Positions 1 through 64,000 of a stretch of DNA of 64,000 nucleotides are shown piece after piece; position 1 is the first letter of the stretch; every line of letters begins with the position of its first letter. The translations under genes and the position numbers were made by a program. The notes beneath the pieces are model-generated. The model was not told the origin of the DNA. It did not search any database and was given only the letters and a program-made list of their open reading frames with translations. The DNA is from Tribonema minus (taxonomy: Eukaryota; Sar; Xanthophyceae; Tribonematales; Tribonemataceae), in contig JAFCMP010000190.1 of assembly GCA_017506865.1 (NCBI GenBank), positions 930,001 to 994,000 of the forward strand, written 5' to 3'.

Positions 1-1768
1 CCAGTGCCGCCGAAACCCCTCAAGTCAACTTTGGGTTTCCGCACCGTCATGGCAACTGAGGAGTACGAGGGTTCTACTGACCCCGCAGTCCTAATGCTCT
101 CACCTAGAGCCGATGCGCTGGTGGCTACGCCGGCCACTGCGCCATCTTCACGCGGACTCGCAGCTGCGCCGGCTGCGTCGTCGTCCGACGTGTCGGAGTG
201 CCCGTCAGTGTTGAGGAACGGGTGCGTCACCAAGCTGCGCGGGTAAGTGTCCGCAGCTAGGTGCGCCTCCTCGGTGACCAGAGGCGTGTTCTCGAACTCC
301 CTTAGCATTCGCCAGAGTTCCGCCTCCTCACCGTCGCCTGTGCCGAAGGCGAAGCGATGCCAACTATTGGACCGCTTACGGTGTTCACCTATGGTCAGCA
401 GCTCGCCGAACTGGCTAGCTTTGAAGTCATGACCACGTTTTTCCAGAAGTGCAACATTATGCTTGCGCACCTCTTCGGCCTGCTCCGCAGCGAACGTCCG
501 CGCCATCGGCAGCAGTGAGTTCTTCACCATGTTCTTGCTCTCACTGGGAGCTCTGGTGACGCGAAGCTGGAGCTCGCCAAGGCGTTCGTAAAGGGCACGC
601 TCGTGAACTTCGGCGAACGTTGCAGCCGTTTTGGCGGCCTTGGCAGCTCGCTTATGTGCCTCGACGCGAGCTTCGATGCCCTCACGCCACTGGTCATAAG
701 CCTCATCTGTGCCCTCAGGATCAAAGGGCACACCACCCTCATCACCAGATGACTCAGAAGACTCGAGCAGTTGCCTAACTGCCCTCCGTCGCTCTGCCGC
801 TTGTCGCTCAACTGGCTTTTGCGGTATGACGGGCGCGCTACGTGGCACAACTGGCGCACTTTGCACGACTGGCACGCTACGTGGCACAACTGGCACACGC
901 CGCGCCTTACCACTTGCACCCCGACGCGGCTGCGTCACAGGCGATTTATCTGAGGCTTTAGGGGCCCTCGCTGGTGCAGTATAGTATGTGGGAGCCACTA
1001 GCCTAGCTGATGGCTTGGAGCTCTGAGGCGTCGGAGCCGCCGGTGCTACTTCAGGCGCCGCAACTGGGACCCGTGCACCGCGCGTAACCGACGTCTTGGC
1101 CGGCTGACTGCGCGCGACCTTAGGTGAGGCCACCGCGGGCGCAACCAGTGCTGCAACTGGCACTGTGGACTTCGCAGGTGCTGGCGCCGCAGACTTCGCG
1201 GGCGCTGCCGGCACAGCTGGCGCGGCTACCGGCACAACTGGCGCGGTTGTTGCAGCTGCACGCGGTGTCTTGCGTGGGCTTTTCGTTGGTGCGAGTTTTT
1301 CTCAACAGCTGCACGTGCAAAAGCTTCTTCGCCTTCTGCTACCTGGGCTTCGCTAAGCATAATGCCCATTGCTGCAAGCTGTTCTCTTTTCTGCCTCAAA
1401 CGTAACTGCCTTGCCACTATGGCTTCGGCTTCTGAGCCGCCACCGCCGGGCTCGTCGCTGGACTCAGCGAAATTACGTATAAAAGGAGGTGCGGCACCAG
1501 TGACTACTGATTCTGTGGACCGTACCGAGGCAGACGTGTCGGGCGCGCTGGCACCGACCTGGCTGGGTCTTGCGGACGCTGCCGCGGGCCGGGGAGGGGG
1601 GCGTGACGGCTTGTCACCCGAGCTTGGTGCGGGGCGCGTAGCGGAGCGCTGACCGCCCTTGTTGCTCTTAGCAGCAGTGCTGCCAGCAGGCCTAGCACCG
1701 CCACTAACACCTCCGCTGCGGCTTGACCCACTCGTTGGCTTCTTGGAGCCATGGTCAGTCTTGACCAT
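1..1768 (-). pseudogene. gag-like low-complexity protein, 5' part, one frame change, cut by window edge
   Basis: From the ATG at 1766-1768 the minus strand is open to about 1226 and encodes a Ser/Gly/Pro-rich N-terminus followed by a charged helical stretch (QLRLRQKREQLAAMGIMLSE). Around 1295-1303 the reading switches to the -1 frame, which stays open to base 1 without a stop. That second part has Val-Pro repeats (VPVVPRSVPVVQSAPVVP), then an acidic and helical region (LLESSESSGDEGG; HKRAAKAAKTAATFAEVHER) and an acidic patch near the edge. The switch lies on an A-run read GAG AAA AAC, so it is either programmed -1 frameshifting or a one-base indel. No catalytic domain is visible. A gag-type protein of a retroelement continuing left is my inference; a host low-complexity protein is the alternative. 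Confidence 0.45.
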
Positions 1769-2583
1769 TTATGGTGTATCCTGCACACGATTCACGCGCA
1801 TGAAGCTGAGTGCGACGACAAAACCATGATTTTAAATTGTCAGCGCACGAGCCGTCTATGCCCCGCACGCCTCTGCACGAGGTCTGATGCTACTAGGGCA
1901 CTCTGAACTGCAAGCCAGCCAGTTTGACATAGCAGTTGTACAGATCGACCGCGTTGTCAATTCTGCAACACAATTGCGGCCGTACAATCATGAAGCAAAA
2001 TTGCATCGCTTTGCTCTTAAGCTAGACTCCTCTCCCCCTTCTTTGCAAAAAGCTAGTCATATCAGCTTTAGAGCAAATTACTAAGGAAGAGCATGCGGTA
2101 GGGTTTTTATTCTAGTCACAGGCAACCGTTACAGCCAGAAAAGTGGCAGCGCATGCCCCTTTGTGCGCTTATTCTCGAGACTTCTCGAGTGCAACCACTT
2201 AACACTGTCTATGACAAGTCACTACCGTTTCTGTGACTTCTGATACACAAGCTATCACGTGTCCCCCCTAAAGGATCTCCGCGCGTTCTCCCGGGAGACT
2301 CTGGTGCGTTCGTGACGTGATAGTGTACGGCGCGCAAGCTGGTGTACACAGCGCGCTACCGCACGGGTCTACCCTCGATGCCCTATATGGGTCCACGTGA
2401 CCACGTTCATCAACCACAGATGAGCCGCAGAATAAGGCCAGCTAAATGAAGTTGCATGTTCATTGCTGCTCAGACCCGTGCAGCACGCACTGCGTCGTTG
2501 ACATCAAGGGGGCGGGTCACGACGTAGCGGTGCACCACTACGCCGCCCCGTCATAAGCATTCTAGTGCAGGAACCTAGCGTGA
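1769..2583. other. no gene seen; presumed upstream region of the left-edge gene
   Basis: No convincing coding frame. The stretch lies 5' of the left-edge minus-strand gene, so promoter or leader sequence of that gene would be expected here, but I recognise no specific site and no LTR pair. Confidence 0.3.
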
Positions 2584-3041
2584 TTAACGTTTAACTCGCT
2601 TCCCACGGCTGTTCTTTACGTATTGCTTTACGTAATCTGGGTCCTCGAAAGGCTTTGACACGATTCGAGCAGTGATACATTGGACAGCGATCACCACGCT
2701 GCTGCCCTTGCGGGCGGGGTTAGCACGAGGTAAGGACTGTCTTCGGGTGCCAAATTGAAGCGGCTTACCTTGTGATGCTGTCATGAATGCAAACAAGCAA
2801 GCTGGAAGAGCAAAACAAGTAGACACGCTTCAGAGAACTCAAATGAAATGTTATGCGAAAGGAAACGCGATGCGCTTACCGGATATCTTATTCTGCTGCT
2901 GAGAGACGGAAGGCTTGGGGCTGGGCGACGGCAGGCGCAGCAAGGTTCGGGCTTGCCGCGTGCAAGGGAGGTTCTTATACTGTGCATACTACTTTGATGC
3001 GCCCTTTGGCATGTGACCCAACTAGTTGCACCTGCCTTCAA
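2584..3041 (-). CDS. small spliced gene candidate, function unknown
   Basis: On the minus strand there are two good donors (CCG/GTAAGC near 2877 and AAG/GTAAGC near 2769) and a pyrimidine-rich acceptor (CTCTTCCAG near 2803), framing a short middle exon that begins CTTGCTTG and ends CACAAG. The last segment runs to a TAA at 2584 and can be read as a basic tail ending VKNSRGKRVKR. A second frame is also open over the same stretch, so the exon 3 frame is undecided. I do not recognise the product. The clustered canonical splice sites are the main reason to list it. Confidence 0.3.
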
Positions 3042-3334
3042 CTAAGGTCAGGCCAGCTCTCAATCACATGTCAAGGTCTACACCGACTACACAGGTCTAC
3101 TGAGACCTGTGCCAACCTGTGAGGTGTAACTGCCTGTAACTGTTTGAATACACCCCCAAGCCGTATCGGTGGCAACATGTGTTGTTGACATCGAGCTGAA
3201 CTTGAGGACTGCGCATGCGGGTCAAGTTTGAAACCCCATCAAGGGAGACAGCTGTAATGTATGCTAAAACTTCAGTGCTTTTCTATGCACTCACAATAAA
3301 ATGTTGTGTGTGTGATGTTGAAACCTCCGCCGTC

Positions 3335-4012
3335 ATGAGCAAGGTGCCTCAGTACACCTCTGTTGTGCGGGCCATCACTGGCACACTGCAGAACACAAAG
3401 GACAAGTGCGGCCGCAGCACCCTGGAGATGCAGGTAGCGCTGAACAGGAACTTTTTGCTTCCGCCCAACGCATGCCCAGTGTGCCTGGCAGACAGCCCGG
3501 TGCACGGCAAGGGGGTGTTCGCCTCTTGTGCCATCAAGAAGGGCAGCATGGCCACAATGTACCCGATGGACGCTTTCCTGAACCCACCCTTTAAGACTGT
3601 AAACAGCAAGGTCCATGGCGACTGGGCAGTGAAACCGATGACACCCGCGCACACGATGGTGCTCGCCAACGACACGACCTACTTGTACTCTGGGAGGGAC
3701 GTGTGGTGTGTGGGTGATCCAACATTGGTAGCTGATTGTTGGTTCTTGGGCCACATGATCAACGACAGGGTGTCACTCATCCCCGAACAGCAAGACGATC
3801 ACGCCCATACGCTGATGCGTGAAAGTGTACAACAGCATCGCGGAGTCAACATGCAACATTACACCATGCGAGCTGAAGTTCGATGACATGGTGATATACG
3901 TCTGCATGGTGGCAACTCGTGATATCTCTGCGGGAGAGGAGCTGTTCATGCCGTACGGCAGTGCATACTGGAACTCTCTAGCAGGGAGCAATGGTGAGGA
4001 ACTGGGTTACTG
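3335..4012 (+). pseudogene. SET-domain protein (lysine methyltransferase-like), frameshifted
   Basis: The product resembles SET-domain proteins, which transfer methyl groups from S-adenosylmethionine to lysines, often on histones. Visible blocks: a SET-N-like segment VHGKGVFASCAIKKGSM, a central WFLGHMINDRVSL in the place of the usual N-H-S motif, and a SET-C-like segment ATRDISAGEELFMPYGSAYW. I chose the ATG at 3335 (MSKVPQYTS); an in-frame ATG at 3215 would add about 40 unconvincing residues. The N-terminal blocks are in one frame up to about 3820 and the C-terminal block continues in the next; removing one base at 3820-3822 would join them, so this is an indel pseudogene or an assembly error. 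A donor-like GGTGAGG follows at the 3' end, next to the tandem array at 4.0-4.85 kb. Confidence 0.6.
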
Positions 4013-4857
4013 AAACGAATCAACAACGCCAGTCAAATATGTTGGTGAGTTGTGCATTCCCGTTGCTCCACAGCCACTGCTGTGTCCAGATTGCCTGCAT
4101 GCTGTCAGGGGATGGGTTACTGAAACAAATCAACAACTCCACTCAAATATGTTGGTGAGTTGTGCATGCCCTTCGCTCCACGGCCACTGCTGTGTAACAG
4201 ATCGCCTGCATGCTGCAGGGAATGACTTACTGAAACGGATCAACAATGCCACTCAAATATGTTGGTGAGTTGTGCATGCCCTTTGCTCCACGGCCACTGC
4301 TGTGTAACAGATTGCCTGCATGCTGTCAGGGGATGAGTTACTGAAATGAATCAACAACGCCAATCGAATGTTTGGTGAGTTGTACATGCCCGTTGCTGCT
4401 GTGTCAAATATTGCCTGCATGCTGTCAGGGATGGGTTGCTGAAACGAATCAACAACACCACTCAAATATGTTGGTGAGTTGTACATGCCCGTTGCTCCAC
4501 GGCCACTGCTGTGTCACAGATTGCTGCATGCTGTCAGGGGATGGGTTACTGAAACAAATCAACAACACCACTCGAATATGTTGGTGAGTTCTACATGCCC
4601 GTTGCTCCACGGCCACTGCTGTGTGACAGATTGCCTGCATGCTGTCAGGGGATGGGTTACTGGAACGAATTGGCAACGCCACTCAAATATGCTGGTGAGT
4701 TACATGCCCGTTGCCCCACGGCCACTGCTGTGTCACAGATTGCCTGCATGCTGTCAGGGGATGGGTTACTGAAACGAATCAACAACACCACTCAAATATG
4801 TTGGTGAGTTGTACATGCCCCACTGCTGTGTTACAGATTGCCTGCATGCTGGTCAGG
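4005..4857 (+). repeat. tandem array, ~109-bp unit x ~8, each with donor- and acceptor-like motifs
   Basis: About eight imperfect copies of a ~109-bp unit. Each has a ~65-nt segment starting ATTGCCTGCATGCTGTC and ending TATGTTG, followed by GGTGAGT and a ~44-nt spacer ending TGTGTCACAG. The donor-like motif recurs at about 4042, 4153, 4262, 4371, 4471, 4581, 4691 and 4801. If spliced, each unit would be a 65-nt exon plus a ~44-nt micro-intron. The array directly follows the SET-domain gene. Open frames across it merely read the repeat in shifting phase. Confidence 0.85.
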
Positions 4858-4941
4858 TGACTGCCATCAACAAAATCGGGTCCTGTGCGCGCTGAGTGAA
4901 CCAGTCCAGAGCATGCAGGTGAGAATTAGCATTACATGTTT

Positions 4942-5282
4942 TGAACTCTCACCATCTCGGCGTACCTTAGCTGTTCATCCTTCAACATTTCAGCAAGAGC
5001 TTCCTTAGTGCTGCTGCTGTACGCTTGGGCGTGGTGTCCTCACTGGCTGACACCGTACGAGTTGGCGCCGCAGCATGCCCTGCGTGTGGGCACAAACATT
5101 GAAGATGATGCAATTGTGACAGATGTCGGAGCATGTGCATGCTGACACTGCTGGCTGCAGTCTTTCAATTGTTATTCTTAATTGCACCATTTGTTATACA
5201 CGCAATCGAATACGTCATTTTAAATGAGTGTGGATGACAGACTCTAAACAAAATATTGGGCTTCATATAACTGAGACCAGAT
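4942..5282 (+). repeat. direct repeat, upstream copy flanking the HNH gene
   Basis: Shares TGAACTCTCACCATCT, CACTGGCTGACACCGTACG and a shared end (ATATAACTG.GACCAGATC) with 7832-8147. The copy ends about 28 bp before the ATG of the HNH gene, so it probably holds that gene's promoter and leader. Confidence 0.8.
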
Positions 5283-5310
5283 CACACATCCTCGTGCGGC
5301 CACCATCAGT

Positions 5311-7334
5311 ATGAAGGCGCCCAAGAAGTCAGCGCAACGGGTTGCGGAGAGGGTTCGGATGCGTGTACAGCCAAGGACACTGCTGCCAAAGAGCAACCTG
5401 ACTGTTGACCCCATGACGGCGCAGACGGCGGTGTTAAACAACATCATCATGAATGTGAACTTGAGTCTACTTCGCAACCTCATAGACAGCAGCAGCACCA
5501 GAAAGCAGGCACCAATACAGGGTGAGCAGCTGACTGTGGGAGCCACAGTGGAAGAGCATGAGGGAGCTGCACCCACAGCGGTGACTGAGGGCGACACAGT
5601 GAAAGAGCATGAGGCAGCTGCACCCACAGCGGTGAATGAGGGCGACACTGTCATGGAGAGAGGCAGCTCAAGTGTGAACACACATGGCCTCACAGACAGT
5701 ATCAGCACAAGTGCGACAATCCGACAATGGGACACAGCAGAGGAGCGTGCGGTGGCACATATGGCTTGTGGGACGGCGGAGAGGAGGCAACATAGAGAAG
5801 AGCAGCGCACTGCAATGGCTGCGAACGAGCAGGTGAGCAAGGAGTGTGTTGCGGCAGTAGACACAGCAGCAGCGCCAGTCAACACATACACTATTCCTCA
5901 ACCGCCACGCCCTGTGCGCGTTTGCAGTGCGGTCGTCAGTGCGCCGGCACAGCGAGTCCCAACTACTGCCCAACCTGACAGTGCTGAGCCCGAGCCTGCT
6001 GCATTGTGTGCGGCCAGGAAGCCCGCCAAGCTGCCGGTAGAGGTCAAGACTGTCAATTTATGGGATGCGCGCGAACGCGAGGAGCATACCCTCGCATATT
6101 TCGCATACACACAACAACTTGCAGAAGAGAGGCGTGCTGCAAAGCGTGCTGCAGAAGCTGCCAAGCAGCAGGTGAGCGATGAGCCACAGCCTGTTTTGGT
6201 AGCACCCATAGGGGCTATTGTGTGCGACAATATGGACAGTTGCAGGCGCGCATCACTGCGCCGACACAACAAGTCCCAACTACTACTCAACCTGACAGTG
6301 TTGACCCCGAGCAACAGCCTCATTTGGCAGCACCCAGAGAGGCTTTCTTGTGCGACTCTGCCATGGCACTTGCAAGGGTGCGCAAGGGATTCATACATCG
6401 TCTTGTGACTTCCTCCAAACAGCGGTCCGAGAAGCGTGGCATGAACAAGAATGAGCTGACTGCCGGCATCGTTGACAGCATCTGCTGCACGCAGAATGAC
6501 CGTTGCATTTATAGCGGGCTTCCTGTGAAATTTGAGCGAATGTCTGACTGGCAGGCCAGTTTAGAGCGGCTCAACAACGACGACGACTACCTAGTTGGCA
6601 ACAGCGCTCTTTGCGCACTCGAATTCAACGTGGCCGCTGGTTGGACTGTAGCAAAGGCAATGTATGCAGCAACACACACCAACAGCGTAGACACCGCCAC
6701 TCTGGAGGCCAACGTACGAGAAGCGCTCTCCAAGCCCACATCAAAGCGGAAAGCCTATACGCACATGCAGCACAAGAAGGACCGGGGGGTCACTCTGACC
6801 CTCTGTAGTGTCTGCTGCGTATGGAGAATGCAAGATGATTTTCACAAGAAGGTGGGCACGGTTTGCAAGGGATGCCGGAGCGACCAAGCAAAGCGATATG
6901 GGTCCACATGGCGAGGAGCGTTCAAGAGGTTGGTGGGCGCAGCGACCCATAATTGTAAAATGCCAACCCGAGCGGCTCGCGGGTTAGTGTGTGAGATTAC
7001 ACTCGAAGATATCGTCAACATGTACAGTGAGCAGGGCGGTGTTTGCTTGTATAGCGGCATTCCCTTAACCACAGCTGGTGACTGGAAATTGTCGCTCGAG
7101 AGAACGGATGTGCATATCGGGTACACGCATGACAATTGCTGTTTGATTGCAATGGACTTCCAAGGAAGTGATCAGACAGCACACAGACACATAGCGGCAC
7201 TGGCTGGGGAGGGTGGTGTCATGGAAAGTATTTGTTCTTTAGGGCCAACTATAACCCCGCCAACGTGCCTACCACCCGGAGAAACGACAGCTGCTGACAC
7301 AAAGGGGCCATGTGTAACACAACAACGGACATGA
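5311..7334 (+). CDS. zinc-ribbon, two-HNH endonuclease-like protein
   Basis: Likely exons 5311-5832, 5953-6171 and 6246-7334 (about 609 aa). Intron 2 (6172-6245, GTGAGC...TTGCAG, phase 0) joins two frames that otherwise do not connect; intron 1 (5833-5952) has the same donor and a length divisible by three. The N-terminal half is Ala/Glu-rich with internal repeats and shows no known fold. The C-terminal part has two HNH-like modules: CIYSGLPVKF with WQASLERLNNDD (about 6500-6640), and CLYSGIPL with WKLSLERTDVHIGYTHDN (about 7043-7165). Between them lies a C-x2-C...C-x2-C ribbon (CSVC...CKGC, about 6810-6885). HNH enzymes are metal-dependent nucleases; ribbon plus HNH is common in phage and giant-virus genes. 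The classic catalytic His is not obvious in either module, so activity is uncertain. The gene lies between ~330-bp direct repeats. Confidence 0.7.
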
Positions 7335-7546
7335 GCTGATGCTGATGTGGAGTGCTTTCGTGCGCCACCGACGTTGGTCAGTGTGTGGCACATGTACTGT
7401 GGAAAGTGGACTGAACTGTACGTGTGTAATTATAACAATTTGCATTAAGCGATGTCTTGATTGGTGCAACAGCACAAAATGAGCACCGTCTCAATATATG
7501 CATGTGACGTGCATGTTGAGATCACACATGTATGTCAACAGCTGTT

Positions 7547-7640
7547 GCAGTTAATTACGTATGACTGAATGGTGAAATCGAATTTGACTGTGGCATTGAA
7601 TGACTCAAATCAATTGACTTCCATATGGGACAGAGGGGGA
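7547..7640 (+). repeat. short dispersed repeat, copy a
   Basis: Starts TTGCAGTTAATTACGTATGA and ends at a GGGACAGAGGGGG-like stretch; a diverged second copy is at 8151-8245. The 3' flank of the HNH gene is thus itself built of duplicated blocks. Confidence 0.65.
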
Positions 7641-7831
7641 TGCCGCGCCGCTGCCACCACCACAATTAAATCCATGAATTGCTTGCTCCAATCAATTGAC
7701 TGCTGCAGCCCCAGCACTAAACCACAGTTTACAACCTACTACAGCAGCCCATGATGAGATGACGCGACACAAGTTCCTCACAGATGAAGGCCAGATTGTA
7801 TAAAATTGTCAGGAATATGGTTGTCATGTGC

Positions 7832-8147
7832 TGAACTCTCACCATCTTGGCCATCAACGCTTAAGCAGGGGCTTGCTCCGTGCAGCGGCACGCTGGGGTG
7901 CAAAGTATTCACTGGCTGACACCGTACGAGTTGGCGCCGTAGCATGCCCTGCATGTGGGCACAAATATTGAAGTTGAAGCAAATACATGATGGCGCGTGT
8001 GTCAGCTGACACAGCTGGCTGCAGTCATTTTACTGGTATACTTAATTTCACCATTTATTATACACGCAATCGAATACGTCATTGTGAATGAGTGCGGATG
8101 ACAGACTCTAGGCAAAATATTGAGCTTTATATAACTGCGACCAGATC
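7832..8147 (+). repeat. direct repeat, downstream copy flanking the HNH gene
   Basis: Second copy of 4942-5282, with SNPs and small indels by eye. It lies about 500 bp after the HNH stop codon. No HNH gene follows it; a related short repeat and then the minisatellite do. Confidence 0.8.
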
Positions 8148-8150
8148 TGT

Positions 8151-8245
8151 TGCAGTTGGATACATACGACTGAACGCTGAAATCGAAGGTGACTGTGGCA
8201 TTGAATGACGCAAAATTAATCGACTCCCGTTTGAGACAGAGGAGG
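8151..8245 (+). repeat. short dispersed repeat, copy b
   Basis: Second copy of the block at 7547-7640 (TTGCAGTTGGATACATACGA start, GACAGAGGAGG end). It joins the downstream direct repeat to the minisatellite. Confidence 0.6.
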
Positions 8246-8329
8246 ACAGGGAAGCTTCATGAAACCCCACAGCAGCAATGCAACTATCTGCATTCCATCA
8301 GCTGACCTGTGTGTTGCCGCTTGCAAGGC

Positions 8330-10215
8330 TCGTCACCTCCAGCGCACAGCAGCAGCCATTCTAATTGACATGTTGCAAAGTCTTAGCTGGGGCAGTTCAT
8401 GGGTTTCAATTGATTTCAGCTACGAGCAGAGTAGGCGACTTCACAGCTCACCTGCAGCGCCATTACCCTCGTCACCTCCAGCGCACAGCAGCAGCCATCC
8501 TAATTGACATGTTGCAAAGTCTTAGCTGGGGCAGTTAATTGGTTTCAATTGATTTCAGCTACGAGCAGAGTAGGCGACTTCACAGCTCACCTGCAGCGCC
8601 ATTACCCTCGTCACCTCCAGCGCACAGCAGCAGCCATTCTCATCGACATGTTGCCAAGTCTTTGCTGGGACAGTTAATTGGTTTCAATTGGTTTCGGCTA
8701 CGAGCAGAGGACGCGACTTCACAGCTCACCTGCAGCGCCATTACCCTCGTCACCTCCAGCGCACAGCAGCAGCCATTCTCATCGACATGTTGCCAAGTCT
8801 TTGCTGGGACAGTTAATTGGTTTCAATTGGTTTCGGCTACGAGCAGAGGACGCGACTTCACAGCTCACCTGCAGCACCATTACCCTCGTCGCCTCCAGCG
8901 CACAGCAGCAGCCATTCTCATCGACATGTTGCAAAGTCTTAGCTGGGGCAGTCAATTGGTTTCAATCGATTTTGGCTACGAGCAGAGGAGGCGACTTCAC
9001 AGCTCACCTTCAGCGCCATTACCCTCGTCAACTCCAGCGCACAGCAGCAGCCATTCTCATCGACATGTTGCAAAGTCTTAGCTGGGGCAGTCGATTGGTT
9101 TCAAACGGTGTCGGCTGCGAGTAGAGTAGGCGACTTCACAGCTCACCTGCAGCGCCATTACCCTCGTCGCCTCCAGCGCACAGCAGCAGCCATTCTAATT
9201 GACATGTTGCAAAGTCTTAGCTGGGGCAGTCGATTGGTTTCAATTGATCTCGGCTACGAGCAGAGGAGGCGACTTCACAGCTCACCTGCAGCGCCATTAC
9301 CCTCGTCGCCTCCAGCGCACAGCAGCAGCCATTCTAATTGACATGTTGCAAAGTCTCAGCTGGGCAGTTCATTGGTTTCAATTGATCTCGGCTACGAGCA
9401 GAGTAAGCGACTTCACAGCTCACCTGCAGCGCCATTACCCTCGTCGCCTCCAGCGCACAGCAGCAGCCATTCTAATTGACATGTTGCAAAGTCTTAGCTG
9501 GGGCAGTCGATTGGTTTCAATTGATCTCGGCTACGATCAGGGTAGGCAACTTCACAGCTCACCTGCAGCGCCATTGCCCTCGTCACCTCCAGCGCACAGC
9601 AGCAGCCATGCTAATTGACATGTTGCAAAGTCTTTGCTGGGACAGTCGATTGGTTTCAATTGGTTTCGGCTACGAGCAGAGGAGGCGACTTCACAGCTCA
9701 CCTGCAGCGCCATTACCCTCGTCGCCTCCAGCGCACAGCAGCAGCCATTCTAATTGACATGTTGCAAAGTCTTAGCTGGGGCAGTCGATTGGTTTCAATT
9801 GATTTCGGCTACGAGCAGAGGAGGCGACTTCACAGCTCACCTGCAGCGCCATTACCCTCGTCGCCTCCAGCGCACAGCAGCAGCCATTCTAATTGACATG
9901 TTGCAAAGTCTTAGCTGGGGCAGTTAATTGGTTTCAATTGATTTTGGCTATGAGCAGAGGAGGCGACTTCACAGCTCATCTTCAGCGCCATTATCCTCGT
10001 CATCTCCAGCGCACAGCAGCAGCCATTTTAATTGACATGTTGCGAAGTCTTAGCTAGGGCAGTTAATTGGTTTCAATTGATTTCGGCTACGAGCAGAGGA
10101 GGCGACTTCACAGCTCACCTGCAGCGCCATTACCCTCGTTATCTCCAGCGCGAAGCAGCAGCCAATCTAATTGACATGTTGCAAAGTCTTAGCTAGGGCA
10201 GTTAATTGGTTTGAA
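8330..10215 (+). repeat. 139-bp minisatellite, ~13.5 copies
   Basis: Tandem copies of a 139-bp unit containing CCTCCAGCGCACAGCAGCAG, ATTGACATGTTGCAAAGTC and GCGACTTCACAGCTCACCTG. The internal copies are most alike; copies from about 10,000 on are more diverged. Since 139 is not divisible by three, the unit reads through all three frames and the open frames over it are not genes. Confidence 0.95.
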
Positions 10216-11211
10216 TTGATTGTGGCGACCAAGCACAGCAGGGGACTCTACAGCTTACCTGATCAGTCACCTCACCTCCTCAGAGCCGCCATTGAGCCGT
10301 CCCGCCACCAAGCTTGGATTGATTCAATCAATAGCTCCATTCAGTTGACTGCTGCAGCCCCAGCACTACACCGGCACACTTGTATTGAGAAATGTCAATT
10401 CAAATTGATTGCAGCGGACCCTGACCGGCCGTTCAGTGGCATCCGGCCAATCAAACAAGCCGGTCCCCGCGAGCAGCCAATGAACGTTGACCTTTTCAAT
10501 TGATTTATTGATTGACCCGCCTGACGTCGCCTCAAAAGAAGCACTCAATTGATTCTCCTTTGGGTTAGTTGTCAGAACAGCACCGCTGCAAAAGCATCAT
10601 ACCCACTCTACCCGCACTGACGTGTGAGTACAACGAGCACCCCCTTCAAGGATGCTTACGCATATCAACGAACTTTTCACCCTTTCTAGCAGTACAGCGC
10701 TGATGGGAGGGCGCGTGACCACCGCAAGCCACAATTAGTTGTGCAATTATGCTCTCACCGCAGAATACCGGTGCGCTGTGCTCGCACTACTACGTACCGT
10801 GTACTTCGAAGTACTTCTATTTCTGAAGTATATCATTTGAAGTCTTTTTGACTGGTGGATATGGTGGTACTGTTTGACTCGTGGCCAATTACTGCAGCAG
10901 CGGTGACCACAGTTATTGGTGGAAGGCACTTGCGGCTAACCATCCCTTGTCACCTAGAGCTCTACGATCTTTTGATTCGTTTTCATTTGTTCAACACCAT
11001 GACACCTGCAAGAGAGGCCTGGGAAAGGGGTGCTTTGTGGTGGCTTCGCAGTTGCAAGCATTATGAGGGTTTAGCGATCAGCCAAGTGCCTTGCACCTTC
11101 CATTGTTCATGGGGACATTGAGATCAGCCACAAGCAGTGTGCCCTTAGAAGTGCTTTTTTCAACAAGGATGCCAAGTGATTTCATGCATGGTAAACATTT
11201 TTGTTGCTCAC
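10216..11211. other. no gene seen; AATTGA-rich decayed repeat, then unique sequence
   Basis: The first ~350 bp is rich in AATTGATT-like words and shares GACTGCTGCAGCCCCAGCAC with about 7700, so it looks like the decayed edge of the repeat block containing the minisatellite. From about 10.6 kb the sequence is unique and shows no convincing coding frame. Confidence 0.4.
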
Positions 11212-11415
11212 CTTCCGTGCACTGATGATGAGGTCCATCTCCTTCAACTCCAGGTTCTTCTCCTTCACGTGCAGCGCAACGGTGGCGGAGCGTGCCAAAC
11301 CAGTCATCAACACGTCATACAGCTCTGCGTCTGATTGCGCAAAGCGCGCGCCCATCCTCCTCAAGGCTGGCAGCTCTGGTAGCAACTGGTCGAGCAGCTC
11401 GTTGGTCGCCACCAT
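11212..11415 (-). CDS. isolated internal coding exon, product unknown
   Basis: A 204-bp minus-strand segment (68 codons) between a clean acceptor (CATCGCTCAG before 11415) and a clean donor (GTGAGC after 11212), open throughout. It reads MVATNELLDQLLPELPALRR at its start and KEMDLIISARK at its end, and looks like a charged amphipathic helical protein segment. Its first codon happens to be ATG directly after the acceptor, so it may be internal. I could not identify flanking exons or the protein family. It probably belongs to a host gene extending to either side. Confidence 0.45.
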
Positions 11416-12330
11416 CTGAGCGATGCAGAGAGGTACGTAGAAGGGGAAAAGAAGGGGTGTGAGTCATGTACCGTACGATGCCATACAATCTCTCCCTGAG
11501 GAGTATTAGTAGTAGTATTAGCTGATAAAATCGGGGGAAGAAAGGATTCGGGTGGCCTGGTATATTCACTCACTATAGTTGCGCGTTGTCACTGAACCAG
11601 GGGAAAATATACTAGAAGATTGTATGACCTCAGTAGCAATCTCATAACCTCGCAGGTCCTGGCTGCTGTCACTGTGTCAAGCGCTCTTAGGCTTCACCTT
11701 GCATCGGTAGACGCCATGGGTTGCCAGGCGCTCGACCAGAGGTGCCAAGCACTTGACCCGAAGGCGGCAGGCGGCGCCTGCGTTAAGAAGGCGAGTGTGA
11801 GGTGTCACATTAAAGCATCACGTAAGCGCGCTTCTGTAGCGGAAGGACGAGCCGGTAGGCTCCAGGCAAGAGTTTCTAAATGCCGCTCGCTGTGGTGCCC
11901 TCTGCCCATGCATGAGCAGCACCAAAACGTACTAACTGGAGACAAATGCAGAGGCAGCGGCAAATTGGAGCACTCACCGGGACCGAGGCGGGCGAATGCA
12001 GACACTAGCGCCATACTAGCGCAGCTGAAAACTTTGTTGAACAACTTCTCTGTTTATTCTTCAACTCGAAGTATGCAAGTCTAGTGCCGAAGTTGGCGAA
12101 GTGGCAAAGCACCCAACTCCAGGATGCCATTTTAGCTGGTGTTCTATTTTTACATAAGGTTTTCTTCGTTGCTCGTTCGCGGGGAGACGCATACTTGCTG
12201 TGTACATTGGAGCACATGAATGTGCTCCAATGGCTGCGTTCTCAAAAAACAGTTGCCCTCGTACTCTCTGATGCCTGCTGATGGTTCCCTCCTTACAGAA
12301 CTGGCCAGCGCTTCGGCCTGAACTTACTTT

Positions 12331-13104
12331 ACTTTTCTTCATCCACATAGTGTTGGCTGCCAGTGTGTCAGCGCCCTATCATCGTTGGCGGACCGCTGCC
12401 AGGGTGGGCGCGTGTGATTGTTGCCATCACTGCAATCGATTGTCAGATCCTCCAAGACGGCAACGGCCAACGTCGAAAGTGACAATGACGATGCCATTCG
12501 GCAGGAGCTCCACCGCCTCATGGCGCGGCCAGAAGATGCGATTCCTGAAGGAGATGTTGCGGTTGAGATGCCTGGGGACCGCATTCGTAGGACCGCGCTC
12601 ATTTATTGTGCGGCATGCAACCCACTCAGGATGTTCAGACCCGATGCAGGCATTGTGCTAGCCTATCTGAGAAAGGCATAGGCATCTTGCAGGACTGGCA
12701 TCACATCTGATGCCTATGCCTTTTTCAGATAGGCTACTGGCATCACATCTGATGCCTATGCCTTTCTCAGATAGGCTAGCACAATGCCTGCATCTGGTCT
12801 GAACATCCTGAGTGGGTTGCATGGCGCACAATAAATGCGCGCATTCCTATGAATGCGGTCCCCAGGCATGTCACCGCAACATCTCCACCAGGGATCGCAT
12901 CTTCTGGCCGCGCCATGAGGCGGCGGAGCTCCTGCCGAATGGCGTCGTCATTGTCCCTTTCGACGTTGGCCGTTACCGTCTTGGTGGCTACGGACAAGGC
13001 GATTGCTGCAGTGATTGCCACAGTCACACACGCCCACCCTGGCAGCTGTTGGCCATTGATGATGGGCGCTAACACACTGGCAGCAATGTGGATGAAGGAA
13101 AGTA
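12331..13104. repeat. long inverted repeat (foldback), arms ~355 bp
   Basis: Arms 12331-12685 and 12752-13104 are reverse complements with scattered mismatches and small indels (roughly 85-90% by eye), around a ~66-bp centre. The innermost pairing is GAAAGGCATAGGCAT against ATGCCTATGCCTTTC, and the centre holds one more copy of CTGATGCCTATGCCTTTTTC. Both arms carry the same short coding-like stretch (NDDAIRQEL.RLMARPEDAIP), so one arm is a copy of the other in reverse. A transcript would form a long double-stranded hairpin. Confidence 0.85.
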
Positions 13105-14047
13105 GGGTCCTTGCCAGCGCCAAGACTTAGTTTAGGGCGGTCACAACGGTTCTGCAAGAGGGAACAATCATACACAGGCAGGCGTCAGACAGTACGAAGG
13201 CAACTGCTGTTTTTGAGAACACACTCATGAGAGCATATATGAAAGCACATATGAAGGCACAAGCAAGTATGATCATTGATCTTGATACATATTATCTTGC
13301 AGCATGCAGCTGCTGCCCGTTGCGCATCGGGCATAAAGAATTGGCGCAGCACCGCCACTGGTGGTGTAATTAGTAGCTGGCATATGAGGCATCCCTCCTT
13401 GGTCGGAAGTCAAAAGGACAAATGGGGGATGAGCCGTGAGCAACAATGTTTACAGTAACTGCACCCTAGTAGCGTAGGTGCTTATACGAGTCTTGATGGT
13501 GATGGTGTCTTCACGACTAACACCATTGTGTGCAATGAAATCTGCCGTTTGATGAAGTGTTTGTAGTGTCGTTCGGGAGTCGAGGGACGGGGACAAGCCA
13601 GGCATGCAGGTGCAGGGTTAGCAGGAGGGGCTTTGGGGGTCACGAGCAGGCAGCGGTGGAGGACTCAGGCGATGGTGCCGGGTGAGAATCTGATTTAAAT
13701 TTTTACATATCCAAGTTGGTGATATATTTGGTGTTGCATAAGGTACAAGCCACCAGTATGGAGCTGCAATTCTTTGCAAAAGATTGTAATAACTTGAAGT
13801 AGCACCTGGCTGTTGCGTCTTTCGGCTATCTCGGGGAAGACGGTGAAAATGCACCATGGTGCAGGCAATGGCAACTTGGAATGCACATGCGGCTCGGAAA
13901 TGTAGATGTGAGAAGGACGCACATCTACCAGCTGTAAGGGGCTTGCATAGTCTTGCATCCATGCCAGCTTGTCGTCCACGCAGCAGATGGCTTTGATTGT
14001 AAGAGGATTGGCATTTTTGGCAGCAGGAACCACCACTTCAGTGGCCG
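13105..14047. other. mostly unassigned; coding-like minus stretch ends at the LTR insertion
   Basis: No recognised gene. On the minus strand 13695-14047 is open for about 117 codons (with segments VVVPAAKNANPLTIKAICC and LQLVDVRPSHIYISEP) and stops abruptly where the LTR begins at 14048. It could be an exon cut by the retroelement; I do not recognise it. Confidence 0.3.
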
Positions 14048-14329
14048 TGTAGTGAGGCAACCCTAGGTGGAGCAGTAGTTGAAGTAGGGCTTGCATTGCG
14101 AATGCCTTTTGTGCAGTAATCAGACACGACTTTAACCTTCAACATGGCACAGCTTCTTCTGCTTCTACCTGTTTAGCCACGCTTGCATATCAGGGTGATA
14201 TTGCACTTGGGGAGGGCGCTCCGGTCCACCTCCCACAACACCAGGCAGTGGGCATTTCCGGCTGTTTCAAGTCAAGGTTGAGACTGAGTCTCACACACTT
14301 TCACCCTCTGTGGTTGGCACACCACCACA
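14048..14329 (+). repeat. 5' LTR of LE0
   Basis: 282 bp, TGTAGTG...CACCACA. Same sequence, with few differences, as the LTRs ending at 17126 and those at 17151, 19853, 22555 and 23453 on the other strand. Confidence 0.85.
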
Positions 14330-14330
14330 A

Positions 14331-14347
14331 TGGCTGATCTCGGCAGG
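14331..14347 (+). other. primer-binding site for tRNA-Arg(CCG)
   Basis: TGGCTGATCTCGGCAGG lies one base after the 5' LTR. It is complementary to the 3' end of the tRNA-Arg(CCG) sequence at 23376-23451, CCA included; this copy has one extra T relative to the PBS at 19836-19851. Confidence 0.8.
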
Positions 14348-14753
14348 TGCTGACCTGTCCAGTACTATTTCGGATAGTGCTCCAACACACAGCTTTCGCT
14401 GTTTCCGTCGGCACCTCTGCTGCACGCAACCTGAGGTGGCTGGGGTTCAAACTTCTGCACCATTAGCTGTGCCGTCTACTGGCGTCCTTAAGGGGCCACT
14501 TACAGCACTCGGTGGATCCAGGGGCTTTAGAACCAGCCACACACGGAGTTCCGGTCAGCAGCAGCAGCTGTAAACGGCGACAGCAGAGTTTTCGGGAATT
14601 CTATAGCTGGGGGCGTGCTCGTCGTAAGGCGCCCTTCGGCTCTTCACTACTTAGCAGCAGCAGCAGCTGCTGCTTCAGCATACTGCCACCTTCCTGGCAG
14701 CACGTGCTCATCTACTATTCAGCAGCACCTTAACACCTTTTACTGGAAGCAAA

Positions 14754-16199
14754 ATGGTGGGGGGGAAACGTGCTGTTGCGAGTCGGGCTGAAGCGCTTAG
14801 CGTGTACACCCGGCTGCTCAAGAAGGGACGTTGGGGCTCAGCCTCGGAATGGTTTTACAGCACCGGAGACAGGGACGTGGCGGAAAAGCTTGGTGAGGTG
14901 CTCAGCGCAATGACCTATTTTGTCTCTGCGGAGGTCAAACTGCAGGAGGAGCGACGCCGGCTCAGCACGTGCCTTGCAGAAGCCACACAGGGAGTCGCTG
15001 AGGAGCAGCAGAGAGTCAGCATCCTGCAAGAGCGGCTACAGCAAAGCAAGAAGGCTGAGGCAGCAGCGCAGCGAGAGCTGGAGCGGCAATGCGCTGCTGA
15101 TTCAGCAGCGCTGTTGCAGCTGCGGAGTCGGGTGTCGGAGCTGGAGGAGGATGCTGCGAGAATGGCTACAGTGCTGGCGTCGGCGCGCGCAGCCGATGGC
15201 AACGCGGGCACCAACAGCTGCGCCAACAACAGCGGCGGCGTATGTGCCGCACGCTCAGCGCCGACGGAGGCGCTTCCAACATCGCAAGCATGCAGCAGTG
15301 GCGCGCTTGGCAGCAGCGGCACTGCAGTCGTGCTCTCAGCGCCGACAACGGCGGCGCATGCAGCTGTGCCTGCATGCGACATCGGCGGGCACAACAGCGG
15401 CGGCACCGCAGCTGCGCTTTTGGCCCCGGCGACAGCGGCGCTTTCACCGCTGCGCGCACGCAGTGGCGCGTGTGACAGTGGCGACACTGCGGCCCCGCTC
15501 CCAGCGCGCGGCAGTGGCGGCGGCGACAGTAGCGGCGGCGCGCGCGGCGGCGGCAGCGGCGGCGGCTGCAGCGGCGCACGCGACGGCGGTAGCGGCGGAG
15601 CACGGGGCGGCAGCGGCGGCGCGCGAGGCGGCGCGCTTGGCAGCAGCGGCGGCGCGCGCGGCGACGGCAGCAGCGGCGGCAGCAGCGGTGCACGCCGCGG
15701 CGGCAGCGGCGGCGCGCGAGGCGGTGGCAGCGGCGCACGCCATCAAGGCGGCGGCGGCGGCGCACGCCACCAGGGTGGCGGCACTGGTGCGGCGAGCTCG
15801 GCGACGGCGACGGTGCCGATGCAACAGCGCGCCGGCATCAGCGCTGCGCGGCGCAGCATGCGCGCCGCAGGCAGGAGCTTGGGACGGTTGCTCTCGCGGC
15901 GGCAGCAGAAGCGGCGGGAGTACTGGTCGGCGCATACGCCTGAGGAGCAGCAGCGCCTCCGCGACTGGCAGGCGCGGCATAAGGCGCTGCACAGGCGGCA
16001 TGCGAGCAAGGAGAGGCGTGGCGATGGCGCGCAGCCGCCAGATGCAGCAGCAGCGGGGAGGCGCGGCGGTGCTTACACTAGCACAGCATTGTCTCCCACC
16101 AGCAATCAGGCTGTGCTTAGCGCATATTGCGCTGACATTTGTGAGACACAGACGGCAGCAGCTCTTTTATGCGCCATGTGTCTTACCAGTGCATCTTGA
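14754..16199 (+). CDS. gag-like coiled-coil protein of LE0 (481 aa)
   Basis: Only gene of the element, starting MVGGKRAVASRAEALSVY about 400 bp after the PBS. Residues ~1-50 form a compact segment with an aromatic motif (SASEWFYSTGD). Residues ~55-140 form a heptad-like charged coiled coil (KLQEERRRL; LQERLQQSKKAEAAAQREL). Residues ~150-345 are Ala/Ser/Gly low complexity with GGARGGGSGG-type repeats. The C-terminal ~100 residues are basic (LSRRQQKRREYW) with a few cysteines. Coiled coil plus a basic tail fits a particle-forming, RNA-binding Gag; that role is inferred from position and architecture, since no known Gag domain is recognisable. The copies in LE1 and LE2 are 31 residues shorter in the Gly/Ala region. 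Confidence 0.7.
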   Translation: MVGGKRAVASRAEALSVYTRLLKKGRWGSASEWFYSTGDRDVAEKLGEVLSAMTYFVSAEVKLQEERRRLSTCLAEATQGVAEEQQRVSILQERLQQSKKAEAAAQRELERQCAADSAALLQLRSRVSELEEDAARMATVLASARAADGNAGTNSCANNSGGVCAARSAPTEALPTSQACSSGALGSSGTAVVLSAPTTAAHAAVPACDIGGHNSGGTAAALLAPATAALSPLRARSGACDSGDTAAPLPARGSGGGDSSGGARGGGSGGGCSGARDGGSGGARGGSGGARGGALGSSGGARGDGSSGGSSGARRGGSGGARGGGSGARHQGGGGGARHQGGGTGAASSATATVPMQQRAGISAARRSMRAAGRSLGRLLSRRQQKRREYWSAHTPEEQQRLRDWQARHKALHRRHASKERRGDGAQPPDAAAAGRRGGAYTSTALSPTSNQAVLSAYCADICETQTAAALLCAMCLTSAS

Positions 16200-16296
16200 G
16201 CGGTTTGGCTCATGGGGGCGCTTGTTTGCAGGTTCACTGTTAAGCCTGTACGTTTAGACAGCACACCGCTTACATACCATCAGCAGTGTAGTGTCT

Positions 16297-16305
16297 GGGG
16301 GCGAT
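16297..16305 (+). other. internal polypurine-like tract of LE0
   Basis: GGGGGCGAT followed by TGTCGTACAGG. It is the same nine bases that precede the 3' LTR at 16836-16844, so it looks like a second plus-strand priming site. The abnormal copy LE3 is joined to its tRNA sequence exactly at this TGTCG. Confidence 0.5.
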
Positions 16306-16835
16306 TGTCGTACAGGTCGAAATGCGTTGCATTGACCACCTGGGCGCACAAACCCACCCGCCCACCCTTTAGTTTTGTTTCAGCTGTACATGCGCACTTC
16401 TTTTGCGTGTGTTACACAAACGCTGGGGGGGGGATAAGTGCGCAGTGCCAACATGTCGGGGGCGTACATACTACAGTAGTTGTAGAATGGTGGTGCGCTT
16501 GCTTGCGTTGGTTGCGCAGTGCCAACATGTCGGGGGCGCATATAGCAGCAGAGCCAGTTGCTTGCTCGTTAGTTTGTCTGTTACAGCGTTAGGTCATGTG
16601 TTGTTTTGCAACAGTGTAGTTGCCACTCCAGCCAGACGCGCCACAGTCTTTCTGAGACTTGTTGGTGGCGGAGGGTTGCTGGTATATGCCATATGCCCGT
16701 GTTATTTGAGAGTTTCGGCGGTCGTGGATGACAGCCGTGCTTGCATTGCATTTTGTAGCAGTATTGCATGTGTAGTATCGAGGGCGCCTCACATGAGTGC
16801 ATGGCTTTCGACTTGTGGAGTGGAAGAGCCATGCA

Positions 16836-16844
16836 GGGGGCGAT
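16836..16844 (+). other. 3' polypurine tract of LE0
   Basis: GGGGGCGAT immediately upstream of the 3' LTR start TGTAGTG, where plus-strand synthesis of an LTR retrotransposon is primed. Confidence 0.65.
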
Positions 16845-17126
16845 TGTAGTGAGGCAACCCTAGGTGGAGCAGTAGTTGAAGTAGGGCTTGCATTGCGAAT
16901 GCCTTTTGTGCAGTAATCAGACACGACTTTAACCTTCAACATGGCACAGCTTCTTCTGCTTCTACCTGTTTAGCCACGCTTGCATATCAGGGTGATATTG
17001 CACTTGGGGAGGGCGCTCCGGTCCACCTCCCACGGCACCAGGCAGTGGGCATTTCCGGCTGTTTCAAGTCAAGGTTGAGACTGGGTCTCACACACTTTCA
17101 CCCTCTGTGGTTGGCACACCACTACA
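16845..17126 (+). repeat. 3' LTR of LE0
   Basis: 282 bp, TGTAGTG...CACTACA; perfect seven-base inverted ends. It is followed by AT and then a 21-nt piece of tRNA-Arg sequence. Confidence 0.85.
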
Positions 17127-17150
17127 ATCGTGTCCTGCCGAGATCGCCAT
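17127..17150. other. head-to-head LTR junction holding a 21-nt tRNA-Arg 3' fragment
   Basis: Between the LE0 3' LTR (+) and the LE1 3' LTR (-) lie AT, the 21 bases CGTGTCCTGCCGAG plus ATCGCCA, and one T. These equal tRNA-Arg positions 56-76 including CCA, longer than the 16-nt complementarity of an ordinary PBS in this family. Confidence 0.75.
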
Positions 17151-17432
17151 TGTGGTGGTGTGCCAACCACAGAGGGTGAAAGTGTGTGAGACCCAGTCTC
17201 AACCTTGACTTGAAACAGCCGGAAATGCCCACTGCCTGGTGCCGTGGGAGGTGGACCGGAGCGCCCTCCCCTAGTGCAATATCACCCTGATATGCAAGCG
17301 TGGCTAAACAGGTAGAAGCAGAAGAAGCTGTGCCATGTTGAAGGTTAAAGTCGTGTCTGATTACTGCACAAAAGGCATTCGCAATGCAAGCCCTACTTCA
17401 ACTACTGCTCCACCTAGGGTTGCCTCACTACA
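17151..17432 (-). repeat. 3' LTR of LE1
   Basis: 282 bp; its end faces the 3' LTR of LE0 across the tRNA-fragment junction. Confidence 0.85.
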
Positions 17433-18076
17433 ATCGCCCCCTGCATGGCTCTTCCACTCCACAAGTCGAAAGCCATGCACTCATGTGAGGCGCCCTCGAT
17501 ACTACACATGCAATACTGCTACAAAATGCAATGCAAGCACGGCTGTCATCCACGACCGCCGAAACTCTCAAATAACACGGGCATATGGCATATACCAGCA
17601 ACCCTCCGCCACCAAGTCGTCTCAGAAAGACTGTGGCGCGTCTGGCTGGAGTGGCAACTACACTGTTGCAAAACAACACATGACCTAACGCTGTAACAGA
17701 CAAACTAACGAGCAAGCAACTGGCTCTGCTGCTATATGCGCCCCCGACATGTTGGCACTGCGCAACCAACGCAAGCAAGCGCACCACCATTCTACAACTA
17801 CTGTAGTATGTACGCCCCCGACATGTTGGCACTGCGCACTTATCCCCCCCCAGCGTTTGTGTAACACACGCAAAAGAAGTGCGCATGTACAGCTGAAACA
17901 AAACTAAAGGGTGGGCGGGTGGGTTTGTGCGCCCAGGTGGTCAATGCAACGCATTTCGACCTGTACGACAATCGCCCCCAGACACTACACTGCTGATGGT
18001 ATGTAAGCGGTGTGGTGTCTAAACATACAGGCTCAACAGTGAACCTGCAAACAAGCGCCCCCATGAGCCAAACCGC

Positions 18077-19429
18077 TCAAGATGCACTGGTAATACACAT
18101 GGCGCATAAAAGAGCTGCTGCCGTCTGTGTCTCACAAATGTCAGCGCAATATGCGCTAAGCACAGCCCGGTTGCTGGTGGGAGACAATGCTGTGCTAATG
18201 TCAGCACCGCCGCGCCTCCCCGCTGTTGCTGAGTCTGGCGGCTGCGCGCCATCGCCACGCCTCTCCTTGCTCGCATGCCGCCTGTGCAGCGCCTTATGCC
18301 GCGCCTGCCAGTCGCGGAGGCGCTGCTGCTCCTCAGGCGTATGCGCCGACCAGTACTCCCGCCGCTTCTGCTGCCGCCGCGAGAGCGGCCGTCCCCAGCT
18401 GCTGCCTGCGGCGCGCATGCTGCGCCGCGCAGCGCTGATGCCGGCGCGCTGTTGCATCGGCACCGTCGCCGTCGCCGAGCTCGCCGCACCAGTGCCGCCA
18501 CCCTGGTGGCGTGCGCCGCCGCCGCCGCCTTGATGGCGTGCGCCGCTGCCACCGCCTCGCGCGCCGCCGCTGCCGCCCCGCGCCCCGCCGCTACCGCCGT
18601 CGCGTGCGCCGCTGCAGCCGCCGCCGCTGCCGCCGCCGCGCGCGCCGCCGCTACTGTCGCCGCCGCCACTGCCGCGCGCTGGGAGCGGGGCCGCAGTGTC
18701 GCCACTGTCACACGCGCCACTGCGTGCGCGCAGCGGTGAAAGCGCCGCTGTCGCCGGGGCCAAAAGCGCAGCTGCGGTGCCGCCGCTGTTGTGCCCGCCG
18801 ATGTCGCATGCAGGCACAGCTGCATGCGCCGCCGTTGTCGGCGCTGAGAGCACGACTGCAGTGCCGCTGCTGCCAAGCGCGCCACTGCTGCATGCTTGCG
18901 ATGTTGGAAGCGCCTCCGTCGGCGCTGAGTGTGCGGCACATACGCCGCCGCTGTTGTTGGCGCAGCTGTTGGTGCCCGCGTTGCCATCGGCTGCGCGCGC
19001 CGACGCCAGCACTGTAGCCATTCTCGCAGCATCCTCCTCCAGCTCCGACACCCGACTCCGCAGCTGCAACAGCGCTGCTGAATCAGCAGCGCATTGCCGC
19101 TCCAGCTCTCGCTGCGCTGCTGCCTCAGCCTTCTTGCTTTGCTGTAGCCGTTCTTGCAGGATGCTGACTCTCTGCTGCTCCTCAGCGACTCCCTGTGTGG
19201 CTTCTGCAAGGCACGTGCTGAGCCGGCGTCGCTCCTCCTGCAGTTTGACCTCCGCAGAGACAAAATAGGTCATTGCGCTGAGCACCTCACCAAGCTTTTC
19301 CGCCACGTCCCTGTCTCCGGTGCTGTAAAACCATTCCGAGGCTGAGCCCCAACGTCCCTTCTTGAGCAGCCGGGTGTACACGCTAAGCGCTTCAGCCCGA
19401 CTCGCAACAGCACGTTTCCCCCCCACCAT
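18077..19429 (-). CDS. gag-like coiled-coil protein of LE1 (450 aa)
   Basis: Same protein as in LE0 but without a 31-residue Gly/Ala/Ser stretch in the low-complexity middle. Coiled coil at ~55-140 and basic C-terminus are intact, with no stop or frameshift. It differs from the LE2 copy at only a few residues (for example CAAHSAP against CAARSAP), so LE1 and LE2 diverged recently. Confidence 0.7.
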   Translation of the reverse strand: MVGGKRAVASRAEALSVYTRLLKKGRWGSASEWFYSTGDRDVAEKLGEVLSAMTYFVSAEVKLQEERRRLSTCLAEATQGVAEEQQRVSILQERLQQSKKAEAAAQRELERQCAADSAALLQLRSRVSELEEDAARMATVLASARAADGNAGTNSCANNSGGVCAAHSAPTEALPTSQACSSGALGSSGTAVVLSAPTTAAHAAVPACDIGGHNSGGTAAALLAPATAALSPLRARSGACDSGDTAAPLPARGSGGGDSSGGARGGGSGGGCSGARDGGSGGARGGSGGARGGGSGARHQGGGGGARHQGGGTGAASSATATVPMQQRAGISAARRSMRAAGSSWGRPLSRRQQKRREYWSAHTPEEQQRLRDWQARHKALHRRHASKERRGDGAQPPDSATAGRRGGADISTALSPTSNRAVLSAYCADICETQTAAALLCAMCITSAS

Positions 19430-19835
19430 TTTGCTTCCAGTAAAAGGTGTTAAGGTGCTGCTGAATAGTAGATGAGCACGTGCTGCCAGGAAGGTGGCAG
19501 TATGCTGAAGCAGCAGCTGCTGCTGCTGCTAAGTAGTGAAGAGCCGAAGGGCGCCTTACGACGAGCACGCCCCCAGCTATAGAAATCCCGAAAACTCTGC
19601 TGTCGCCGTTTACAGCTGCTGCTGCTGACCGGAACTCCGTGTGTGGCTGGTTCTAAAGCCCCTGGATCCACCGAGTGCTGTAAGTGGCCCCTTAAGGACG
19701 CCAGTAGACGGCACAGCTAATGGTGCAGAAGTTTGAACCCCAGCCACCTCAGGTTGCGTGCAGCAGAGGTGCCGACGGAAACAGCGAAAGCTGTGTGTTG
19801 GAGCACTATCCGATATAGTACTGGACAGGTCAGCA

Positions 19836-19851
19836 CCTGCCGAGATCGCCA
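19836..19851 (-). other. PBS of LE1, tRNA-Arg(CCG)
   Basis: On the minus strand TGGCGATCTCGGCAGG, one base after the LTR: 16 bases complementary to the tRNA-Arg 3' end with G at position 73 and CCA. The next internal bases no longer match the tRNA. Confidence 0.85.
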
Positions 19852-19852
19852 T

Positions 19853-20134
19853 TGTGGTGGTGTGCCAACCACAGAGGGTGAAAGTGTGTGTGACTCAGCC
19901 TCAACCTTGACTTGAAACAGCCGGAAATGCCCACTGCCTGGTGCCGTGGGAGGTGGACCGGAGCGCCCTCCCCAAGTGCAATATCACCCTGATATGCAAG
20001 CGTGGCTAAACAGGTAGAAGCAGAAGAAGCTGTGCCATGTTGAAGGTTAAAGTCGTGTCTGATCACTGCACAAAAGGCATTCGCAATGCAAGCCCTACTT
20101 CAACTACTGCTCCACCTAGGGTCGCCTCACTACA
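19853..20134 (-). repeat. LTR shared by LE1 and LE2
   Basis: 282-bp LTR acting as 5' LTR of LE1 and 3' LTR of LE2. Confidence 0.85.
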
Positions 20135-20777
20135 ATCGCCCCCTGCATGGCTCTTCCACTCCACAAGTCGGAAGCCATGCACTCATGTGAGGCGCCCTAG
20201 ACACTACACATGCAATACTGCTACAAGATGCAATGCAAGCACGGCTGTCATCCATGACCGCCGAAACTCTCAAATAACACGGGCATATGGCATATACCAG
20301 CAACCCTCTGCCACCAACAAGTCTCAGCAAGACTGTGGCGCGTCTGGCTGGAGTGGCAACTACATTGTTGCAAAACAACACATGACCTAACGCTGCAACA
20401 GACAAACTAACGAGCAAGCAACTGGCTCTGCTGCTATATGCGCCCCCGACATGTTGGCACTGCGCAACCAACGCAAGCAAGCGCACCACCATTCTACAAC
20501 TACTGTAGTATGTACGCCCCCGACATGTTGGCACTGCGCACTTATCCCCCCCCCGCGTTTGTGTAACACACGCAAAAGAAGTGCGCATGTACAGCTGAAA
20601 CAAAACTAAGGGTGGGCGGGTGGGTTTGTGCGCCCAGGTGGTCAATGCAACGCATTTCGACCTGTACGACAATCGCCCCCAGACACTACACTGCTGATGG
20701 TATGTAAGCGGTGTGGTGTCTAAACATACAGGCTCAACAGTGAACCTGCAAACAAGCGCCCCCATGAGCCAAACCGC

Positions 20778-22130
20778 TCAAGATGCACTGGTAATACACA
20801 TGGCGCATAAAAGAGCTGCTGCCGTCTGTGTCTCACAAATGTCAGCGCAATATGCGCTAAGCACAGCCCGGTTGCTGGTGGGAGACAATGCTGTGCTAAT
20901 GTCAGCACCGCCGCGCCTCCCCGCTGTTGCTGAGTCTGGCGGCTGCGCGCCATCGCCACGCCTCTCCTTGCTCGCATGCCGCCTGTGCAGCGCCTTATGC
21001 CGCGCCTGCCAGTCGCGGAGGCGCTGCTGCTCCTCAGGCGTATGCGCCGACCAGTACTCCCGCCGCTTCTGCTGCCGCCGCGAGAGCGGCCGTCCCCAGC
21101 TGCTGCCTGCGGCGCGCATGCTGCGCCGCGCAGCGCTGATGCCGGCGCGCTGTTGCATCGGCACCGTCGCCGTCGCCGAGCTCGCCGCACCAGTGCCGCC
21201 ACCCTGGTGGCGTGCGCCGCCGCCGCCGCCTTGATGGCGTGCGCCGCTGCCACCGCCTCGCGCGCCGCCGCTGCCGCCCCGCGCGCCGCCGCTACCGCCG
21301 TCGCGTGCGCCGCTGCAGCCGCCGCCGCTGCCGCCGCCGCGCGCGCCGCCGCTACTGTCGCCGCCGCCACTGCCGCGCGCTGGGAGCGGGGCCGCAGTGT
21401 CGCCACTGTCACACGCGCCACTGCGTGCGCGCAGCGGTGAAAGCGCCGCTGTCGCCGGGGCCAAAAGCGCAGCTGCGGTGCCGCCGCTGTTGTGCCCGCC
21501 GATGTCGCATGCAGGCACAGCTGCATGCGCCGCCGTTGTCGGCGCTGAGAGCACGACTGCAGTGCCGCTGCTGCCAAGCGCGCCACTGCTGCATGCTTGC
21601 GATGTTGGAAGCGCCTCCGTCGGCGCTGAGCGTGCGGCACATACGCCGCCGCTGTTGTTGGCGCAGCTGTTGGTGCCCGCGTTGCCATCGGCTGCGCGCG
21701 CCGACGCCAGCACTGTAGCCATTCTCGCAGCATCCTCCTCCAGCTCCGACACCCGACTCCGCAGCTGCAACAGCGCTGCTGAATCAGCAGCGCATTGCCG
21801 CTCCAGCTCTCGCTGCGCTGCTGCCTCAGCCTTCTTGCTTTGCTGTAGCCGTTCTTGCAGGATGCTGACTCTCTGCTGCTCCTCAGCGACTCCCTGTGTG
21901 GCTTCTGCAAGGCACGTGCTGAGCCGGCGTCGCTCCTCCTGCAGTTTGACCTCCGCAGAGACAAAATAGGTCATTGCGCTGAGCACCTCACCAAGCTTTT
22001 CCGCCACGTCCCTGTCTCCGGTGCTGTAAAACCATTCCGAGGCTGAGCCCCAACGTCCCTTCTTGAGCAGCCGGGTGTACACGCTAAGCGCTTCAGCCCG
22101 ACTCGCAACAGCACGTTTCCCCCCCACCAT
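20778..22130 (-). CDS. gag-like coiled-coil protein of LE2 (450 aa)
   Basis: Intact, almost identical to the LE1 protein. It starts MVGGKRAVASR about 400 bp after the PBS and ends in a Cys-containing tail (YCADICETQ). The antisense strand and the third frame are also open for long stretches because of GCC/GGC repeats; those are not genes. Confidence 0.7.
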   Translation of the reverse strand: MVGGKRAVASRAEALSVYTRLLKKGRWGSASEWFYSTGDRDVAEKLGEVLSAMTYFVSAEVKLQEERRRLSTCLAEATQGVAEEQQRVSILQERLQQSKKAEAAAQRELERQCAADSAALLQLRSRVSELEEDAARMATVLASARAADGNAGTNSCANNSGGVCAARSAPTEALPTSQACSSGALGSSGTAVVLSAPTTAAHAAVPACDIGGHNSGGTAAALLAPATAALSPLRARSGACDSGDTAAPLPARGSGGGDSSGGARGGGSGGGCSGARDGGSGGARGGSGGARGGGSGARHQGGGGGARHQGGGTGAASSATATVPMQQRAGISAARRSMRAAGSSWGRPLSRRQQKRREYWSAHTPEEQQRLRDWQARHKALHRRHASKERRGDGAQPPDSATAGRRGGADISTALSPTSNRAVLSAYCADICETQTAAALLCAMCITSAS

Positions 22131-22536
22131 TTTGCTTCCAGTAAAAGGTGTTAAGGTGCTGCTGAATAGTAGATGAGCACGTGCTGCCAGGAAGGTGGCA
22201 GTATGCTGAAGCAGCAGCTGCTGCTGCTGCTAAGTAGTGAAGAGCCGAAGGGCGCCTTACGACGAGCACGCCCCCAGCTATAGAAATCCCGAAAACTCTG
22301 CTGTCGCCGTTTACAGCTGCTGCTGCTGACCGGAACTCCGTGTGTGGCTGGTTCTAAAGCCCCTGGATCCACCGAGTGCTGTAAGTGGCCCCTTAAGGAC
22401 GCCAGTAGACGGCACAGCTAATGGTGCAGAAGTTTGAACCCCAGCCACCTCAGGTAGCGTGCAGCAGAGGTGCCGACGGAAACAGCGAAAGCTGTGTGTT
22501 GGAGCACTATCCGAAATAGTACTGGACAGGTCAGCA

Positions 22537-22553
22537 CCTGCCGAGATCAGCCA
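22537..22553 (-). other. PBS of LE2, tRNA-Arg(CCG)
   Basis: Minus strand TGGCTGATCTCGGCAGG, one base after the LTR starting at 22555; it carries the same extra T as LE0. Confidence 0.8.
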
Positions 22554-22554
22554 T

Positions 22555-22836
22555 TGTAGTGGTGTGCCAACCACAGAGGGTGAAAGTGTGTGAGACCCAG
22601 TCTCAACCTTGACTTGAAACAGCCGGAAATGCCCACTGCCTGGTGCCGTGGGAGGTGGACCGGAGCGCCCTCCCCAAGTGCAATATCACCCTGATATGCA
22701 AGCGTGGCTAAACAGGTAGAAGCAGAAGAAGCTGTGCCATGTTGAAGGTTAAAGTCGTGTCTGATTACTGCACAAAAGGCATTCGCAATGCAAGCCCTAC
22801 TTCAACTACTGCTCCACCTAGGGTTGCCTCACTACA
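22555..22836 (-). repeat. LTR shared by LE2 and LE3
   Basis: 282-bp LTR; 5' LTR of LE2 and 3' LTR of LE3. Confidence 0.85.
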
Positions 22837-23375
22837 ATCGCCCCCTGCATGGCTCTTCCACTCCACAAGTCGAAAGCCATGCACTCATGTGAGGCGCCCT
22901 CGATACTACACATGCAATACTGCTACAAAATGCAATGCAAGCACGGCTGTCATCCACGACCGCCGAAACTCTCAAATAACACGGGCATATGGCATATACC
23001 AGCAACCCTCCGCCTCCAACAAGTCTCAGAAAGACTGTGGCGCGTCTGGCTGGAGTGGCAACTACATTGTTGCAAAACAACACATGACCTAACGCTGTAA
23101 CAGACAAACTAACGAGCAAGCAACTGGCTCTGCTGCTATATGCGCCCCCGACATGTTGGCACTGCGCAACCAACGCAAGCAAGCGCACCACCATTCTACA
23201 ACTACTGTAGTATGTACGCCCCCGACATGTTGGCACTGCGCACTTATCCCCCCCCCAGCGTTTGTGTAACACACGCAAAAGAAGTGCGCATGTACAGCTG
23301 AAACAAAACTAAAGGGTGGGCGGGTGGGTTTGTGCGCCCAGGTGGTCAATGCAACGCATTTCGACCTGTACGACA

Positions 23376-23451
23376 ATCTCGTGGCTCAATGGATAGAGTT
23401 TCAGTCTCCGAAGCTGAAGGCTGCAGGTTCGTGTCCTGCCGAGATCAGCCA
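23376..23451 (+). tRNA. tRNA-Arg(CCG)-derived sequence, probably a reverse-transcribed primer rather than a gene
   Basis: Folds as a cloverleaf on +: acceptor ATCTCG/CGAGAT (the first base is lost and replaced by the LTR-side A at 23375), D arm GCTC-AATGGATA-GAGT, anticodon arm TCAGT-CTCCGAA-GCTGA with anticodon CCG, variable loop AGGCT, T arm GCAGG-TTCGTGT-CCTGC, then CCA at 23449-23451. One extra base sits before CCA (AGCCA). Nuclear tRNA genes do not encode CCA, and both sides are LTR-element sequence, so this reads as a copy of the primer tRNA. Position 58, nearly always A, is T. Confidence 0.75.
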
Positions 23452-23452
23452 T

Positions 23453-23734
23453 TGTAGTGGTGTGCCAACCACAGAGGGTGAAAGTGTGTGAGACCCAGTC
23501 TCAACCTTGACTTGAAACAGCCGGAAATGCCCACTGCCTGGTGCCGTGGGAGGTGGACCGGAGCGCCCTCCCCAAGTGCAATATCACCCTGATATGCAAG
23601 CGTGGCTAAACAGGTAGAAGCAGAAGAAGCTGTGCCATGTTGAAGGTTAAAGTCGTGTCTGATTACTGCACAAAAGGCATTCGCAATGCAAGCCCTACTT
23701 CAACTACTGCTCCACCTAGGGTTGCCTCACTACA
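23453..23734 (-). repeat. LTR shared by LE3 and the truncated LE4
   Basis: 282-bp LTR (CACTACA end at 23734 on +). It is 5' LTR of LE3 and the only LTR of the truncated copy to its right. Confidence 0.85.
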
Positions 23735-24156
23735 ATCGCCCCCTGCATGGCTCTTCCACTCCACAAGTCGAAAGCCATGCACTCATGTGAGGCGCCCTCG
23801 ATACTACACATGCAATACTGCTACAAAATGCAATGCAAGCACGGCTGTCATCCACGACCGCCGAAACTCTCAAATAACACGGGCATATGGCATATACCAG
23901 CAACCCTCCGCCACCAACAAGTGTCAGAAAGACTGTGGCGCGTCTGGCTGGAGTGGCAACTACATTGTTGCAAAACAACACATGACCTAACGCTGTAACA
24001 GACAAACTAACGAGCAAGCAACTGGCTCTGCTGCTATATGCGCCCCCGACATGTTGGCACTGCGCAACCAACGCAAGCAAGCGCACCACCATTCTACAAC
24101 TACTGTAGTATGTACGCCCCCGACATGTTGGCACTGCGCACTTATCCCCCCCCCCC
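23735..24156 (-). mobile_element. truncated internal remnant (copy LE4)
   Basis: 422 bp of the internal 3' region, including both copies of the TGCGCAGTGCCAACATGTCG direct repeat seen in every full copy. The match to other copies ends inside a C-run at 24145-24157, where the gypsy-type element begins. Confidence 0.8.
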
Positions 24157-24186
24157 AAAATAGGCAGGGCATGGCGCACATGTGTC

Positions 24187-25110
24187 ATGGTGCAGGATTT
24201 TGTGGGCACTGACACTCATGTGCTTGACAGGAATGTGTTTGACCCCTTGTTGCTTGTGCGGGGCGATGACACGGGAGAAGACTTTTATTTGCCTGCGTCG
24301 TGCACCAGATTGCAAGTTGCTAGACCCTACTGGGTGCAGCCGTTGGCCCCTGCGGAGCCGCTGGCTGACGCTGCCAACTGGGCGCGCGTAGAGGGCCCAT
24401 TGGCTGCTGACTGGCTTGATCCTGACAAGGGCCCTGTACTGACAGTGCCTCCCTCGGTGCCAATCGCAGGCCTTGAGTTCACTATGCCAAGAGATGCCAT
24501 AACTGACCGCTGTGTAGACCGCACTCTTGCTCAGCTCGTACACCAAATGAGGGGTAACCTCAATGACCCCATAGCTGTGAACGAGCTGCATACGTGGCGC
24601 GAGCAGGCTCACCAGTTGCAGCTGCAGCAACAGGGTTTGCCGCTGCAGCAGCACCAGCAGCAGCCGCAGCAGCAGCCGCAGCAGCAGCAACAGCAGCAGC
24701 CGCAGCAGCAGCAGCAGCATCAGCAGCAGCCGCCGCCGCCGCAGCAGCAGCAGCAGGCTGAGCCTCAGGGTCAATGGCAGTTGTCAGAGCGGTGGCAACA
24801 ACACCGGCAGCAGCAGACGGAGGACGCACAGCCGCCGCCGCAGCAGCAGCAGCAGCAGCTGGCGCCATCGCCGCCGCCGCTGCAGCAGCTGCCAGTGGCG
24901 CCGTCGCCGCCGCAGCAGCAGCAGCAGCAACCGCCGCCGCCGCCTCCTCCGCCGCAGCAGCTGACGGAGAATGACGACCCGCAAGTGATCACCAGGCAAG
25001 AGGCAGCCCAGCAACGCACGGCTGCCTTGCGCGCGATGGCTCCTCGGGCGCTCAAAGGTGTGTCACATGAAACGCTCTATTTTTTGGATGACCCCCGGAG
25101 GCAGGTTTAG
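24187..25110 (+). CDS. Gln/Pro-rich N-terminal protein of the gypsy-type element
   Basis: 307 aa, ATG at 24187 (MVQDFVGTDTHV). The first ~140 residues are an ordinary mixed sequence; ~145-280 is poly-Gln and poly-Pro from CAG and CCG repeats; the end (MAPRALKGVSHETLYFLDD) is mixed again. It stops with TAG at 25108-25110 and overlaps the main polyprotein frame, which is open from 25092, in the -1 frame. It is probably the N-terminus of Gag, joined by -1 frameshifting or separated by an indel. No domain recognised. Confidence 0.6.
   Translation: MVQDFVGTDTHVLDRNVFDPLLLVRGDDTGEDFYLPASCTRLQVARPYWVQPLAPAEPLADAANWARVEGPLAADWLDPDKGPVLTVPPSVPIAGLEFTMPRDAITDRCVDRTLAQLVHQMRGNLNDPIAVNELHTWREQAHQLQLQQQGLPLQQHQQQPQQQPQQQQQQQPQQQQQHQQQPPPPQQQQQAEPQGQWQLSERWQQHRQQQTEDAQPPPQQQQQQLAPSPPPLQQLPVAPSPPQQQQQQPPPPPPPPQQLTENDDPQVITRQEAAQQRTAALRAMAPRALKGVSHETLYFLDDPRRQV
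24613..24966 (+). repeat. CAG/CCG simple-repeat tract
   Basis: Interrupted CAG and CCG triplet runs inside the N-terminal gypsy frame, coding for Gln and Pro. They also open the other frames and the antisense strand, giving poly-Ala, poly-Ser, poly-Leu and poly-Gly artefacts. Confidence 0.9.
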
Positions 25111-28100
25111 AGTACCGAGGGGTGGACAACAAGGCCATCAGCCATGAGGTCATTACGTGCATGATGCAGGAGTGGTTGGACTCGCTTGCAGCGCGTGTGT
25201 CGTTTGAAGGGGTGCAGTCGATCCCCGATCCCAACTCGGACCTGCGCACTTGTCCGTCATATGTTGCTTTGATGCTGCAATACTGCTTGTCCGCCGAGCT
25301 GCGTAGGAGCATTAAGGCGTTCCTGCACGAACATAGGGGCGCTAATGGCGACCTGTCAGGCAGGCAAATCAGTGCGTTGCATGCTCACCTCGACCGCGAG
25401 TATAGTGAGTCAATGCAGCGTAGCAAGGCAGACACAAGGTTGGAGCAGCTGCGCCTGGAGCCGGGAGTGAGTATCCAGGTATTTTTATTGGACTTTGAGA
25501 AAGTGCTGCGATACACATTGCACGGATTGGAGTTGGGAGAGAAGGTGTTCAGAGACAGGTTTGTCAGAAGGCTCATTGACACTCTGGCAAGATCCAAAGA
25601 TGTGAAGGCCCGAGTTGAAAAGTTCTTGGAGGCACTGGTAGAGTTCAGGGTGGTGCTCGAGCGCCAAGGGACGGATCAAGTGGACATGGCGTCGGTAAGG
25701 CTGAAACTGCAGCAGGCAGAGAGTGTAGTGGCTGCAACGAAGGGCATGTCAGTGCGCGCATACTTGGCGGCAGAGGTGAGTAAGAAGTCTGAGAAGCGGG
25801 GGGGCTCGACATATGCATTTAGTGGTGGCGGGTCAGAATCTGAGTCGGAAAACTCTGAGGGCGGCGCTTCTGGGGCTGACGTTCTTGCCACGCAGGGCGG
25901 CAGCGGCGCTGTGCCTAACACCCGGGCTACTGACACTAACGCTGAAACTCCGTGGAATGCAGCGCTGGACAGGTTCAGCTCCCATCTTCAACAGCATGCC
26001 AGTGACATGAACCAGCGTTTTGACTCACTTATCCGCGCAATGAGTCAACGTCACGGTGCTCCTCTGCAACCCGCTCCTCACAGGCAGCTATACTACCCTG
26101 CTGGCAACCGCCAGGGCCTGCCCAATTACGGCAGGCAGGGCTGGGGCGCCGCGCCCAACATCGGGGGCAACATCAACTCCAGGCCAAACGGGGGTTTGAT
26201 CTCCAACACCGGGGGGGGGGCTCGTGTCGCTAACAACTTCCCCCTTGATCCCTCCAGTCTCTCCCCTGAGTTGGTGCAGGCTGTGCTGGCAATTGTACAC
26301 GGCGAGAGGCCAGCAGTAGGCCCCACTGCGCCCACGTGGTCCACTGCGTTTGGCGTGGGGGCAGACAACGAGGCAGAGTACTTCTTCTCGGCGCGCACCT
26401 ACTTCGCGTGGGATCCCTCGGCAGGCCGGGTGTGTCTGAGCTGCGACCCCGACAAGTTCGCTGAGTGCTGCTGCTTCATGGCAGATGATGAGGTAGCAGA
26501 GGTGAGTAGTCTGGTCTGCGTGGCAGGTGCTGATGCTGGTGGCCAAATTGGCAGGATGGCCCCAGTGGTGCTCATGGTAGAGGCGCAGATTCACAATGTC
26601 ATGCCTGCAGTGGTTTATCTGGATTCGTGCGCAGGCTGCGATGTGATGCAGTTCAGGGCATACTGCCTTCTGTTGCGTAAGCTGAGAGACAGGGCAGAGA
26701 CGGCGCAGCAGGCAGTGCGTTTGGAGCAATCCCAGCGCCAGCCCACATTTAAGGCGATTCGTGGGGTTGGCAGGCACCTGGTAGCAGTGATGTTTATGGT
26801 GACTGTGCAGGTGGAGATTGCGGGCGTCTCAGCTCAAGTTGACTTTCATGTGAGCAACCAAATCGACCCTCAGTTCCTGCTCAGCTACAGCACCATTGCG
26901 CGTATGCGGTTGGACATGCTCACGAGTCGCTCGCCTGCTATGGTACAGCATCCTGACTTCCCTAACAAAGCAGTCAAGTCGCTGACCCCTGATGAGGTAG
27001 CAGCCAAGCGTGACCAATGGCGTAGCGCGCGCAATGCTGGCAACCAACAGGGAGTACAGTCGGCCGAAGTTGCAGTTGACCTAGGCTCGGTGTTGAAGTT
27101 TGAGTATGGGTCGCTGCCCGCGGAGCTGTTGGAGGAGCGTGCGGAGAATGGTGAGCCTGGCCCGAAGTTTGTGTTGAGCAAGGGCACGCAGCGAATGCAA
27201 CCACCTATTGACCTTGACAGTGTTGATGATGAGAGGGTAATCAGGGTGGATGATCTGCCGAAAGCGGGATGGGAGGTAGACGTGCAGCACAGACGCTGGC
27301 ACAACGGTGAGTTGAGTGAGGTAATGTCGGTCAGCTCAGAGTCGATTGACAGTGCCTCAGAGGACGGAGAGCCGGCTGACAGGTATGTGGAGGAGACAGA
27401 CTGGACAAAGATGTCAGGTGAAGATTCAGCAGACGACAGTGACATGGAGCTCGATGCTGCGCGCACTCAGTCTTGTGATGAGACAGTTGAAGTTGAAGTT
27501 GACGTGGCGCTTGCTGAGCTTGATGCAGATAGGCGCTCAGGGTGCTACGACAAAAAGGGGGGGTCAACTTGGGCAGTGCAGGATTGCCACCCAGACAGGT
27601 GGGCAGCAATTTCACCAGTGGAGCGCGGTGAGTACCCAAACGTTGAGCACATGACCGTGTCAAGCCTCACAGTGGTAGACTTGGGGGCGGGCATTGGCAG
27701 CTCCGTGAAAGGTGCGATTATGGGAGGGGCGCAGGTAGCATTGGCAGTGGAGATAGCTGATACATATGCTGCCATCTTTCGCGCATCTCACCCCAACGTG
27801 CCCTTGCTGGTGGCAGACTACACATCTGATGAGGTGTGGGACAGGATTATGGAGATAGACCCTGACCTAGTAACTGCCAGCACCCGTTGTGAAGGCGCCA
27901 GCAGACAGCGCTTCAAGCCAGCTGGGGAGATCAGAGTTGATGCAGAAGCAAATCAGGTAACCCCAAAGTTGGTGGACAAAGCCATTCAGCGAGGCGTGAA
28001 ATGCCTGATGATTGAGAATGTGCCAGAGATCAGCGAGACAATCAGCGGGCAGTTGGCGATTGCGCATGCGCACCAGGCAGGATACCATGTGTTGTCATTT

Positions 28101-31100
28101 GAGCTCTCAGGTGCAGACCTAGGGTTCCCTAACCTGCGCAATCGCGTGTTCTTCCTCATCACCAGGGGAGACCAAACTGTTGTAGACACCTTGCGTACAG
28201 TGGCAGGCAGGATTGAGGAGGCCAAGTATGGCGGTCACAAGCAGGAGAGAGTGCAGATTAACCCTGGTGAAATGTGGGGCGTGTCTAACCCTGTGTATGT
28301 GCTGCCGCCGCGCAATGCCACAGCTCGCTGGACACATGACGCCAAGCGCAGTGCTCCCACTCTCGTTTCACGCCACTTCCATGTGTTTCGCCAGCCTGCA
28401 GACGACCACATGCGTCGAGGTGACATTGAGTTCTCGCTCTCACAGCGGTATGTCCCCTCGCAGGCTGACGTGATGCGAGCCAACGGCTTGTGGTGGATCA
28501 AGGTGCCGCCGGGGGTCAGTCAGACTGCCCTGGCAAAAGGTTGTGGCCAGATCGTGCTGGCACCAGTCATGTCATTTATTGTGCGCATCTTGCGCACTGA
28601 GCCTGTGTTGTTTGACACGCAGCATCGCCTGCACCCAGCGGCGTCGCGTCTCATTGAGGATGGCATTTTTGTGCAGACACTTGGCCCGTATGCACTGCCT
28701 GAGGACCACCCTCAGGGTGGCACTCTCGTGGGGCCTGTACTCATTGCCTCCTCTCTGCCTAGCACGCCATTTTTGCGCAAGCTACGGCACATGCAGGGCT
28801 CAGTCAAGAGCGCTGGCAACAACAACCGCGAGCCAGGACCACAGCCGACCTCTACCTCAACTTCAACTTCAAGCACCAGCACCACGGCAAGAAGCACCGA
28901 CGCGGACAGCGGTGAAGACGCAAGCAACGGCGACGGCGACGCCAGCGGTGAAGACGCTGAAGGCCATCGCAGCGGCGGGGCGCGCACGCCAGGTAAGATG
29001 ACAATGTTGGAAGCATACAACCAAGTGATGGATGAGCTTGATGAGCGCTTGGGCAAGAATCACATGTCAGAAGACCCAGGCGTAGCCGCTACCGCCAATG
29101 CTAAATTGCCAGGGTGGGACGATATTCTGCTAGTTGCTGAGCAAGGCGCATCGGCGCACAAGCAAGCTACAGTACGCGTTGCCAAACAATACCCAGTAAC
29201 TGAACCTACAACAGCAGGAGTTGCAGTGTTGGTGACGTGGACAGGGTGGGTGCCGCCGGGCAACTATGTGCTAGAAGGGGTAGTAGACCCAAAGGGGCAC
29301 TGGGCAGTGCGGCGCCAGCGAGTGTTGGTGGAAGAAGGTAATCAAACCAGCACTATAAACATCACTATTGTGAAGCGTACCGGTAAGCTGAAACCGGGTG
29401 TTAAAGTGGGGCATCTACACTTGTTGGATGAGCGGATGTGGAAGAAGCAGGTACACCAACATGAAGTAGGCATTACACGCAGTTTGCTGAAGCTGTCCGC
29501 GGAGTCGTTGAGACAGTCTGATACACCTGCGCGTGACAGTAAACTGGCAGCGGTCAAAGCCAGGATAGCGAGTGTTGAACGCAATGATCGTTTGGCCACA
29601 GCCTGCTTCATGGTAGCGATGGGGTGTGTCACGCCTGCGGAAGCACGTGCACAGTCTGAAGGGGCCATAAATGGAACAGCTGCGGAGAATTTGTTTGCGC
29701 AGAGTAGTGCGCATGGTTGGGGGCGCCAAGTTGAAGTTGAGGGGATGAGCACTGCTGATGACAGAACAATCCCTGTAGCAGGCACGGTACCGGGGGTACG
29801 ACCGCCTGCAGAGCCCCCACCAGCGAAAACTTCTTGCACTGCAGTCTCAGAAACTCACGCTGGAACTAAACAGGAAGCAAAGATTGATGTAGAATCGCAA
29901 CCTGGTGTTGACACTGGCGCAGGTACAGAACCTGTCAATGAGTGTACGGACGAAGAAGCAGTGCAGCGAGCGCGGGAGTTGGAGTGGTTTGCCGCGTTCA
30001 AAATAGGGGAATTGGATCACCTTACAAACAAGCAGAAAGAAATTTTAACGGATTTGCTGCGTAGCATGGCCAGGAAAGGTATCTTCTCATTTGATGGCAG
30101 GCCCGGAAAGACGTCGTTGGTCCGTCACCATATTGATGTAGGGGATGCTAGACCAGTACGTGCAAGATTGCGCAAGTACAGCTTGAAGGAGCTTGAAGTG
30201 CTGTGGAAGGAGATAGATTTTTTGATTAAGAAAGGTGTGATTGAACCGTCAAATTCGCCTTGGAACTCCCCTTTGATGATAATACCCAACCCGGATGGGG
30301 GACTGCGAGTAGTGCAAGACTTGAGGGCGGTTAATCAAGCGGTCAAAGAAAAGGGCAGCGGCCAGGATGGTTTTCCGTTGCCACGCATTGATGAGGTGCA
30401 TTCAGCGTTGAGTGGCTCTGAGTGGTTCAGCTCTATGGACGCGGTAGCTGGATTCTGGCATGTTGAACTTGATAGAGAATCCAGGCCGCTAACAGCATTT
30501 CAGACCAAATGGGGGTGCTACCAATGGAAGGTTGGACCCATGGGGCTCATGAATATGCCATCTACTTTTCAGCGTCTGATGCAGTTGGCCATGGGACATG
30601 ATGCGTTGTGGGTGTATGCATTAGTGTATGTGGACGATATTTTGGTTTTCAGCAAGACTTTCGAGGAACACATGAAGCATTTGAAGGTAGTGCTGAGCCG
30701 CTTGCTCTCAGTTGGTATCAAGCTGAAGCCATCAAAGTGTCATTTCGCAATGAAAGAGGTCAAGTTTCTGGGCCACATAGTGGATGCGCGAGGTAAACGT
30801 GTAGACCCATCAAAAGTGGCAGCCATCGACAAAATACCACTTCCCACTGACCTCCATGATGTGCGTTCCTTTTTGTGTATGGCAGCATATTATAGGCAGT
30901 ACATTTCCAATTTTTCTACAATCACGGAGCCCCTGGTAAACCTCACGCGCAAAGGTGTGCCGTTTGAGCTTTCTGATGATTGTGTAGCAACTTGGCAGGT
31001 TTTGAAGGAGGCGCTAAAAACGTCCCCTGTGCTAGCTCATCCAGACTTGAAAGGGATCCTTAATGGTACAGTCAAGCTGGTATTGCAAACAGATGCTTCA

Positions 31101-33557
31101 GACTATGGAGTTGGAGCAGTGCTGACGCAAATTTGTCCTGTCAATGGTGAGAATCCCATAGGATATTATAGTAGGACTTTAAAAACTGCCGAGCGCAACT
31201 ACGGCACCTATGATAGGGAAGCGCTAGCGGCCGTGGAAGGGGTTCACTACTTCAGGCAGTTTTTGCATAATGGCAACACGTTCACTCTACAAACTGATCA
31301 CTCTGCGCTAGCGCATCTCATGGGTGGCTCAGAACCGCGAACTAAGCGGCAAGAACGTTACATATCAGAACTGCAAGAATACAACATGGATATAGTACAT
31401 AGGCCTGGTAAAGAGAATGGTAATGCAGATGCTCTCTCTCGTATCAGGGACGGTGCTTATGTCATGATGTCTGCAGGTGTTGACCTCTCTGTGAATGCAG
31501 CGCAGACCTCGCTGCATGGGGGCGTGCAGAGGCCCACACCTGACACCAAAGAAAGAATTGCAGTGCCTGTTCTTGCTTTTAGCGACGTTGAGAAGACAGG
31601 TGGAGTGCAGTGCTCGAGAGTGCAGGTCAGCATGACAGCGGTGGCGCAATTGTGGCCAGAGGGCGAAGATGATCACCTAGGAGAACCAACGCTGGACGAT
31701 GGAGACGAGTTTGACAGTGACGAAGAAACAGGTGGTTCATTAAAGTTTAAGAAGCGGCAGCGTCCAGTTTTTCAGTCGAGTGACTTAGCAGATTCTTTGG
31801 GCAGCGATCCAGTGCTTGGCAAGGTTGTGAAATACCTCCAAGCAAAAGCCAGTAGTATAGCTCATGGTCTAACCCCAGTTGAAGTTGAAGAGGCGCGTGC
31901 TTTTGAACGTGCAGGTTATTATATGCGCGAAGCTAAGATGTATATTGCTGCAGGGGGAAGGTCACACAGGGCAGGGACAGACTTGTTGGTTATACCAAAG
32001 GCTCTGCGCGAGCGCGTGTTGCTTGAGTGTCATGACGGTGCAATCGGGGGAGGCCACAGTGGTTTTGCTCGCACCTATGACAAGGTTAGGCGCAGGTACT
32101 TTTGGCCAGGCATGTATGCGGATGTTTTTCATTGGGTGCTTTCTTGCATGGCGTGTCAGAAGCGCAAGTCAAGGCGTGATGCACGAATTAGGGTACATGG
32201 CTTTGGAGATATTGATTTGCAACATGCATTCCAGTTGGTAGGGTTTGATATAGTAGGTCCTCTGCCAACATCAGACGATGGCAACCGTTTTATTTTGGTT
32301 TTCACGGACTACCTCACTAGGTGGCCGGAGGCCTTTGCAATCCCTGATAAGTCAGCCCAGACGGTAGCGCGCATCATCGTTAGTGAAATAGTACCTAGGC
32401 ATGGGTGCCCGCAGATGTTCCTGTGTGATAATGCGAAAGAATTCAGGGGAGCGTTGATGAAAGAGCTGACCAGATTGCTGGGCGTTGAGCAACGTTTCAC
32501 TTCACCCTACCACCCCGCATGCAACGGTCTCACTGAGCGTACCAATGGCTCACTTGTGAACATTTTGTCCATGCTTGTAGAAGACAATCAACGCAACTGG
32601 GATCGTGTGCTCCCGCAGGCCCTCTTCAATCACCGCGCTTGCACTAACACCACCTATGGCATGTCACCTTTCCGCATGTTGTACGGTCGCGAGCCGTTGT
32701 TGCCGTTTGAGGCTATGCTAGGAGATATACGTGTGTCTAAGTTGTCCAACAGGTGGCGTACTGCCGCGGAGCACCTGGAGGCTTCCCATGACGCTATACG
32801 GGAGGGCTACCGCCTGGTCCAATCATCGCTTCAAGAGCAGGAGGAGAGGCTGCGCGAAGAAGCAGCAAAGGAGCAGGGCTATGCGCGGCGCTTCCAACCC
32901 GGTGATACAGTACTAGTCCATTATCCGCCTGTGCGCAAAGGTCTAAGCCGCAAGTTGAAGGCAGATCGGTGGCTGGGCCCTTTTGTAGTAGAGAGGCGTA
33001 TACCGGGCTTAGACACTTATGTCTTGCGTGCAACGCATCAGGGTCAGGTGATGTTGAAGTACATCCACTGCAGTAGACTGAAGCTTGTGAAAGAGAGGCA
33101 TGCAGTGGTGGAAACACCCCCTTTTACAAACGTTCCACAGGAAAAGCGAGTTACCTCCACCCGTGACGCAGCTGACAAGCCAGTAACGCCAGCAGCCTCA
33201 ACGCTGCCACGCACTCCATGCCACTATGCCAAGGGTGATATTGTGAAGGTGTCTCTGAAAGCTTGGAATGAGACATCAACTGACAGTTGCGATGGCTATG
33301 TGGTGCATGTACAGGCCAATGGTATGGTGGAGTTTATTTGCCCAGTTGACGCTCCCGAACCAGATGAGCTGATTGCGCAATTGCAGGATTTTGCCGGACG
33401 CTATCGAGGAAGGGCAGCAAGGGGCGACAAGCATTTCACCAATCTCATATACACGCTCCACCATACATCATCTTTCCTTACAGAGCGTGTAGGCACATTC
33501 TGGCACCCTCCTGCCGCTGCAGCGCGAGTGCTCACCTTCATCGACGGGAGCTCGTGA
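25092..33557 (+). CDS. gypsy-type Gag-Pol polyprotein with internal cytosine-C5 methyltransferase-like domain
   Basis: Frame open from 25092 (numbered here from GTG 25122; 2811 aa). Gag-like helical region ~1-250. Retropepsin-like site YLDSCAG with D501, Cys in place of the usual Gly. Methyltransferase-like domain ~847-1165: motif I DLGAGIGS (D853), motif IV region TRCEGAS (C923), ENV motif (E965), motif VIII LRNRVF (R1006, R1008), motif IX-like APTLVSR, diverged motif X. Reverse transcriptase ~1685-1950 with YVDD at 1836-1839. RNase H from D1991 (TDASDYG). Integrase zinc finger H2304, H2312, C2342, C2345; core D2376, D2436, E2472 with exact D-35-E spacing; then a GPF-containing C-terminal part. 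No stop or frameshift, so recently active or under constraint. PCQ is replaced by RCE, so methyltransferase activity is unproven. Confidence 0.9.
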   Translation, partial: PPEAGLEYRGVDNKAISHEVITCMMQEWLDSLAARVSFEGVQSIPDPNSDLRTCPSYVALMLQYCLSAELRRSIKAFLHEHRGANGDLSGRQISALHAHLDREYSESMQRSKADTRLEQLRLEPGVSIQVFLLDFEKVLRYTLHGLELGEKVFRDRFVRRLIDTLARSKDVKARVEKFLEALVEFRVVLERQGTDQVDMASVRLKLQQAESVVAATKGMSVRAYLAAEVSKKSEKRGGSTYAFSGGGSESESENSEGGASGADVLATQGGSGAVPNTRATDTNAETPWNAALDRFSSHLQQHASDMNQRFDSLIRAMSQRHGAPLQPAPHRQLYYPAGNRQGLPNYGRQGWGAAPNIGGNINSRPNGGLISNTGGGARVANNFPLDPSSLSPELVQAVLAIVHGERPAVGPTAPTWSTAFGVGADNEAEYFFSARTYFAWDPSAGRVCLSCDPDKFAECCCFMADDEVAEVSSLVCVAGADAGGQIGRMAPVVLMVEAQIHNVMPAVVYLDSCAGCDVMQFRAYCLLLRKLRDRAETAQQAVRLEQSQRQPTFKAIRGVGRHLVAVMFMVTVQVEIAGVSAQVDFHVSNQIDPQFLLSYSTIARMRLDMLTSRSPAMVQHPDFPNKAVKSLTPDEVAAKRDQWRSARNAGNQQGVQSAEVAVDLGSVLKFEYGSLPAELLEERAENGEPGPKFVLSKGTQRMQPPIDLDSVDDERVIRVDDLPKAGWEVDVQHRRWHNGELSEVMSVSSESIDSASEDGEPADRYVEETDWTKMSGEDSADDSDMELDAARTQSCDETVEVEVDVALAELDADRRSGCYDKKGGSTWAVQDCHPDRWAAISPVERGEYPNVEHMTVSSLTVVDLGAGIGSSVKGAIMGGAQVALAVEIADTYAAIFRASHPNVPLLVADYTSDEVWDRIMEIDPDLVTASTRCEGASRQRFKPAGEIRVDAEANQVTPKLVDKAIQRGVKCLMIENVPEISETISGQLAIAHAHQAGYHVLSFELSGADLGFPNLRNRVFFLITRGDQTVVDTLRTVAGRIEEAKYGGHKQERVQINPGEMWGVSNPVYVLPPRNATARWTHDAKRSAPTLVSRHFHVFRQPADDHMRRGDIEFSLSQRYVPSQADVMRANGLWWIKVPPGVSQTALAKGCGQIVLAPVMSFIVRILRTEPVLFDTQHRLHPAASRLIEDGIFVQTLGPYALPEDHPQGGTLVGPVLIASSLPSTPFLRKLRHMQGSVKSAGNNNREPGPQPTSTSTSTSSTSTTARSTDADSGEDASNGDGDASGEDAEGHRSGGARTPGKMTMLEAYNQVMDELDERLGKNHMSEDPGVAATANAKLPGWDDILLVAEQGASAHKQATVRVAKQYPVTEPTTAGVAVLVTWTGWVPPGNYVLEGVVDPKGHWAVRRQRVLVEEGNQTSTINITIVKRTGKLKPGVKVGHLHLLDERMWKKQVHQHEVGITRSLLKLSAESLRQSDTPARDSKLAAVKARIASVERNDRLATACFMVAMGCVTPAEARAQSEGAINGTAAENLFAQSSAHGWGRQVEVEGMSTADDRTIPVAGTVPGVRPPAEPPPAKTSCTAVSETHAGTKQEAKIDVESQPGVDTGAGTEPVNECTDEEAVQRARELEWFAAFKIGELDHLTNKQKEILTDLLRSMARKGIFSFDGRPGKTSLVRHHIDVGDARPVRARLRKYSLKELEVLWKEIDFLIKKGVIEPSNSPWNSPLMIIPNPDGGLRVVQDLRAVNQAVKEKGSGQDGFPLPRIDEVHSALSGSEWFSSMDAVAGFWHVELDRESRPLTAFQTKWGCYQWKVGPMGLMNMPSTFQRLMQLAMGHDALWVYALVYVDDILVFSKTFEEHMKHLKVVLSRLLSVGIKLKPSKCHFAMKEVKFLGHIVDARGKRVDPSKVAAIDKIPLPTDLHDVRSFLCMAAYYRQYISNFSTITEPLVNLTRKGVPFELSDDCVATWQVLKEALKTSPVLAHPDLKGILNGTVKLVLQTDASDYGVGAVLTQICPVNGENPIGYYSRTLKTAERNYGTYDREALAAVEGVHYFRQFLHNGNTFTLQTDHSALAHLMGGSEPRTKRQERYISELQEYNMDIVHRPGKENGNADALSRIRDGAYVMMSAGVDLSVNAAQTSLHGGVQRPTPDTKERIAVPVLAFSDVEKTGGVQCSRVQVSMTAVAQLWPEGEDDHLGEPTLDDGDEFDSDEETGGSLKFKKRQRPVFQSSDLADSLGSDPVLGKVVKYLQAKASSIAHGLTPVEVEEARAFERAGYYMREAKMYIAAGGRSHRAGTDLLVIPKALRERVLLECHDGAIGGGHSGFARTYDKVRRRYFWPGMYADVFHWVLSCMACQKRKSRRDARIRVHGFGDIDLQHAFQLVGFDIVGPLPTSDDGNRFILVFTDYLTRWPEAFAIPDKSAQTVARIIVSEIVPRHGCPQMFLCDNAKEFRGALMKELTRLLGVEQRFTSPYHPACNGLTERTNGSLVNILSMLVEDNQRNWDRVLPQALFNHRACTNTTYGMSPFRMLYGREPLLPFEAMLGDIRVSKLSNRWRTAAEHLEASHDAIREGYRLVQSSLQEQEERLREEAAKEQGYARRFQPGDTVLVHYPPVRKGLSRKLKADRWLGPFVVERRIPGLDTYVLRATHQGQVMLKYIHCSRLKLVKERHAVVETPPFTNVPQEKRVTSTRDAADKPVTPAASTLPRTPCHYAKGDIVKVSLKAWNETSTDSCDGYVVHVQANGMVEFICPVDAPEPDELIAQLQDFAGRYRGRAARGDKHFTNLIYTLHHTSSFLTERVGTFWHPPAAAARVLTFIDGSS

Positions 33558-34976
33558 TAACAAACTTGACAACTCACCTCACTGTTATTTTGAGCACAGG
33601 ATGACGCGCTCTCAACTCAAAACTTTCAATTGTACGGCGTGGGTCCCACATTGGTGCTTATCCCACAGCCCGTAAGGGCGCCTTTCCTGAATTGCATGCC
33701 TCAGATGTTGGATGAGTCAGGGCACAAGAACTTGAACTTCAAGATTCAAGGCGCGAGGCGGGCGGGCCAAGTTCGTTCAAGTTTCAAGAAATGCGGCAAT
33801 GGCCGTTGCGGACGATGGGCATACCCGGGAGGAGGGCAAGCATACTGGGAGTACCGCGTGCCCGCTGCGGCAGCTGGTGAGGCCATCAGGCCCTGGACGT
33901 GCGTATAGGCGCTAGCACAGTACACGCGAAGTTGAAGTGTCGCGTTGCCTGCGGACGTAATCAGGCCATCGCGGTATAGTAGAATTTCCGCAGTGTTCCC
34001 CTATTGATTTTGCTGCTGATCACATCAATGACGTAGCAGTAACGATGTGGATGTGTAGCAGGCCACCTGGGTTCAAGTCCAGTCCTGTGAGGCGATACCT
34101 CTGCGTGGTAGGTGGGTCACATGTGGACATAGATGAACTGCCAGCCCCATACATAGACCAAAATGATTCAAGGTCGTCATAGTGCCACCCACTTGAAGTT
34201 CAAAAAAAATTCCCTACCTACTCCAAACTACTCCAACCAAAATTACTGCAGCAGCGAGCAACCGTGATTGGGTTCATGGGCGCCTCCCGTCTGCCTGTCA
34301 TCATCTCCAGTCAGCCAAAAAAAAAAAAAAATAAGGCAGGCTCAGGTGACAGTCCGTCGTGCCTGAAATTGTTCTCATGGCCAGCTGTGCCGTGGGTCCT
34401 CGGAATGGCATTACGGTGGTATTAGATATATATATGCTCCCGTGTGATGCGGCAGTGGCACCTTAATGTGTGACCCCGTCCGCCTGGTAGTGGCGCTCAG
34501 GTGCTCCCATTTTCGGGGGTGATGTTGTGAGGAGGCGCTACCAGATCGGTCGCGAGTGCCCTGGAGAGGGACTGCTCGTTACGTTGATCACACACCCCTT
34601 TAGAAAATAATATCAGTCCCCGAGCAGACAGTGGCGTGGCACGCCTGACTTCCTGGTTTCTAACAGCGTCTTAAAGAGGGGCCAGCTAACCTGAAATGTG
34701 CTGATTGTTGCCTGTTTATCATGTGATAACCTCAACTCCAGGAACTTTATGCCTGTGAAATCTGCTAAGAAGCTGTTGCGAAATTATGTGACTTGCATGC
34801 ACGGCGCACAGTGTTGTTATTTGACTGGCCGCTTTTCTTTGATCCATGCGCCTGGGAGTCGATGGATGGGGGCGTATGTCGTAAAGCGGCCCCCTTATCT
34901 GGCTAGTTCAACCTAAAAAGAGGGTTTCCCCTTGGGTCGTACTTCAACTGTGTGCGGGAACGCTGTAGGGCTTAGT
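33558..34976. other. no gene seen; 3' flank of the gypsy-type element
   Basis: About 1.4 kb with no coding frame I can support. If the gypsy-type element ever had a 3' LTR it should lie here, but there is no matching copy upstream to identify it. A short A-run is at 34317-34332. Confidence 0.4.
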
Positions 34977-35222
34977 AATCAGACACGACTTTAACCTTCA
35001 ACATGGCACAGCTTCTTCTGCTTCTACCTGTTTAGCCACGCTTGCATATCAGGGTGATATTGCACTTGGGGAGGGCGCTCCGGTCCACCTCCCACGGCAC
35101 CAGGCAGTGGGCATTTCCGGCTGTTTCAAGTCAAGGTTGAGACTGAGTCTCACACACTTTCACCCTCTGTGGTTGGCACACCACCACAATGGCGATCTCG
35201 GCACGACCACCTGGGCGCACAG
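34970..35222 (+). mobile_element. LE-family fragment (LE5): LTR 3' part, PBS, short internal piece
   Basis: LTR sequence with an internal 22-bp deletion (GTAGGGCTT joined to AGTAATCAGAC) running to CACCACA at 35188. Then a PBS (TGGCGATCTCGGCA, 35190-35203), then directly ACCACCTGGGCGCACA, which in full copies lies ~1.9 kb further on in the 3' internal region. After that the match ends. Confidence 0.75.
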
Positions 35223-36441
35223 CCGGAGCAGCAAGTTTTTGGGAGTGTCATGAGTGTAGCAGGTGGTCCAGGAGGGTCCAAGCAACAGCCCGTATGATAC
35301 TCTTGTATTGTTACACATGTTGGTCAAGTTGACGTCTCACAACCTGCAAATGTAAATACTTCGAAGTATGGAATCTTCATCGGCTAGTCACAAAAACATG
35401 AGCGGAGCAGCAGTGGAGGGCCCAGGCGATGGCGTTGGGTGACTCTGAGAGTTCAAAGCTCCTACTTTCTGGCCATCCATTTGGCGTTACGCAAGCCGTA
35501 CATGCATGTTGTATGGAGTCGAAGCGCATAATAATGAAAGTAGCTAGAGTACCACGCTTAGAACAGGTACGGCCTAGCAACGTCCTGCCCGCAAACGGGT
35601 CGGGTGTCAATCATGCATCTATGCGTGTGTTCGACAAGTTGGCCAAGCTGCTCAGAGCCGGCTGTTTTTCGATAATGATTGTGCTGACACTGGGTGCGCT
35701 ACGCTGCCCAAAACTGCTTTCCCCCTTACATATGTCTTTGTGCGCTGGGCCAGCTCCAGGACCTGCGCAAGCCACCTGCTCGTGATCAAAGTGGCAGAAG
35801 TGTACTTCTGGTGTATGATTTGCAAAGAGGCGCAACTGCAGTGCTGAATACAAACCGCTGAACACTGATATGCCTCATACGGAGGCACTGCACCCGCCCT
35901 GCGTGACTCAGCATCCTGCCTTGCTGAGAAGTTGTGACAGCATCCTGCGTTTCGCACTAGTTGTGATAAAGGGCATACTGACTTACCGAGAAAGCAGCCC
36001 ATGCATGGCGCCCTTGCCATGGCTAGGAACCGAAGTCTCTCGAGATTCGTCAGGGATGGCAGCTCTGTGGTATTGAAGTCCAGCGGAAGTATCTCTGGGT
36101 GGGCCCGCATTCTCTAACAGGCCAAAAGGGTGAAGGAGGCGACAGGGCGCGAAAGCCCACCACTGCTCGCTCAGCCTGAGCACGTTGTTCAGCCTTCTGC
36201 CGCGGTGCGGGCCCACATAGTGGCGCGCTTACGAGGTGCTTCCCGAGGTGCTTCTAAACTCTCATGTCTGACGTCCCCGATAACGCCGTGAAACACCAGA
36301 CCGGCCTGTATATTGGTCAGGGTTGTCATCCACGGATGTCGCGGACTGATGCTACTCCGATCGCAATGGACTGAGCAAGTGTGTGTCAAAAATCGAACCT
36401 TCGGAGTGACACGCCAGCGCAGTTGAGGAACGAGAAGGTTC
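35223..36441. other. no gene seen
   Basis: Unique-looking sequence; the open frames present are short, lack recognisable motifs and overlap on both strands. Confidence 0.3.
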
Positions 36442-36792
36442 ATGAGCGGCGACGGCCTGGTGGTGGTAAAGTCAGGGGTTTCTGTTGCCGTAGGAGTGCT
36501 GAGGGAAGTGGCCTTTCGACGCTGGTGGCGTGGGCTGCATGTGAGACTCCAGGATGAAGTCAAGAAAACGCTTACCGCCTTCTCTGAGCAGAGGCGAGGG
36601 AGGGCGGAGCATGAGCAGCTGAAAGCTGCGATGGACCTGAAGATGCATACGTTGCTTTTGCTTCAGCAGTACCAGTCACTGACCGAGGACGACGAACGTG
36701 TACTGCCACACTGTGAGTTGCTGACAAACCAAAGACTTTTATTCTCGCTGGAATGGCCTCCGGCGGCATCTGCGGCCTCGTCAATAGAATGA
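36442..36792 (+). CDS. hypothetical 116-aa protein, weak
   Basis: Open from ATG at 36442 (MSGDGLVVVKSGVSVAVGVL), with a long charged helical stretch (HEQLKAAMDLKMHTLLLLQ) that could form a coiled coil. A donor-like CTGTGAGTTG lies inside, so part may be intronic. No family recognised and no supporting neighbour. Confidence 0.25.
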   Translation: MSGDGLVVVKSGVSVAVGVLREVAFRRWWRGLHVRLQDEVKKTLTAFSEQRRGRAEHEQLKAAMDLKMHTLLLLQQYQSLTEDDERVLPHCELLTNQRLLFSLEWPPAASAASSIE

Positions 36793-37327
36793 GTTCAGGG
36801 CTGTCTCAATCTGTGTTTGACCGCACTGAAGATTGCTCAACTCTGCCTAATTGTGTCTGAGAACCTAGTTGACTGAACCAGACTCAAAGCATGTCATGTA
36901 ACATGCACATTAGCAGGCCGGGTGCTGCCATAGCCCGTCTCCTGCAGAGTTATGTGTTAGCTTTTCGTGAACAGCAAGGTCTCGGAGACATGCGTACACT
37001 TGCGGCTGCCGGGAGGGCGCTCCATAGCACACCAATGAAAATGGCTGCAATGCTTGCAGCATAAGCGAGCACTTGCAACTCGCTGACAGCACATAGTGAG
37101 GCAGCAGCGTACCTGGCCCACTTCTTTCTTTCTTCATCACCGCAACACTGGGTGCGACGCCCAGCAGCAGCTGTGATAGCTAGGATCGCACAGAAACGTG
37201 TTCACCTGTACAAATACGGTGTGTTTGCGGCGTATTTGGTCATAGGAATACATGTCAAACCGAAGTTGTATATTATGTCCTGGACCGCATGGGGGTTGAG
37301 CACACGATAATCGGGCGATAACTAAAC

Positions 37328-40300
37328 CTACGGAGGGGCCGGCGGTTCGGCGCTGGCCGGCGAGGGCCGCGGCACTTGCAACAGTGCGATGCGGCGGTAA
37401 GCACTGACGTCGCCATCAGGGGCAATGACTGCGTTCCAGTTGTCGATCACGACACGTGTGAGCGCGCGCTGTAGCGCGAGGGAGGTGCGGCGGCGCCAGA
37501 AGGCAACGCGCTGCGCGAGATTGTAGCTGCCCTGCGAGCTCTGCTCGGCGAGTGCGTGTAGCAGCGCTTGGGTGTCGCGTGACATAGCGCCGAAGTGGTC
37601 AAAGGCTGCGGAAAATAGGGTGTGTGTAGTGGGGTCCAGGGCCCCTGAGACTACGTATGTGTCTATCTTTTCCTGCGAAGCCGATTCAAGCACGCGCTGC
37701 ACATCGCGCGCGACCCCCTGAGCCTGACGGAGGCGGGAGGGACATGAGCTGTCACGTATGGTGACGTCTATGCAACAAGCTACTTCAAAGCCGCCGCGCA
37801 GTTTAGTGCACCGGCCTGCCGCTATCGCGTCGGCGCTCGGCTGCACTTTAGGGACTGGAAGGCAGATCTGGTTGCTGCCGAAGACGATGTCCATGAACTT
37901 GTTGAACCCGTGGCGCGCCGCGTAGCGGCGGAAGGGGGCAAGGGTGTCCCGGTCGAGACCGCGGAGGTGGGCCACCTGCTTGAGCATCTGAAAAAGCGCG
38001 TCTGCGAGCAAGTTGTGTCGCGTGACGTTGAGCCCTTGTGTGCAGCGGCGCAGGTGGGCACCTGACTCCACTGTTTTATGGCACTTGGGGCACCGCGCCG
38101 CAGCGGAGGCGGGGCGCTCCACGCCCAGGTGGCGCCGCAGCGTCTCGCGGAATTCCGGCGGCGACATGGTCTCCGCTGGGTCAGTGCTCGGCAGTTGCGC
38201 CAAGAAACCCATGGCCCCCTTAGAGGCACCGCTGCGCCACGCCGCGACTGCTTCCAACGCATTTGCTGCTTCAAGCCGGCGCAGCTGCGTGGCGGCGAGC
38301 GCTGCGTCTAGCACCCGTGATAGCGCGGCTTGACGCCGCGGCAGCACGGCGGCCGGCGGGGCCTGGGCGGAGCCTGGCTCGCGCGCCGCCGCTGGCGCAG
38401 CGCGGCGCGCGCCGGCGCGAGTCCGCATGCCCAGCCCCGCAGCTCCGCCTGCCCGTTGCAGCAGATCGCGCAGTGCCCGCCACGCGCCGTCGTCCTGGCG
38501 CCAGTCCTGGTACCAGACCGAGGGCAGGAGCAGTGCGAGGGCCGCTGCGGCATCATCGCTGCCGCTGCGCAGCTGCTGCAGGCAGGTAGCTATCTGAGTG
38601 AAGGTGAAGCCGTAGCGGGCGTGCTCCAGGACGCGGCTGCGTGCCGCCACTGGAAACGCCGCCAGTGCCGGTCCCATGCACTCGAGGGTACGCGCAGCAA
38701 ATGCGGCACATGCACGCGGCGCCGCGCCCAGCACGCCAAAGCCGCCGCTCCCCAGCCGCAGATGCACGCGTACCTGCTGATGTGCTAGTAGCGTCACCGG
38801 GGCCTCGCCACCCCAGTCTGCGCCGCGTACCCATGCCACTGCCGCCGCCCACAGAGAGGGCGGTGCCGCCGCCGCCGCAACCGCCGGCGGGCTGCGGCAA
38901 TTGCCACCAGCCGCCGGCGCGCCATCATGGGCCGGCGGCGTAAGGCCCGCCGATGGCTCCTGCGCCAGCGCAGCCACGGCCGCCAGCGTGATGGCGTCGA
39001 AGCGCCGTAGCTCCTCGTGCGTGAGGGATGGCGCCGTGTTGCGCGCGACATGCCCTGCGCGGGCGGGGACAGCAAGACGCAGAATCGCGAAGGCAGCCTG
39101 CACATCCTCCATCTGCACCAGCTCCGCCACCAGGCGGTCGGTGCCGGGGGCACGAAGGGTCACCGCTACGTGTGTGCGCACGAAGTCCTCGGTGCCCACC
39201 GGCACCCCCATCAGCGTGACGCCGTCGTCACATACTGGTACGGGGACATCGGCGGCGGCGAAGACGGCGGCGGCGCGCTCGCGAGCGCCGCCTGAGGCCG
39301 GCACCAGCGCTGCGCATTTCGTGACATTGACCTGAATGTTCAGCTCGCTCAGCGCCTGTTGTAAGAAGCAGAAAGCGCGGCCAACGTGGCCGAGCACTGG
39401 CGCGTCACAGCTGGGCGTCATGATGGTGAGGTCATCGAGGTAGCCCGGAAGCGCCAGCTGCGGGAACTTGGCGCGGGCAGCCACCATGGTGCCGCGCAGT
39501 GCCAGCGCGAACAGCAGCGGCCCCAATGGGTCGCCCTGCTGCACGCCCTGTTGGGAGAGGATGATGGCGGCGTCGGCGTGCCCATCTAGGCCAAATTGTA
39601 GCCAAGGGGCCCGCCCGGGGCCGTAGATATGCTTGACGTAGCCGTACAGGCCAGGCAGATGCTCGGCCACCGCAGTGAGGACTGCCGAGCGCGACAGCGC
39701 GTTGAAGGCATTACTGCCGTCAATGGCAAGGAGCACGCCGCCGCACTCATGCGTGAGCTGCGCCATGAGCGCCACCCTCTCCGCGCCCCCCCGCGCGCCG
39801 ACCCCGAACTGGCCAATGGGTTCTAGCAGCGCGGAGACACGGTCTCGGGTGTCCGTGCAAAAGGTGCGGGCGAACAGGCGGCGGATGGTGTCGCCGCACG
39901 CGATGGGGCGCGCCTTCTCGCCCACAGCGCTGAGGCGCGCGGCTGCATGGAGGCGCCAAAAGGGGGCGGGCAGCGTGGCGGGGGTGGAGTACGCCGTGGT
40001 ACCCAGCCACGCCAGTAGCTCAAGGAGCCAGTCAACCATGCGCCCCGACGTGTGCGCCGTGTGCCGGACGCACTGCTGGAGGTGGGAGTTGCGCAGCCCA
40101 GAGGGACCGGCGGCCGAGCCAGGGTTGGCGGCGAGGATGGCCTCACGTAGCCCGTCCGCTGTGAACGAAGCGCAGTTGAGTGGTGCCGGCGCCGCCAGCG
40201 CCGCCGCCGCCACTGAGCTGCGCGCCCGCGATGCCGCGGCATCCAGCTTCGCAGGCGCATCGCCAGCTGGGTGTTTAGCCTGCAGTTTATGCAAGGTAGC

Positions 40301-41086
40301 GGAGTCGCGGGGGGCAGATGTGTCAGTGCCCTCCGCCAGCAGCCGCGCGGCGCGCCCGACGCCGCCCGGCTGCCGCGCCGTCGCCGCCGCGCGCTCGCGG
40401 ACTGCCGCCGCCGCCTCCGTCATGGACCTAGCGCGACGCGCGCACGCACGGGCGGCGCCACGGCGGCAGAAGGCCAGCGCTGTGCGCGTGAGTAGCTCCA
40501 GCTCGCCTGCCGCGAAGGCCGCGAAACGGTGCGCCCGCGGCAGGGAGCCGTCGGGCACTAGCAGCAGGCACGGCAGCAGATGCAGCAGCTTGCACCATGC
40601 ACCCGCTGTAGCGGACGCCTGCGCCGCTGCCTCGGCACCGTGCGCCTGCGCTACCGCCGTTTGCGCCTCCCGGAGGCCCGCCAGCGTGGCCGTCAAAGCG
40701 GCCGTGAAGTCCGAGCGGTGCTCCAGGCGAATGCGGCGGCCAACCACCAGTTGCTGCTGCAGTACGTAGTCAAAGGAGAGTTCGTCCAGCGCTGCGCGCG
40801 CGGGCGAGAGCGGCGCGAGCGTCCAGAGCGGAAGCGCGCTGCGCCACGTTGGCCCTGCCGCAGCCACCGCGGCAGCTGCGCGGGCGCCGTGGCCCTGCGT
40901 GCCGCCACTGGCTGTAGGGAGGGGGAGAATGGGGGGCAGAGGCGCGACGCCGCGAGGCCCGCGCGGCCGCTGCGTTGTGCTCGCGGGCCGGGATTTGTCG
41001 AGGTGCTTGCGCAGGTACAACTTCGTGAGCACGCACCCGGGCTCCCCGCACGAGACGCATGCGCAGAGTACCAGCTCAGGTTCCAC
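37328..41086 (-). CDS. ORF2 of NL1: reverse transcriptase with C-terminal restriction-like endonuclease
   Basis: 1252 aa counted from a GTG at 41086; the frame is open further upstream through a second Cys/His stretch (ECLTLHRAGEG), so the true start is upstream or shared with the zinc-finger frame. Cys-rich N-terminus (CACVSCGEPGCVLTKLYLRK). Reverse transcriptase ~385-640: FGVGARGGAE, AIDGSNAFNAL, QQGDPLGPL, and YLDD at 549-552. Toward the C-terminus the CCHC finger CPKC...H....C (C999, C1002, H1010, C1015) is followed by a nuclease-like block (FNKFMDIVFG ... VACCIDVTI). This finger plus PD-(D/E)xK arrangement is diagnostic of RLE non-LTR elements, whose protein nicks the target and primes cDNA there. 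No stop interrupts it. Confidence 0.85.
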   Translation of the reverse strand: MEPELVLCACVSCGEPGCVLTKLYLRKHLDKSRPASTTQRPRGPRGVAPLPPILPLPTASGGTQGHGARAAAAVAAAGPTWRSALPLWTLAPLSPARAALDELSFDYVLQQQLVVGRRIRLEHRSDFTAALTATLAGLREAQTAVAQAHGAEAAAQASATAGAWCKLLHLLPCLLLVPDGSLPRAHRFAAFAAGELELLTRTALAFCRRGAARACARRARSMTEAAAAVRERAAATARQPGGVGRAARLLAEGTDTSAPRDSATLHKLQAKHPAGDAPAKLDAAASRARSSVAAAALAAPAPLNCASFTADGLREAILAANPGSAAGPSGLRNSHLQQCVRHTAHTSGRMVDWLLELLAWLGTTAYSTPATLPAPFWRLHAAARLSAVGEKARPIACGDTIRRLFARTFCTDTRDRVSALLEPIGQFGVGARGGAERVALMAQLTHECGGVLLAIDGSNAFNALSRSAVLTAVAEHLPGLYGYVKHIYGPGRAPWLQFGLDGHADAAIILSQQGVQQGDPLGPLLFALALRGTMVAARAKFPQLALPGYLDDLTIMTPSCDAPVLGHVGRAFCFLQQALSELNIQVNVTKCAALVPASGGARERAAAVFAAADVPVPVCDDGVTLMGVPVGTEDFVRTHVAVTLRAPGTDRLVAELVQMEDVQAAFAILRLAVPARAGHVARNTAPSLTHEELRRFDAITLAAVAALAQEPSAGLTPPAHDGAPAAGGNCRSPPAVAAAAAPPSLWAAAVAWVRGADWGGEAPVTLLAHQQVRVHLRLGSGGFGVLGAAPRACAAFAARTLECMGPALAAFPVAARSRVLEHARYGFTFTQIATCLQQLRSGSDDAAAALALLLPSVWYQDWRQDDGAWRALRDLLQRAGGAAGLGMRTRAGARRAAPAAAREPGSAQAPPAAVLPRRQAALSRVLDAALAATQLRRLEAANALEAVAAWRSGASKGAMGFLAQLPSTDPAETMSPPEFRETLRRHLGVERPASAAARCPKCHKTVESGAHLRRCTQGLNVTRHNLLADALFQMLKQVAHLRGLDRDTLAPFRRYAARHGFNKFMDIVFGSNQICLPVPKVQPSADAIAAGRCTKLRGGFEVACCIDVTIRDSSCPSRLRQAQGVARDVQRVLESASQEKIDTYVVSGALDPTTHTLFSAAFDHFGAMSRDTQALLHALAEQSSQGSYNLAQRVAFWRRRTSLALQRALTRVVIDNWNAVIAPDGDVSAYRRIALLQVPRPSPASAEPPAPP

Positions 41087-41121
41087 GGCGCGGTAGGTGC
41101 CCTCGCCAGCGCGGTGGAGGG

Positions 41122-41496
41122 TCAGACACTCGGCGTCACCTGCATACGCGTGAGGAAATCTGCAGGCATATCCGGATGCTCGCGGCGCTGGTGATCCGCC
41201 AGCGCCGTGGCGATGCGGCGCGCCAGCGCCGGCGACGCTGATGTCTGCGCGGTGAGCGTGTGCGCCTCCCCGTTCCTGCGAAGGCGCGGTTTGGGCACTG
41301 GCACCCGAAAGAGGCAGCCAGTGTCATGTAAAGGGCAGCGCGGATAAATGGCAGCCGTTGCAGGCTGAGCGGGTGCCTGCACTGCCTCGGGCTGCGCCGC
41401 CGGCGGATCTGTGCCCGCCGCGGCAGCCGCTGCTGCAGCAGCAGCTGCCGCAAAGGCCGCTGGTGCGGCTCCCCCTGAAGTAGAGTCGAACATCAT
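41122..41496 (-). CDS. zinc-finger-like frame upstream of ORF2 in NL1
   Basis: 124 aa with an Ala-rich start and a possible C2H2-type finger (CPLHDTGCLF...DHQRREHPDMP). It ends 35 nt before the ORF2 start, in a different frame, and lies in the same frame as ORF1 after that frame's stop. R2-type elements carry such fingers at the N-terminus of the RT protein, so this is probably the DNA-binding N-terminus of ORF2, detached by a frameshift. Confidence 0.5.
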   Translation of the reverse strand: MMFDSTSGGAAPAAFAAAAAAAAAAAAGTDPPAAQPEAVQAPAQPATAAIYPRCPLHDTGCLFRVPVPKPRLRRNGEAHTLTAQTSASPALARRIATALADHQRREHPDMPADFLTRMQVTPSV

Positions 41497-41529
41497 TACG
41501 ATGAATGAGGGGAGCGCCGCACCGGCGGC

Positions 41530-43701
41530 TTACAGGCCCGAGGCGCCGCCGCCACCCTCCGGTGCCGGCGGCGGCGCCGTCAAGGTGCAGAGGAAGCGGT
41601 CGGCGGCGGACTGACCCTGAGGCAGCCCGCGCGAAGGGCGTGCAGCGGGGGGTTCCGCCGCCGAGCCCGGCGTGCGCTCAGCAGCCGTGCGCTTGCGGCT
41701 GGGGCGGGGTGTGCCACTGTCGGACATAAGCGCGCTGCTGTCACTGGCAGGCATGGGGGGCTGCCCGCTGCGCGAGGGGGAGCCGCTGCAGCCGCTGCCG
41801 TGCCGAGCCGCTGGCGACGATGCGCGCCGACACCGCGAGCGCCCGCGTGAGCAGGAGCGCGGCGGCTGCCGCGGCGCCGCCGCTGCCTCCGGTGCCACCG
41901 CGGGGTCTGCTGCCGCACATGCGGCCGCTGCCGCTGCCGCGCCGGCAGCACCTACAGCAGGCGGCGGCGCGCCCGCCGCCTCCGCCGCGGCGGCGCCCGC
42001 CGGCGCCGCGCCCGCCGCCTCCGCCGCGGCGGCGCCCGCCGCCGCCGCGCCTGCCGCCTCCGCGCCCGCCGCCGCCGTTGCCCCGTCCGCCGCCACTGCG
42101 GCCGCCGCGCCAGCCGCTTCAGAGCTAGCCTCAAGGTCTCCCGCCACGGGCATGGTGGCCACCGCGCCGGCGGCGTCCGCCGCCGGCACCGCCACGCGCG
42201 CAGCGCGCGCCGCTTCCGCTGTCAGCTGCGCCTCGAGTCGAGCGGTCGCCGCAGCGTTGCGCACCTGCTCTCCTTCGCGCAGGCTCCGTTGCTGCGCCGC
42301 CAGCCGTTCCGCACGAACTTGCTCTGCCAGAGACCGGTCACAATCGGCCTCAGCAGCCCGCTTTCCCGCCTCGGCGGCTGCCAGCCGTGTTGTCAGTGCC
42401 TTGACCTGCTGCTGCAGCCCCTTCCGCGCGGTCCTCCCCTCCATGATGGCCCCCTGCAGCTGCTGAATGCGCTGCTCCTGGCCCAGCTGCGCAGGGTCCG
42501 CGTCGGCCGCCGGCGGCGGCGGCGAGGCGCCCGGCGACGCGCTCGCCCGCGCGGCTGTCGAGGCGGCGGCAGCGTCCGTCGCGGCGGCGCCGGTCGCCGC
42601 CGGCGCTGGGGGCTGCGAGGCGGCGGCGCCGGTGGGCGCACGCTGCGTCGCGGCGGCTGCCGCCGCGGCTGGAGCCGCGGCTACCGCAGGGTCACCGGCC
42701 GCTGTGCCAGTGGCGGCAGCTGGCGTGGTGCAGATGGCGGGGAGCGTGGTGTGTGCGCAACGCGCTGCCCGGCACTGCTGACCTGGGCGCGTGAAGTGCC
42801 GTCGCAGGCTGGACGGGCACGCCGTCAGATTATCTGGGCCCAGCAGCCGCAGCGCTACTTCCGTGCCGTCCACTGTGCATAGGACCGAGTGCGCGAGTTG
42901 CCGCGCCACGCCGCGGGCCACTGTGAGCTCCCAAACACCAGCGGCGCCTGGCGATGCCGCGGACGCCGGCGCCGCGGATGAGGACGCACCGCCAATGCCC
43001 ACGCCACAGGTCTTCAGAGCGCTGGCCAGCAGCAGAAAGGCGGCGGAAGTACCGCCGCCGCCCGCCCGCAAGCGCACCGGCGCGATGGGCACGCCAGGAG
43101 CTGCGAGTGCGGGCGCAAGCAGCATTGCAAGCTGCGCTGCAGACCACGCAGCCGGCGCGCCGCGCACAGTCACCGTGACCGGGGCGCTCATGTCACCAGC
43201 GCGGGCGATGCGCAAGCGGAAGCCGCTGAAGCTGAAGTCAGCGGAGTCGCCGGCCGCGCCGAGAGCCGCGTCAACGAGCGCAGCCGGCACACGCAAGCAT
43301 AGCACGCGGAAGTCATCGCGAGGCGACAGCGGCGCCAGCGTCTCTGCACCCTTGAGCAAGGATGCAAGCGAGGCAGCGTCTACGGCGCCCGCCCTCGCCG
43401 CCTCATGCATGTACGTGAGCGCCGTCGCTAGCAGCTGCTGGCGCACCCGCGTGAGTCGGGCGCGGCGCTGGGCGGCCGCCGCTGGGGTGCTGCGCTCGCG
43501 TTCGTGAGGCTGACGGGCCGGCGCGAGCTCCGCTAACAGTGCGCGGACACTGGCCGGCAAGGCAGCCAAGTGCTCCTGGTTGTAGCAGGAGACAGAATCC
43601 ACCGTAAAGGATGTGTAGTCCGCGCCAGCTGCCGCAGCAGGTGGTACAAACGGCTGTCCTTCTACTGTCTGGCGGCCCTGCAGGCGCGCTGCCGCTGCCA
43701 T
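41530..43701 (-). CDS. ORF1 of NL1, coiled-coil protein (723 aa)
   Basis: Starts MAAAARLQGRQTVEG. Residues ~130-260 form a mixed region with a beta-rich look (VTVTVRGAPAAWSAAQL) that might be RRM-like; then a Cys/His-containing patch (CPSSLRRHFTRPGQQC), an Ala-rich linker, and a clear coiled coil (EQRIQQLQGAIMEGRTARKG). The C-terminus is Ala/Pro/Arg-rich. This suits an RNA-binding ORF1 protein of a non-LTR element; function is inferred. The upstream frame 43774-44079 is in the same frame, divided from it by a single TAG. Confidence 0.65.
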   Translation of the reverse strand: MAAAARLQGRQTVEGQPFVPPAAAAGADYTSFTVDSVSCYNQEHLAALPASVRALLAELAPARQPHERERSTPAAAAQRRARLTRVRQQLLATALTYMHEAARAGAVDAASLASLLKGAETLAPLSPRDDFRVLCLRVPAALVDAALGAAGDSADFSFSGFRLRIARAGDMSAPVTVTVRGAPAAWSAAQLAMLLAPALAAPGVPIAPVRLRAGGGGTSAAFLLLASALKTCGVGIGGASSSAAPASAASPGAAGVWELTVARGVARQLAHSVLCTVDGTEVALRLLGPDNLTACPSSLRRHFTRPGQQCRAARCAHTTLPAICTTPAAATGTAAGDPAVAAAPAAAAAAATQRAPTGAAASQPPAPAATGAAATDAAAASTAARASASPGASPPPPAADADPAQLGQEQRIQQLQGAIMEGRTARKGLQQQVKALTTRLAAAEAGKRAAEADCDRSLAEQVRAERLAAQQRSLREGEQVRNAAATARLEAQLTAEAARAARVAVPAADAAGAVATMPVAGDLEASSEAAGAAAAVAADGATAAAGAEAAGAAAAGAAAAEAAGAAPAGAAAAEAAGAPPPAVGAAGAAAAAAACAAADPAVAPEAAAAPRQPPRSCSRGRSRCRRASSPAARHGSGCSGSPSRSGQPPMPASDSSALMSDSGTPRPSRKRTAAERTPGSAAEPPAARPSRGLPQGQSAADRFLCTLTAPPPAPEGGGGASGL

Positions 43702-43773
43702 GAGGCGACCCGCAGCGGCTCCGCCCTTGCGCCCCGCCGCCGCTACAGCGGGGGGAACGAAGAAGTACTGCTC

Positions 43774-44079
43774 CTAATCAGCAGCCTGAAACATCGCGCG
43801 TGCCTGCTGGTCCAGTTGCTCCCGCGTGAAGGCGGACGAGGCAGCAGTGTAGCTGCCTCGGGGAGTGAAGTAGGCTGCATCGTGGCCGTGCAGCAGCCGT
43901 GCCTCCTCCCGAAGCAGGTTGCTCTTCGCTGTAAGCGACGGGACTGTTGTCGCAATTTTGGCGGCTTTGGCCGCCCACGAGGCAGCAGCGGCGGGAGGGG
44001 TGGTCGCACGACCAGTTGGACCAGCTGGCGTGTCGCCAGTCGCCGCTGGCAGCACCACCTCCATCGCTTCAGATGCCAT
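43774..44079 (-). CDS. short leading frame of NL1, in frame with ORF1
   Basis: 101 aa from the ATG at 44079 (MASEAMEVVLPAATGD) to TAG at 43774-43776. The same frame continues open after the TAG (EQYFFVPPAVAAAG) into the ORF1 ATG at 43701. The two may be one protein interrupted by a nonsense mutation or by stop-codon readthrough. An upstream in-frame ATG at 44187 exists but adds an unconvincing N-terminus. Confidence 0.45.
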   Translation of the reverse strand: MASEAMEVVLPAATGDTPAGPTGRATTPPAAAASWAAKAAKIATTVPSLTAKSNLLREEARLLHGHDAAYFTPRGSYTAASSAFTREQLDQQARAMFQAAD

Positions 44080-44251
44080 GAAACGACTTGAAGTTGAAAG
44101 TGGGGCGGGCCCCTGCCCCGCCCCTGAGACACTGTGGCGGCTGCCCCTCGCTGAGGGTGCCGAGCGTTGGCTGAATAGCAGGCACACAGGGTGGGATTCA
44201 CCAACGTGGCGTCAGCAAAATCTGTAGTTTCGAAGAGTTGAGGTTTGGTGG

Positions 44252-46801
44252 AAACCGAAGTTGTATATTATGTCCTGGACCGCATGGGCTGCGCGCACGA
44301 TAAATCGGGCTTGCAATAACTAAATCTACGGAGGAGCCGGCGGTTCGGCGCTGGCCGGCGAGGGCCGCGGCACTTGCAACAGTGCGATGCGGCGGTAAGC
44401 GCTGACGTCGCCATCAGGGGCAATGACTGCGTTCCAGTTGTCGATCACGACACGTGTGAGCGCGCGCTGTAGCGCGAGGGAGGTGCGGCGGCGCCAGAAG
44501 GCAACGCGCTGCGCGAGATTGTAGCTGCCCTGCGAGCTCTGCTCGGCGAGTGCGTGTAGCAGCGCTTGGGTGTCGCGTGACATAGCGCCGAAGTGGTCAA
44601 AGGCTGCGGAAAATAGGGTGTGTGTAGTGGGGTCCAGGGCCCCTGAGACTACGTATGTGTCTATCTTTTCCTGCGAAGCCGATTCAAGCACGCGCTGCAC
44701 ATCGCGCGCGCCCCCCTGAGCCTGACGGAGGCGGGAGGGGCATGAGCTGTCACGTATGGTGACGTCTATGCAACAAGCTACTTCAAAGCCGCCGCGCAGT
44801 TTAGTGCACCGGCCTGCTGCTACCGCGTCGGCGCTCGGCTGCACTTTAGGGACTGGAAGGCAGACCTGGTTGCTGCCAAAGACGATGTCCATGAACTTGT
44901 TGAACCCGTGGCGCGCCGCGTAGCGGCGGAAGGGGGCAAGGGTGTCCCGGTCGAGACCGCGGAGGTGGGCCACCTGCTTGAGCAGCTGAAAGAGCGCGTC
45001 TGCGAGCAAGTTGTGTCGCGTGACGTTAAGCCCTTGTGCGCAGCGGCGCAGGTGGGCACCTGACTCCACTGGTCTATGGCACTTGGGGCACCGCGCCGCA
45101 GCGGAGGCGGGGCGCTCCACGCCCAGGTGGCGCCGCAGCGTCTCGCGGAATTCCGGCGGGGACATGGTCTCCGCTGGGTCAGTGCTCGGCAATTGCGCCA
45201 AGAAACCCATGGCCCCCTTAGAGGCGCCGCTGCGCCACGCCGCGACTGCTTCCAACGCATTTGCTGCTTCAAGCCGACGCAGCTGCGTGGCGGCGAGCGC
45301 TGCGTCTAGCACCCGTGATAGCGCCGCTTGACGCCGCGGCAGCACGGCGGCCGGCGGGGCCTGGGCAGAGCCTGGCTCGCGCGCCACCGCTGGCGCAGCA
45401 GCGCGGCGCGCGCCGGCGCGAGTCCGCATGCCCGGCCCCGCAGCTCCGCCTGCCCGTTGCAGCAGATCGCGCAGTGCCCGCCACGCGCCGTCGTCCTGGC
45501 GCCAGTCCTGGTACCAGACCGTGGGCAGGAGCAGTGCGAGGGCCGCTGCAGCCTCATCGCTGCCGCTGCGCAGCTGCTGCAGGCAGGTAGCTATCTGGGT
45601 GAAGGTGAAGCCATAGCGGGCATGCTCTAGGACGCAGCTGCGTGCCGCCACTGGAAACGCCGCCAGTGCCGGTCCCATGCACTCGAGGGTACGCGCAGCA
45701 AATGCGGCACATGCACGGGGCGCCGCGCCCAGCACGCCAAAGCCACCGCTCCCCAGCCGCAGATGCACGCGTACCTGCTGATGTGCTGGTAGCGTCACTG
45801 GGGCCTCGCCACCCCAGTCTGCGCCGCGTACCCATGCCACTGCCGCCGCCCACAGAGAGGGCGGTGCCGCCGCCGCCGCAACCGCCGGCGGGCTGCGGCA
45901 ATCGCCACCAGCCGCCGGCGCGCCATCGTGGGCCGGCGGCGTAAGGCCCGCCGATGGCTCCTGCGCCAGCGCAGCCACGGCCGCCAGCGTGATGGCGTCG
46001 AAGCGCCGTAGCTCCTCGTGCGTGAGGGATGGCGCCGTGTTGCGCGCGACATGCCCTGCGCGGGCGGGGACAGCAAGACGCAGAATCGAGAAGGCAGCCT
46101 GCACATCCTCCATCTGCACCAGCTCCGCCACCAGGCGGTCGGTGCCGGGGGCACGAAGGGTCGCCGCCACGTGTGTGCGCACGAAGTCCTCGGTGCCCAC
46201 CGGCACCCCCATCAGCGTGACGCCGTCGTCACATACTGGTACGGGGACATCGGCGGCGGCGAAGACGGCGGCGGCGCGCTCGCGAGCGCCGCCTGAGGCC
46301 GGCACCAGCGCTGCGCATTTCGTGACATTGACCTGAATGTTCAGCTCGCTCAGCGCCTGTTGTATGAAGCAGAAAGCGCGGCCAACGTGGCCGAGCACTG
46401 GCGCGTCACAGCTGGGCGTCATGATGGTGAGGTCATCGAGGTAGCCCGGAAGCGCCAGCTGCGGGAACTTGGCGCGGGCAGCCACCATGGTGCCGCGCAG
46501 TGCCAGCGCGAACAGCAGCGGCCCCAATGGGTCGCCCTGCTGCACGCCCTGTTGGGAGAGGATGATGGCGGCGTCGGCGTGCCCATCTAGGCCAAATTGT
46601 AGCCAAGGGGCCCGCCCGGGGCCGTAGATGTGCTCGACGTAACCGTACAGGCCAGGCAGATGCTCGGCCACCGCAGTGAGGACTGCCGAGCGCGACAGCG
46701 CGTTGAAGGCATTACTGCCGTCAATAGCAAGGAGCACGCCGCCGCACTCATGCGTGAGCTGCGCCATAAGCGCCACCCTCTCCGCGCCCCCCCGCGCGCC
46801 G
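44252..46801 (-). mobile_element. 5'-truncated copy of the same non-LTR element (NL2)
   Basis: Matches the 3' ~2.55 kb of NL1 closely in sequence and 3' UTR. The match breaks off at about 46801 inside the reverse transcriptase. Truncation at the 5' end is what target-primed reverse transcription leaves. It lies immediately upstream of NL1 in the same orientation, so the NL2 3' end abuts the NL1 5' region. Confidence 0.85.
44326..46800 (-). pseudogene. truncated ORF2 of NL2 (RT C-terminal part and RLE)
   Basis: About 825 residues colinear with NL1 ORF2 from LGARGGAERVALMAQ to the stop, with scattered substitutions (CHRPVES against CHKTVES; YGYVEHI against YGYVKHI) and a one-residue length difference. 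YLDD, the CCHC finger and the nuclease block are intact, but the RT N-terminal motifs are missing, so the product cannot be complete. Confidence 0.85.
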
Positions 46802-47256
46802 AGGTTCAACATCTTGAGCTGTGCACCAGGAGCGTATTTGTGGGACTCGTGATGTGGCTGCGTGATTTACAGCTCAGAGTCGGCAATCAATGAAGCGCTT
46901 GAACGTGAAAAATGAAGCTGACAATGAACTTGAAAACACGCTTGCTGCATTCCCAGTGATAGCACCACAGCTCTCTGTATCATCAGTGGCCCTCTGATAT
47001 TGAAGTTTTTGCTGTCGCTGTCACTTCTGCTGCTGCTTTGTGCAGTTTCGATACAGGAGCTTCACGCTCGCTTGGAATTCTTCTCGTCAGACGTTAATTG
47101 GCTCCTGTGCCCTCTCACCGGTGACAACTCCCTGGCCAAGAAGCTGCCAACTCAGCTGGTCCTCTTCTTCTCTTCGTACCTGTCGTATCACGGATTTGGC
47201 ACGTGGGATCGCTTGAGGCTCCTTGACAAAAAGTCACCATGCATGGCCTGCCTGTG
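46802..47256. other. no gene seen
   Basis: Host sequence beside the NL2 truncation point. A plus-strand frame from 47000 starts with a hydrophobic stretch (FLLSLSLLLLLCAVSIQEL), but it runs straight into the hairpin and I do not trust it. Confidence 0.25.
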
Positions 47257-47490
47257 TGAGGTAGGGGTGCATGTGAGGCAACTGTCTATCTGGTTAAGAA
47301 AGTCTGACCAGATAGGGCGCAACCTTTTGTGGTACAGTTGGAAGTGCCCCTGTCTAACTGTACAGTTGGAAGTGCCCCTGTCTAACTGTAAAGACAGGGG
47401 CACTTCCAACTGTACCACAAAAGGTTGCGCCCTATCTGGTCAGACTTTCTTAACCAGATAGACAGTTGCCTCACATGCACCCCTACCTCA
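47257..47490. repeat. near-perfect hairpin, arms ~99 bp
   Basis: Left arm 47257-47355 starts TGAGGTAGGGGTGCATGTGA; right arm 47392-47490 is its reverse complement with essentially no mismatches. The ~36-bp loop is mostly a second copy of ACAGTTGGAAGTGCCCCTG. Immediately outside, the flanks resemble each other for only a few bases. Confidence 0.9.
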
Positions 47491-47705
47491 AACCTGCCAC
47501 CAGAGGTGTCTGAACCTTTCCTGGCAGTTGTGGAACACACGCGGCGGCGAGTGGATGCAGGTGAGCTATATCCAAAGAATATATATATGTAGATATAAAG
47601 TGTACGTGTGTGTGTGTATGCATATATATAGAGCATGCACGGCGTCGAGTCGAGGCAGCTGAGTCATCTTTTCATTTATAGGGTTAGACCTGATCATTGT
47701 ACTTC

Positions 47706-47940
47706 AAGTATGTACTTTTATTAATTCTCGCTCAGGGCGCGAAAAAGCCCAGATGATTGGCATCTAGCTGTAAGGAATCTACATGTCGTATGACAGTCTG
47801 AAAGTGTCGCAACAACAACCACTCAAACGCCGCCGCCGCCAAATGGCATCTCGGGGTCCTCCCCTATGTCCTCCTCCATGTGCCCCCCCCCCCTGGATTC
47901 TGCCATGTGTGTCATGACACGGCCAGAGTACGCCATGTAC
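47706..47940 (-). repeat. retroelement 3'-tail repeat, copy 1
   Basis: On minus it ends GGGCGCGAAAAAGCCC-type stem sequence then AATTAATAAAAGTACATACT. On plus it contains ATGATTGGCATCTAGCTG and CCGCCGCCGCCAAATGGCAT. Almost identical to 48672-48905 and largely to 60830-61015. A further GTACTTTTATTAATT start follows at 47937. Confidence 0.75.
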
Positions 47941-48671
47941 TTTTATTAATTTCGCTTCGCAAGGGGCGCGAAAAGCCCTCTCTTTGGATGTGCACTCAAT
48001 GCAACATTCCTTCTCCGAAGAGAGACTCAAACGCAAACAGGCTTCCCCCTCTTCACACTACCACCAACACCCCACAACCAAACCCTACTTAGGGTTGCCC
48101 AGCCGTGAGGCACACTTGTCCCGTCTTGAAAAAGATTTATGCAGGCCTGGGTCGCCTTTGACAGCGCCTAGAACTGAGGACCATGCTGACACGTCTGAAT
48201 CACGCCTCTAGGCAAAATGATCACTGGGCACCAGGCACTGGTGCTAAGGGTATCAATGCTGTTGCTACGAAGAGTCCAACCCAACCCCAACAAACCCCAC
48301 CCGAACCCCGATCGGTCCCCACTATCATGCTGCACCAAAGTGCCTAAGCTACTGCCTCTACACGACCAGACCCACTTTGAGGCCTCCCGTGTCTCTGCCA
48401 AAATGCTCCTAACCGTGAACAGCTTTGTGCAGGCCTGGGCTACTGGTAGCAGCGCCCAGAACTGAGGACAATGGTCATGGATCACTAAGTGCCAGGCACT
48501 GGTGCTGCAAAGGCTGATGCTGTCACTCCAGCAAGCATATCTACTAAAACCCGCCCTTCTATTTGCTAGTGTTACCCCCCCCGGTGTCCCCGGCCGCACA
48601 CTGGAACCCCTGCTGCGAACTCCTTCCTCCTGCTGCTCCTGCTCCTGCTCCTCCGCGCCGCTCCCGCCAAG
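47941..48671. other. no gene seen; between tail repeats
   Basis: Begins with a related tail start (TTTCGCTTCGCAAGGGGCGC). Two diverged blocks sharing TGTGCAGGCCTGGGCTACTG- or TGCAGGCCTGGGTCGCCT-like words with GCGCCCAGAACTGAGGAC suggest an internal duplication. No coding frame supported. Confidence 0.35.
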
Positions 48672-48905
48672 TATGTACTTTTTATTAATTCTCACTCAGG
48701 GCGCGAAAAAGCCCAGATGATTGGCATCTAGCTGTAAGGAATCTACATGTCGTATGACAGTCTGAAAGTGTCGCAACGACAACCACTCAAACGCCGCCGC
48801 CGCCAAATGGCATCTCGGGGTCCTCCCCTACGTCCTCCTCCATGTGCCCCCCCCCCCTGGATTCTGCCATGTGTGTCATGACACGGCCAGAGTACGCCAT
48901 GTGGA
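48672..48905 (-). repeat. retroelement 3'-tail repeat, copy 2
   Basis: Same sequence and orientation as copy 1, including the shared join AAGTATGTACTTTT. Confidence 0.75.
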
Positions 48906-49024
48906 GCGCTGCCGACAGTGCCGAGCGTAAGCGCGCCAGGGCGATGCCCTTGAGAGCTTAGGGCGCGCTCCTCCGGGCACTGACATCCTGCTGGCATACT
49001 CCGTCGCCACAGCCTCCAGCAGCA

Positions 49025-49085
49025 AGTATGTACTTTTCATGATTCCCGCATAGGGCGCAGAAGTGCCCAGGTGTATTAACACTGA
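49025..49085 (-). repeat. diverged retroelement 3' tail
   Basis: GTACTTTTCATGATTCCCGC then AGGGCGCAGAAGTGCCC: same layout as the other tails (AAGTAT join, stem GGGC.C...G.GCCC) with substitutions. It lies ~290 bp downstream, on the minus strand, of the decayed nuclease fragment and may be its 3' end. Confidence 0.55.
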
Positions 49086-49314
49086 TCAACTGCTTATGTG
49101 CTATGTTAATCAACAATGCCCAAAACCCATCTCCTGGCCAGTCCACATCATGGCCAGTCCATGTCATCGTCCCCTTTTGCTGCACCGTACTCCGCCCCCC
49201 TGCCTGACCCCCCGCACGTGAAGGTAACTTATGTCATGACTCGTGCTGACACTGCCATCTGCAATGTTGCAGACAGCGACGCCCGGATGCGCGACAGCAA
49301 TGTGCGTTTGCGCG

Positions 49315-49709
49315 CTAATGGGTTGCTCTTGTCCCTAATTCTGCCTCTCGCGCCACGCGTTCCTCCGCCATGGCGCCCAGCAGCATCCGTCCCTCCTTGC
49401 TGTTGCTAAGTGGCAAGCTTGTGGCAAAACTGGTCATGATGGCCAGCCAGCATAGTTTGTTTGTTTGGTGGCCTCCTGCTGTCTGCAGTAGCTCTGAGGG
49501 TCTTTTGCCGTGTTGTTCCTGCGGCTTGCGCACTGCGGCTCGAAGCATGTGACGTCCACCATGAGCGGTCGTCGTTGCGTCGCGCCGTCGTAGCCGGTGA
49601 CTGGAAAGGCATCCGCCGGCAGCACGATGTCCATGTGCAGGTCGTCCTTGGCGGAAGCTATGAACGGAGTGCGGTTGTATGTACATATTTGCGCATTTGC
49701 TACACGCAT
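49315..49709 (-). pseudogene. decayed C-terminal nuclease fragment of an RLE-type retroelement
   Basis: The minus strand reads DLHMDIVLPADAFPVTGYDG then RPLMVDVTCFEPQCASRR, matching the MDIV ... DVT layout of the nuclease block in the NL and OTU elements nearby. The frame then shifts; the next frame (from about 49560) continues TNKLCWLAIMTSFATSLPL and AMAEERVAREAELG to a stop at 49315. It is an inactive remnant; assignment rests on motif spacing only. Confidence 0.45.
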
Positions 49710-51188
49710 GATTCTGTTACCATCATGGAATCATTGATGCACCAGAGCTGACTTGAATTGTTCGACTGGCGGGGGCCACAATTCACGTCATCGCTCATAC
49801 ATGTCCCACGTAGGCATATATGCTAAAACTAATTGTCTGTCCGCTAAGTATTTCCTGACTGCTACGCAGGCTTGGTCCGCAACTGCGATTGTCGGGCCAC
49901 TTCAATTATCTAACCGTTGCTGACACAAAGGATATCGCACGTTGCCTTCACCCGTTCCTCATCCTCTCCCCCTTACCCCACCTGGCCACGAATGCTTTCT
50001 TGCCACAGCGCTTCATAAGGAGCAGAAGAAGCTTGCGCATTCACCGCAAAGCTTCTCAAGCTACGTGCGCCGCGCACTGACGGACGCTCCGCGTGGCGAC
50101 CCCGCAGCCGCTCCCCTTCTGCAGCACGAGACAGCACTTTATACGCGGTGACGGCACACTCCTGTCGGGGCAGGGCGATGAGACTCATGCGACACGAGCA
50201 AAGCAAGCGACAGTAGTGTGAATACTGCCTGCAGTTTCTAGGGTTGGGGTTAGGGTTAGGGTCAGGGTTCCTGACAAATTCCAGCTCTGGCCCTAAGCTT
50301 GATGCAACAGGGCATCATTGTTTGCATGTTCGGATCCGAGGGTGGTGTCGCACATGGCCTCGCGTGTGCACATGAGCCACGGCTGCTCATGATCCCGCAA
50401 GAGTGGCATGAGAGAACTGACCGTTTCAGTACCAGACCTATGATTGCCAGCCACCCCTTCAAGTTGCAGTTCTGCACCTGCTCAAGGTCATGTCTCTAGC
50501 TGGCTGACATGCCTGCACTGCAGCATGATCGCTAGCAAGGGGCTGTAGGTCTAATTTGCACACAAGTCAATCAGGGGTCGCGCCGAGGGGTGGCCTGCAG
50601 CACCAGCTGTGCGTGTACGGAGTCGTTCTCAGAGAGTTGCTGTGCCAGCTTATACAGTGCAGTCCTTGTTCCACGCAATGCCAATCGGCGACCACCTAGC
50701 CAGCGTCATATGCTGCAGTGCTGTTTGCATTTATGATGAATTGAAGGCGAAGCGGTTTTGCAAGCTCTCTACAGTGTCTGCTTGGTGACATTTGCGTTCC
50801 ACAAGTTTGAGATGCCATTGTCGCACACTTGCCAAGATAGTTGATTGTGTGCAGCATAACCATTTCTTGTTGACAGCAATATCTGTGCAATGCTGTAACT
50901 TGTGGAGGCACTGTGCTCGATGCCGCATACTGTGTAGAAGCTTTGCCATCATGTGGGTGCATCACAAATAGTGCATTTACAAAGGCAATCACTGCGTGGC
51001 ACGCTGCCTAGTGCTGCAAATGCGATGCGCATATATACGTACATGTGCTTCACTCCACGACTTAGGCTATATGTCTGGGAAGGTTGCTTGGTCTACTTTC
51101 AGAATTGTACGTATGGACTTGTATTTATAAAGGCCCAAGGGAGGCCGGGTTGCCTATGCAATCGAAAAGCTTGCGTCAACGCAGCAGC
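49710..51188. other. no gene seen; short telomere-like stretch
   Basis: No coding frame supported. At about 50240-50268 lies GGGTTGGGGTTAGGGTTAGG followed by GTCAGGG, two to three TTAGGG-like units only. The right part is presumably the 3' UTR of the large element starting at 51189. Confidence 0.35.
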
Positions 51189-54100
51189 CTAGTCTGCGCT
51201 GTGCCCTAGGAGCTTGGATACCGGCGCCGCAACACAGCCCAGCATTCGCGCTCCACGTGTGTACGCCATAACGCGCTCCGCCAACTCCCGCGCCAGCGAT
51301 ATGCTCAGCTCAATGAGGATCTGACGCTTAGCTAACCCGGCCTTGCGTAACACATCTGCCTTCCCCCCCCCTGAGCACAGTGCTGAGTGCATTGCCAACT
51401 CCTTAACAAAAAGGCTTGTCTGCTTGCCCAGCCGTCCGTACGACTCCTGCACGAATGGCACAAAAGCCCAAGATGACGTCAAGGTGCCGGTGTGGTGCTT
51501 GACCTTCGCGTCCTCCCCCACCCCAGCAGCATAGCCGTCCGTGTTCGAGGCATTTGTTCTGCCTGTCAGGTTCGAGCTCGCTGTGGGCGCGCGCACACTT
51601 GTGTCTAGCACTATTCCCTTGTTACGGTATGCACTGCTAAAGTGCAGACACCCTGGGTCAATGACTGTGTCCGCCCGATACCCCGGTACCTTGAAGACGC
51701 TAGCGTCCTCATTGCGGACAATAGAGACATGGTGCTGTCTCAAGATGCGCTGCAGGCACCGCTTTTGGGCAGTGTGTGTCGCGTTGTGCCCCCGTATGTG
51801 CTGGCTGGGGCAGCTGATCGCATGCGTGGAGGTGGGGCTCACATCACTGCACCGCCATGGGCACACCTCGCCCTGTATGCCCCACCCGTCTATGAAGATC
51901 GCAATCAAAATCATCGTGGCTGCTGCCATACTGGACATGGGCGCCGCACCCGGGCGGTCATTGGCAGTGGGTGGCACGCTCATCCACGCCATTGCCCCGG
52001 ACGCACGCTGGCTGCGCAGCTGCGCCAGGACCCGTGCGCTAGCCTGTTGGCGGCGGCGGCTGGTGTCGCGCGAGTCACCAATAGGTGCAGCCTGCGTCGG
52101 CTTGCCCACGGCACCAGCCGAGGCAGCCTCTAGGTCCTCCACCAGGCAATCCTCGTATTGACGTCGAAGAACATTTGAAAGGCCGGCTTGTAGTCCGTGC
52201 GTGAAGTGACCGCGCCGGCGGCGGGGCACTACCTTCCTGCAGATCTCATCAGCATAGGCCTCCCAGTCGTCGTCGTCGTCCTCCTGCCCGCCGCTGCAGC
52301 TGCTTTCTTCCGCGCTAGTTTGTGTTTTAGCGGGCGTGGAAGGGGCAGCCGCGGCAGCGGCTTGAGGGCCAGGTACGGTCGCCGCCGCAGCGGCCGCCTC
52401 GGCGCCAGGCACAATGCCGTGGGTGTGTGGGGCTGGCTCAGTGGTCACTGTCTCCGTGACGGCAGTTGCGGCGTAGATCGCTTGCACCGCAGTGGGGAGC
52501 GTCGACGCTGCGGCCGTCGTATCTGCTGCCCACCGTAGCAACGATGCTGGGAGCTGCTCGGCCACAGCTGTGCGTGATTTTTCGCCGCCATCAGCTGTCA
52601 GCGCTCGCGTAGAGCGTCGCACGGCCTCGATGATTGGCGGCAGTCCCTGGTCCTCGCGTATTGCGCATGAGTGCTGCGCGAACCAGGTGACTGCGCCGTG
52701 TTCGTCAGTGCCGAGCCTCAGGGCCCCTGCTGCCACAGTGGCATGAATTATTGCCGGCCTCAGTGTTGTGCATGCCTGGGCCGTGTATGCGGCTGGTGCC
52801 AGTAGCCCCAAAAGCGGCATGCCCAGACCGCCTCGTCGCTCCGGCAACCGTGACGCCCGCAGTGGCACTGCGATGTCCGTGAGTTCTGGCGGGCCCAAGC
52901 GCGGCAATACCAGCACGCTGCCACTGCTGGCTTCCTCATTGTCACCAGCAGTGCAGGCGGCCAGCAGGTGTGACTTCATGGCTGCCGCGGTAGAGCAGCC
53001 GTGCAGATGCAGCATGCGTTCGAGCGTCCATGCACAGAACCCGTCAAACGCGTGCAACCATGTCTCACTCAAAGCCGTGTCAACGACCCGAGCTAAGAAG
53101 CCCATGCGCTTCGTCAGTGACCTGCGTAGAATGAACTGTGCTGCCTGTAGGTGATGCCGCGCCATTCCAGCTAGCTGCCACGACAATCGCCATGTCCCTG
53201 CGTCGACAAGATGCTTGCTCATGGCAGCGTGCACATAGGCTGGGTGCCCTACCGGTACCCCGACCGATGTAAAGCCCTGACTGGATTCTGGCATGGTGGT
53301 GTCCACAAACGGTATGTCAAGGGCGCGCAGGCGTGCTCTGGCCGCTTCATCAAACACTGTGCCGCGCATGGCGATGGCCAGCGACTTGTCTGGTCGAACG
53401 CGTAGGCCCCCTGCCGCCAGCCGGCGGATCACCTCTGCCACCCCAGCGGCCGCTGCATCGTCGAAGTAGGCAGCTTGCAGCACGTTGAGGTCATCCAGGA
53501 AAGCGCAGTGCGGGGCTGGCGGTTCCGCTGTGCTGTGGCCGTAGGCCGGCATACTGCCGGGCGTCGCATTCACTCCATCAGGGTAGAAGAGTAGGAAGGC
53601 CGCTGCCACTGCAAAGTACAGCGGCCCTAGAGGGTCCCCTTGCTGGCACCCTAGGTGGGAGCAGATAATGCGAGCTTCACCGTTCACCTCCACCCGCATC
53701 TCTGGGGCAGTGTCACCACAGTATACGGACTCAAAGTGCGGGAGCAGCTCCGGACAGAAGAGCATAAGCCCCCGCACAATGGCGGCGCGATCCACACTGT
53801 TAAATGCGTTCTCACAGTCCAGTTGGATAGTGGTGCCATACAGCTCGTGCCACACGCGCGCGCGCGCTGCCACATGCTCGACGCCAGACCGGTATCCTAC
53901 GCCAAACTGCGACATGGAGGCCAGCAGCCCCGATATCTTGCCCTTGACACTCCGTGCCGCTGTGGACCCGAGGAGTCTGCGCCAGACACTGGAGCAGGCG
54001 ATCGGACGCCGCTTCTGTCCTATGCCTGAGAGGGCCGCGGCGCGGAGAAGCCGTTGCGATTGCTCCGGCAGCAGTTCGGGCTCAACAAGCAGCGTCGTGA

Positions 54101-57100
54101 ACACCTTGGCCAGGTGATGAGCGAATGCCGGTTCCATCACATCTGATTCTGAATCACCAGCTAGTCCTGGCGAGGCACTGCTCACGGGGCGGGTGGCTGC
54201 TTTCACTGGTGCACCAGGCCCAGCGGCCATCAAGAGGTGTTCATAGCGTAGGCCGTCCAGCCCTCCTGCCTTCCCCGCCCCTGCTGCGGACAAGGTCGAC
54301 AGTATGTCTGCCGCCTCCACCTCGAGGCGCCGTCCGGCTGCGCTGGCAGCATCCTCAGGCCTATCGCTGTGATCATGTGCCTGACCCGATTCGAAGACAG
54401 GACTGCCGCTGCCAGCTGGCCCGGTGGTCGTTGCCACCCCTGCGCTGTGTAAGCAGTGCCGCCGGGCGTCGCGTACCAGGCCGCGCACTTGCTCCATTGG
54501 CGTATCGACTACCCCCGGCCGGGTGCCAGTTTCAGGGTGCTTTGCTGCCAGCACCTGTGCCGTGACCTCGTCTGCTGGGGCGCATGCTTCACGCGCCTCT
54601 AGTCGTGCGGCAGCCAAGCCTACCCCCCGTCGCTTGCCTGAGAGGGCAGCGCATGCTGTTTGCTGCCTGGAGTCAGCCTCCGTCCAGTCGGCATCGAAGT
54701 TCGTTTGTGCCGACGCCATAGCTGCGTTGTTTGGTTTGGGGGCCCGCAGCGCCGCTGCTGCTGACAGCGTCTTTCTCAGTAGCTCCGCGAAGTCGCCAGA
54801 CAGCAACGCTGCCAGCCGGGCCGCAGGCGGCATACCGGTTCCCTCCGGTTGCCTACCAAAGGCCATCGCTGCTAGCAGGTGCAGCAGCCTGTAGCCGCGC
54901 TGCACTAGAGTCTGAGAAACCTGATGAGCAAACGCCCCGGCACCATGGTGGAGGCGCACCCGTGCCGCCTCACGTGCACTGTCTGTGGCGTCCGCCAGTA
55001 GTCGTGTGGCGTGCTCCACTAGCCGTGCCCACTGGGTGCACTGCAGCTGAGTGCGGAAGGGGTTGGCAGTCGTGGTGAACCGCAGCAGCAGTAGATCCGC
55101 CTCATTGGTCTGGTCAAGTGCGTGGACGACCGAGGGCGTCGAGAGGTCCCAAGCCAGGGATGCTCGTGCCTGGGGCTTTGAGGGCCTGCCACTGGTGGTG
55201 GTGGTCGGGGGGGGCGGTGACGCGGCATCGTCCGGCGGGTCCACGTCCATGTCCGCCCATCCCACGGCCGTCCCGCGGGGGGGGCTGCTGTCCTGCAGCC
55301 TCAGGCTGTCAGACTGAGTGCGGCTGCCGGCGCTGCTAGGCGGTGCCGCAGCAGCTGCCGTTCGGCGCCGGCGTTGCGCGCCGGTTGCCGTGGCCGCCGG
55401 GCGTTTCTTGCTAGACTTTGAGTTGGCAGCGCCACTAGCCGGCACCGCCGGTAGTTTTGGAGGTGTCGCTGCGGCAGCCCCCGCCGCCGCGGCCGCGCCG
55501 TCGCTACCCGCACCCCCGCCCTCGGACTGGCCCGGGGGTACTGCCGGGCGTGCGCGCGTGGGGGCGCTTCCATTCCGTCGACACGTGTGGCATGGCGAGG
55601 TCAGCGCGCATTGCCTCTGCCCCGCGCTGGCTGACATATGGACCAGGCCGCAGGCACCTGTGCATGCACTCAGCTTCCTTACCGCCCGTAGGAAGTCTTC
55701 TGCCGTGCAACCATACATGGTGCTCATCTCCTGCACATGCTTGGCATGGTGTGCCCCAGTGCTGCAGGTACTGCTGCCTGAAGGGGCACGGTCACCGGAT
55801 GGGTCGTGATCAACCTGCTGCCGGATGCCCTTGGCGTATGCTGCCGCCGGATTTTGCTGACAGTGTGATGTGCTCGCCTCAGGGTTCAGCATCGACCTCG
55901 TGCAGCTACCACCGTTGAAGTGGGCCACTACCGGTGCCATGCGGCTCGCAGCTGACAGTTTGCCTCGCTGTTTGCTGTCCTCTTTCTGACCAAGCTGCCA
56001 AAATGCCAGTGTGCATAGTGGACACCTCAGTGGCTCAGGCTGCTGTGGCAACTGCAGCGCAGTACGGGGCTGTGTCCGACTCGGAGCCGTGATGTGGGTG
56101 CTGTCAGCTTGAGTGGTCGCCGACGCTGTCATAGTGGTTGGCAAGGGCGGAGCTGCCGCAGGGGCGACAAGCAGTTCAAAGTGTCCCACATTTGTATATA
56201 GCCCAGGCGGCGTCCACAGCACATCCAGATGGCAGTCAGGCTGAGCTGGAGTCGCCGGTGCGAATACCGCTGGCAGCCCCATCAGTTGTGCCAGCACCAG
56301 CCCTGTTGATTTTTGCGTGCTGCCAGTGGCCTGAGGCTTGGCCTGCCACACCGTCACCGAGACCGCGTAGACCGCTGCAACAATGGCCCACACAGACAAA
56401 CCGAGGGGCCGTCCCCACACGCCCTCTTCCTGTAGGCGTTGCAGCAGGAGCGTGTGCCCGCTGTCCTTGCTATCCGTTTCATTTGTGCCGTACTCGATTG
56501 CGAGGCAGCGAGCGCGTGTCCCGTACGTGTCGAATTGTTCACGTGTACACGCAGGTTGGGCTGCGGCATGCGCGGTCAGTTGACGCATCGATGACATGCT
56601 GGCCCCTTGTTTGCCCGCCCCCTGCGTGACGTATGCCACCATCCCGTCCAGCAGTGCCTCTCGCATGGCAATCACCAGCGCTGGGGCCGGCAGTCCGTGC
56701 TCAACTGCGACGCTGCCTATGCCGTGTAGAGCTGTATGAATCAGGCAGTTGCCGTTGCCCACGTTGCTCACGGGGCGAAGCTCCCCACCACGTGCTAGCG
56801 TCGCTGTGTTTTCCCCAAGCGCCTGTTTGTGGAGTGCCTGCAGGCCCGTGTGCCAAGTGGAAAAGCCATAGTTGGTGGCTTTTGCCAGCGCGTCTTGCTG
56901 CTCCTCCACGGTGACTGTATGGCACACGGTTGAGGGTATCCGGGTCGCCACCGTCACGGTGGTGACCTTCGCCGGCCCGGATATTGGTGCTGAGGGGGCA
57001 GAGGCACCGCCCCTTGGCGGTGTGGTGGCTGGTGCCAGCTGCCCTAGGGGTGCAGGAGAATTGTCGCACTGGGCCTGTCGCTCCTGCGTCCGCCGTCTGT

Positions 57101-57905
57101 GTTTACCTCTGCGTCGACTGCGCTTTCCACTGGCAACCATAGCCGTGACAGATGCTGTCTCGGTCATTGTTGCGTGGGTGCTGTTATCACCGGCCTGCGT
57201 TACGTCTGACTCGCCATGTTTCCCGGCTGGCTGGCGAGGCGACCTGGCAACGACCGGTTCCCTAAGGGAGAGTTGGTCAAACACCGCTGCCAGGTCGTTA
57301 CCCTCTTCTCGGAGGGAGAGCAAGCTGAACGTGACCGTCAGGTCATGCATCTGATTCACCAGCGGTGCGCAGGGAGTCCGGCCCAGCAGGGTCTGTGTTG
57401 CTGGCGCGTGCAGTCGGCGTGACGTGCGGCCGGGTTCAAGCTTGGTACCCGTCGGCCAAGCGCAAAGCACCGTGACGCGTGCCCGATTGGGGGCAAGGGC
57501 CAGTGCACGTACCCTGCGCGCGAGTGCGCCAGCCGCCCCCAGCAAGCCTTGCCAGTGAGATCCCGTCGGGTCCCTGGGGCATTCGCTAGACTGAGCGCCC
57601 GCTGCGACAGCAGCTGCTGCACTGCCAGGTGTGCTGGGCACACGATCGTTGCTTGACATCGTTGCGCCGCTATCGCTAGCACGACTTTCGCCAGGCAGCA
57701 CACCCATTGTGCTGCTCCGGGTCAGTCTCGGCAGCGGCGCAACTGCCACACCGTCCAACGTAGATGCATGGGCTTGCCTGGGGTCCACCCCCAGGTGCTC
57801 GCATCCGAGGATTTTGCGTATGGGACCACATTTGCTAGCGGCGGCGAGCAGCGCGGCTGTTGGCTTCAGGCTATTCCCCCCACCAACAGCGCTGCCGCCG
57901 CGCAT
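51189..57905 (-). CDS. ORF2: OTU-like protease, reverse transcriptase, restriction-like endonuclease (2238 aa)
   Basis: Starts at the ATG 57905 (MRGGSAVGGGN). OTU-like domain ~375-580: GNGNCLIHTAL with candidate nucleophile C387 and VGHFELLV with candidate H575; OTU enzymes cleave ubiquitin or process polyproteins. A Cys/His patch follows (RCPLCTLAFWQLGQ). Reverse transcriptase ~1290-1520: FGVGYRSGVEH, LDCENAFNSVD, QQGDPLGPL, FLDD (DD at 1471-1472). Near the C-terminus, a CPWRC...H...C finger (about 51800-51850) and a nuclease-like block (GYRADTVIDPG ... GIVLDTSVRA, about 51590-51700) fit an RLE. No stop in 2238 codons, so it may be recently active. Its ATG overlaps the end of ORF1 by 40 nt in the -1 frame. 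Confidence 0.85.
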   Translation of the reverse strand: MRGGSAVGGGNSLKPTAALLAAASKCGPIRKILGCEHLGVDPRQAHASTLDGVAVAPLPRLTRSSTMGVLPGESRASDSGATMSSNDRVPSTPGSAAAAVAAGAQSSECPRDPTGSHWQGLLGAAGALARRVRALALAPNRARVTVLCAWPTGTKLEPGRTSRRLHAPATQTLLGRTPCAPLVNQMHDLTVTFSLLSLREEGNDLAAVFDQLSLREPVVARSPRQPAGKHGESDVTQAGDNSTHATMTETASVTAMVASGKRSRRRGKHRRRTQERQAQCDNSPAPLGQLAPATTPPRGGASAPSAPISGPAKVTTVTVATRIPSTVCHTVTVEEQQDALAKATNYGFSTWHTGLQALHKQALGENTATLARGGELRPVSNVGNGNCLIHTALHGIGSVAVEHGLPAPALVIAMREALLDGMVAYVTQGAGKQGASMSSMRQLTAHAAAQPACTREQFDTYGTRARCLAIEYGTNETDSKDSGHTLLLQRLQEEGVWGRPLGLSVWAIVAAVYAVSVTVWQAKPQATGSTQKSTGLVLAQLMGLPAVFAPATPAQPDCHLDVLWTPPGLYTNVGHFELLVAPAAAPPLPTTMTASATTQADSTHITAPSRTQPRTALQLPQQPEPLRCPLCTLAFWQLGQKEDSKQRGKLSAASRMAPVVAHFNGGSCTRSMLNPEASTSHCQQNPAAAYAKGIRQQVDHDPSGDRAPSGSSTCSTGAHHAKHVQEMSTMYGCTAEDFLRAVRKLSACTGACGLVHMSASAGQRQCALTSPCHTCRRNGSAPTRARPAVPPGQSEGGGAGSDGAAAAAGAAAATPPKLPAVPASGAANSKSSKKRPAATATGAQRRRRTAAAAAPPSSAGSRTQSDSLRLQDSSPPRGTAVGWADMDVDPPDDAASPPPPTTTTSGRPSKPQARASLAWDLSTPSVVHALDQTNEADLLLLRFTTTANPFRTQLQCTQWARLVEHATRLLADATDSAREAARVRLHHGAGAFAHQVSQTLVQRGYRLLHLLAAMAFGRQPEGTGMPPAARLAALLSGDFAELLRKTLSAAAALRAPKPNNAAMASAQTNFDADWTEADSRQQTACAALSGKRRGVGLAAARLEAREACAPADEVTAQVLAAKHPETGTRPGVVDTPMEQVRGLVRDARRHCLHSAGVATTTGPAGSGSPVFESGQAHDHSDRPEDAASAAGRRLEVEAADILSTLSAAGAGKAGGLDGLRYEHLLMAAGPGAPVKAATRPVSSASPGLAGDSESDVMEPAFAHHLAKVFTTLLVEPELLPEQSQRLLRAAALSGIGQKRRPIACSSVWRRLLGSTAARSVKGKISGLLASMSQFGVGYRSGVEHVAARARVWHELYGTTIQLDCENAFNSVDRAAIVRGLMLFCPELLPHFESVYCGDTAPEMRVEVNGEARIICSHLGCQQGDPLGPLYFAVAAAFLLFYPDGVNATPGSMPAYGHSTAEPPAPHCAFLDDLNVLQAAYFDDAAAAGVAEVIRRLAAGGLRVRPDKSLAIAMRGTVFDEAARARLRALDIPFVDTTMPESSQGFTSVGVPVGHPAYVHAAMSKHLVDAGTWRLSWQLAGMARHHLQAAQFILRRSLTKRMGFLARVVDTALSETWLHAFDGFCAWTLERMLHLHGCSTAAAMKSHLLAACTAGDNEEASSGSVLVLPRLGPPELTDIAVPLRASRLPERRGGLGMPLLGLLAPAAYTAQACTTLRPAIIHATVAAGALRLGTDEHGAVTWFAQHSCAIREDQGLPPIIEAVRRSTRALTADGGEKSRTAVAEQLPASLLRWAADTTAAASTLPTAVQAIYAATAVTETVTTEPAPHTHGIVPGAEAAAAAATVPGPQAAAAAAPSTPAKTQTSAEESSCSGGQEDDDDDWEAYADEICRKVVPRRRRGHFTHGLQAGLSNVLRRQYEDCLVEDLEAASAGAVGKPTQAAPIGDSRDTSRRRQQASARVLAQLRSQRASGAMAWMSVPPTANDRPGAAPMSSMAAATMILIAIFIDGWGIQGEVCPWRCSDVSPTSTHAISCPSQHIRGHNATHTAQKRCLQRILRQHHVSIVRNEDASVFKVPGYRADTVIDPGCLHFSSAYRNKGIVLDTSVRAPTASSNLTGRTNASNTDGYAAGVGEDAKVKHHTGTLTSSWAFVPFVQESYGRLGKQTSLFVKELAMHSALCSGGGKADVLRKAGLAKRQILIELSISLARELAERVMAYTRGARMLGCVAAPVSKLLGHSAD

Positions 57906-59995
57906 GTCGTTGGTCGGGTGTGTATGTCAGCAATGTGATCATGGCCTGATGCACGGTCACAGCCTGACAGTGTGCATGCTGTCGCGGCGACCGGGCCTGC
58001 GAGGCAGTCGGCGCAGCGCCACACGTCGCACTGGTCCAGGGCCCCTAGATCACCAGATGGTGTCGTGGCGCTTGCTGCTGTGCGTCTGATGAAGAGGTTG
58101 CCGCACCCATCGCAGACCTGCTCCAGGCCGCCGCATATTGGTCGGTGGTCTAGGAAAAGCTGAACATGCAGTTCTGCAAATTGCTTCCCTTTCCCTGTGT
58201 GGCGCGTGCGCTGGTGTGCACATGCGTGTGCCGCTGGGCAATTCTTGTCCAGGGCGCGAGGATTTGCTCGCACTATGAACTTGTCGCACATGCGGCAGTC
58301 CAGCCCCGGGATATTGACCTTCCGGTTGGCAGCGTGTATCTTGGCGGGCGCCAGATCTGTCCTAGCGGTGATGCCGGATATTGGGTGCCCGTTGCGACTG
58401 TTACCGTCAGAGGTGACGCTGCCGCCTGACAGAGAGGCGCCGCTGCCAGCTGGCTGCAAAAACCGGGACGTGATTTGTCTCTGGTGACCCGCCGGCCCAG
58501 GTTCGCCAACTTCCATCGGTACAGGCATGGTCACGGTGACCGGCTTTGCCAGCGCACCGCCAGACTGTGGCTCTGGGCGGGTGACGCTGCCAGTGCTTTG
58601 GGCGCTGGCGCGGCGCCGACCCCGCCGGGGTGCAGCCGCCCCACGTTCGCCGCCCGGTGCAGCAGCGGCCGCTGGTGCTGTTGTCACCATGTCTGCAGCA
58701 CATGGGGTTGCCGCTGCGGTGACCTCCATCGGCTGAGGACCGGGATGCCACTGGGGAGAGGCGCCGCTGCTAGCTGGCTGCGAAGGCCGCGACGTGATCC
58801 GTCTCTGGTGACCCGCTGGCCCACTGGTAGGTTCGCCAACTTCCATCGGTACGGGCACGGTCATGGTGACCGCCTTTGCCAGCGCACTCAGTTTGCCACA
58901 CGGCGACTCTGGGCGGTTGATGCTGCCAATGCTTCCGAGGCGGCCCAGGGGCGGCCCAGCGTTGGCGCCGCGGCGCCGACCCCGCCGGGATGCAGCTGCC
59001 CCGCGTTGGCCATCTGATGCGGCAGCGGCTGCCGGTGGTTTTGGCACCATGTCTGCCGCACGTGGCGTTGCCGCCGCCGTTAAGTCGGAGGTAACCTTGC
59101 GACCGCATGCAGCGGCGGCTGTGACAGTCGTCCGTGGCTGTGCAACCACCTGGTTGGCCGGTGCGGGCCCCGCCGCTGGTGCGGCAGTGGCAGCCGTCAC
59201 TAAAGGCGTTTTCCGCCGCGATCGTCGTTTTGGCATTGGCGTTGTCGCTACTGGTGGATCCGGCGGCAGTGTCGCCCGACGGCGTGTACTTGCCGCTGGT
59301 GGCGGTAGTACCACCAAGCTCAGTACAATTATCGCTGTTGGCGGCAGTGCCTCCCGTAAACTCGCCGCTTGAGCCTCCGAGTCACTGGCAGGCTGATGCC
59401 GCGGGCGCTTCGTCTGTGAGCATCCCCTGTTACAGTGATTACTGGCACCTGGGCTGGTCAGATGGCGGCGGCGCTTCTTGACGTGCGCATGGCTGCCACT
59501 GCCCTGAGGCTCGTCCGAGTCGGCTGACGACAAGTGTAGTCTGCGCATGCTTCTGCACAGCTCTGCAACCTGACTGCATACTGGCACCTCTGGCATCGGC
59601 CGCGGTCTAGAGCTCTGGGCCATCAGCTGAGGTGGTGGCGGGCCGGGTATCGGCGGCGGGCCCGGAATCGGTGGCGGACCCGGGATCGGCGGCGGGCCCG
59701 GTATCGGCGGCGGGCCCGGGATCGGTGGCGGGCCCGGTATCGGCGGCGGGCCTGGAATCGGCGGCGGGCCCGGGATTGGCGGCGGGCCCGGGATCGGTGG
59801 CGGCGGCGGTATCGCTAGGCGTACCCAACGGCCAACACCATGGCGGCGTCTGCGGCGTGTGTCAGATTGGCGTGCAGCTTTGACCTGCCACCACCACAAG
59901 CCAGTATTCAGCCCGTGGTTGCGCTGTCCCCGTTTGCGTTTCAGAGGTGACCCCTCCCCATGTGAGGTAGGGCTGGTAAGCCAGTGGAGGGCCAT
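57866..59995 (-). CDS. ORF1 of the OTU element, Cys-rich C-terminus
   Basis: I chose the ATG at 59995 (MALHWLTSPTSHG); a start at 60109 would run through a poly-Phe made by the T-run. The N-terminus has a Pro-Gly repeat (PPPIPG units), then Ser/Pro/Ala-rich basic linkers with duplicated blocks (PVPMEVGEP occurs twice). The last ~150 residues hold a Cys/His array (CRMCDKFIVRANP, CDGCGNLFIRR, CDVWRCADCLAG, CTLSGCDRASGHDH) that looks like several zinc-binding modules. An ORF1-type nucleic-acid-binding role is inferred. It ends inside the ORF2 start, so translation is probably coupled or frameshifted. Confidence 0.65.
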   Translation of the reverse strand: MALHWLTSPTSHGEGSPLKRKRGQRNHGLNTGLWWWQVKAARQSDTRRRRRHGVGRWVRLAIPPPPPIPGPPPIPGPPPIPGPPPIPGPPPIPGPPPIPGPPPIPGPPPIPGPPPIPGPPPPQLMAQSSRPRPMPEVPVCSQVAELCRSMRRLHLSSADSDEPQGSGSHAHVKKRRRHLTSPGASNHCNRGCSQTKRPRHQPASDSEAQAASLREALPPTAIIVLSLVVLPPPAASTRRRATLPPDPPVATTPMPKRRSRRKTPLVTAATAAPAAGPAPANQVVAQPRTTVTAAAACGRKVTSDLTAAATPRAADMVPKPPAAAAASDGQRGAAASRRGRRRGANAGPPLGRLGSIGSINRPESPCGKLSALAKAVTMTVPVPMEVGEPTSGPAGHQRRITSRPSQPASSGASPQWHPGPQPMEVTAAATPCAADMVTTAPAAAAAPGGERGAAAPRRGRRRASAQSTGSVTRPEPQSGGALAKPVTVTMPVPMEVGEPGPAGHQRQITSRFLQPAGSGASLSGGSVTSDGNSRNGHPISGITARTDLAPAKIHAANRKVNIPGLDCRMCDKFIVRANPRALDKNCPAAHACAHQRTRHTGKGKQFAELHVQLFLDHRPICGGLEQVCDGCGNLFIRRTAASATTPSGDLGALDQCDVWRCADCLAGPVAATACTLSGCDRASGHDHIADIHTRPTTCAAAALLVGGIA
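59640..59815 (-). repeat. minisatellite coding PPPIPG repeats
   Basis: About nine 18-bp units of the type GGCGGCGGGCCCGG(A/G)ATC on plus, coding Pro-Pro-Pro-Ile-Pro-Gly on minus within ORF1. Confidence 0.9.
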
Positions 59996-60026
59996 AGCTT
60001 TGAAAGGCGACTTTGAGGGGCGAGAG

Positions 60027-60028
<2 letters not shown>

Positions 60029-60056
<28 letters not shown>
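60029..60056 (+). repeat. A-run of ~28 bp
   Basis: Pure A-run at the 5' side of ORF1 (a T-run in the element's sense). Possibly the A-tail of another inserted transcript; no associated element recognised. Confidence 0.8.
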
Positions 60057-60057
<1 letters not shown>

Positions 60058-60109
60058 CCCAGGCTCGATCTCGAAAGCGCGGCTGCCTACCGCGAACACG
60101 TCCCTGCAC

Positions 60110-60829
60110 AGCTATACCACTTCCAGTTCAAGATCACACCCTGCTCTGGTGTATGCTCTGGTGTATCTGGTGAGGTGCTTTTCCCGCCGTCGTGAAACGA
60201 GCGGTGGTGGAACGAGTCGGTGTGCTCAAGCTCTCTGCCTCTGACCAACACAAGGCAGCTAGGTTGAATGCAATGCTGTGCAATTCGTGTCCTTGCCGCT
60301 GCAGTGTCGTGATCCTGTCGTGTCTGTGCGTGTGCTGAATGCAGTCAGTCTCTGCCAGGCGAGGTCCCTTGTGCGGCTGCAAATCAAGCTGGTCAGCAAG
60401 CGTTCAAACCTTAATCTGGTGAACTGCTATCTACTGTCCTGCGATCCAGTGTGCCCTAGGTTCCCCCTTCCCGATCCGTCGACGGCGATATCGTCTGATG
60501 TTTTCTTTTTTTTTTTTTGGTTTAGTTTGCCCTTCTTGTGCTTCGGCCGATGTCGCTGTGTGCGTAGGTAGCTTTAGCAAAATCAATGCGAGGCTTACTT
60601 GCTGTCACCGGCGACCCACGCTGCGTGTCTGGCCTTGTTCGCCACAGGCCCGCGGTGGAGCGAAATCCGCTCTCTAGTCCTCGGGCTGTAGCCAGGCTGA
60701 CAGGTTGAGCGTGCGGTGCTGCTGTGCCCTCAGTGTCCCCTGTGCATCCTCGCCTTCCGCGCCGCCGCTCCGCCAGCGGCTCCTCCTAACATGGTGGTGC
60801 ACCGTACTTGATGAGGCCTCTTTCAGAAT
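60110..60829. other. no gene seen; presumed 5' flank of the OTU element
   Basis: No supported coding frame; a T-run is at about 60504-60519. It may contain the element's 5' UTR, whose limit I cannot place. Confidence 0.3.
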
Positions 60830-61015
60830 TGTACTTTTTATTAATTCTCGCTCAGGGCGCGAAAAAGCCCAGATGATTGGCATCTAGCTGTAAGGAATCT
60901 ACATGTCGTATGACAGTCTGAAAGTGTCGCAACGACAACCACTCAAGCGCCGCCGCCGCCAAATGGCATCTCGGGGTCCTCCCCTACGTCCTCCTCCATG
61001 TGCCCCCCCCCCAAT
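60830..61015 (-). repeat. retroelement 3'-tail repeat, copy 3
   Basis: Same as copies 1 and 2 from GTACTTTTTATTAATTCTCG through the CCGCCGCCGCC block to the C-run. It is followed by two more tail starts at 61017 and 61040 (GTACTTTTATTATATTCCAC) and one at about 61288. Same orientation as the other copies. Confidence 0.75.
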
Positions 61016-61582
61016 TGTACTTTTATTATATTCCACTTTTGTACTTTTTATTATATTCCACTTGTGGCTGTGGAAATGCCATGTTGTAGGTGTGTCGCCT
61101 TGTTTTCACTCTTGGGTGTAGCATGCAAAGCTTGCACGCCGCACCCCGCCCCCCACATCACCCCCAACAAAGCACCCGCAAGCGACTGTCCCCCACATAC
61201 TAGCAGGGATACTGAACAAAGCTACAAGACTCTCCTCCCACAGACAGACCCGTCTTAGGGCCACCCAGCTCCACGCAGACTCCATCTTTTGTACTTTCAA
61301 TGACATACCACGTGGCATGAAAACTCGAACTTCAACTGATCAGCCAAAAATGTTTTTTGAGCGCACGCACATCTGTTTCGGATGCTGATGCTGTATGACG
61401 GCACTACTCCTCGCGCATGCTGAGTGTAGAGCGCCATTCGCCGGTCCAGTGAGGTTTTCAGTATATCATCTGTGGCGGTGACGCTCAGCCTGAAGAGGGG
61501 GGAAGGAAAGCGGGGGGGGGGTCTTCTGCTGAGACTACGAGAAGCGAGGAGAGTCTACTGAGTGCGCGCGCTTCACAGTACC
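61016..61582. other. tail fragments, then ADF gene upstream region
   Basis: Begins with nested GTACTTTT-type tail fragments. From about 61330 the sequence is unique, and the part just before 61583 (purine-rich, with a G-run at 61511-61520) is the likely 5' UTR and promoter of the ADF gene. Confidence 0.4.
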
Positions 61583-62357
61583 ATGGTAAGCGCGATGGCC
61601 TGCAATCAGTATGACTGATATCTTACTGAGCAGCTTGCGCAGCTTTGTGCTGCAGCACTATGTTTTCAGGCCTGTAAGGAAAGCAGGGTCACACTTAGAT
61701 AGGTGCAGGCGAAGGCGTACAGATTAGCATGCATGCTGCTGTTGGTATGATCGCATCAATTTAACTTTTCACCTCGTGAGGCTGCCGCGTTGTACTGGCA
61801 TCGTTAGTGCAGCCTCGACCATGTCGCCGTTGGTTTGTAGAATACTTCACCAGTATGCAGATCGCATGCTATCAACTCTCTCCATCCGCAATTCACATGC
61901 GCCACCATCCCGTGGAATGCTTCCCTCCCTTCAGTCAACAGGCATCATCGTGAACGACGAGGTGGTGACGCAATTCAACCTTTTCAAGCTCAAGAAGGAG
62001 CCCTGCAACTATCGCTACTACGTATACAAGATTTCCGACAATGGGCAGGAGATAGTCATCGACACCTTCGGCGAGCGCGACGCCACCTACGACGACTTCT
62101 GCTCCAAGCTCCCGCCCAAAGAATGCCGCTACGGCCTCTTCGACCTCGACTACGACACCAAGGACGGCCGCTCGTCCAGCAAGCTCGTCTTCATTGCCTG
62201 GACACCAGATGAAGCCGCTGTCAAGAACAAGATGATGTACGCCGGGTCCAAGGAGAGCATCAAGGGCGCGCTCGTGGGCGTAGGAGTGCACCTCCAGGCG
62301 TGCGACGCGTCCGAGCTCGAACTCGCTACCATCCTCTCTAGCGTACAGCGCATCTGA
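61583..62357 (+). CDS. ADF: actin-depolymerizing factor / cofilin
   Basis: ADF/cofilin binds and severs actin filaments in the cytoplasm, speeding their turnover. Gene model: exon 1 is just the ATG (61583-61585, followed by GTAAGC); intron 61586-61934 ends CCTCCCTTCAG; exon 2 is 61935-62357, stop TGA. The 141-residue product begins M-STGIIVNDEVVTQFN, with the Ser next to Met where ADFs are regulated by phosphorylation. It runs through KYISDNGQ-type and FDLDYDTKDG segments to the actin-binding long helix (KNKMMYAGSKESIKGAL) and ends SSVQRI. Length and motif order are those of a complete ADF-homology protein. An intron right after the start codon is a known feature of plant ADF genes. This is the only clearly intact host gene in the window. 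Confidence 0.93.
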
Positions 62358-62388
62358 GCGCTGGTGCATTTTTGGCAGTGCCCCCGTG

Positions 62389-62409
62389 CCCCCCCCCCCC
62401 CCCCCCCCC
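62389..62409 (+). repeat. C-run of ~20 bp
   Basis: Near-pure C-run just after the ADF stop codon, in its 3' UTR. Confidence 0.85.
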
Positions 62410-64000
62410 TCTCCGGTGACACCTGCAGCGCCCTCTGACAGGTACTCTGCGGCGCGGCAGTTTTGGCGCGCACACGGTTTTCAAAGCGGCGGCATACGCG
62501 CTGCGGGCGCGAGTCCAGGCAGGAGCGGGGGGGGGGGCAAGGAGGGGCTCTCTGCGGGCAGGGGGTGCCGGGGGGGCTCACCATGCCCCTTTTTGGTGGC
62601 AAAAGTTATTTTTCACGAGGGGGGCTGCGGCGCGGCAACGGCAGCGGCGAGAGGGGCGGCAGCGGGCGCCTCGAAGGCACACACATACACACAGTGGGGG
62701 AGCCAGGAAAGCGCGGCATGTCTTGAGGAGTCCTTTTGACAACGTTTATGCCGGTGGGTGTCGGCTGCCGCAGTGGCGCGCATAATCCACTCCTTCGTGC
62801 TGTGGCCACCTCTTGCGTGCTCGGCGTCGGATGATGCTGTTGAAGTTTGCTGCCATTCACACTGCAACTGTACCTGCATGCATGCTTCGTGTGATGGTCT
62901 GCATAGTGATGAGTACCGCTGTGCGTGCGTCACTGCCGTAGACGTCCATAGTGAGCGCAGTATCCACGCCACTGCGCACTTCGCAGGATACAAAGTCCCT
63001 GAGCCACCAGTGCCTTCGTAGGAGCTCAGCGGGCTGAAGGTGTGTATAGTTCATTTTGAGGCTTTGAATTCACAAGTGATGCGAGGCATGACGCACGGTG
63101 TCACCGATAGAGCCAGAGCCGCTCCCGGCTGTAACCCGAACTGAGCCTGGGCCTTGTTGATGACCCATTGTGCGCTGTGGCAACAGCCACAGAAATGCTG
63201 CCGTCAGCAGTGCGTCGTAACAGCTAGGGACCTGTGCAGACTTTCACAGCCAGGCTACACAGTGCCACTGTGTGACGCAGGGTTGCCATTAAGGCAGCAG
63301 TCAATTGCATAGTAAGTGAACAAAAGATGTCACGTTGCACCAGGCAATTGATGACGACATGCCAGTTGTGCTCTGCACAATGCCATCAGACTATGTCACA
63401 TGTTTCTAAAATTAAATGGTAATTTGGATTCATGTATATATGTCTGTTTATACCTCATGCCCCTACCACTGGGATGCAGAGGTAAGGGTATCCCTTCGTT
63501 CTGCGCCATTTGAGGTGGGCGTGCGCATTCTGATCCAATGTGATGCAGTGAATGCGCTGCACTATCCTGCCATCTTGCACAGGCAAGTGAACCCTCGGTA
63601 TGCTCGGAGCGCCGCTGTGACGACAAAGGTGCAGCCCCCTGAACAGGTTATGCACAAGTCCGCAGAGAAGGGCAAGGCTGCACTCAGCATTACCTCACCT
63701 ACGACACATTATATCATGATCGTGCCACAATTGGTGCCAACGCATCTGATCATACATCATTCGGCAATGGAGGTCATGCTCAAAGAGCTATGTTGGCATT
63801 ACCGCCCAAAAAGGTCCGGACTGTCTTGTAGTATGTGTATTCAAAGTGTATTTTGCTGCAGTTTCACAGTACGCGGGACAGCTCATTGCGCAAGCATACA
63901 CATGACAAAAGCGTCAGCTGTACCACGAGTGCGCATCACTATATGATGCAATGCAACACGTATTCTGTATGTATGTAGCTCATTACTACACAGCTGCTGC
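62410..64000. other. no gene seen
   Basis: The first ~300 bp is G-rich and may be the ADF 3' UTR. Beyond that, short frames on both strands have no recognisable motif. A 176-codon plus frame at 63416-63946 has no family signature, and I do not call it. Confidence 0.35.

Follow-up and report, generated by a model that had tools for sequence, protein, structure and literature searches.

The composite insertion and its autonomous element

The window, i.e. the whole 64,000-nucleotide stretch of Tribonema minus DNA that was analysed, contains a composite insertion at 14048..35221. Its left end is an LTR (TGTAGTG), its right end is a short predicted hairpin, here designated H, which ends in CGCACA, and it is flanked by the 4-bp repeat GCCG at 14044..14047 and 35222..35225. 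A matching 4-mer at approximately this spacing is found for 0.54% of random position pairs. In order, the composite comprises a family A copy that meets, at a tail-to-tail joint, three LTR copies in inverted orientation accompanied by two internal regions; behind these come a tRNA joint, a truncated LTR and, last, an autonomous element. The family A copies in it are non-autonomous.

On the plus strand, the first copy begins with the left LTR at 14048..14330 (TGTAGTGAGG...CACCACA-A) and a primer-binding site (PBS) at 14331..14347, which is an extra-T variant (TGGCTGATCTCGGCAGG). It continues through the internal purine tract GGGGGCGAT followed by H (16297..16350, with H at 16306-16350) to an LTR at 16845..17127, the right end of which lies at the tail-to-tail joint. 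Here, a read-through copy of 22 nt of tRNA on the minus strand (17128..17149), which reaches position 55 and carries T58, joins the right ends of two LTRs. The features that follow are all on the minus strand: an LTR copy at 17150..17970 with H at 17926-17970; a PBS without the extra T together with an LTR copy with H at 20627-20671 (19838..20671); a PBS of the extra-T variant in an ordinary LTR-PBS-internal junction (22537..22553); an LTR copy at 22554..23375, whose start is fused to a second stretch of tRNA sequence; and, upstream of the latter, a 5'-truncated LTR copy (positions 120-824) at 23452..24154. The LTR copies in this array are 97.9-100% identical.

The autonomous element is encoded on the plus strand. 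It comprises a Q/P-rich ORF in the gag position with no Pfam match (24187..25110), a pol ORF of 2811 aa (25122..33557), the purine tract GGGGGCGTA (34868..34876), and the 3' LTR (34877..35189, TGTCGTAAAGC...CACCACA-A). This LTR, 14 nt of tRNA complement (TGGCGATCTCGGCA; 18 if a single mismatch is tolerated), and a truncated H with CGCACA as its end make up the right end of the composite (35190..35221 for the latter two, plus strand). The Pfam matches in pol are RVT_1 (1721-1887), RT_RNaseH (1985-2087), H2C2 (2291-2351), and rve, the integrase core (2371-2465), in the RT - RNase H - integrase order of Ty3/gypsy elements, and a C5 cytosine methyltransferase domain (PF00145, E 1e-7) lies upstream of the RT. 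In a search with the RT, 434 matches were obtained, and the closest of the 120 listed is 70% identical. LTRs of the form TG...CA, a tRNA PBS, and a purine tract are present, the 5' LTR and PBS being taken from the copy in contig C516 and the 3' LTR from the window. The short target-site duplication of Ty3/gypsy elements is seen in families A, B, and C, at 4 bp. A DIRS/PAT-like retrotransposon was considered and rejected, because an integrase core is present and there is no tyrosine recombinase among the six Pfam families matched.

The KnitGypsy-Dnmt3 element of Klebsormidium nitens likewise carries a C5 cytosine methyltransferase domain in its Gypsy pol ORF, and an unusual repeat structure has also been remarked for it (PMC5890265). 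The likeness is drawn here by domain content only, and tRNA copies are unmentioned in the available part of its description.

Elsewhere in the window are a tandem array with a period of ~139 bp (8329-10261) and two 2.5-kb direct repeats (37257-39801 and 44252-46802), which are 97.7% identical and overlap ORFs with RT domains.

The copy of the primer tRNA and its gene

The tRNA sequence at 23377..23451 (minus strand) copies the mature primer tRNA-Arg(CCG) from the CCA as far as position 3; it measures 74 nt, not counting one extra T, and has T58 and T20a in the tRNA sense. On this strand, the LTR end ...CACTACA-A (to 23452) is followed by TGG at 23451, the tRNA complement down to 23377, a single T at 23376 that separates the copy from TGTCG, and TGTCGTACAGG from 23375. 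Both ARAGORN and the Rfam tRNA model (58.1 bits; gathering score 29) call a tRNA at 23375-23447. The earlier note had described a copy of the primer tRNA-Arg(CCG), CCA included, between LTR segments, and this is borne out by the sequence. It had also let the copy run to position 2, which is incorrect: position 3, plus one T, is the actual end, and position 2 of the gene is G, a mismatch.

TGTCGTACAGG at 23375 is the start of the LTR copy, the first 45 nt of which are H (23331-23375, TGTCGTACAGG...CGCACA). The T at 23376 is the same base that precedes H behind the purine tract GGGGGCGAT. At other copies TGTCGTACAGG does stand behind this tract, in agreement with the earlier description of the sequence after the tRNA as that which follows an internal purine tract.

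The copy has one extra base (TGGCTGATC versus TGGCGATC), a variant also present in the element's own 5' PBS at 22553. Because the extra T and the CACTACA variant both match the neighbour at 22554, the copy at 23451 is taken to be a hybrid of PBS and tRNA copy, which would have arisen by a template switch within the PBS or by conversion.

In an assembly search, the 79-bp junction recurs with 100% identity only in C461. This contig (13.4 kb) is 99.8% identical to 16683-30104 of the window, with 6 mismatches and 18 gap openings; it is a redundant contig and represents no second event. A chance origin of the tRNA sequence is excluded, because the 79-bp match has an E value of 1e-33 and there are 10 junctions of like kind. 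Since GCCG flanks the whole composite, the junction at 23377-23451 was probably made before integration.

When the 158-Mb assembly was searched with the tRNA-Arg(CCG) gene at C90:439155, this was the one full-length gene found. Apart from it, the long matches consist of the retro-copies and a tRNA-Arg(TCG) gene, and all remaining matches are partial. The C90 gene has A58 (GTTCGAGTCC) and C at 20a, and has no encoded CCA, G73 being followed by ATCTG. Because CCA is present in the copies yet is not encoded beside the gene, the copy is derived from mature tRNA. T58 had been regarded from the outset as a change from A, with T58 in genuine genes named beforehand as the refuting observation. The sole full-length gene has A58, and no tRNA-Arg(CCG) gene with T58 was found in the 158-Mb assembly.

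Upstream of the C90 gene lies a row of repeats, most of them ~143 bp apart (L181, C90:431700-432420, and L012). Each repeat holds the 5' half of tRNA-Arg(CCG), and those that were read have C at 20a.

Recurrence of the copies and the bases at positions 58 and 20a

The initial search gave 11 matches, namely the junction itself, C461, the gene, and eight more LTR-tRNA copies, two of which are mutual duplicates. A pattern scan with the complement of positions 72-55 gave 16 sites with at most one mismatch, including the C90 gene and a tRNA-Arg(TCG) gene. Altogether there are ten distinct junctions that copy the primer past position 58, two of them within one composite and one (C516) at a 5' PBS, so that possibly not all are independent. 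The copies extend to position 3 (window 23451), 9 or 10 (C64), 10 (C102 and C314), 10 or 11 (C521, with one base shared with H), 14 (C115), 15 (C539), 23 (C507), 55 (window 17149), and 56 (C516). The search for further LTR-tRNA junctions that had been proposed was therefore successful, and those found have different 5' stops and lie beside different LTR families. The C516 copy may be inherited from an earlier cycle.

The base at position 58 (tRNA sense) is T in seven of the ten junctions and A in the other three (C115, C521, and C516); this count leaves out the ambiguous 20-nt case in C264. The remaining compared sites show only 4 mismatches in 548, three of them in C507 (Fisher p 1e-11 versus position 58). 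Such a concentration of changes is consistent with misreading at a predicted m1A58. In an RNA-seq study, both arrest and misincorporation were found at m1A (PMC4787781). The efficient misincorporation of A reported in the available part of that study is for m1A followed by U, whereas here G follows m1A58, so that the context differs.

All seven copies long enough to include position 20a have T there, against C in the gene and in the half-gene repeats that were read. To judge from these sequences, either the primer may not be exactly the assembled gene, or 20a may be misread too; the constancy of T20a could be due to misreading of a further modified base, to RNA editing, or to a missing gene.

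In C102, a family A copy, the 5' PBS is TGGCTGATC, with the extra T, and the 3' copy is TGGCGATC. Because the extra T is present only in the 5' PBS, the 3' copy was templated by the tRNA and not by the PBS; and because the 5' PBS keeps the extra T, it was not rewritten by the tRNA copy.

Two other loci may be mentioned here. C521:157604-165577 and C521:173037-180999 are inverted copies of ~8 kb, 99.4% identical, with the same read-through junction. At the 5' PBS of L042 (C516), the complement is extended to 21 nt and has A58, which resembles the sequence of lentiviral primer over-extension.

Right ends and the length of the tRNA copy

The tRNA-Arg PBS is common to four LTR families, designated A, B, C, and D (D from one locus), in which many right ends depart from a plain LTR end and run from the LTR through tRNA complement and H (33-59 nt) into the flank. 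The tRNA copies start from the CCA at the end of U5 and extend in the primer orientation. For this analysis 53 PBS-like sites were examined (41 exact and 12 with one mismatch). Duplicates were removed before counting, namely C461 (2 sites), C476 (2), one of two in C521, and one of two in C539 (439 and 444 kb). The four junctions copied past position 58 that are not followed by H (C115, C314, window 17149 with 22 nt, and C516 with 21 nt) stand outside the count.

The H-ended right ends so obtained number 31 (16 in family A, 9 in B, 5 in C, and 1 in D). Nine of them have a tRNA copy of 1-5 nt, one of 9 nt, fifteen of 14-19 nt, and six of 54-74 nt, where the class of 1-9 nt represents a sample (19 of 81 family B ends, 18 family A ends without ATGGC, and a few more) and the sequence read for the C163 end (4 nt) begins inside the junction. 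None of the 31 H-ended copies is of 20-53 nt; copies of 20-22 nt do occur, but only at ends without H. The 17-19 nt class fits a plus-strand strong stop before a predicted m1A58 (18 nt), and the short class (1-9 nt) fits joining after removal of the primer. The long class (54-74 nt) is the product of read-through. Among the eight copies longer than 50 nt, two of which are not H-ended, those in C102, C314, C64, and C521 stop at about position 10, just before G9. In eukaryotic tRNA, m1G9 is a base that blocks RT.

The filler of 1-2 bases between the tRNA copy and H is often A or AT, as behind the purine tract; T, TT, TA, GA, and longer fillers are also seen. In many cases, not in all, the filler matches the bases between GGGGGCG and TGTCG at the internal copies of H.

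The tRNA-H end is not the sole route, and ordinary LTR right ends are common. The 19 sampled family B ends comprise 5 that are H-ended, 1 with a T run, 9 plain ends, and 4 ordinary 5' PBS sites. Family A has 132 ends with at most one mismatch, and 87 matches once AATGGC is added; the 18 sampled ends without ATGGC comprise 14 plain ends, 3 that are H-ended, and 1 that is unclear. The plain ends (14/18 in family A, 9/19 in family B) run from CACA straight into the flank, and the duplication was checked for C314 only.

Some joints are of other kinds. In L160 (C158), L159 (C163), and L162 (C4:530 kb), the LTR end is separated by runs of A or T from what follows it, which is an inverted LTR, a piece of H, or another element. 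Tail-to-tail joints of LTRs through ~18-22 nt of tRNA complement are present in L048, where different LTR families are linked, L060, L079, L081, and window 17128-17149. In L055, an LTR of family B is joined through 18 nt to the start of an LTR of family C.

The hairpin H and the flanks of the insertions

H is 33-59 nt long, starts with TGTCGTACAGG, and ends with CCTGGRCGCACA (...CGCACA), and some of its copies are truncated or altered. In single RNA-energy folds, made without a shuffled control, its five types share an outer stem and differ in their loops. Wherever H is long enough to tell, its type tracks the LTR family. H is also present internally, behind the purine tract; this was read directly from the sequence for families A and B, and for C it was deduced from position. 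The combination of GGGGGCG, 0-3 bases, and TGTCGTACAGG occurs 95 times, and the full H pattern 315 times; both have 0 occurrences in the control.

Of the 40 H loci sampled, 25 prove to be small inverted-repeat elements, bounded left and right by H-type ends. These H-H mini-elements (L086-L125) are 57-508 bp long, some with scrambled pieces of H in between, and 16 of the 25 have identical 4-bp flanks. Instead of TGTNR, their ends read TGTGC, and CCGG, CCGT, and ACGG are all absent from the 16 identical 4-mers.

It might be supposed that H is an ordinary second LTR truncated by chance. This was rejected, because three unrelated flanks start right after CGCACA and the 4-bp flanks mark that point as the end. 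H was likewise not assigned to a known RNA family: in the Rfam search of 16000-25000 of the window, only tRNA passes the gathering score, MIR4371 at the palindrome falling below it.

Identical 4-mers flank 16 of the 19 LTR-tRNA-H insertions for which both flanks are available (chance ~3e-36 at 1/256 each), and these 4-mers differ among the insertions. The three insertions without an identical 4-bp repeat are C479, C50, and C301:915 kb, and the latter two have altered H ends. C314 has an ordinary right end, with ~13 kb between the LTR ends and GCAC on both sides. Behind its 5' LTR stand 67 nt of tRNA complement, then AATGGCTGATC and then the internal region (LTR-tRNA-PBS-internal). Judging from this order, the second strand transfer in C314 was apparently accomplished by joining of an over-extended plus strand to the PBS end.

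Proposed mechanism and alternative explanations

The observations are, with high probability, to be explained by read-through of the primer past m1A58, joining to another cDNA, and integration with a 4-bp duplication. The RT would read the primer while it is still linked to the minus-strand DNA; plus-strand synthesis would proceed through U5 into the tRNA, place A opposite m1A58, and stop near the 5' end of the tRNA. With the primer not removed, the over-long right end would be linked, through end joining or a template switch, to a further cDNA at its left end, which would start immediately behind the purine tract (A(T)-TGTCG, hairpin H). Integration of the linked cDNAs would then follow, with a 4-bp target duplication, for which the element's integrase may use the H end CGCACA. 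H would either exist as a short DNA in its own right, a possibility to which the H-H mini-elements point, or be excised from a longer molecule formed by joining. The account rests on what can be read in the sequence: the tRNA can be identified and its CCA is included, the gene has A58, copies recur with different stops, T58 is found in 7/10, and H ends and 4-bp flanks are present. From these we infer the m1A58 modification and the order of the steps. The proposal already made in the earlier note, i.e. read-through of the primer followed by joining to a second plus-strand segment, is supported and is the best reading.

For the window, the composite is likely to be the integration of a single cDNA concatemer of 21 kb, the tandem part of which may have been reshaped by recombination after integration. 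Alternatively, the array could be the product of unequal recombination or gene conversion after integration, with only the tRNA-H joint being original. Such an origin, which we hold possible but doubtful, would agree with the identity of 97.9-100% among the LTR copies and with the CACTACA variant and extra-T PBS common to 22554 and 23452; however, a tail-to-tail joint with its own tRNA copy and the GCCG repeat around 21 kb are not products of tandem-array recombination.

The other alternatives concern the origin of the tRNA sequence and of H. That ARAGORN and Rfam call a tRNA at the site is what would be expected if the sequence were simply a nuclear tRNA gene or pseudogene and an LTR element had landed in it or next to it. 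This is extremely improbable, because the sequence includes CCA, abuts the U5 end exactly, and has the primer orientation; moreover, like copies elsewhere are cut at different 5' points beside different LTR families, and the real gene sits elsewhere (C90), without CCA. It is also very unlikely that one master element gained a tRNA copy once and that later transposition spread it. T20a is indeed common to all seven copies that reach 20a, and C461, C476, the two C521 loci, and the two C539 loci are duplicates, but the end points vary (positions 3, 9/10, 14, 15, 23, 55, and 56), as do the base at position 58, the LTR families with their different H types, and the flanking 4-mers. The same T20a, against C in the assembled gene, may be taken to indicate that the assembly lacks a variant tRNA-Arg(CCG) gene carrying T58 and T20a, in which case there would be no misreading of m1A. 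We regard this as unlikely: three copies have A58, two of them together with T20a; a tRNA with T58 would be without m1A58, which leaves the 17-19 nt mode unaccounted for; and no such variant was found in the assembly. Slightly less unlikely, though still improbable, is an origin of H from an unrelated cut-and-paste DNA transposon of the Ginger type, with a Gypsy-type integrase, whose transposase made the insertions. Ginger DNA transposons have a Gypsy-like integrase, TIRs, and 4-bp duplications, according to the available part of their description (PMC2836005), and the H mini-elements of 57-508 bp share the TIRs and, in 16/25, the identical 4-bp flanks. In contrast, Ginger1 targets CCGG or CCGT and its ends fit TGTNR (PMC2836005), while the mini-elements do neither, with ends of TGTGC and 0/16 duplications of CCGG, CCGT, or ACGG; H was for this reason rejected as a Ginger TIR. 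H also follows the LTR family in its type, and lies behind the purine tract inside A and B, and by position in C.

The preferred explanation, read-through of the primer and joining to another cDNA, may be extended to the LTR families as a whole, with a confidence that is evenly balanced. The families would complete many of their right ends with a tRNA copy and a family-specific H as a miniature integrase end, each insertion would preserve the exact 3' end of the strong-stop DNA, and the same integrase would move H-bounded scraps. The copies would then be a footprint of the modifications of the tRNA, with the stop before m1A58, the misreading at 58, the ends at about position 10 before G9 (possibly m1G9), and the constant C-to-T at 20a.

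Relation to known systems and significance

In cloned circular DNA of MMLV, a tRNA sequence was found between the LTRs (Colicelli and Goff 1986, via PMC12220202). As in Tribonema minus, a reverse-transcribed tRNA lies between two LTRs, but in MMLV it is a tRNA-Gly, interpreted as a spurious primer, in an unintegrated circle, whereas in Tribonema minus it is the tRNA matching the PBS, in many integrated copies with varied ends, and with a hairpin in addition. In HIV-1, with tRNA-Lys3 as the primer, the RT copies 18 nt and stops at m1A58, sometimes continuing, and A58 has an influence on this (PMC13191261, PMC1785368). Such read-through at position 58 has been well studied in HIV. Minor products there end at position 55, 54, or 37, and it is unmodified tRNA that yields full copies; here the copies run to positions 23-3 and are inherited.

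Ty1 and Ty3 are likewise LTR retrotransposons, in which the 5' PBS keeps its own variant and dead-end plus-strand strong-stop DNA occurs (PMC5371799). In the Ty3 model (PMC5371799), 12 nt of the tRNA are copied and not passed on, whereas here the copied tRNA is kept at integrated ends. The Helenus TRIMs are, similarly, non-autonomous LTR elements associated with tRNA sequence (PMC10886601). They have a tRNA-like Pol III promoter inside the LTR, whereas here it is the complement that is found, outside the LTR, with CCA, and of variable length. The tRNA sequence lies between the LTR end and H, and not, as in Helenus, inside both LTRs.

Among the matches listed from the open-licence literature, there is no report of inherited read-through ends of LTR retrotransposons, nor of hairpin ends like H. 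The recurrent inherited copies, the modification footprint, and the hairpin ends appear to be new; tRNA between LTRs was already known.

Work on the removal and copying of primer tRNA has relied on unintegrated products and engineered tRNAs, in retroviruses and in yeast Ty elements. With the lengths of the copied tRNA frozen in a genome, the spectrum of stops and the misreading of m1A58 can be counted from the genome sequence alone, and the same search is applicable to any genome with a known primer tRNA. If H is indeed an integrase end, the LTR families of Tribonema minus would have a new way to finish and integrate a cDNA from which the primer has not been removed.
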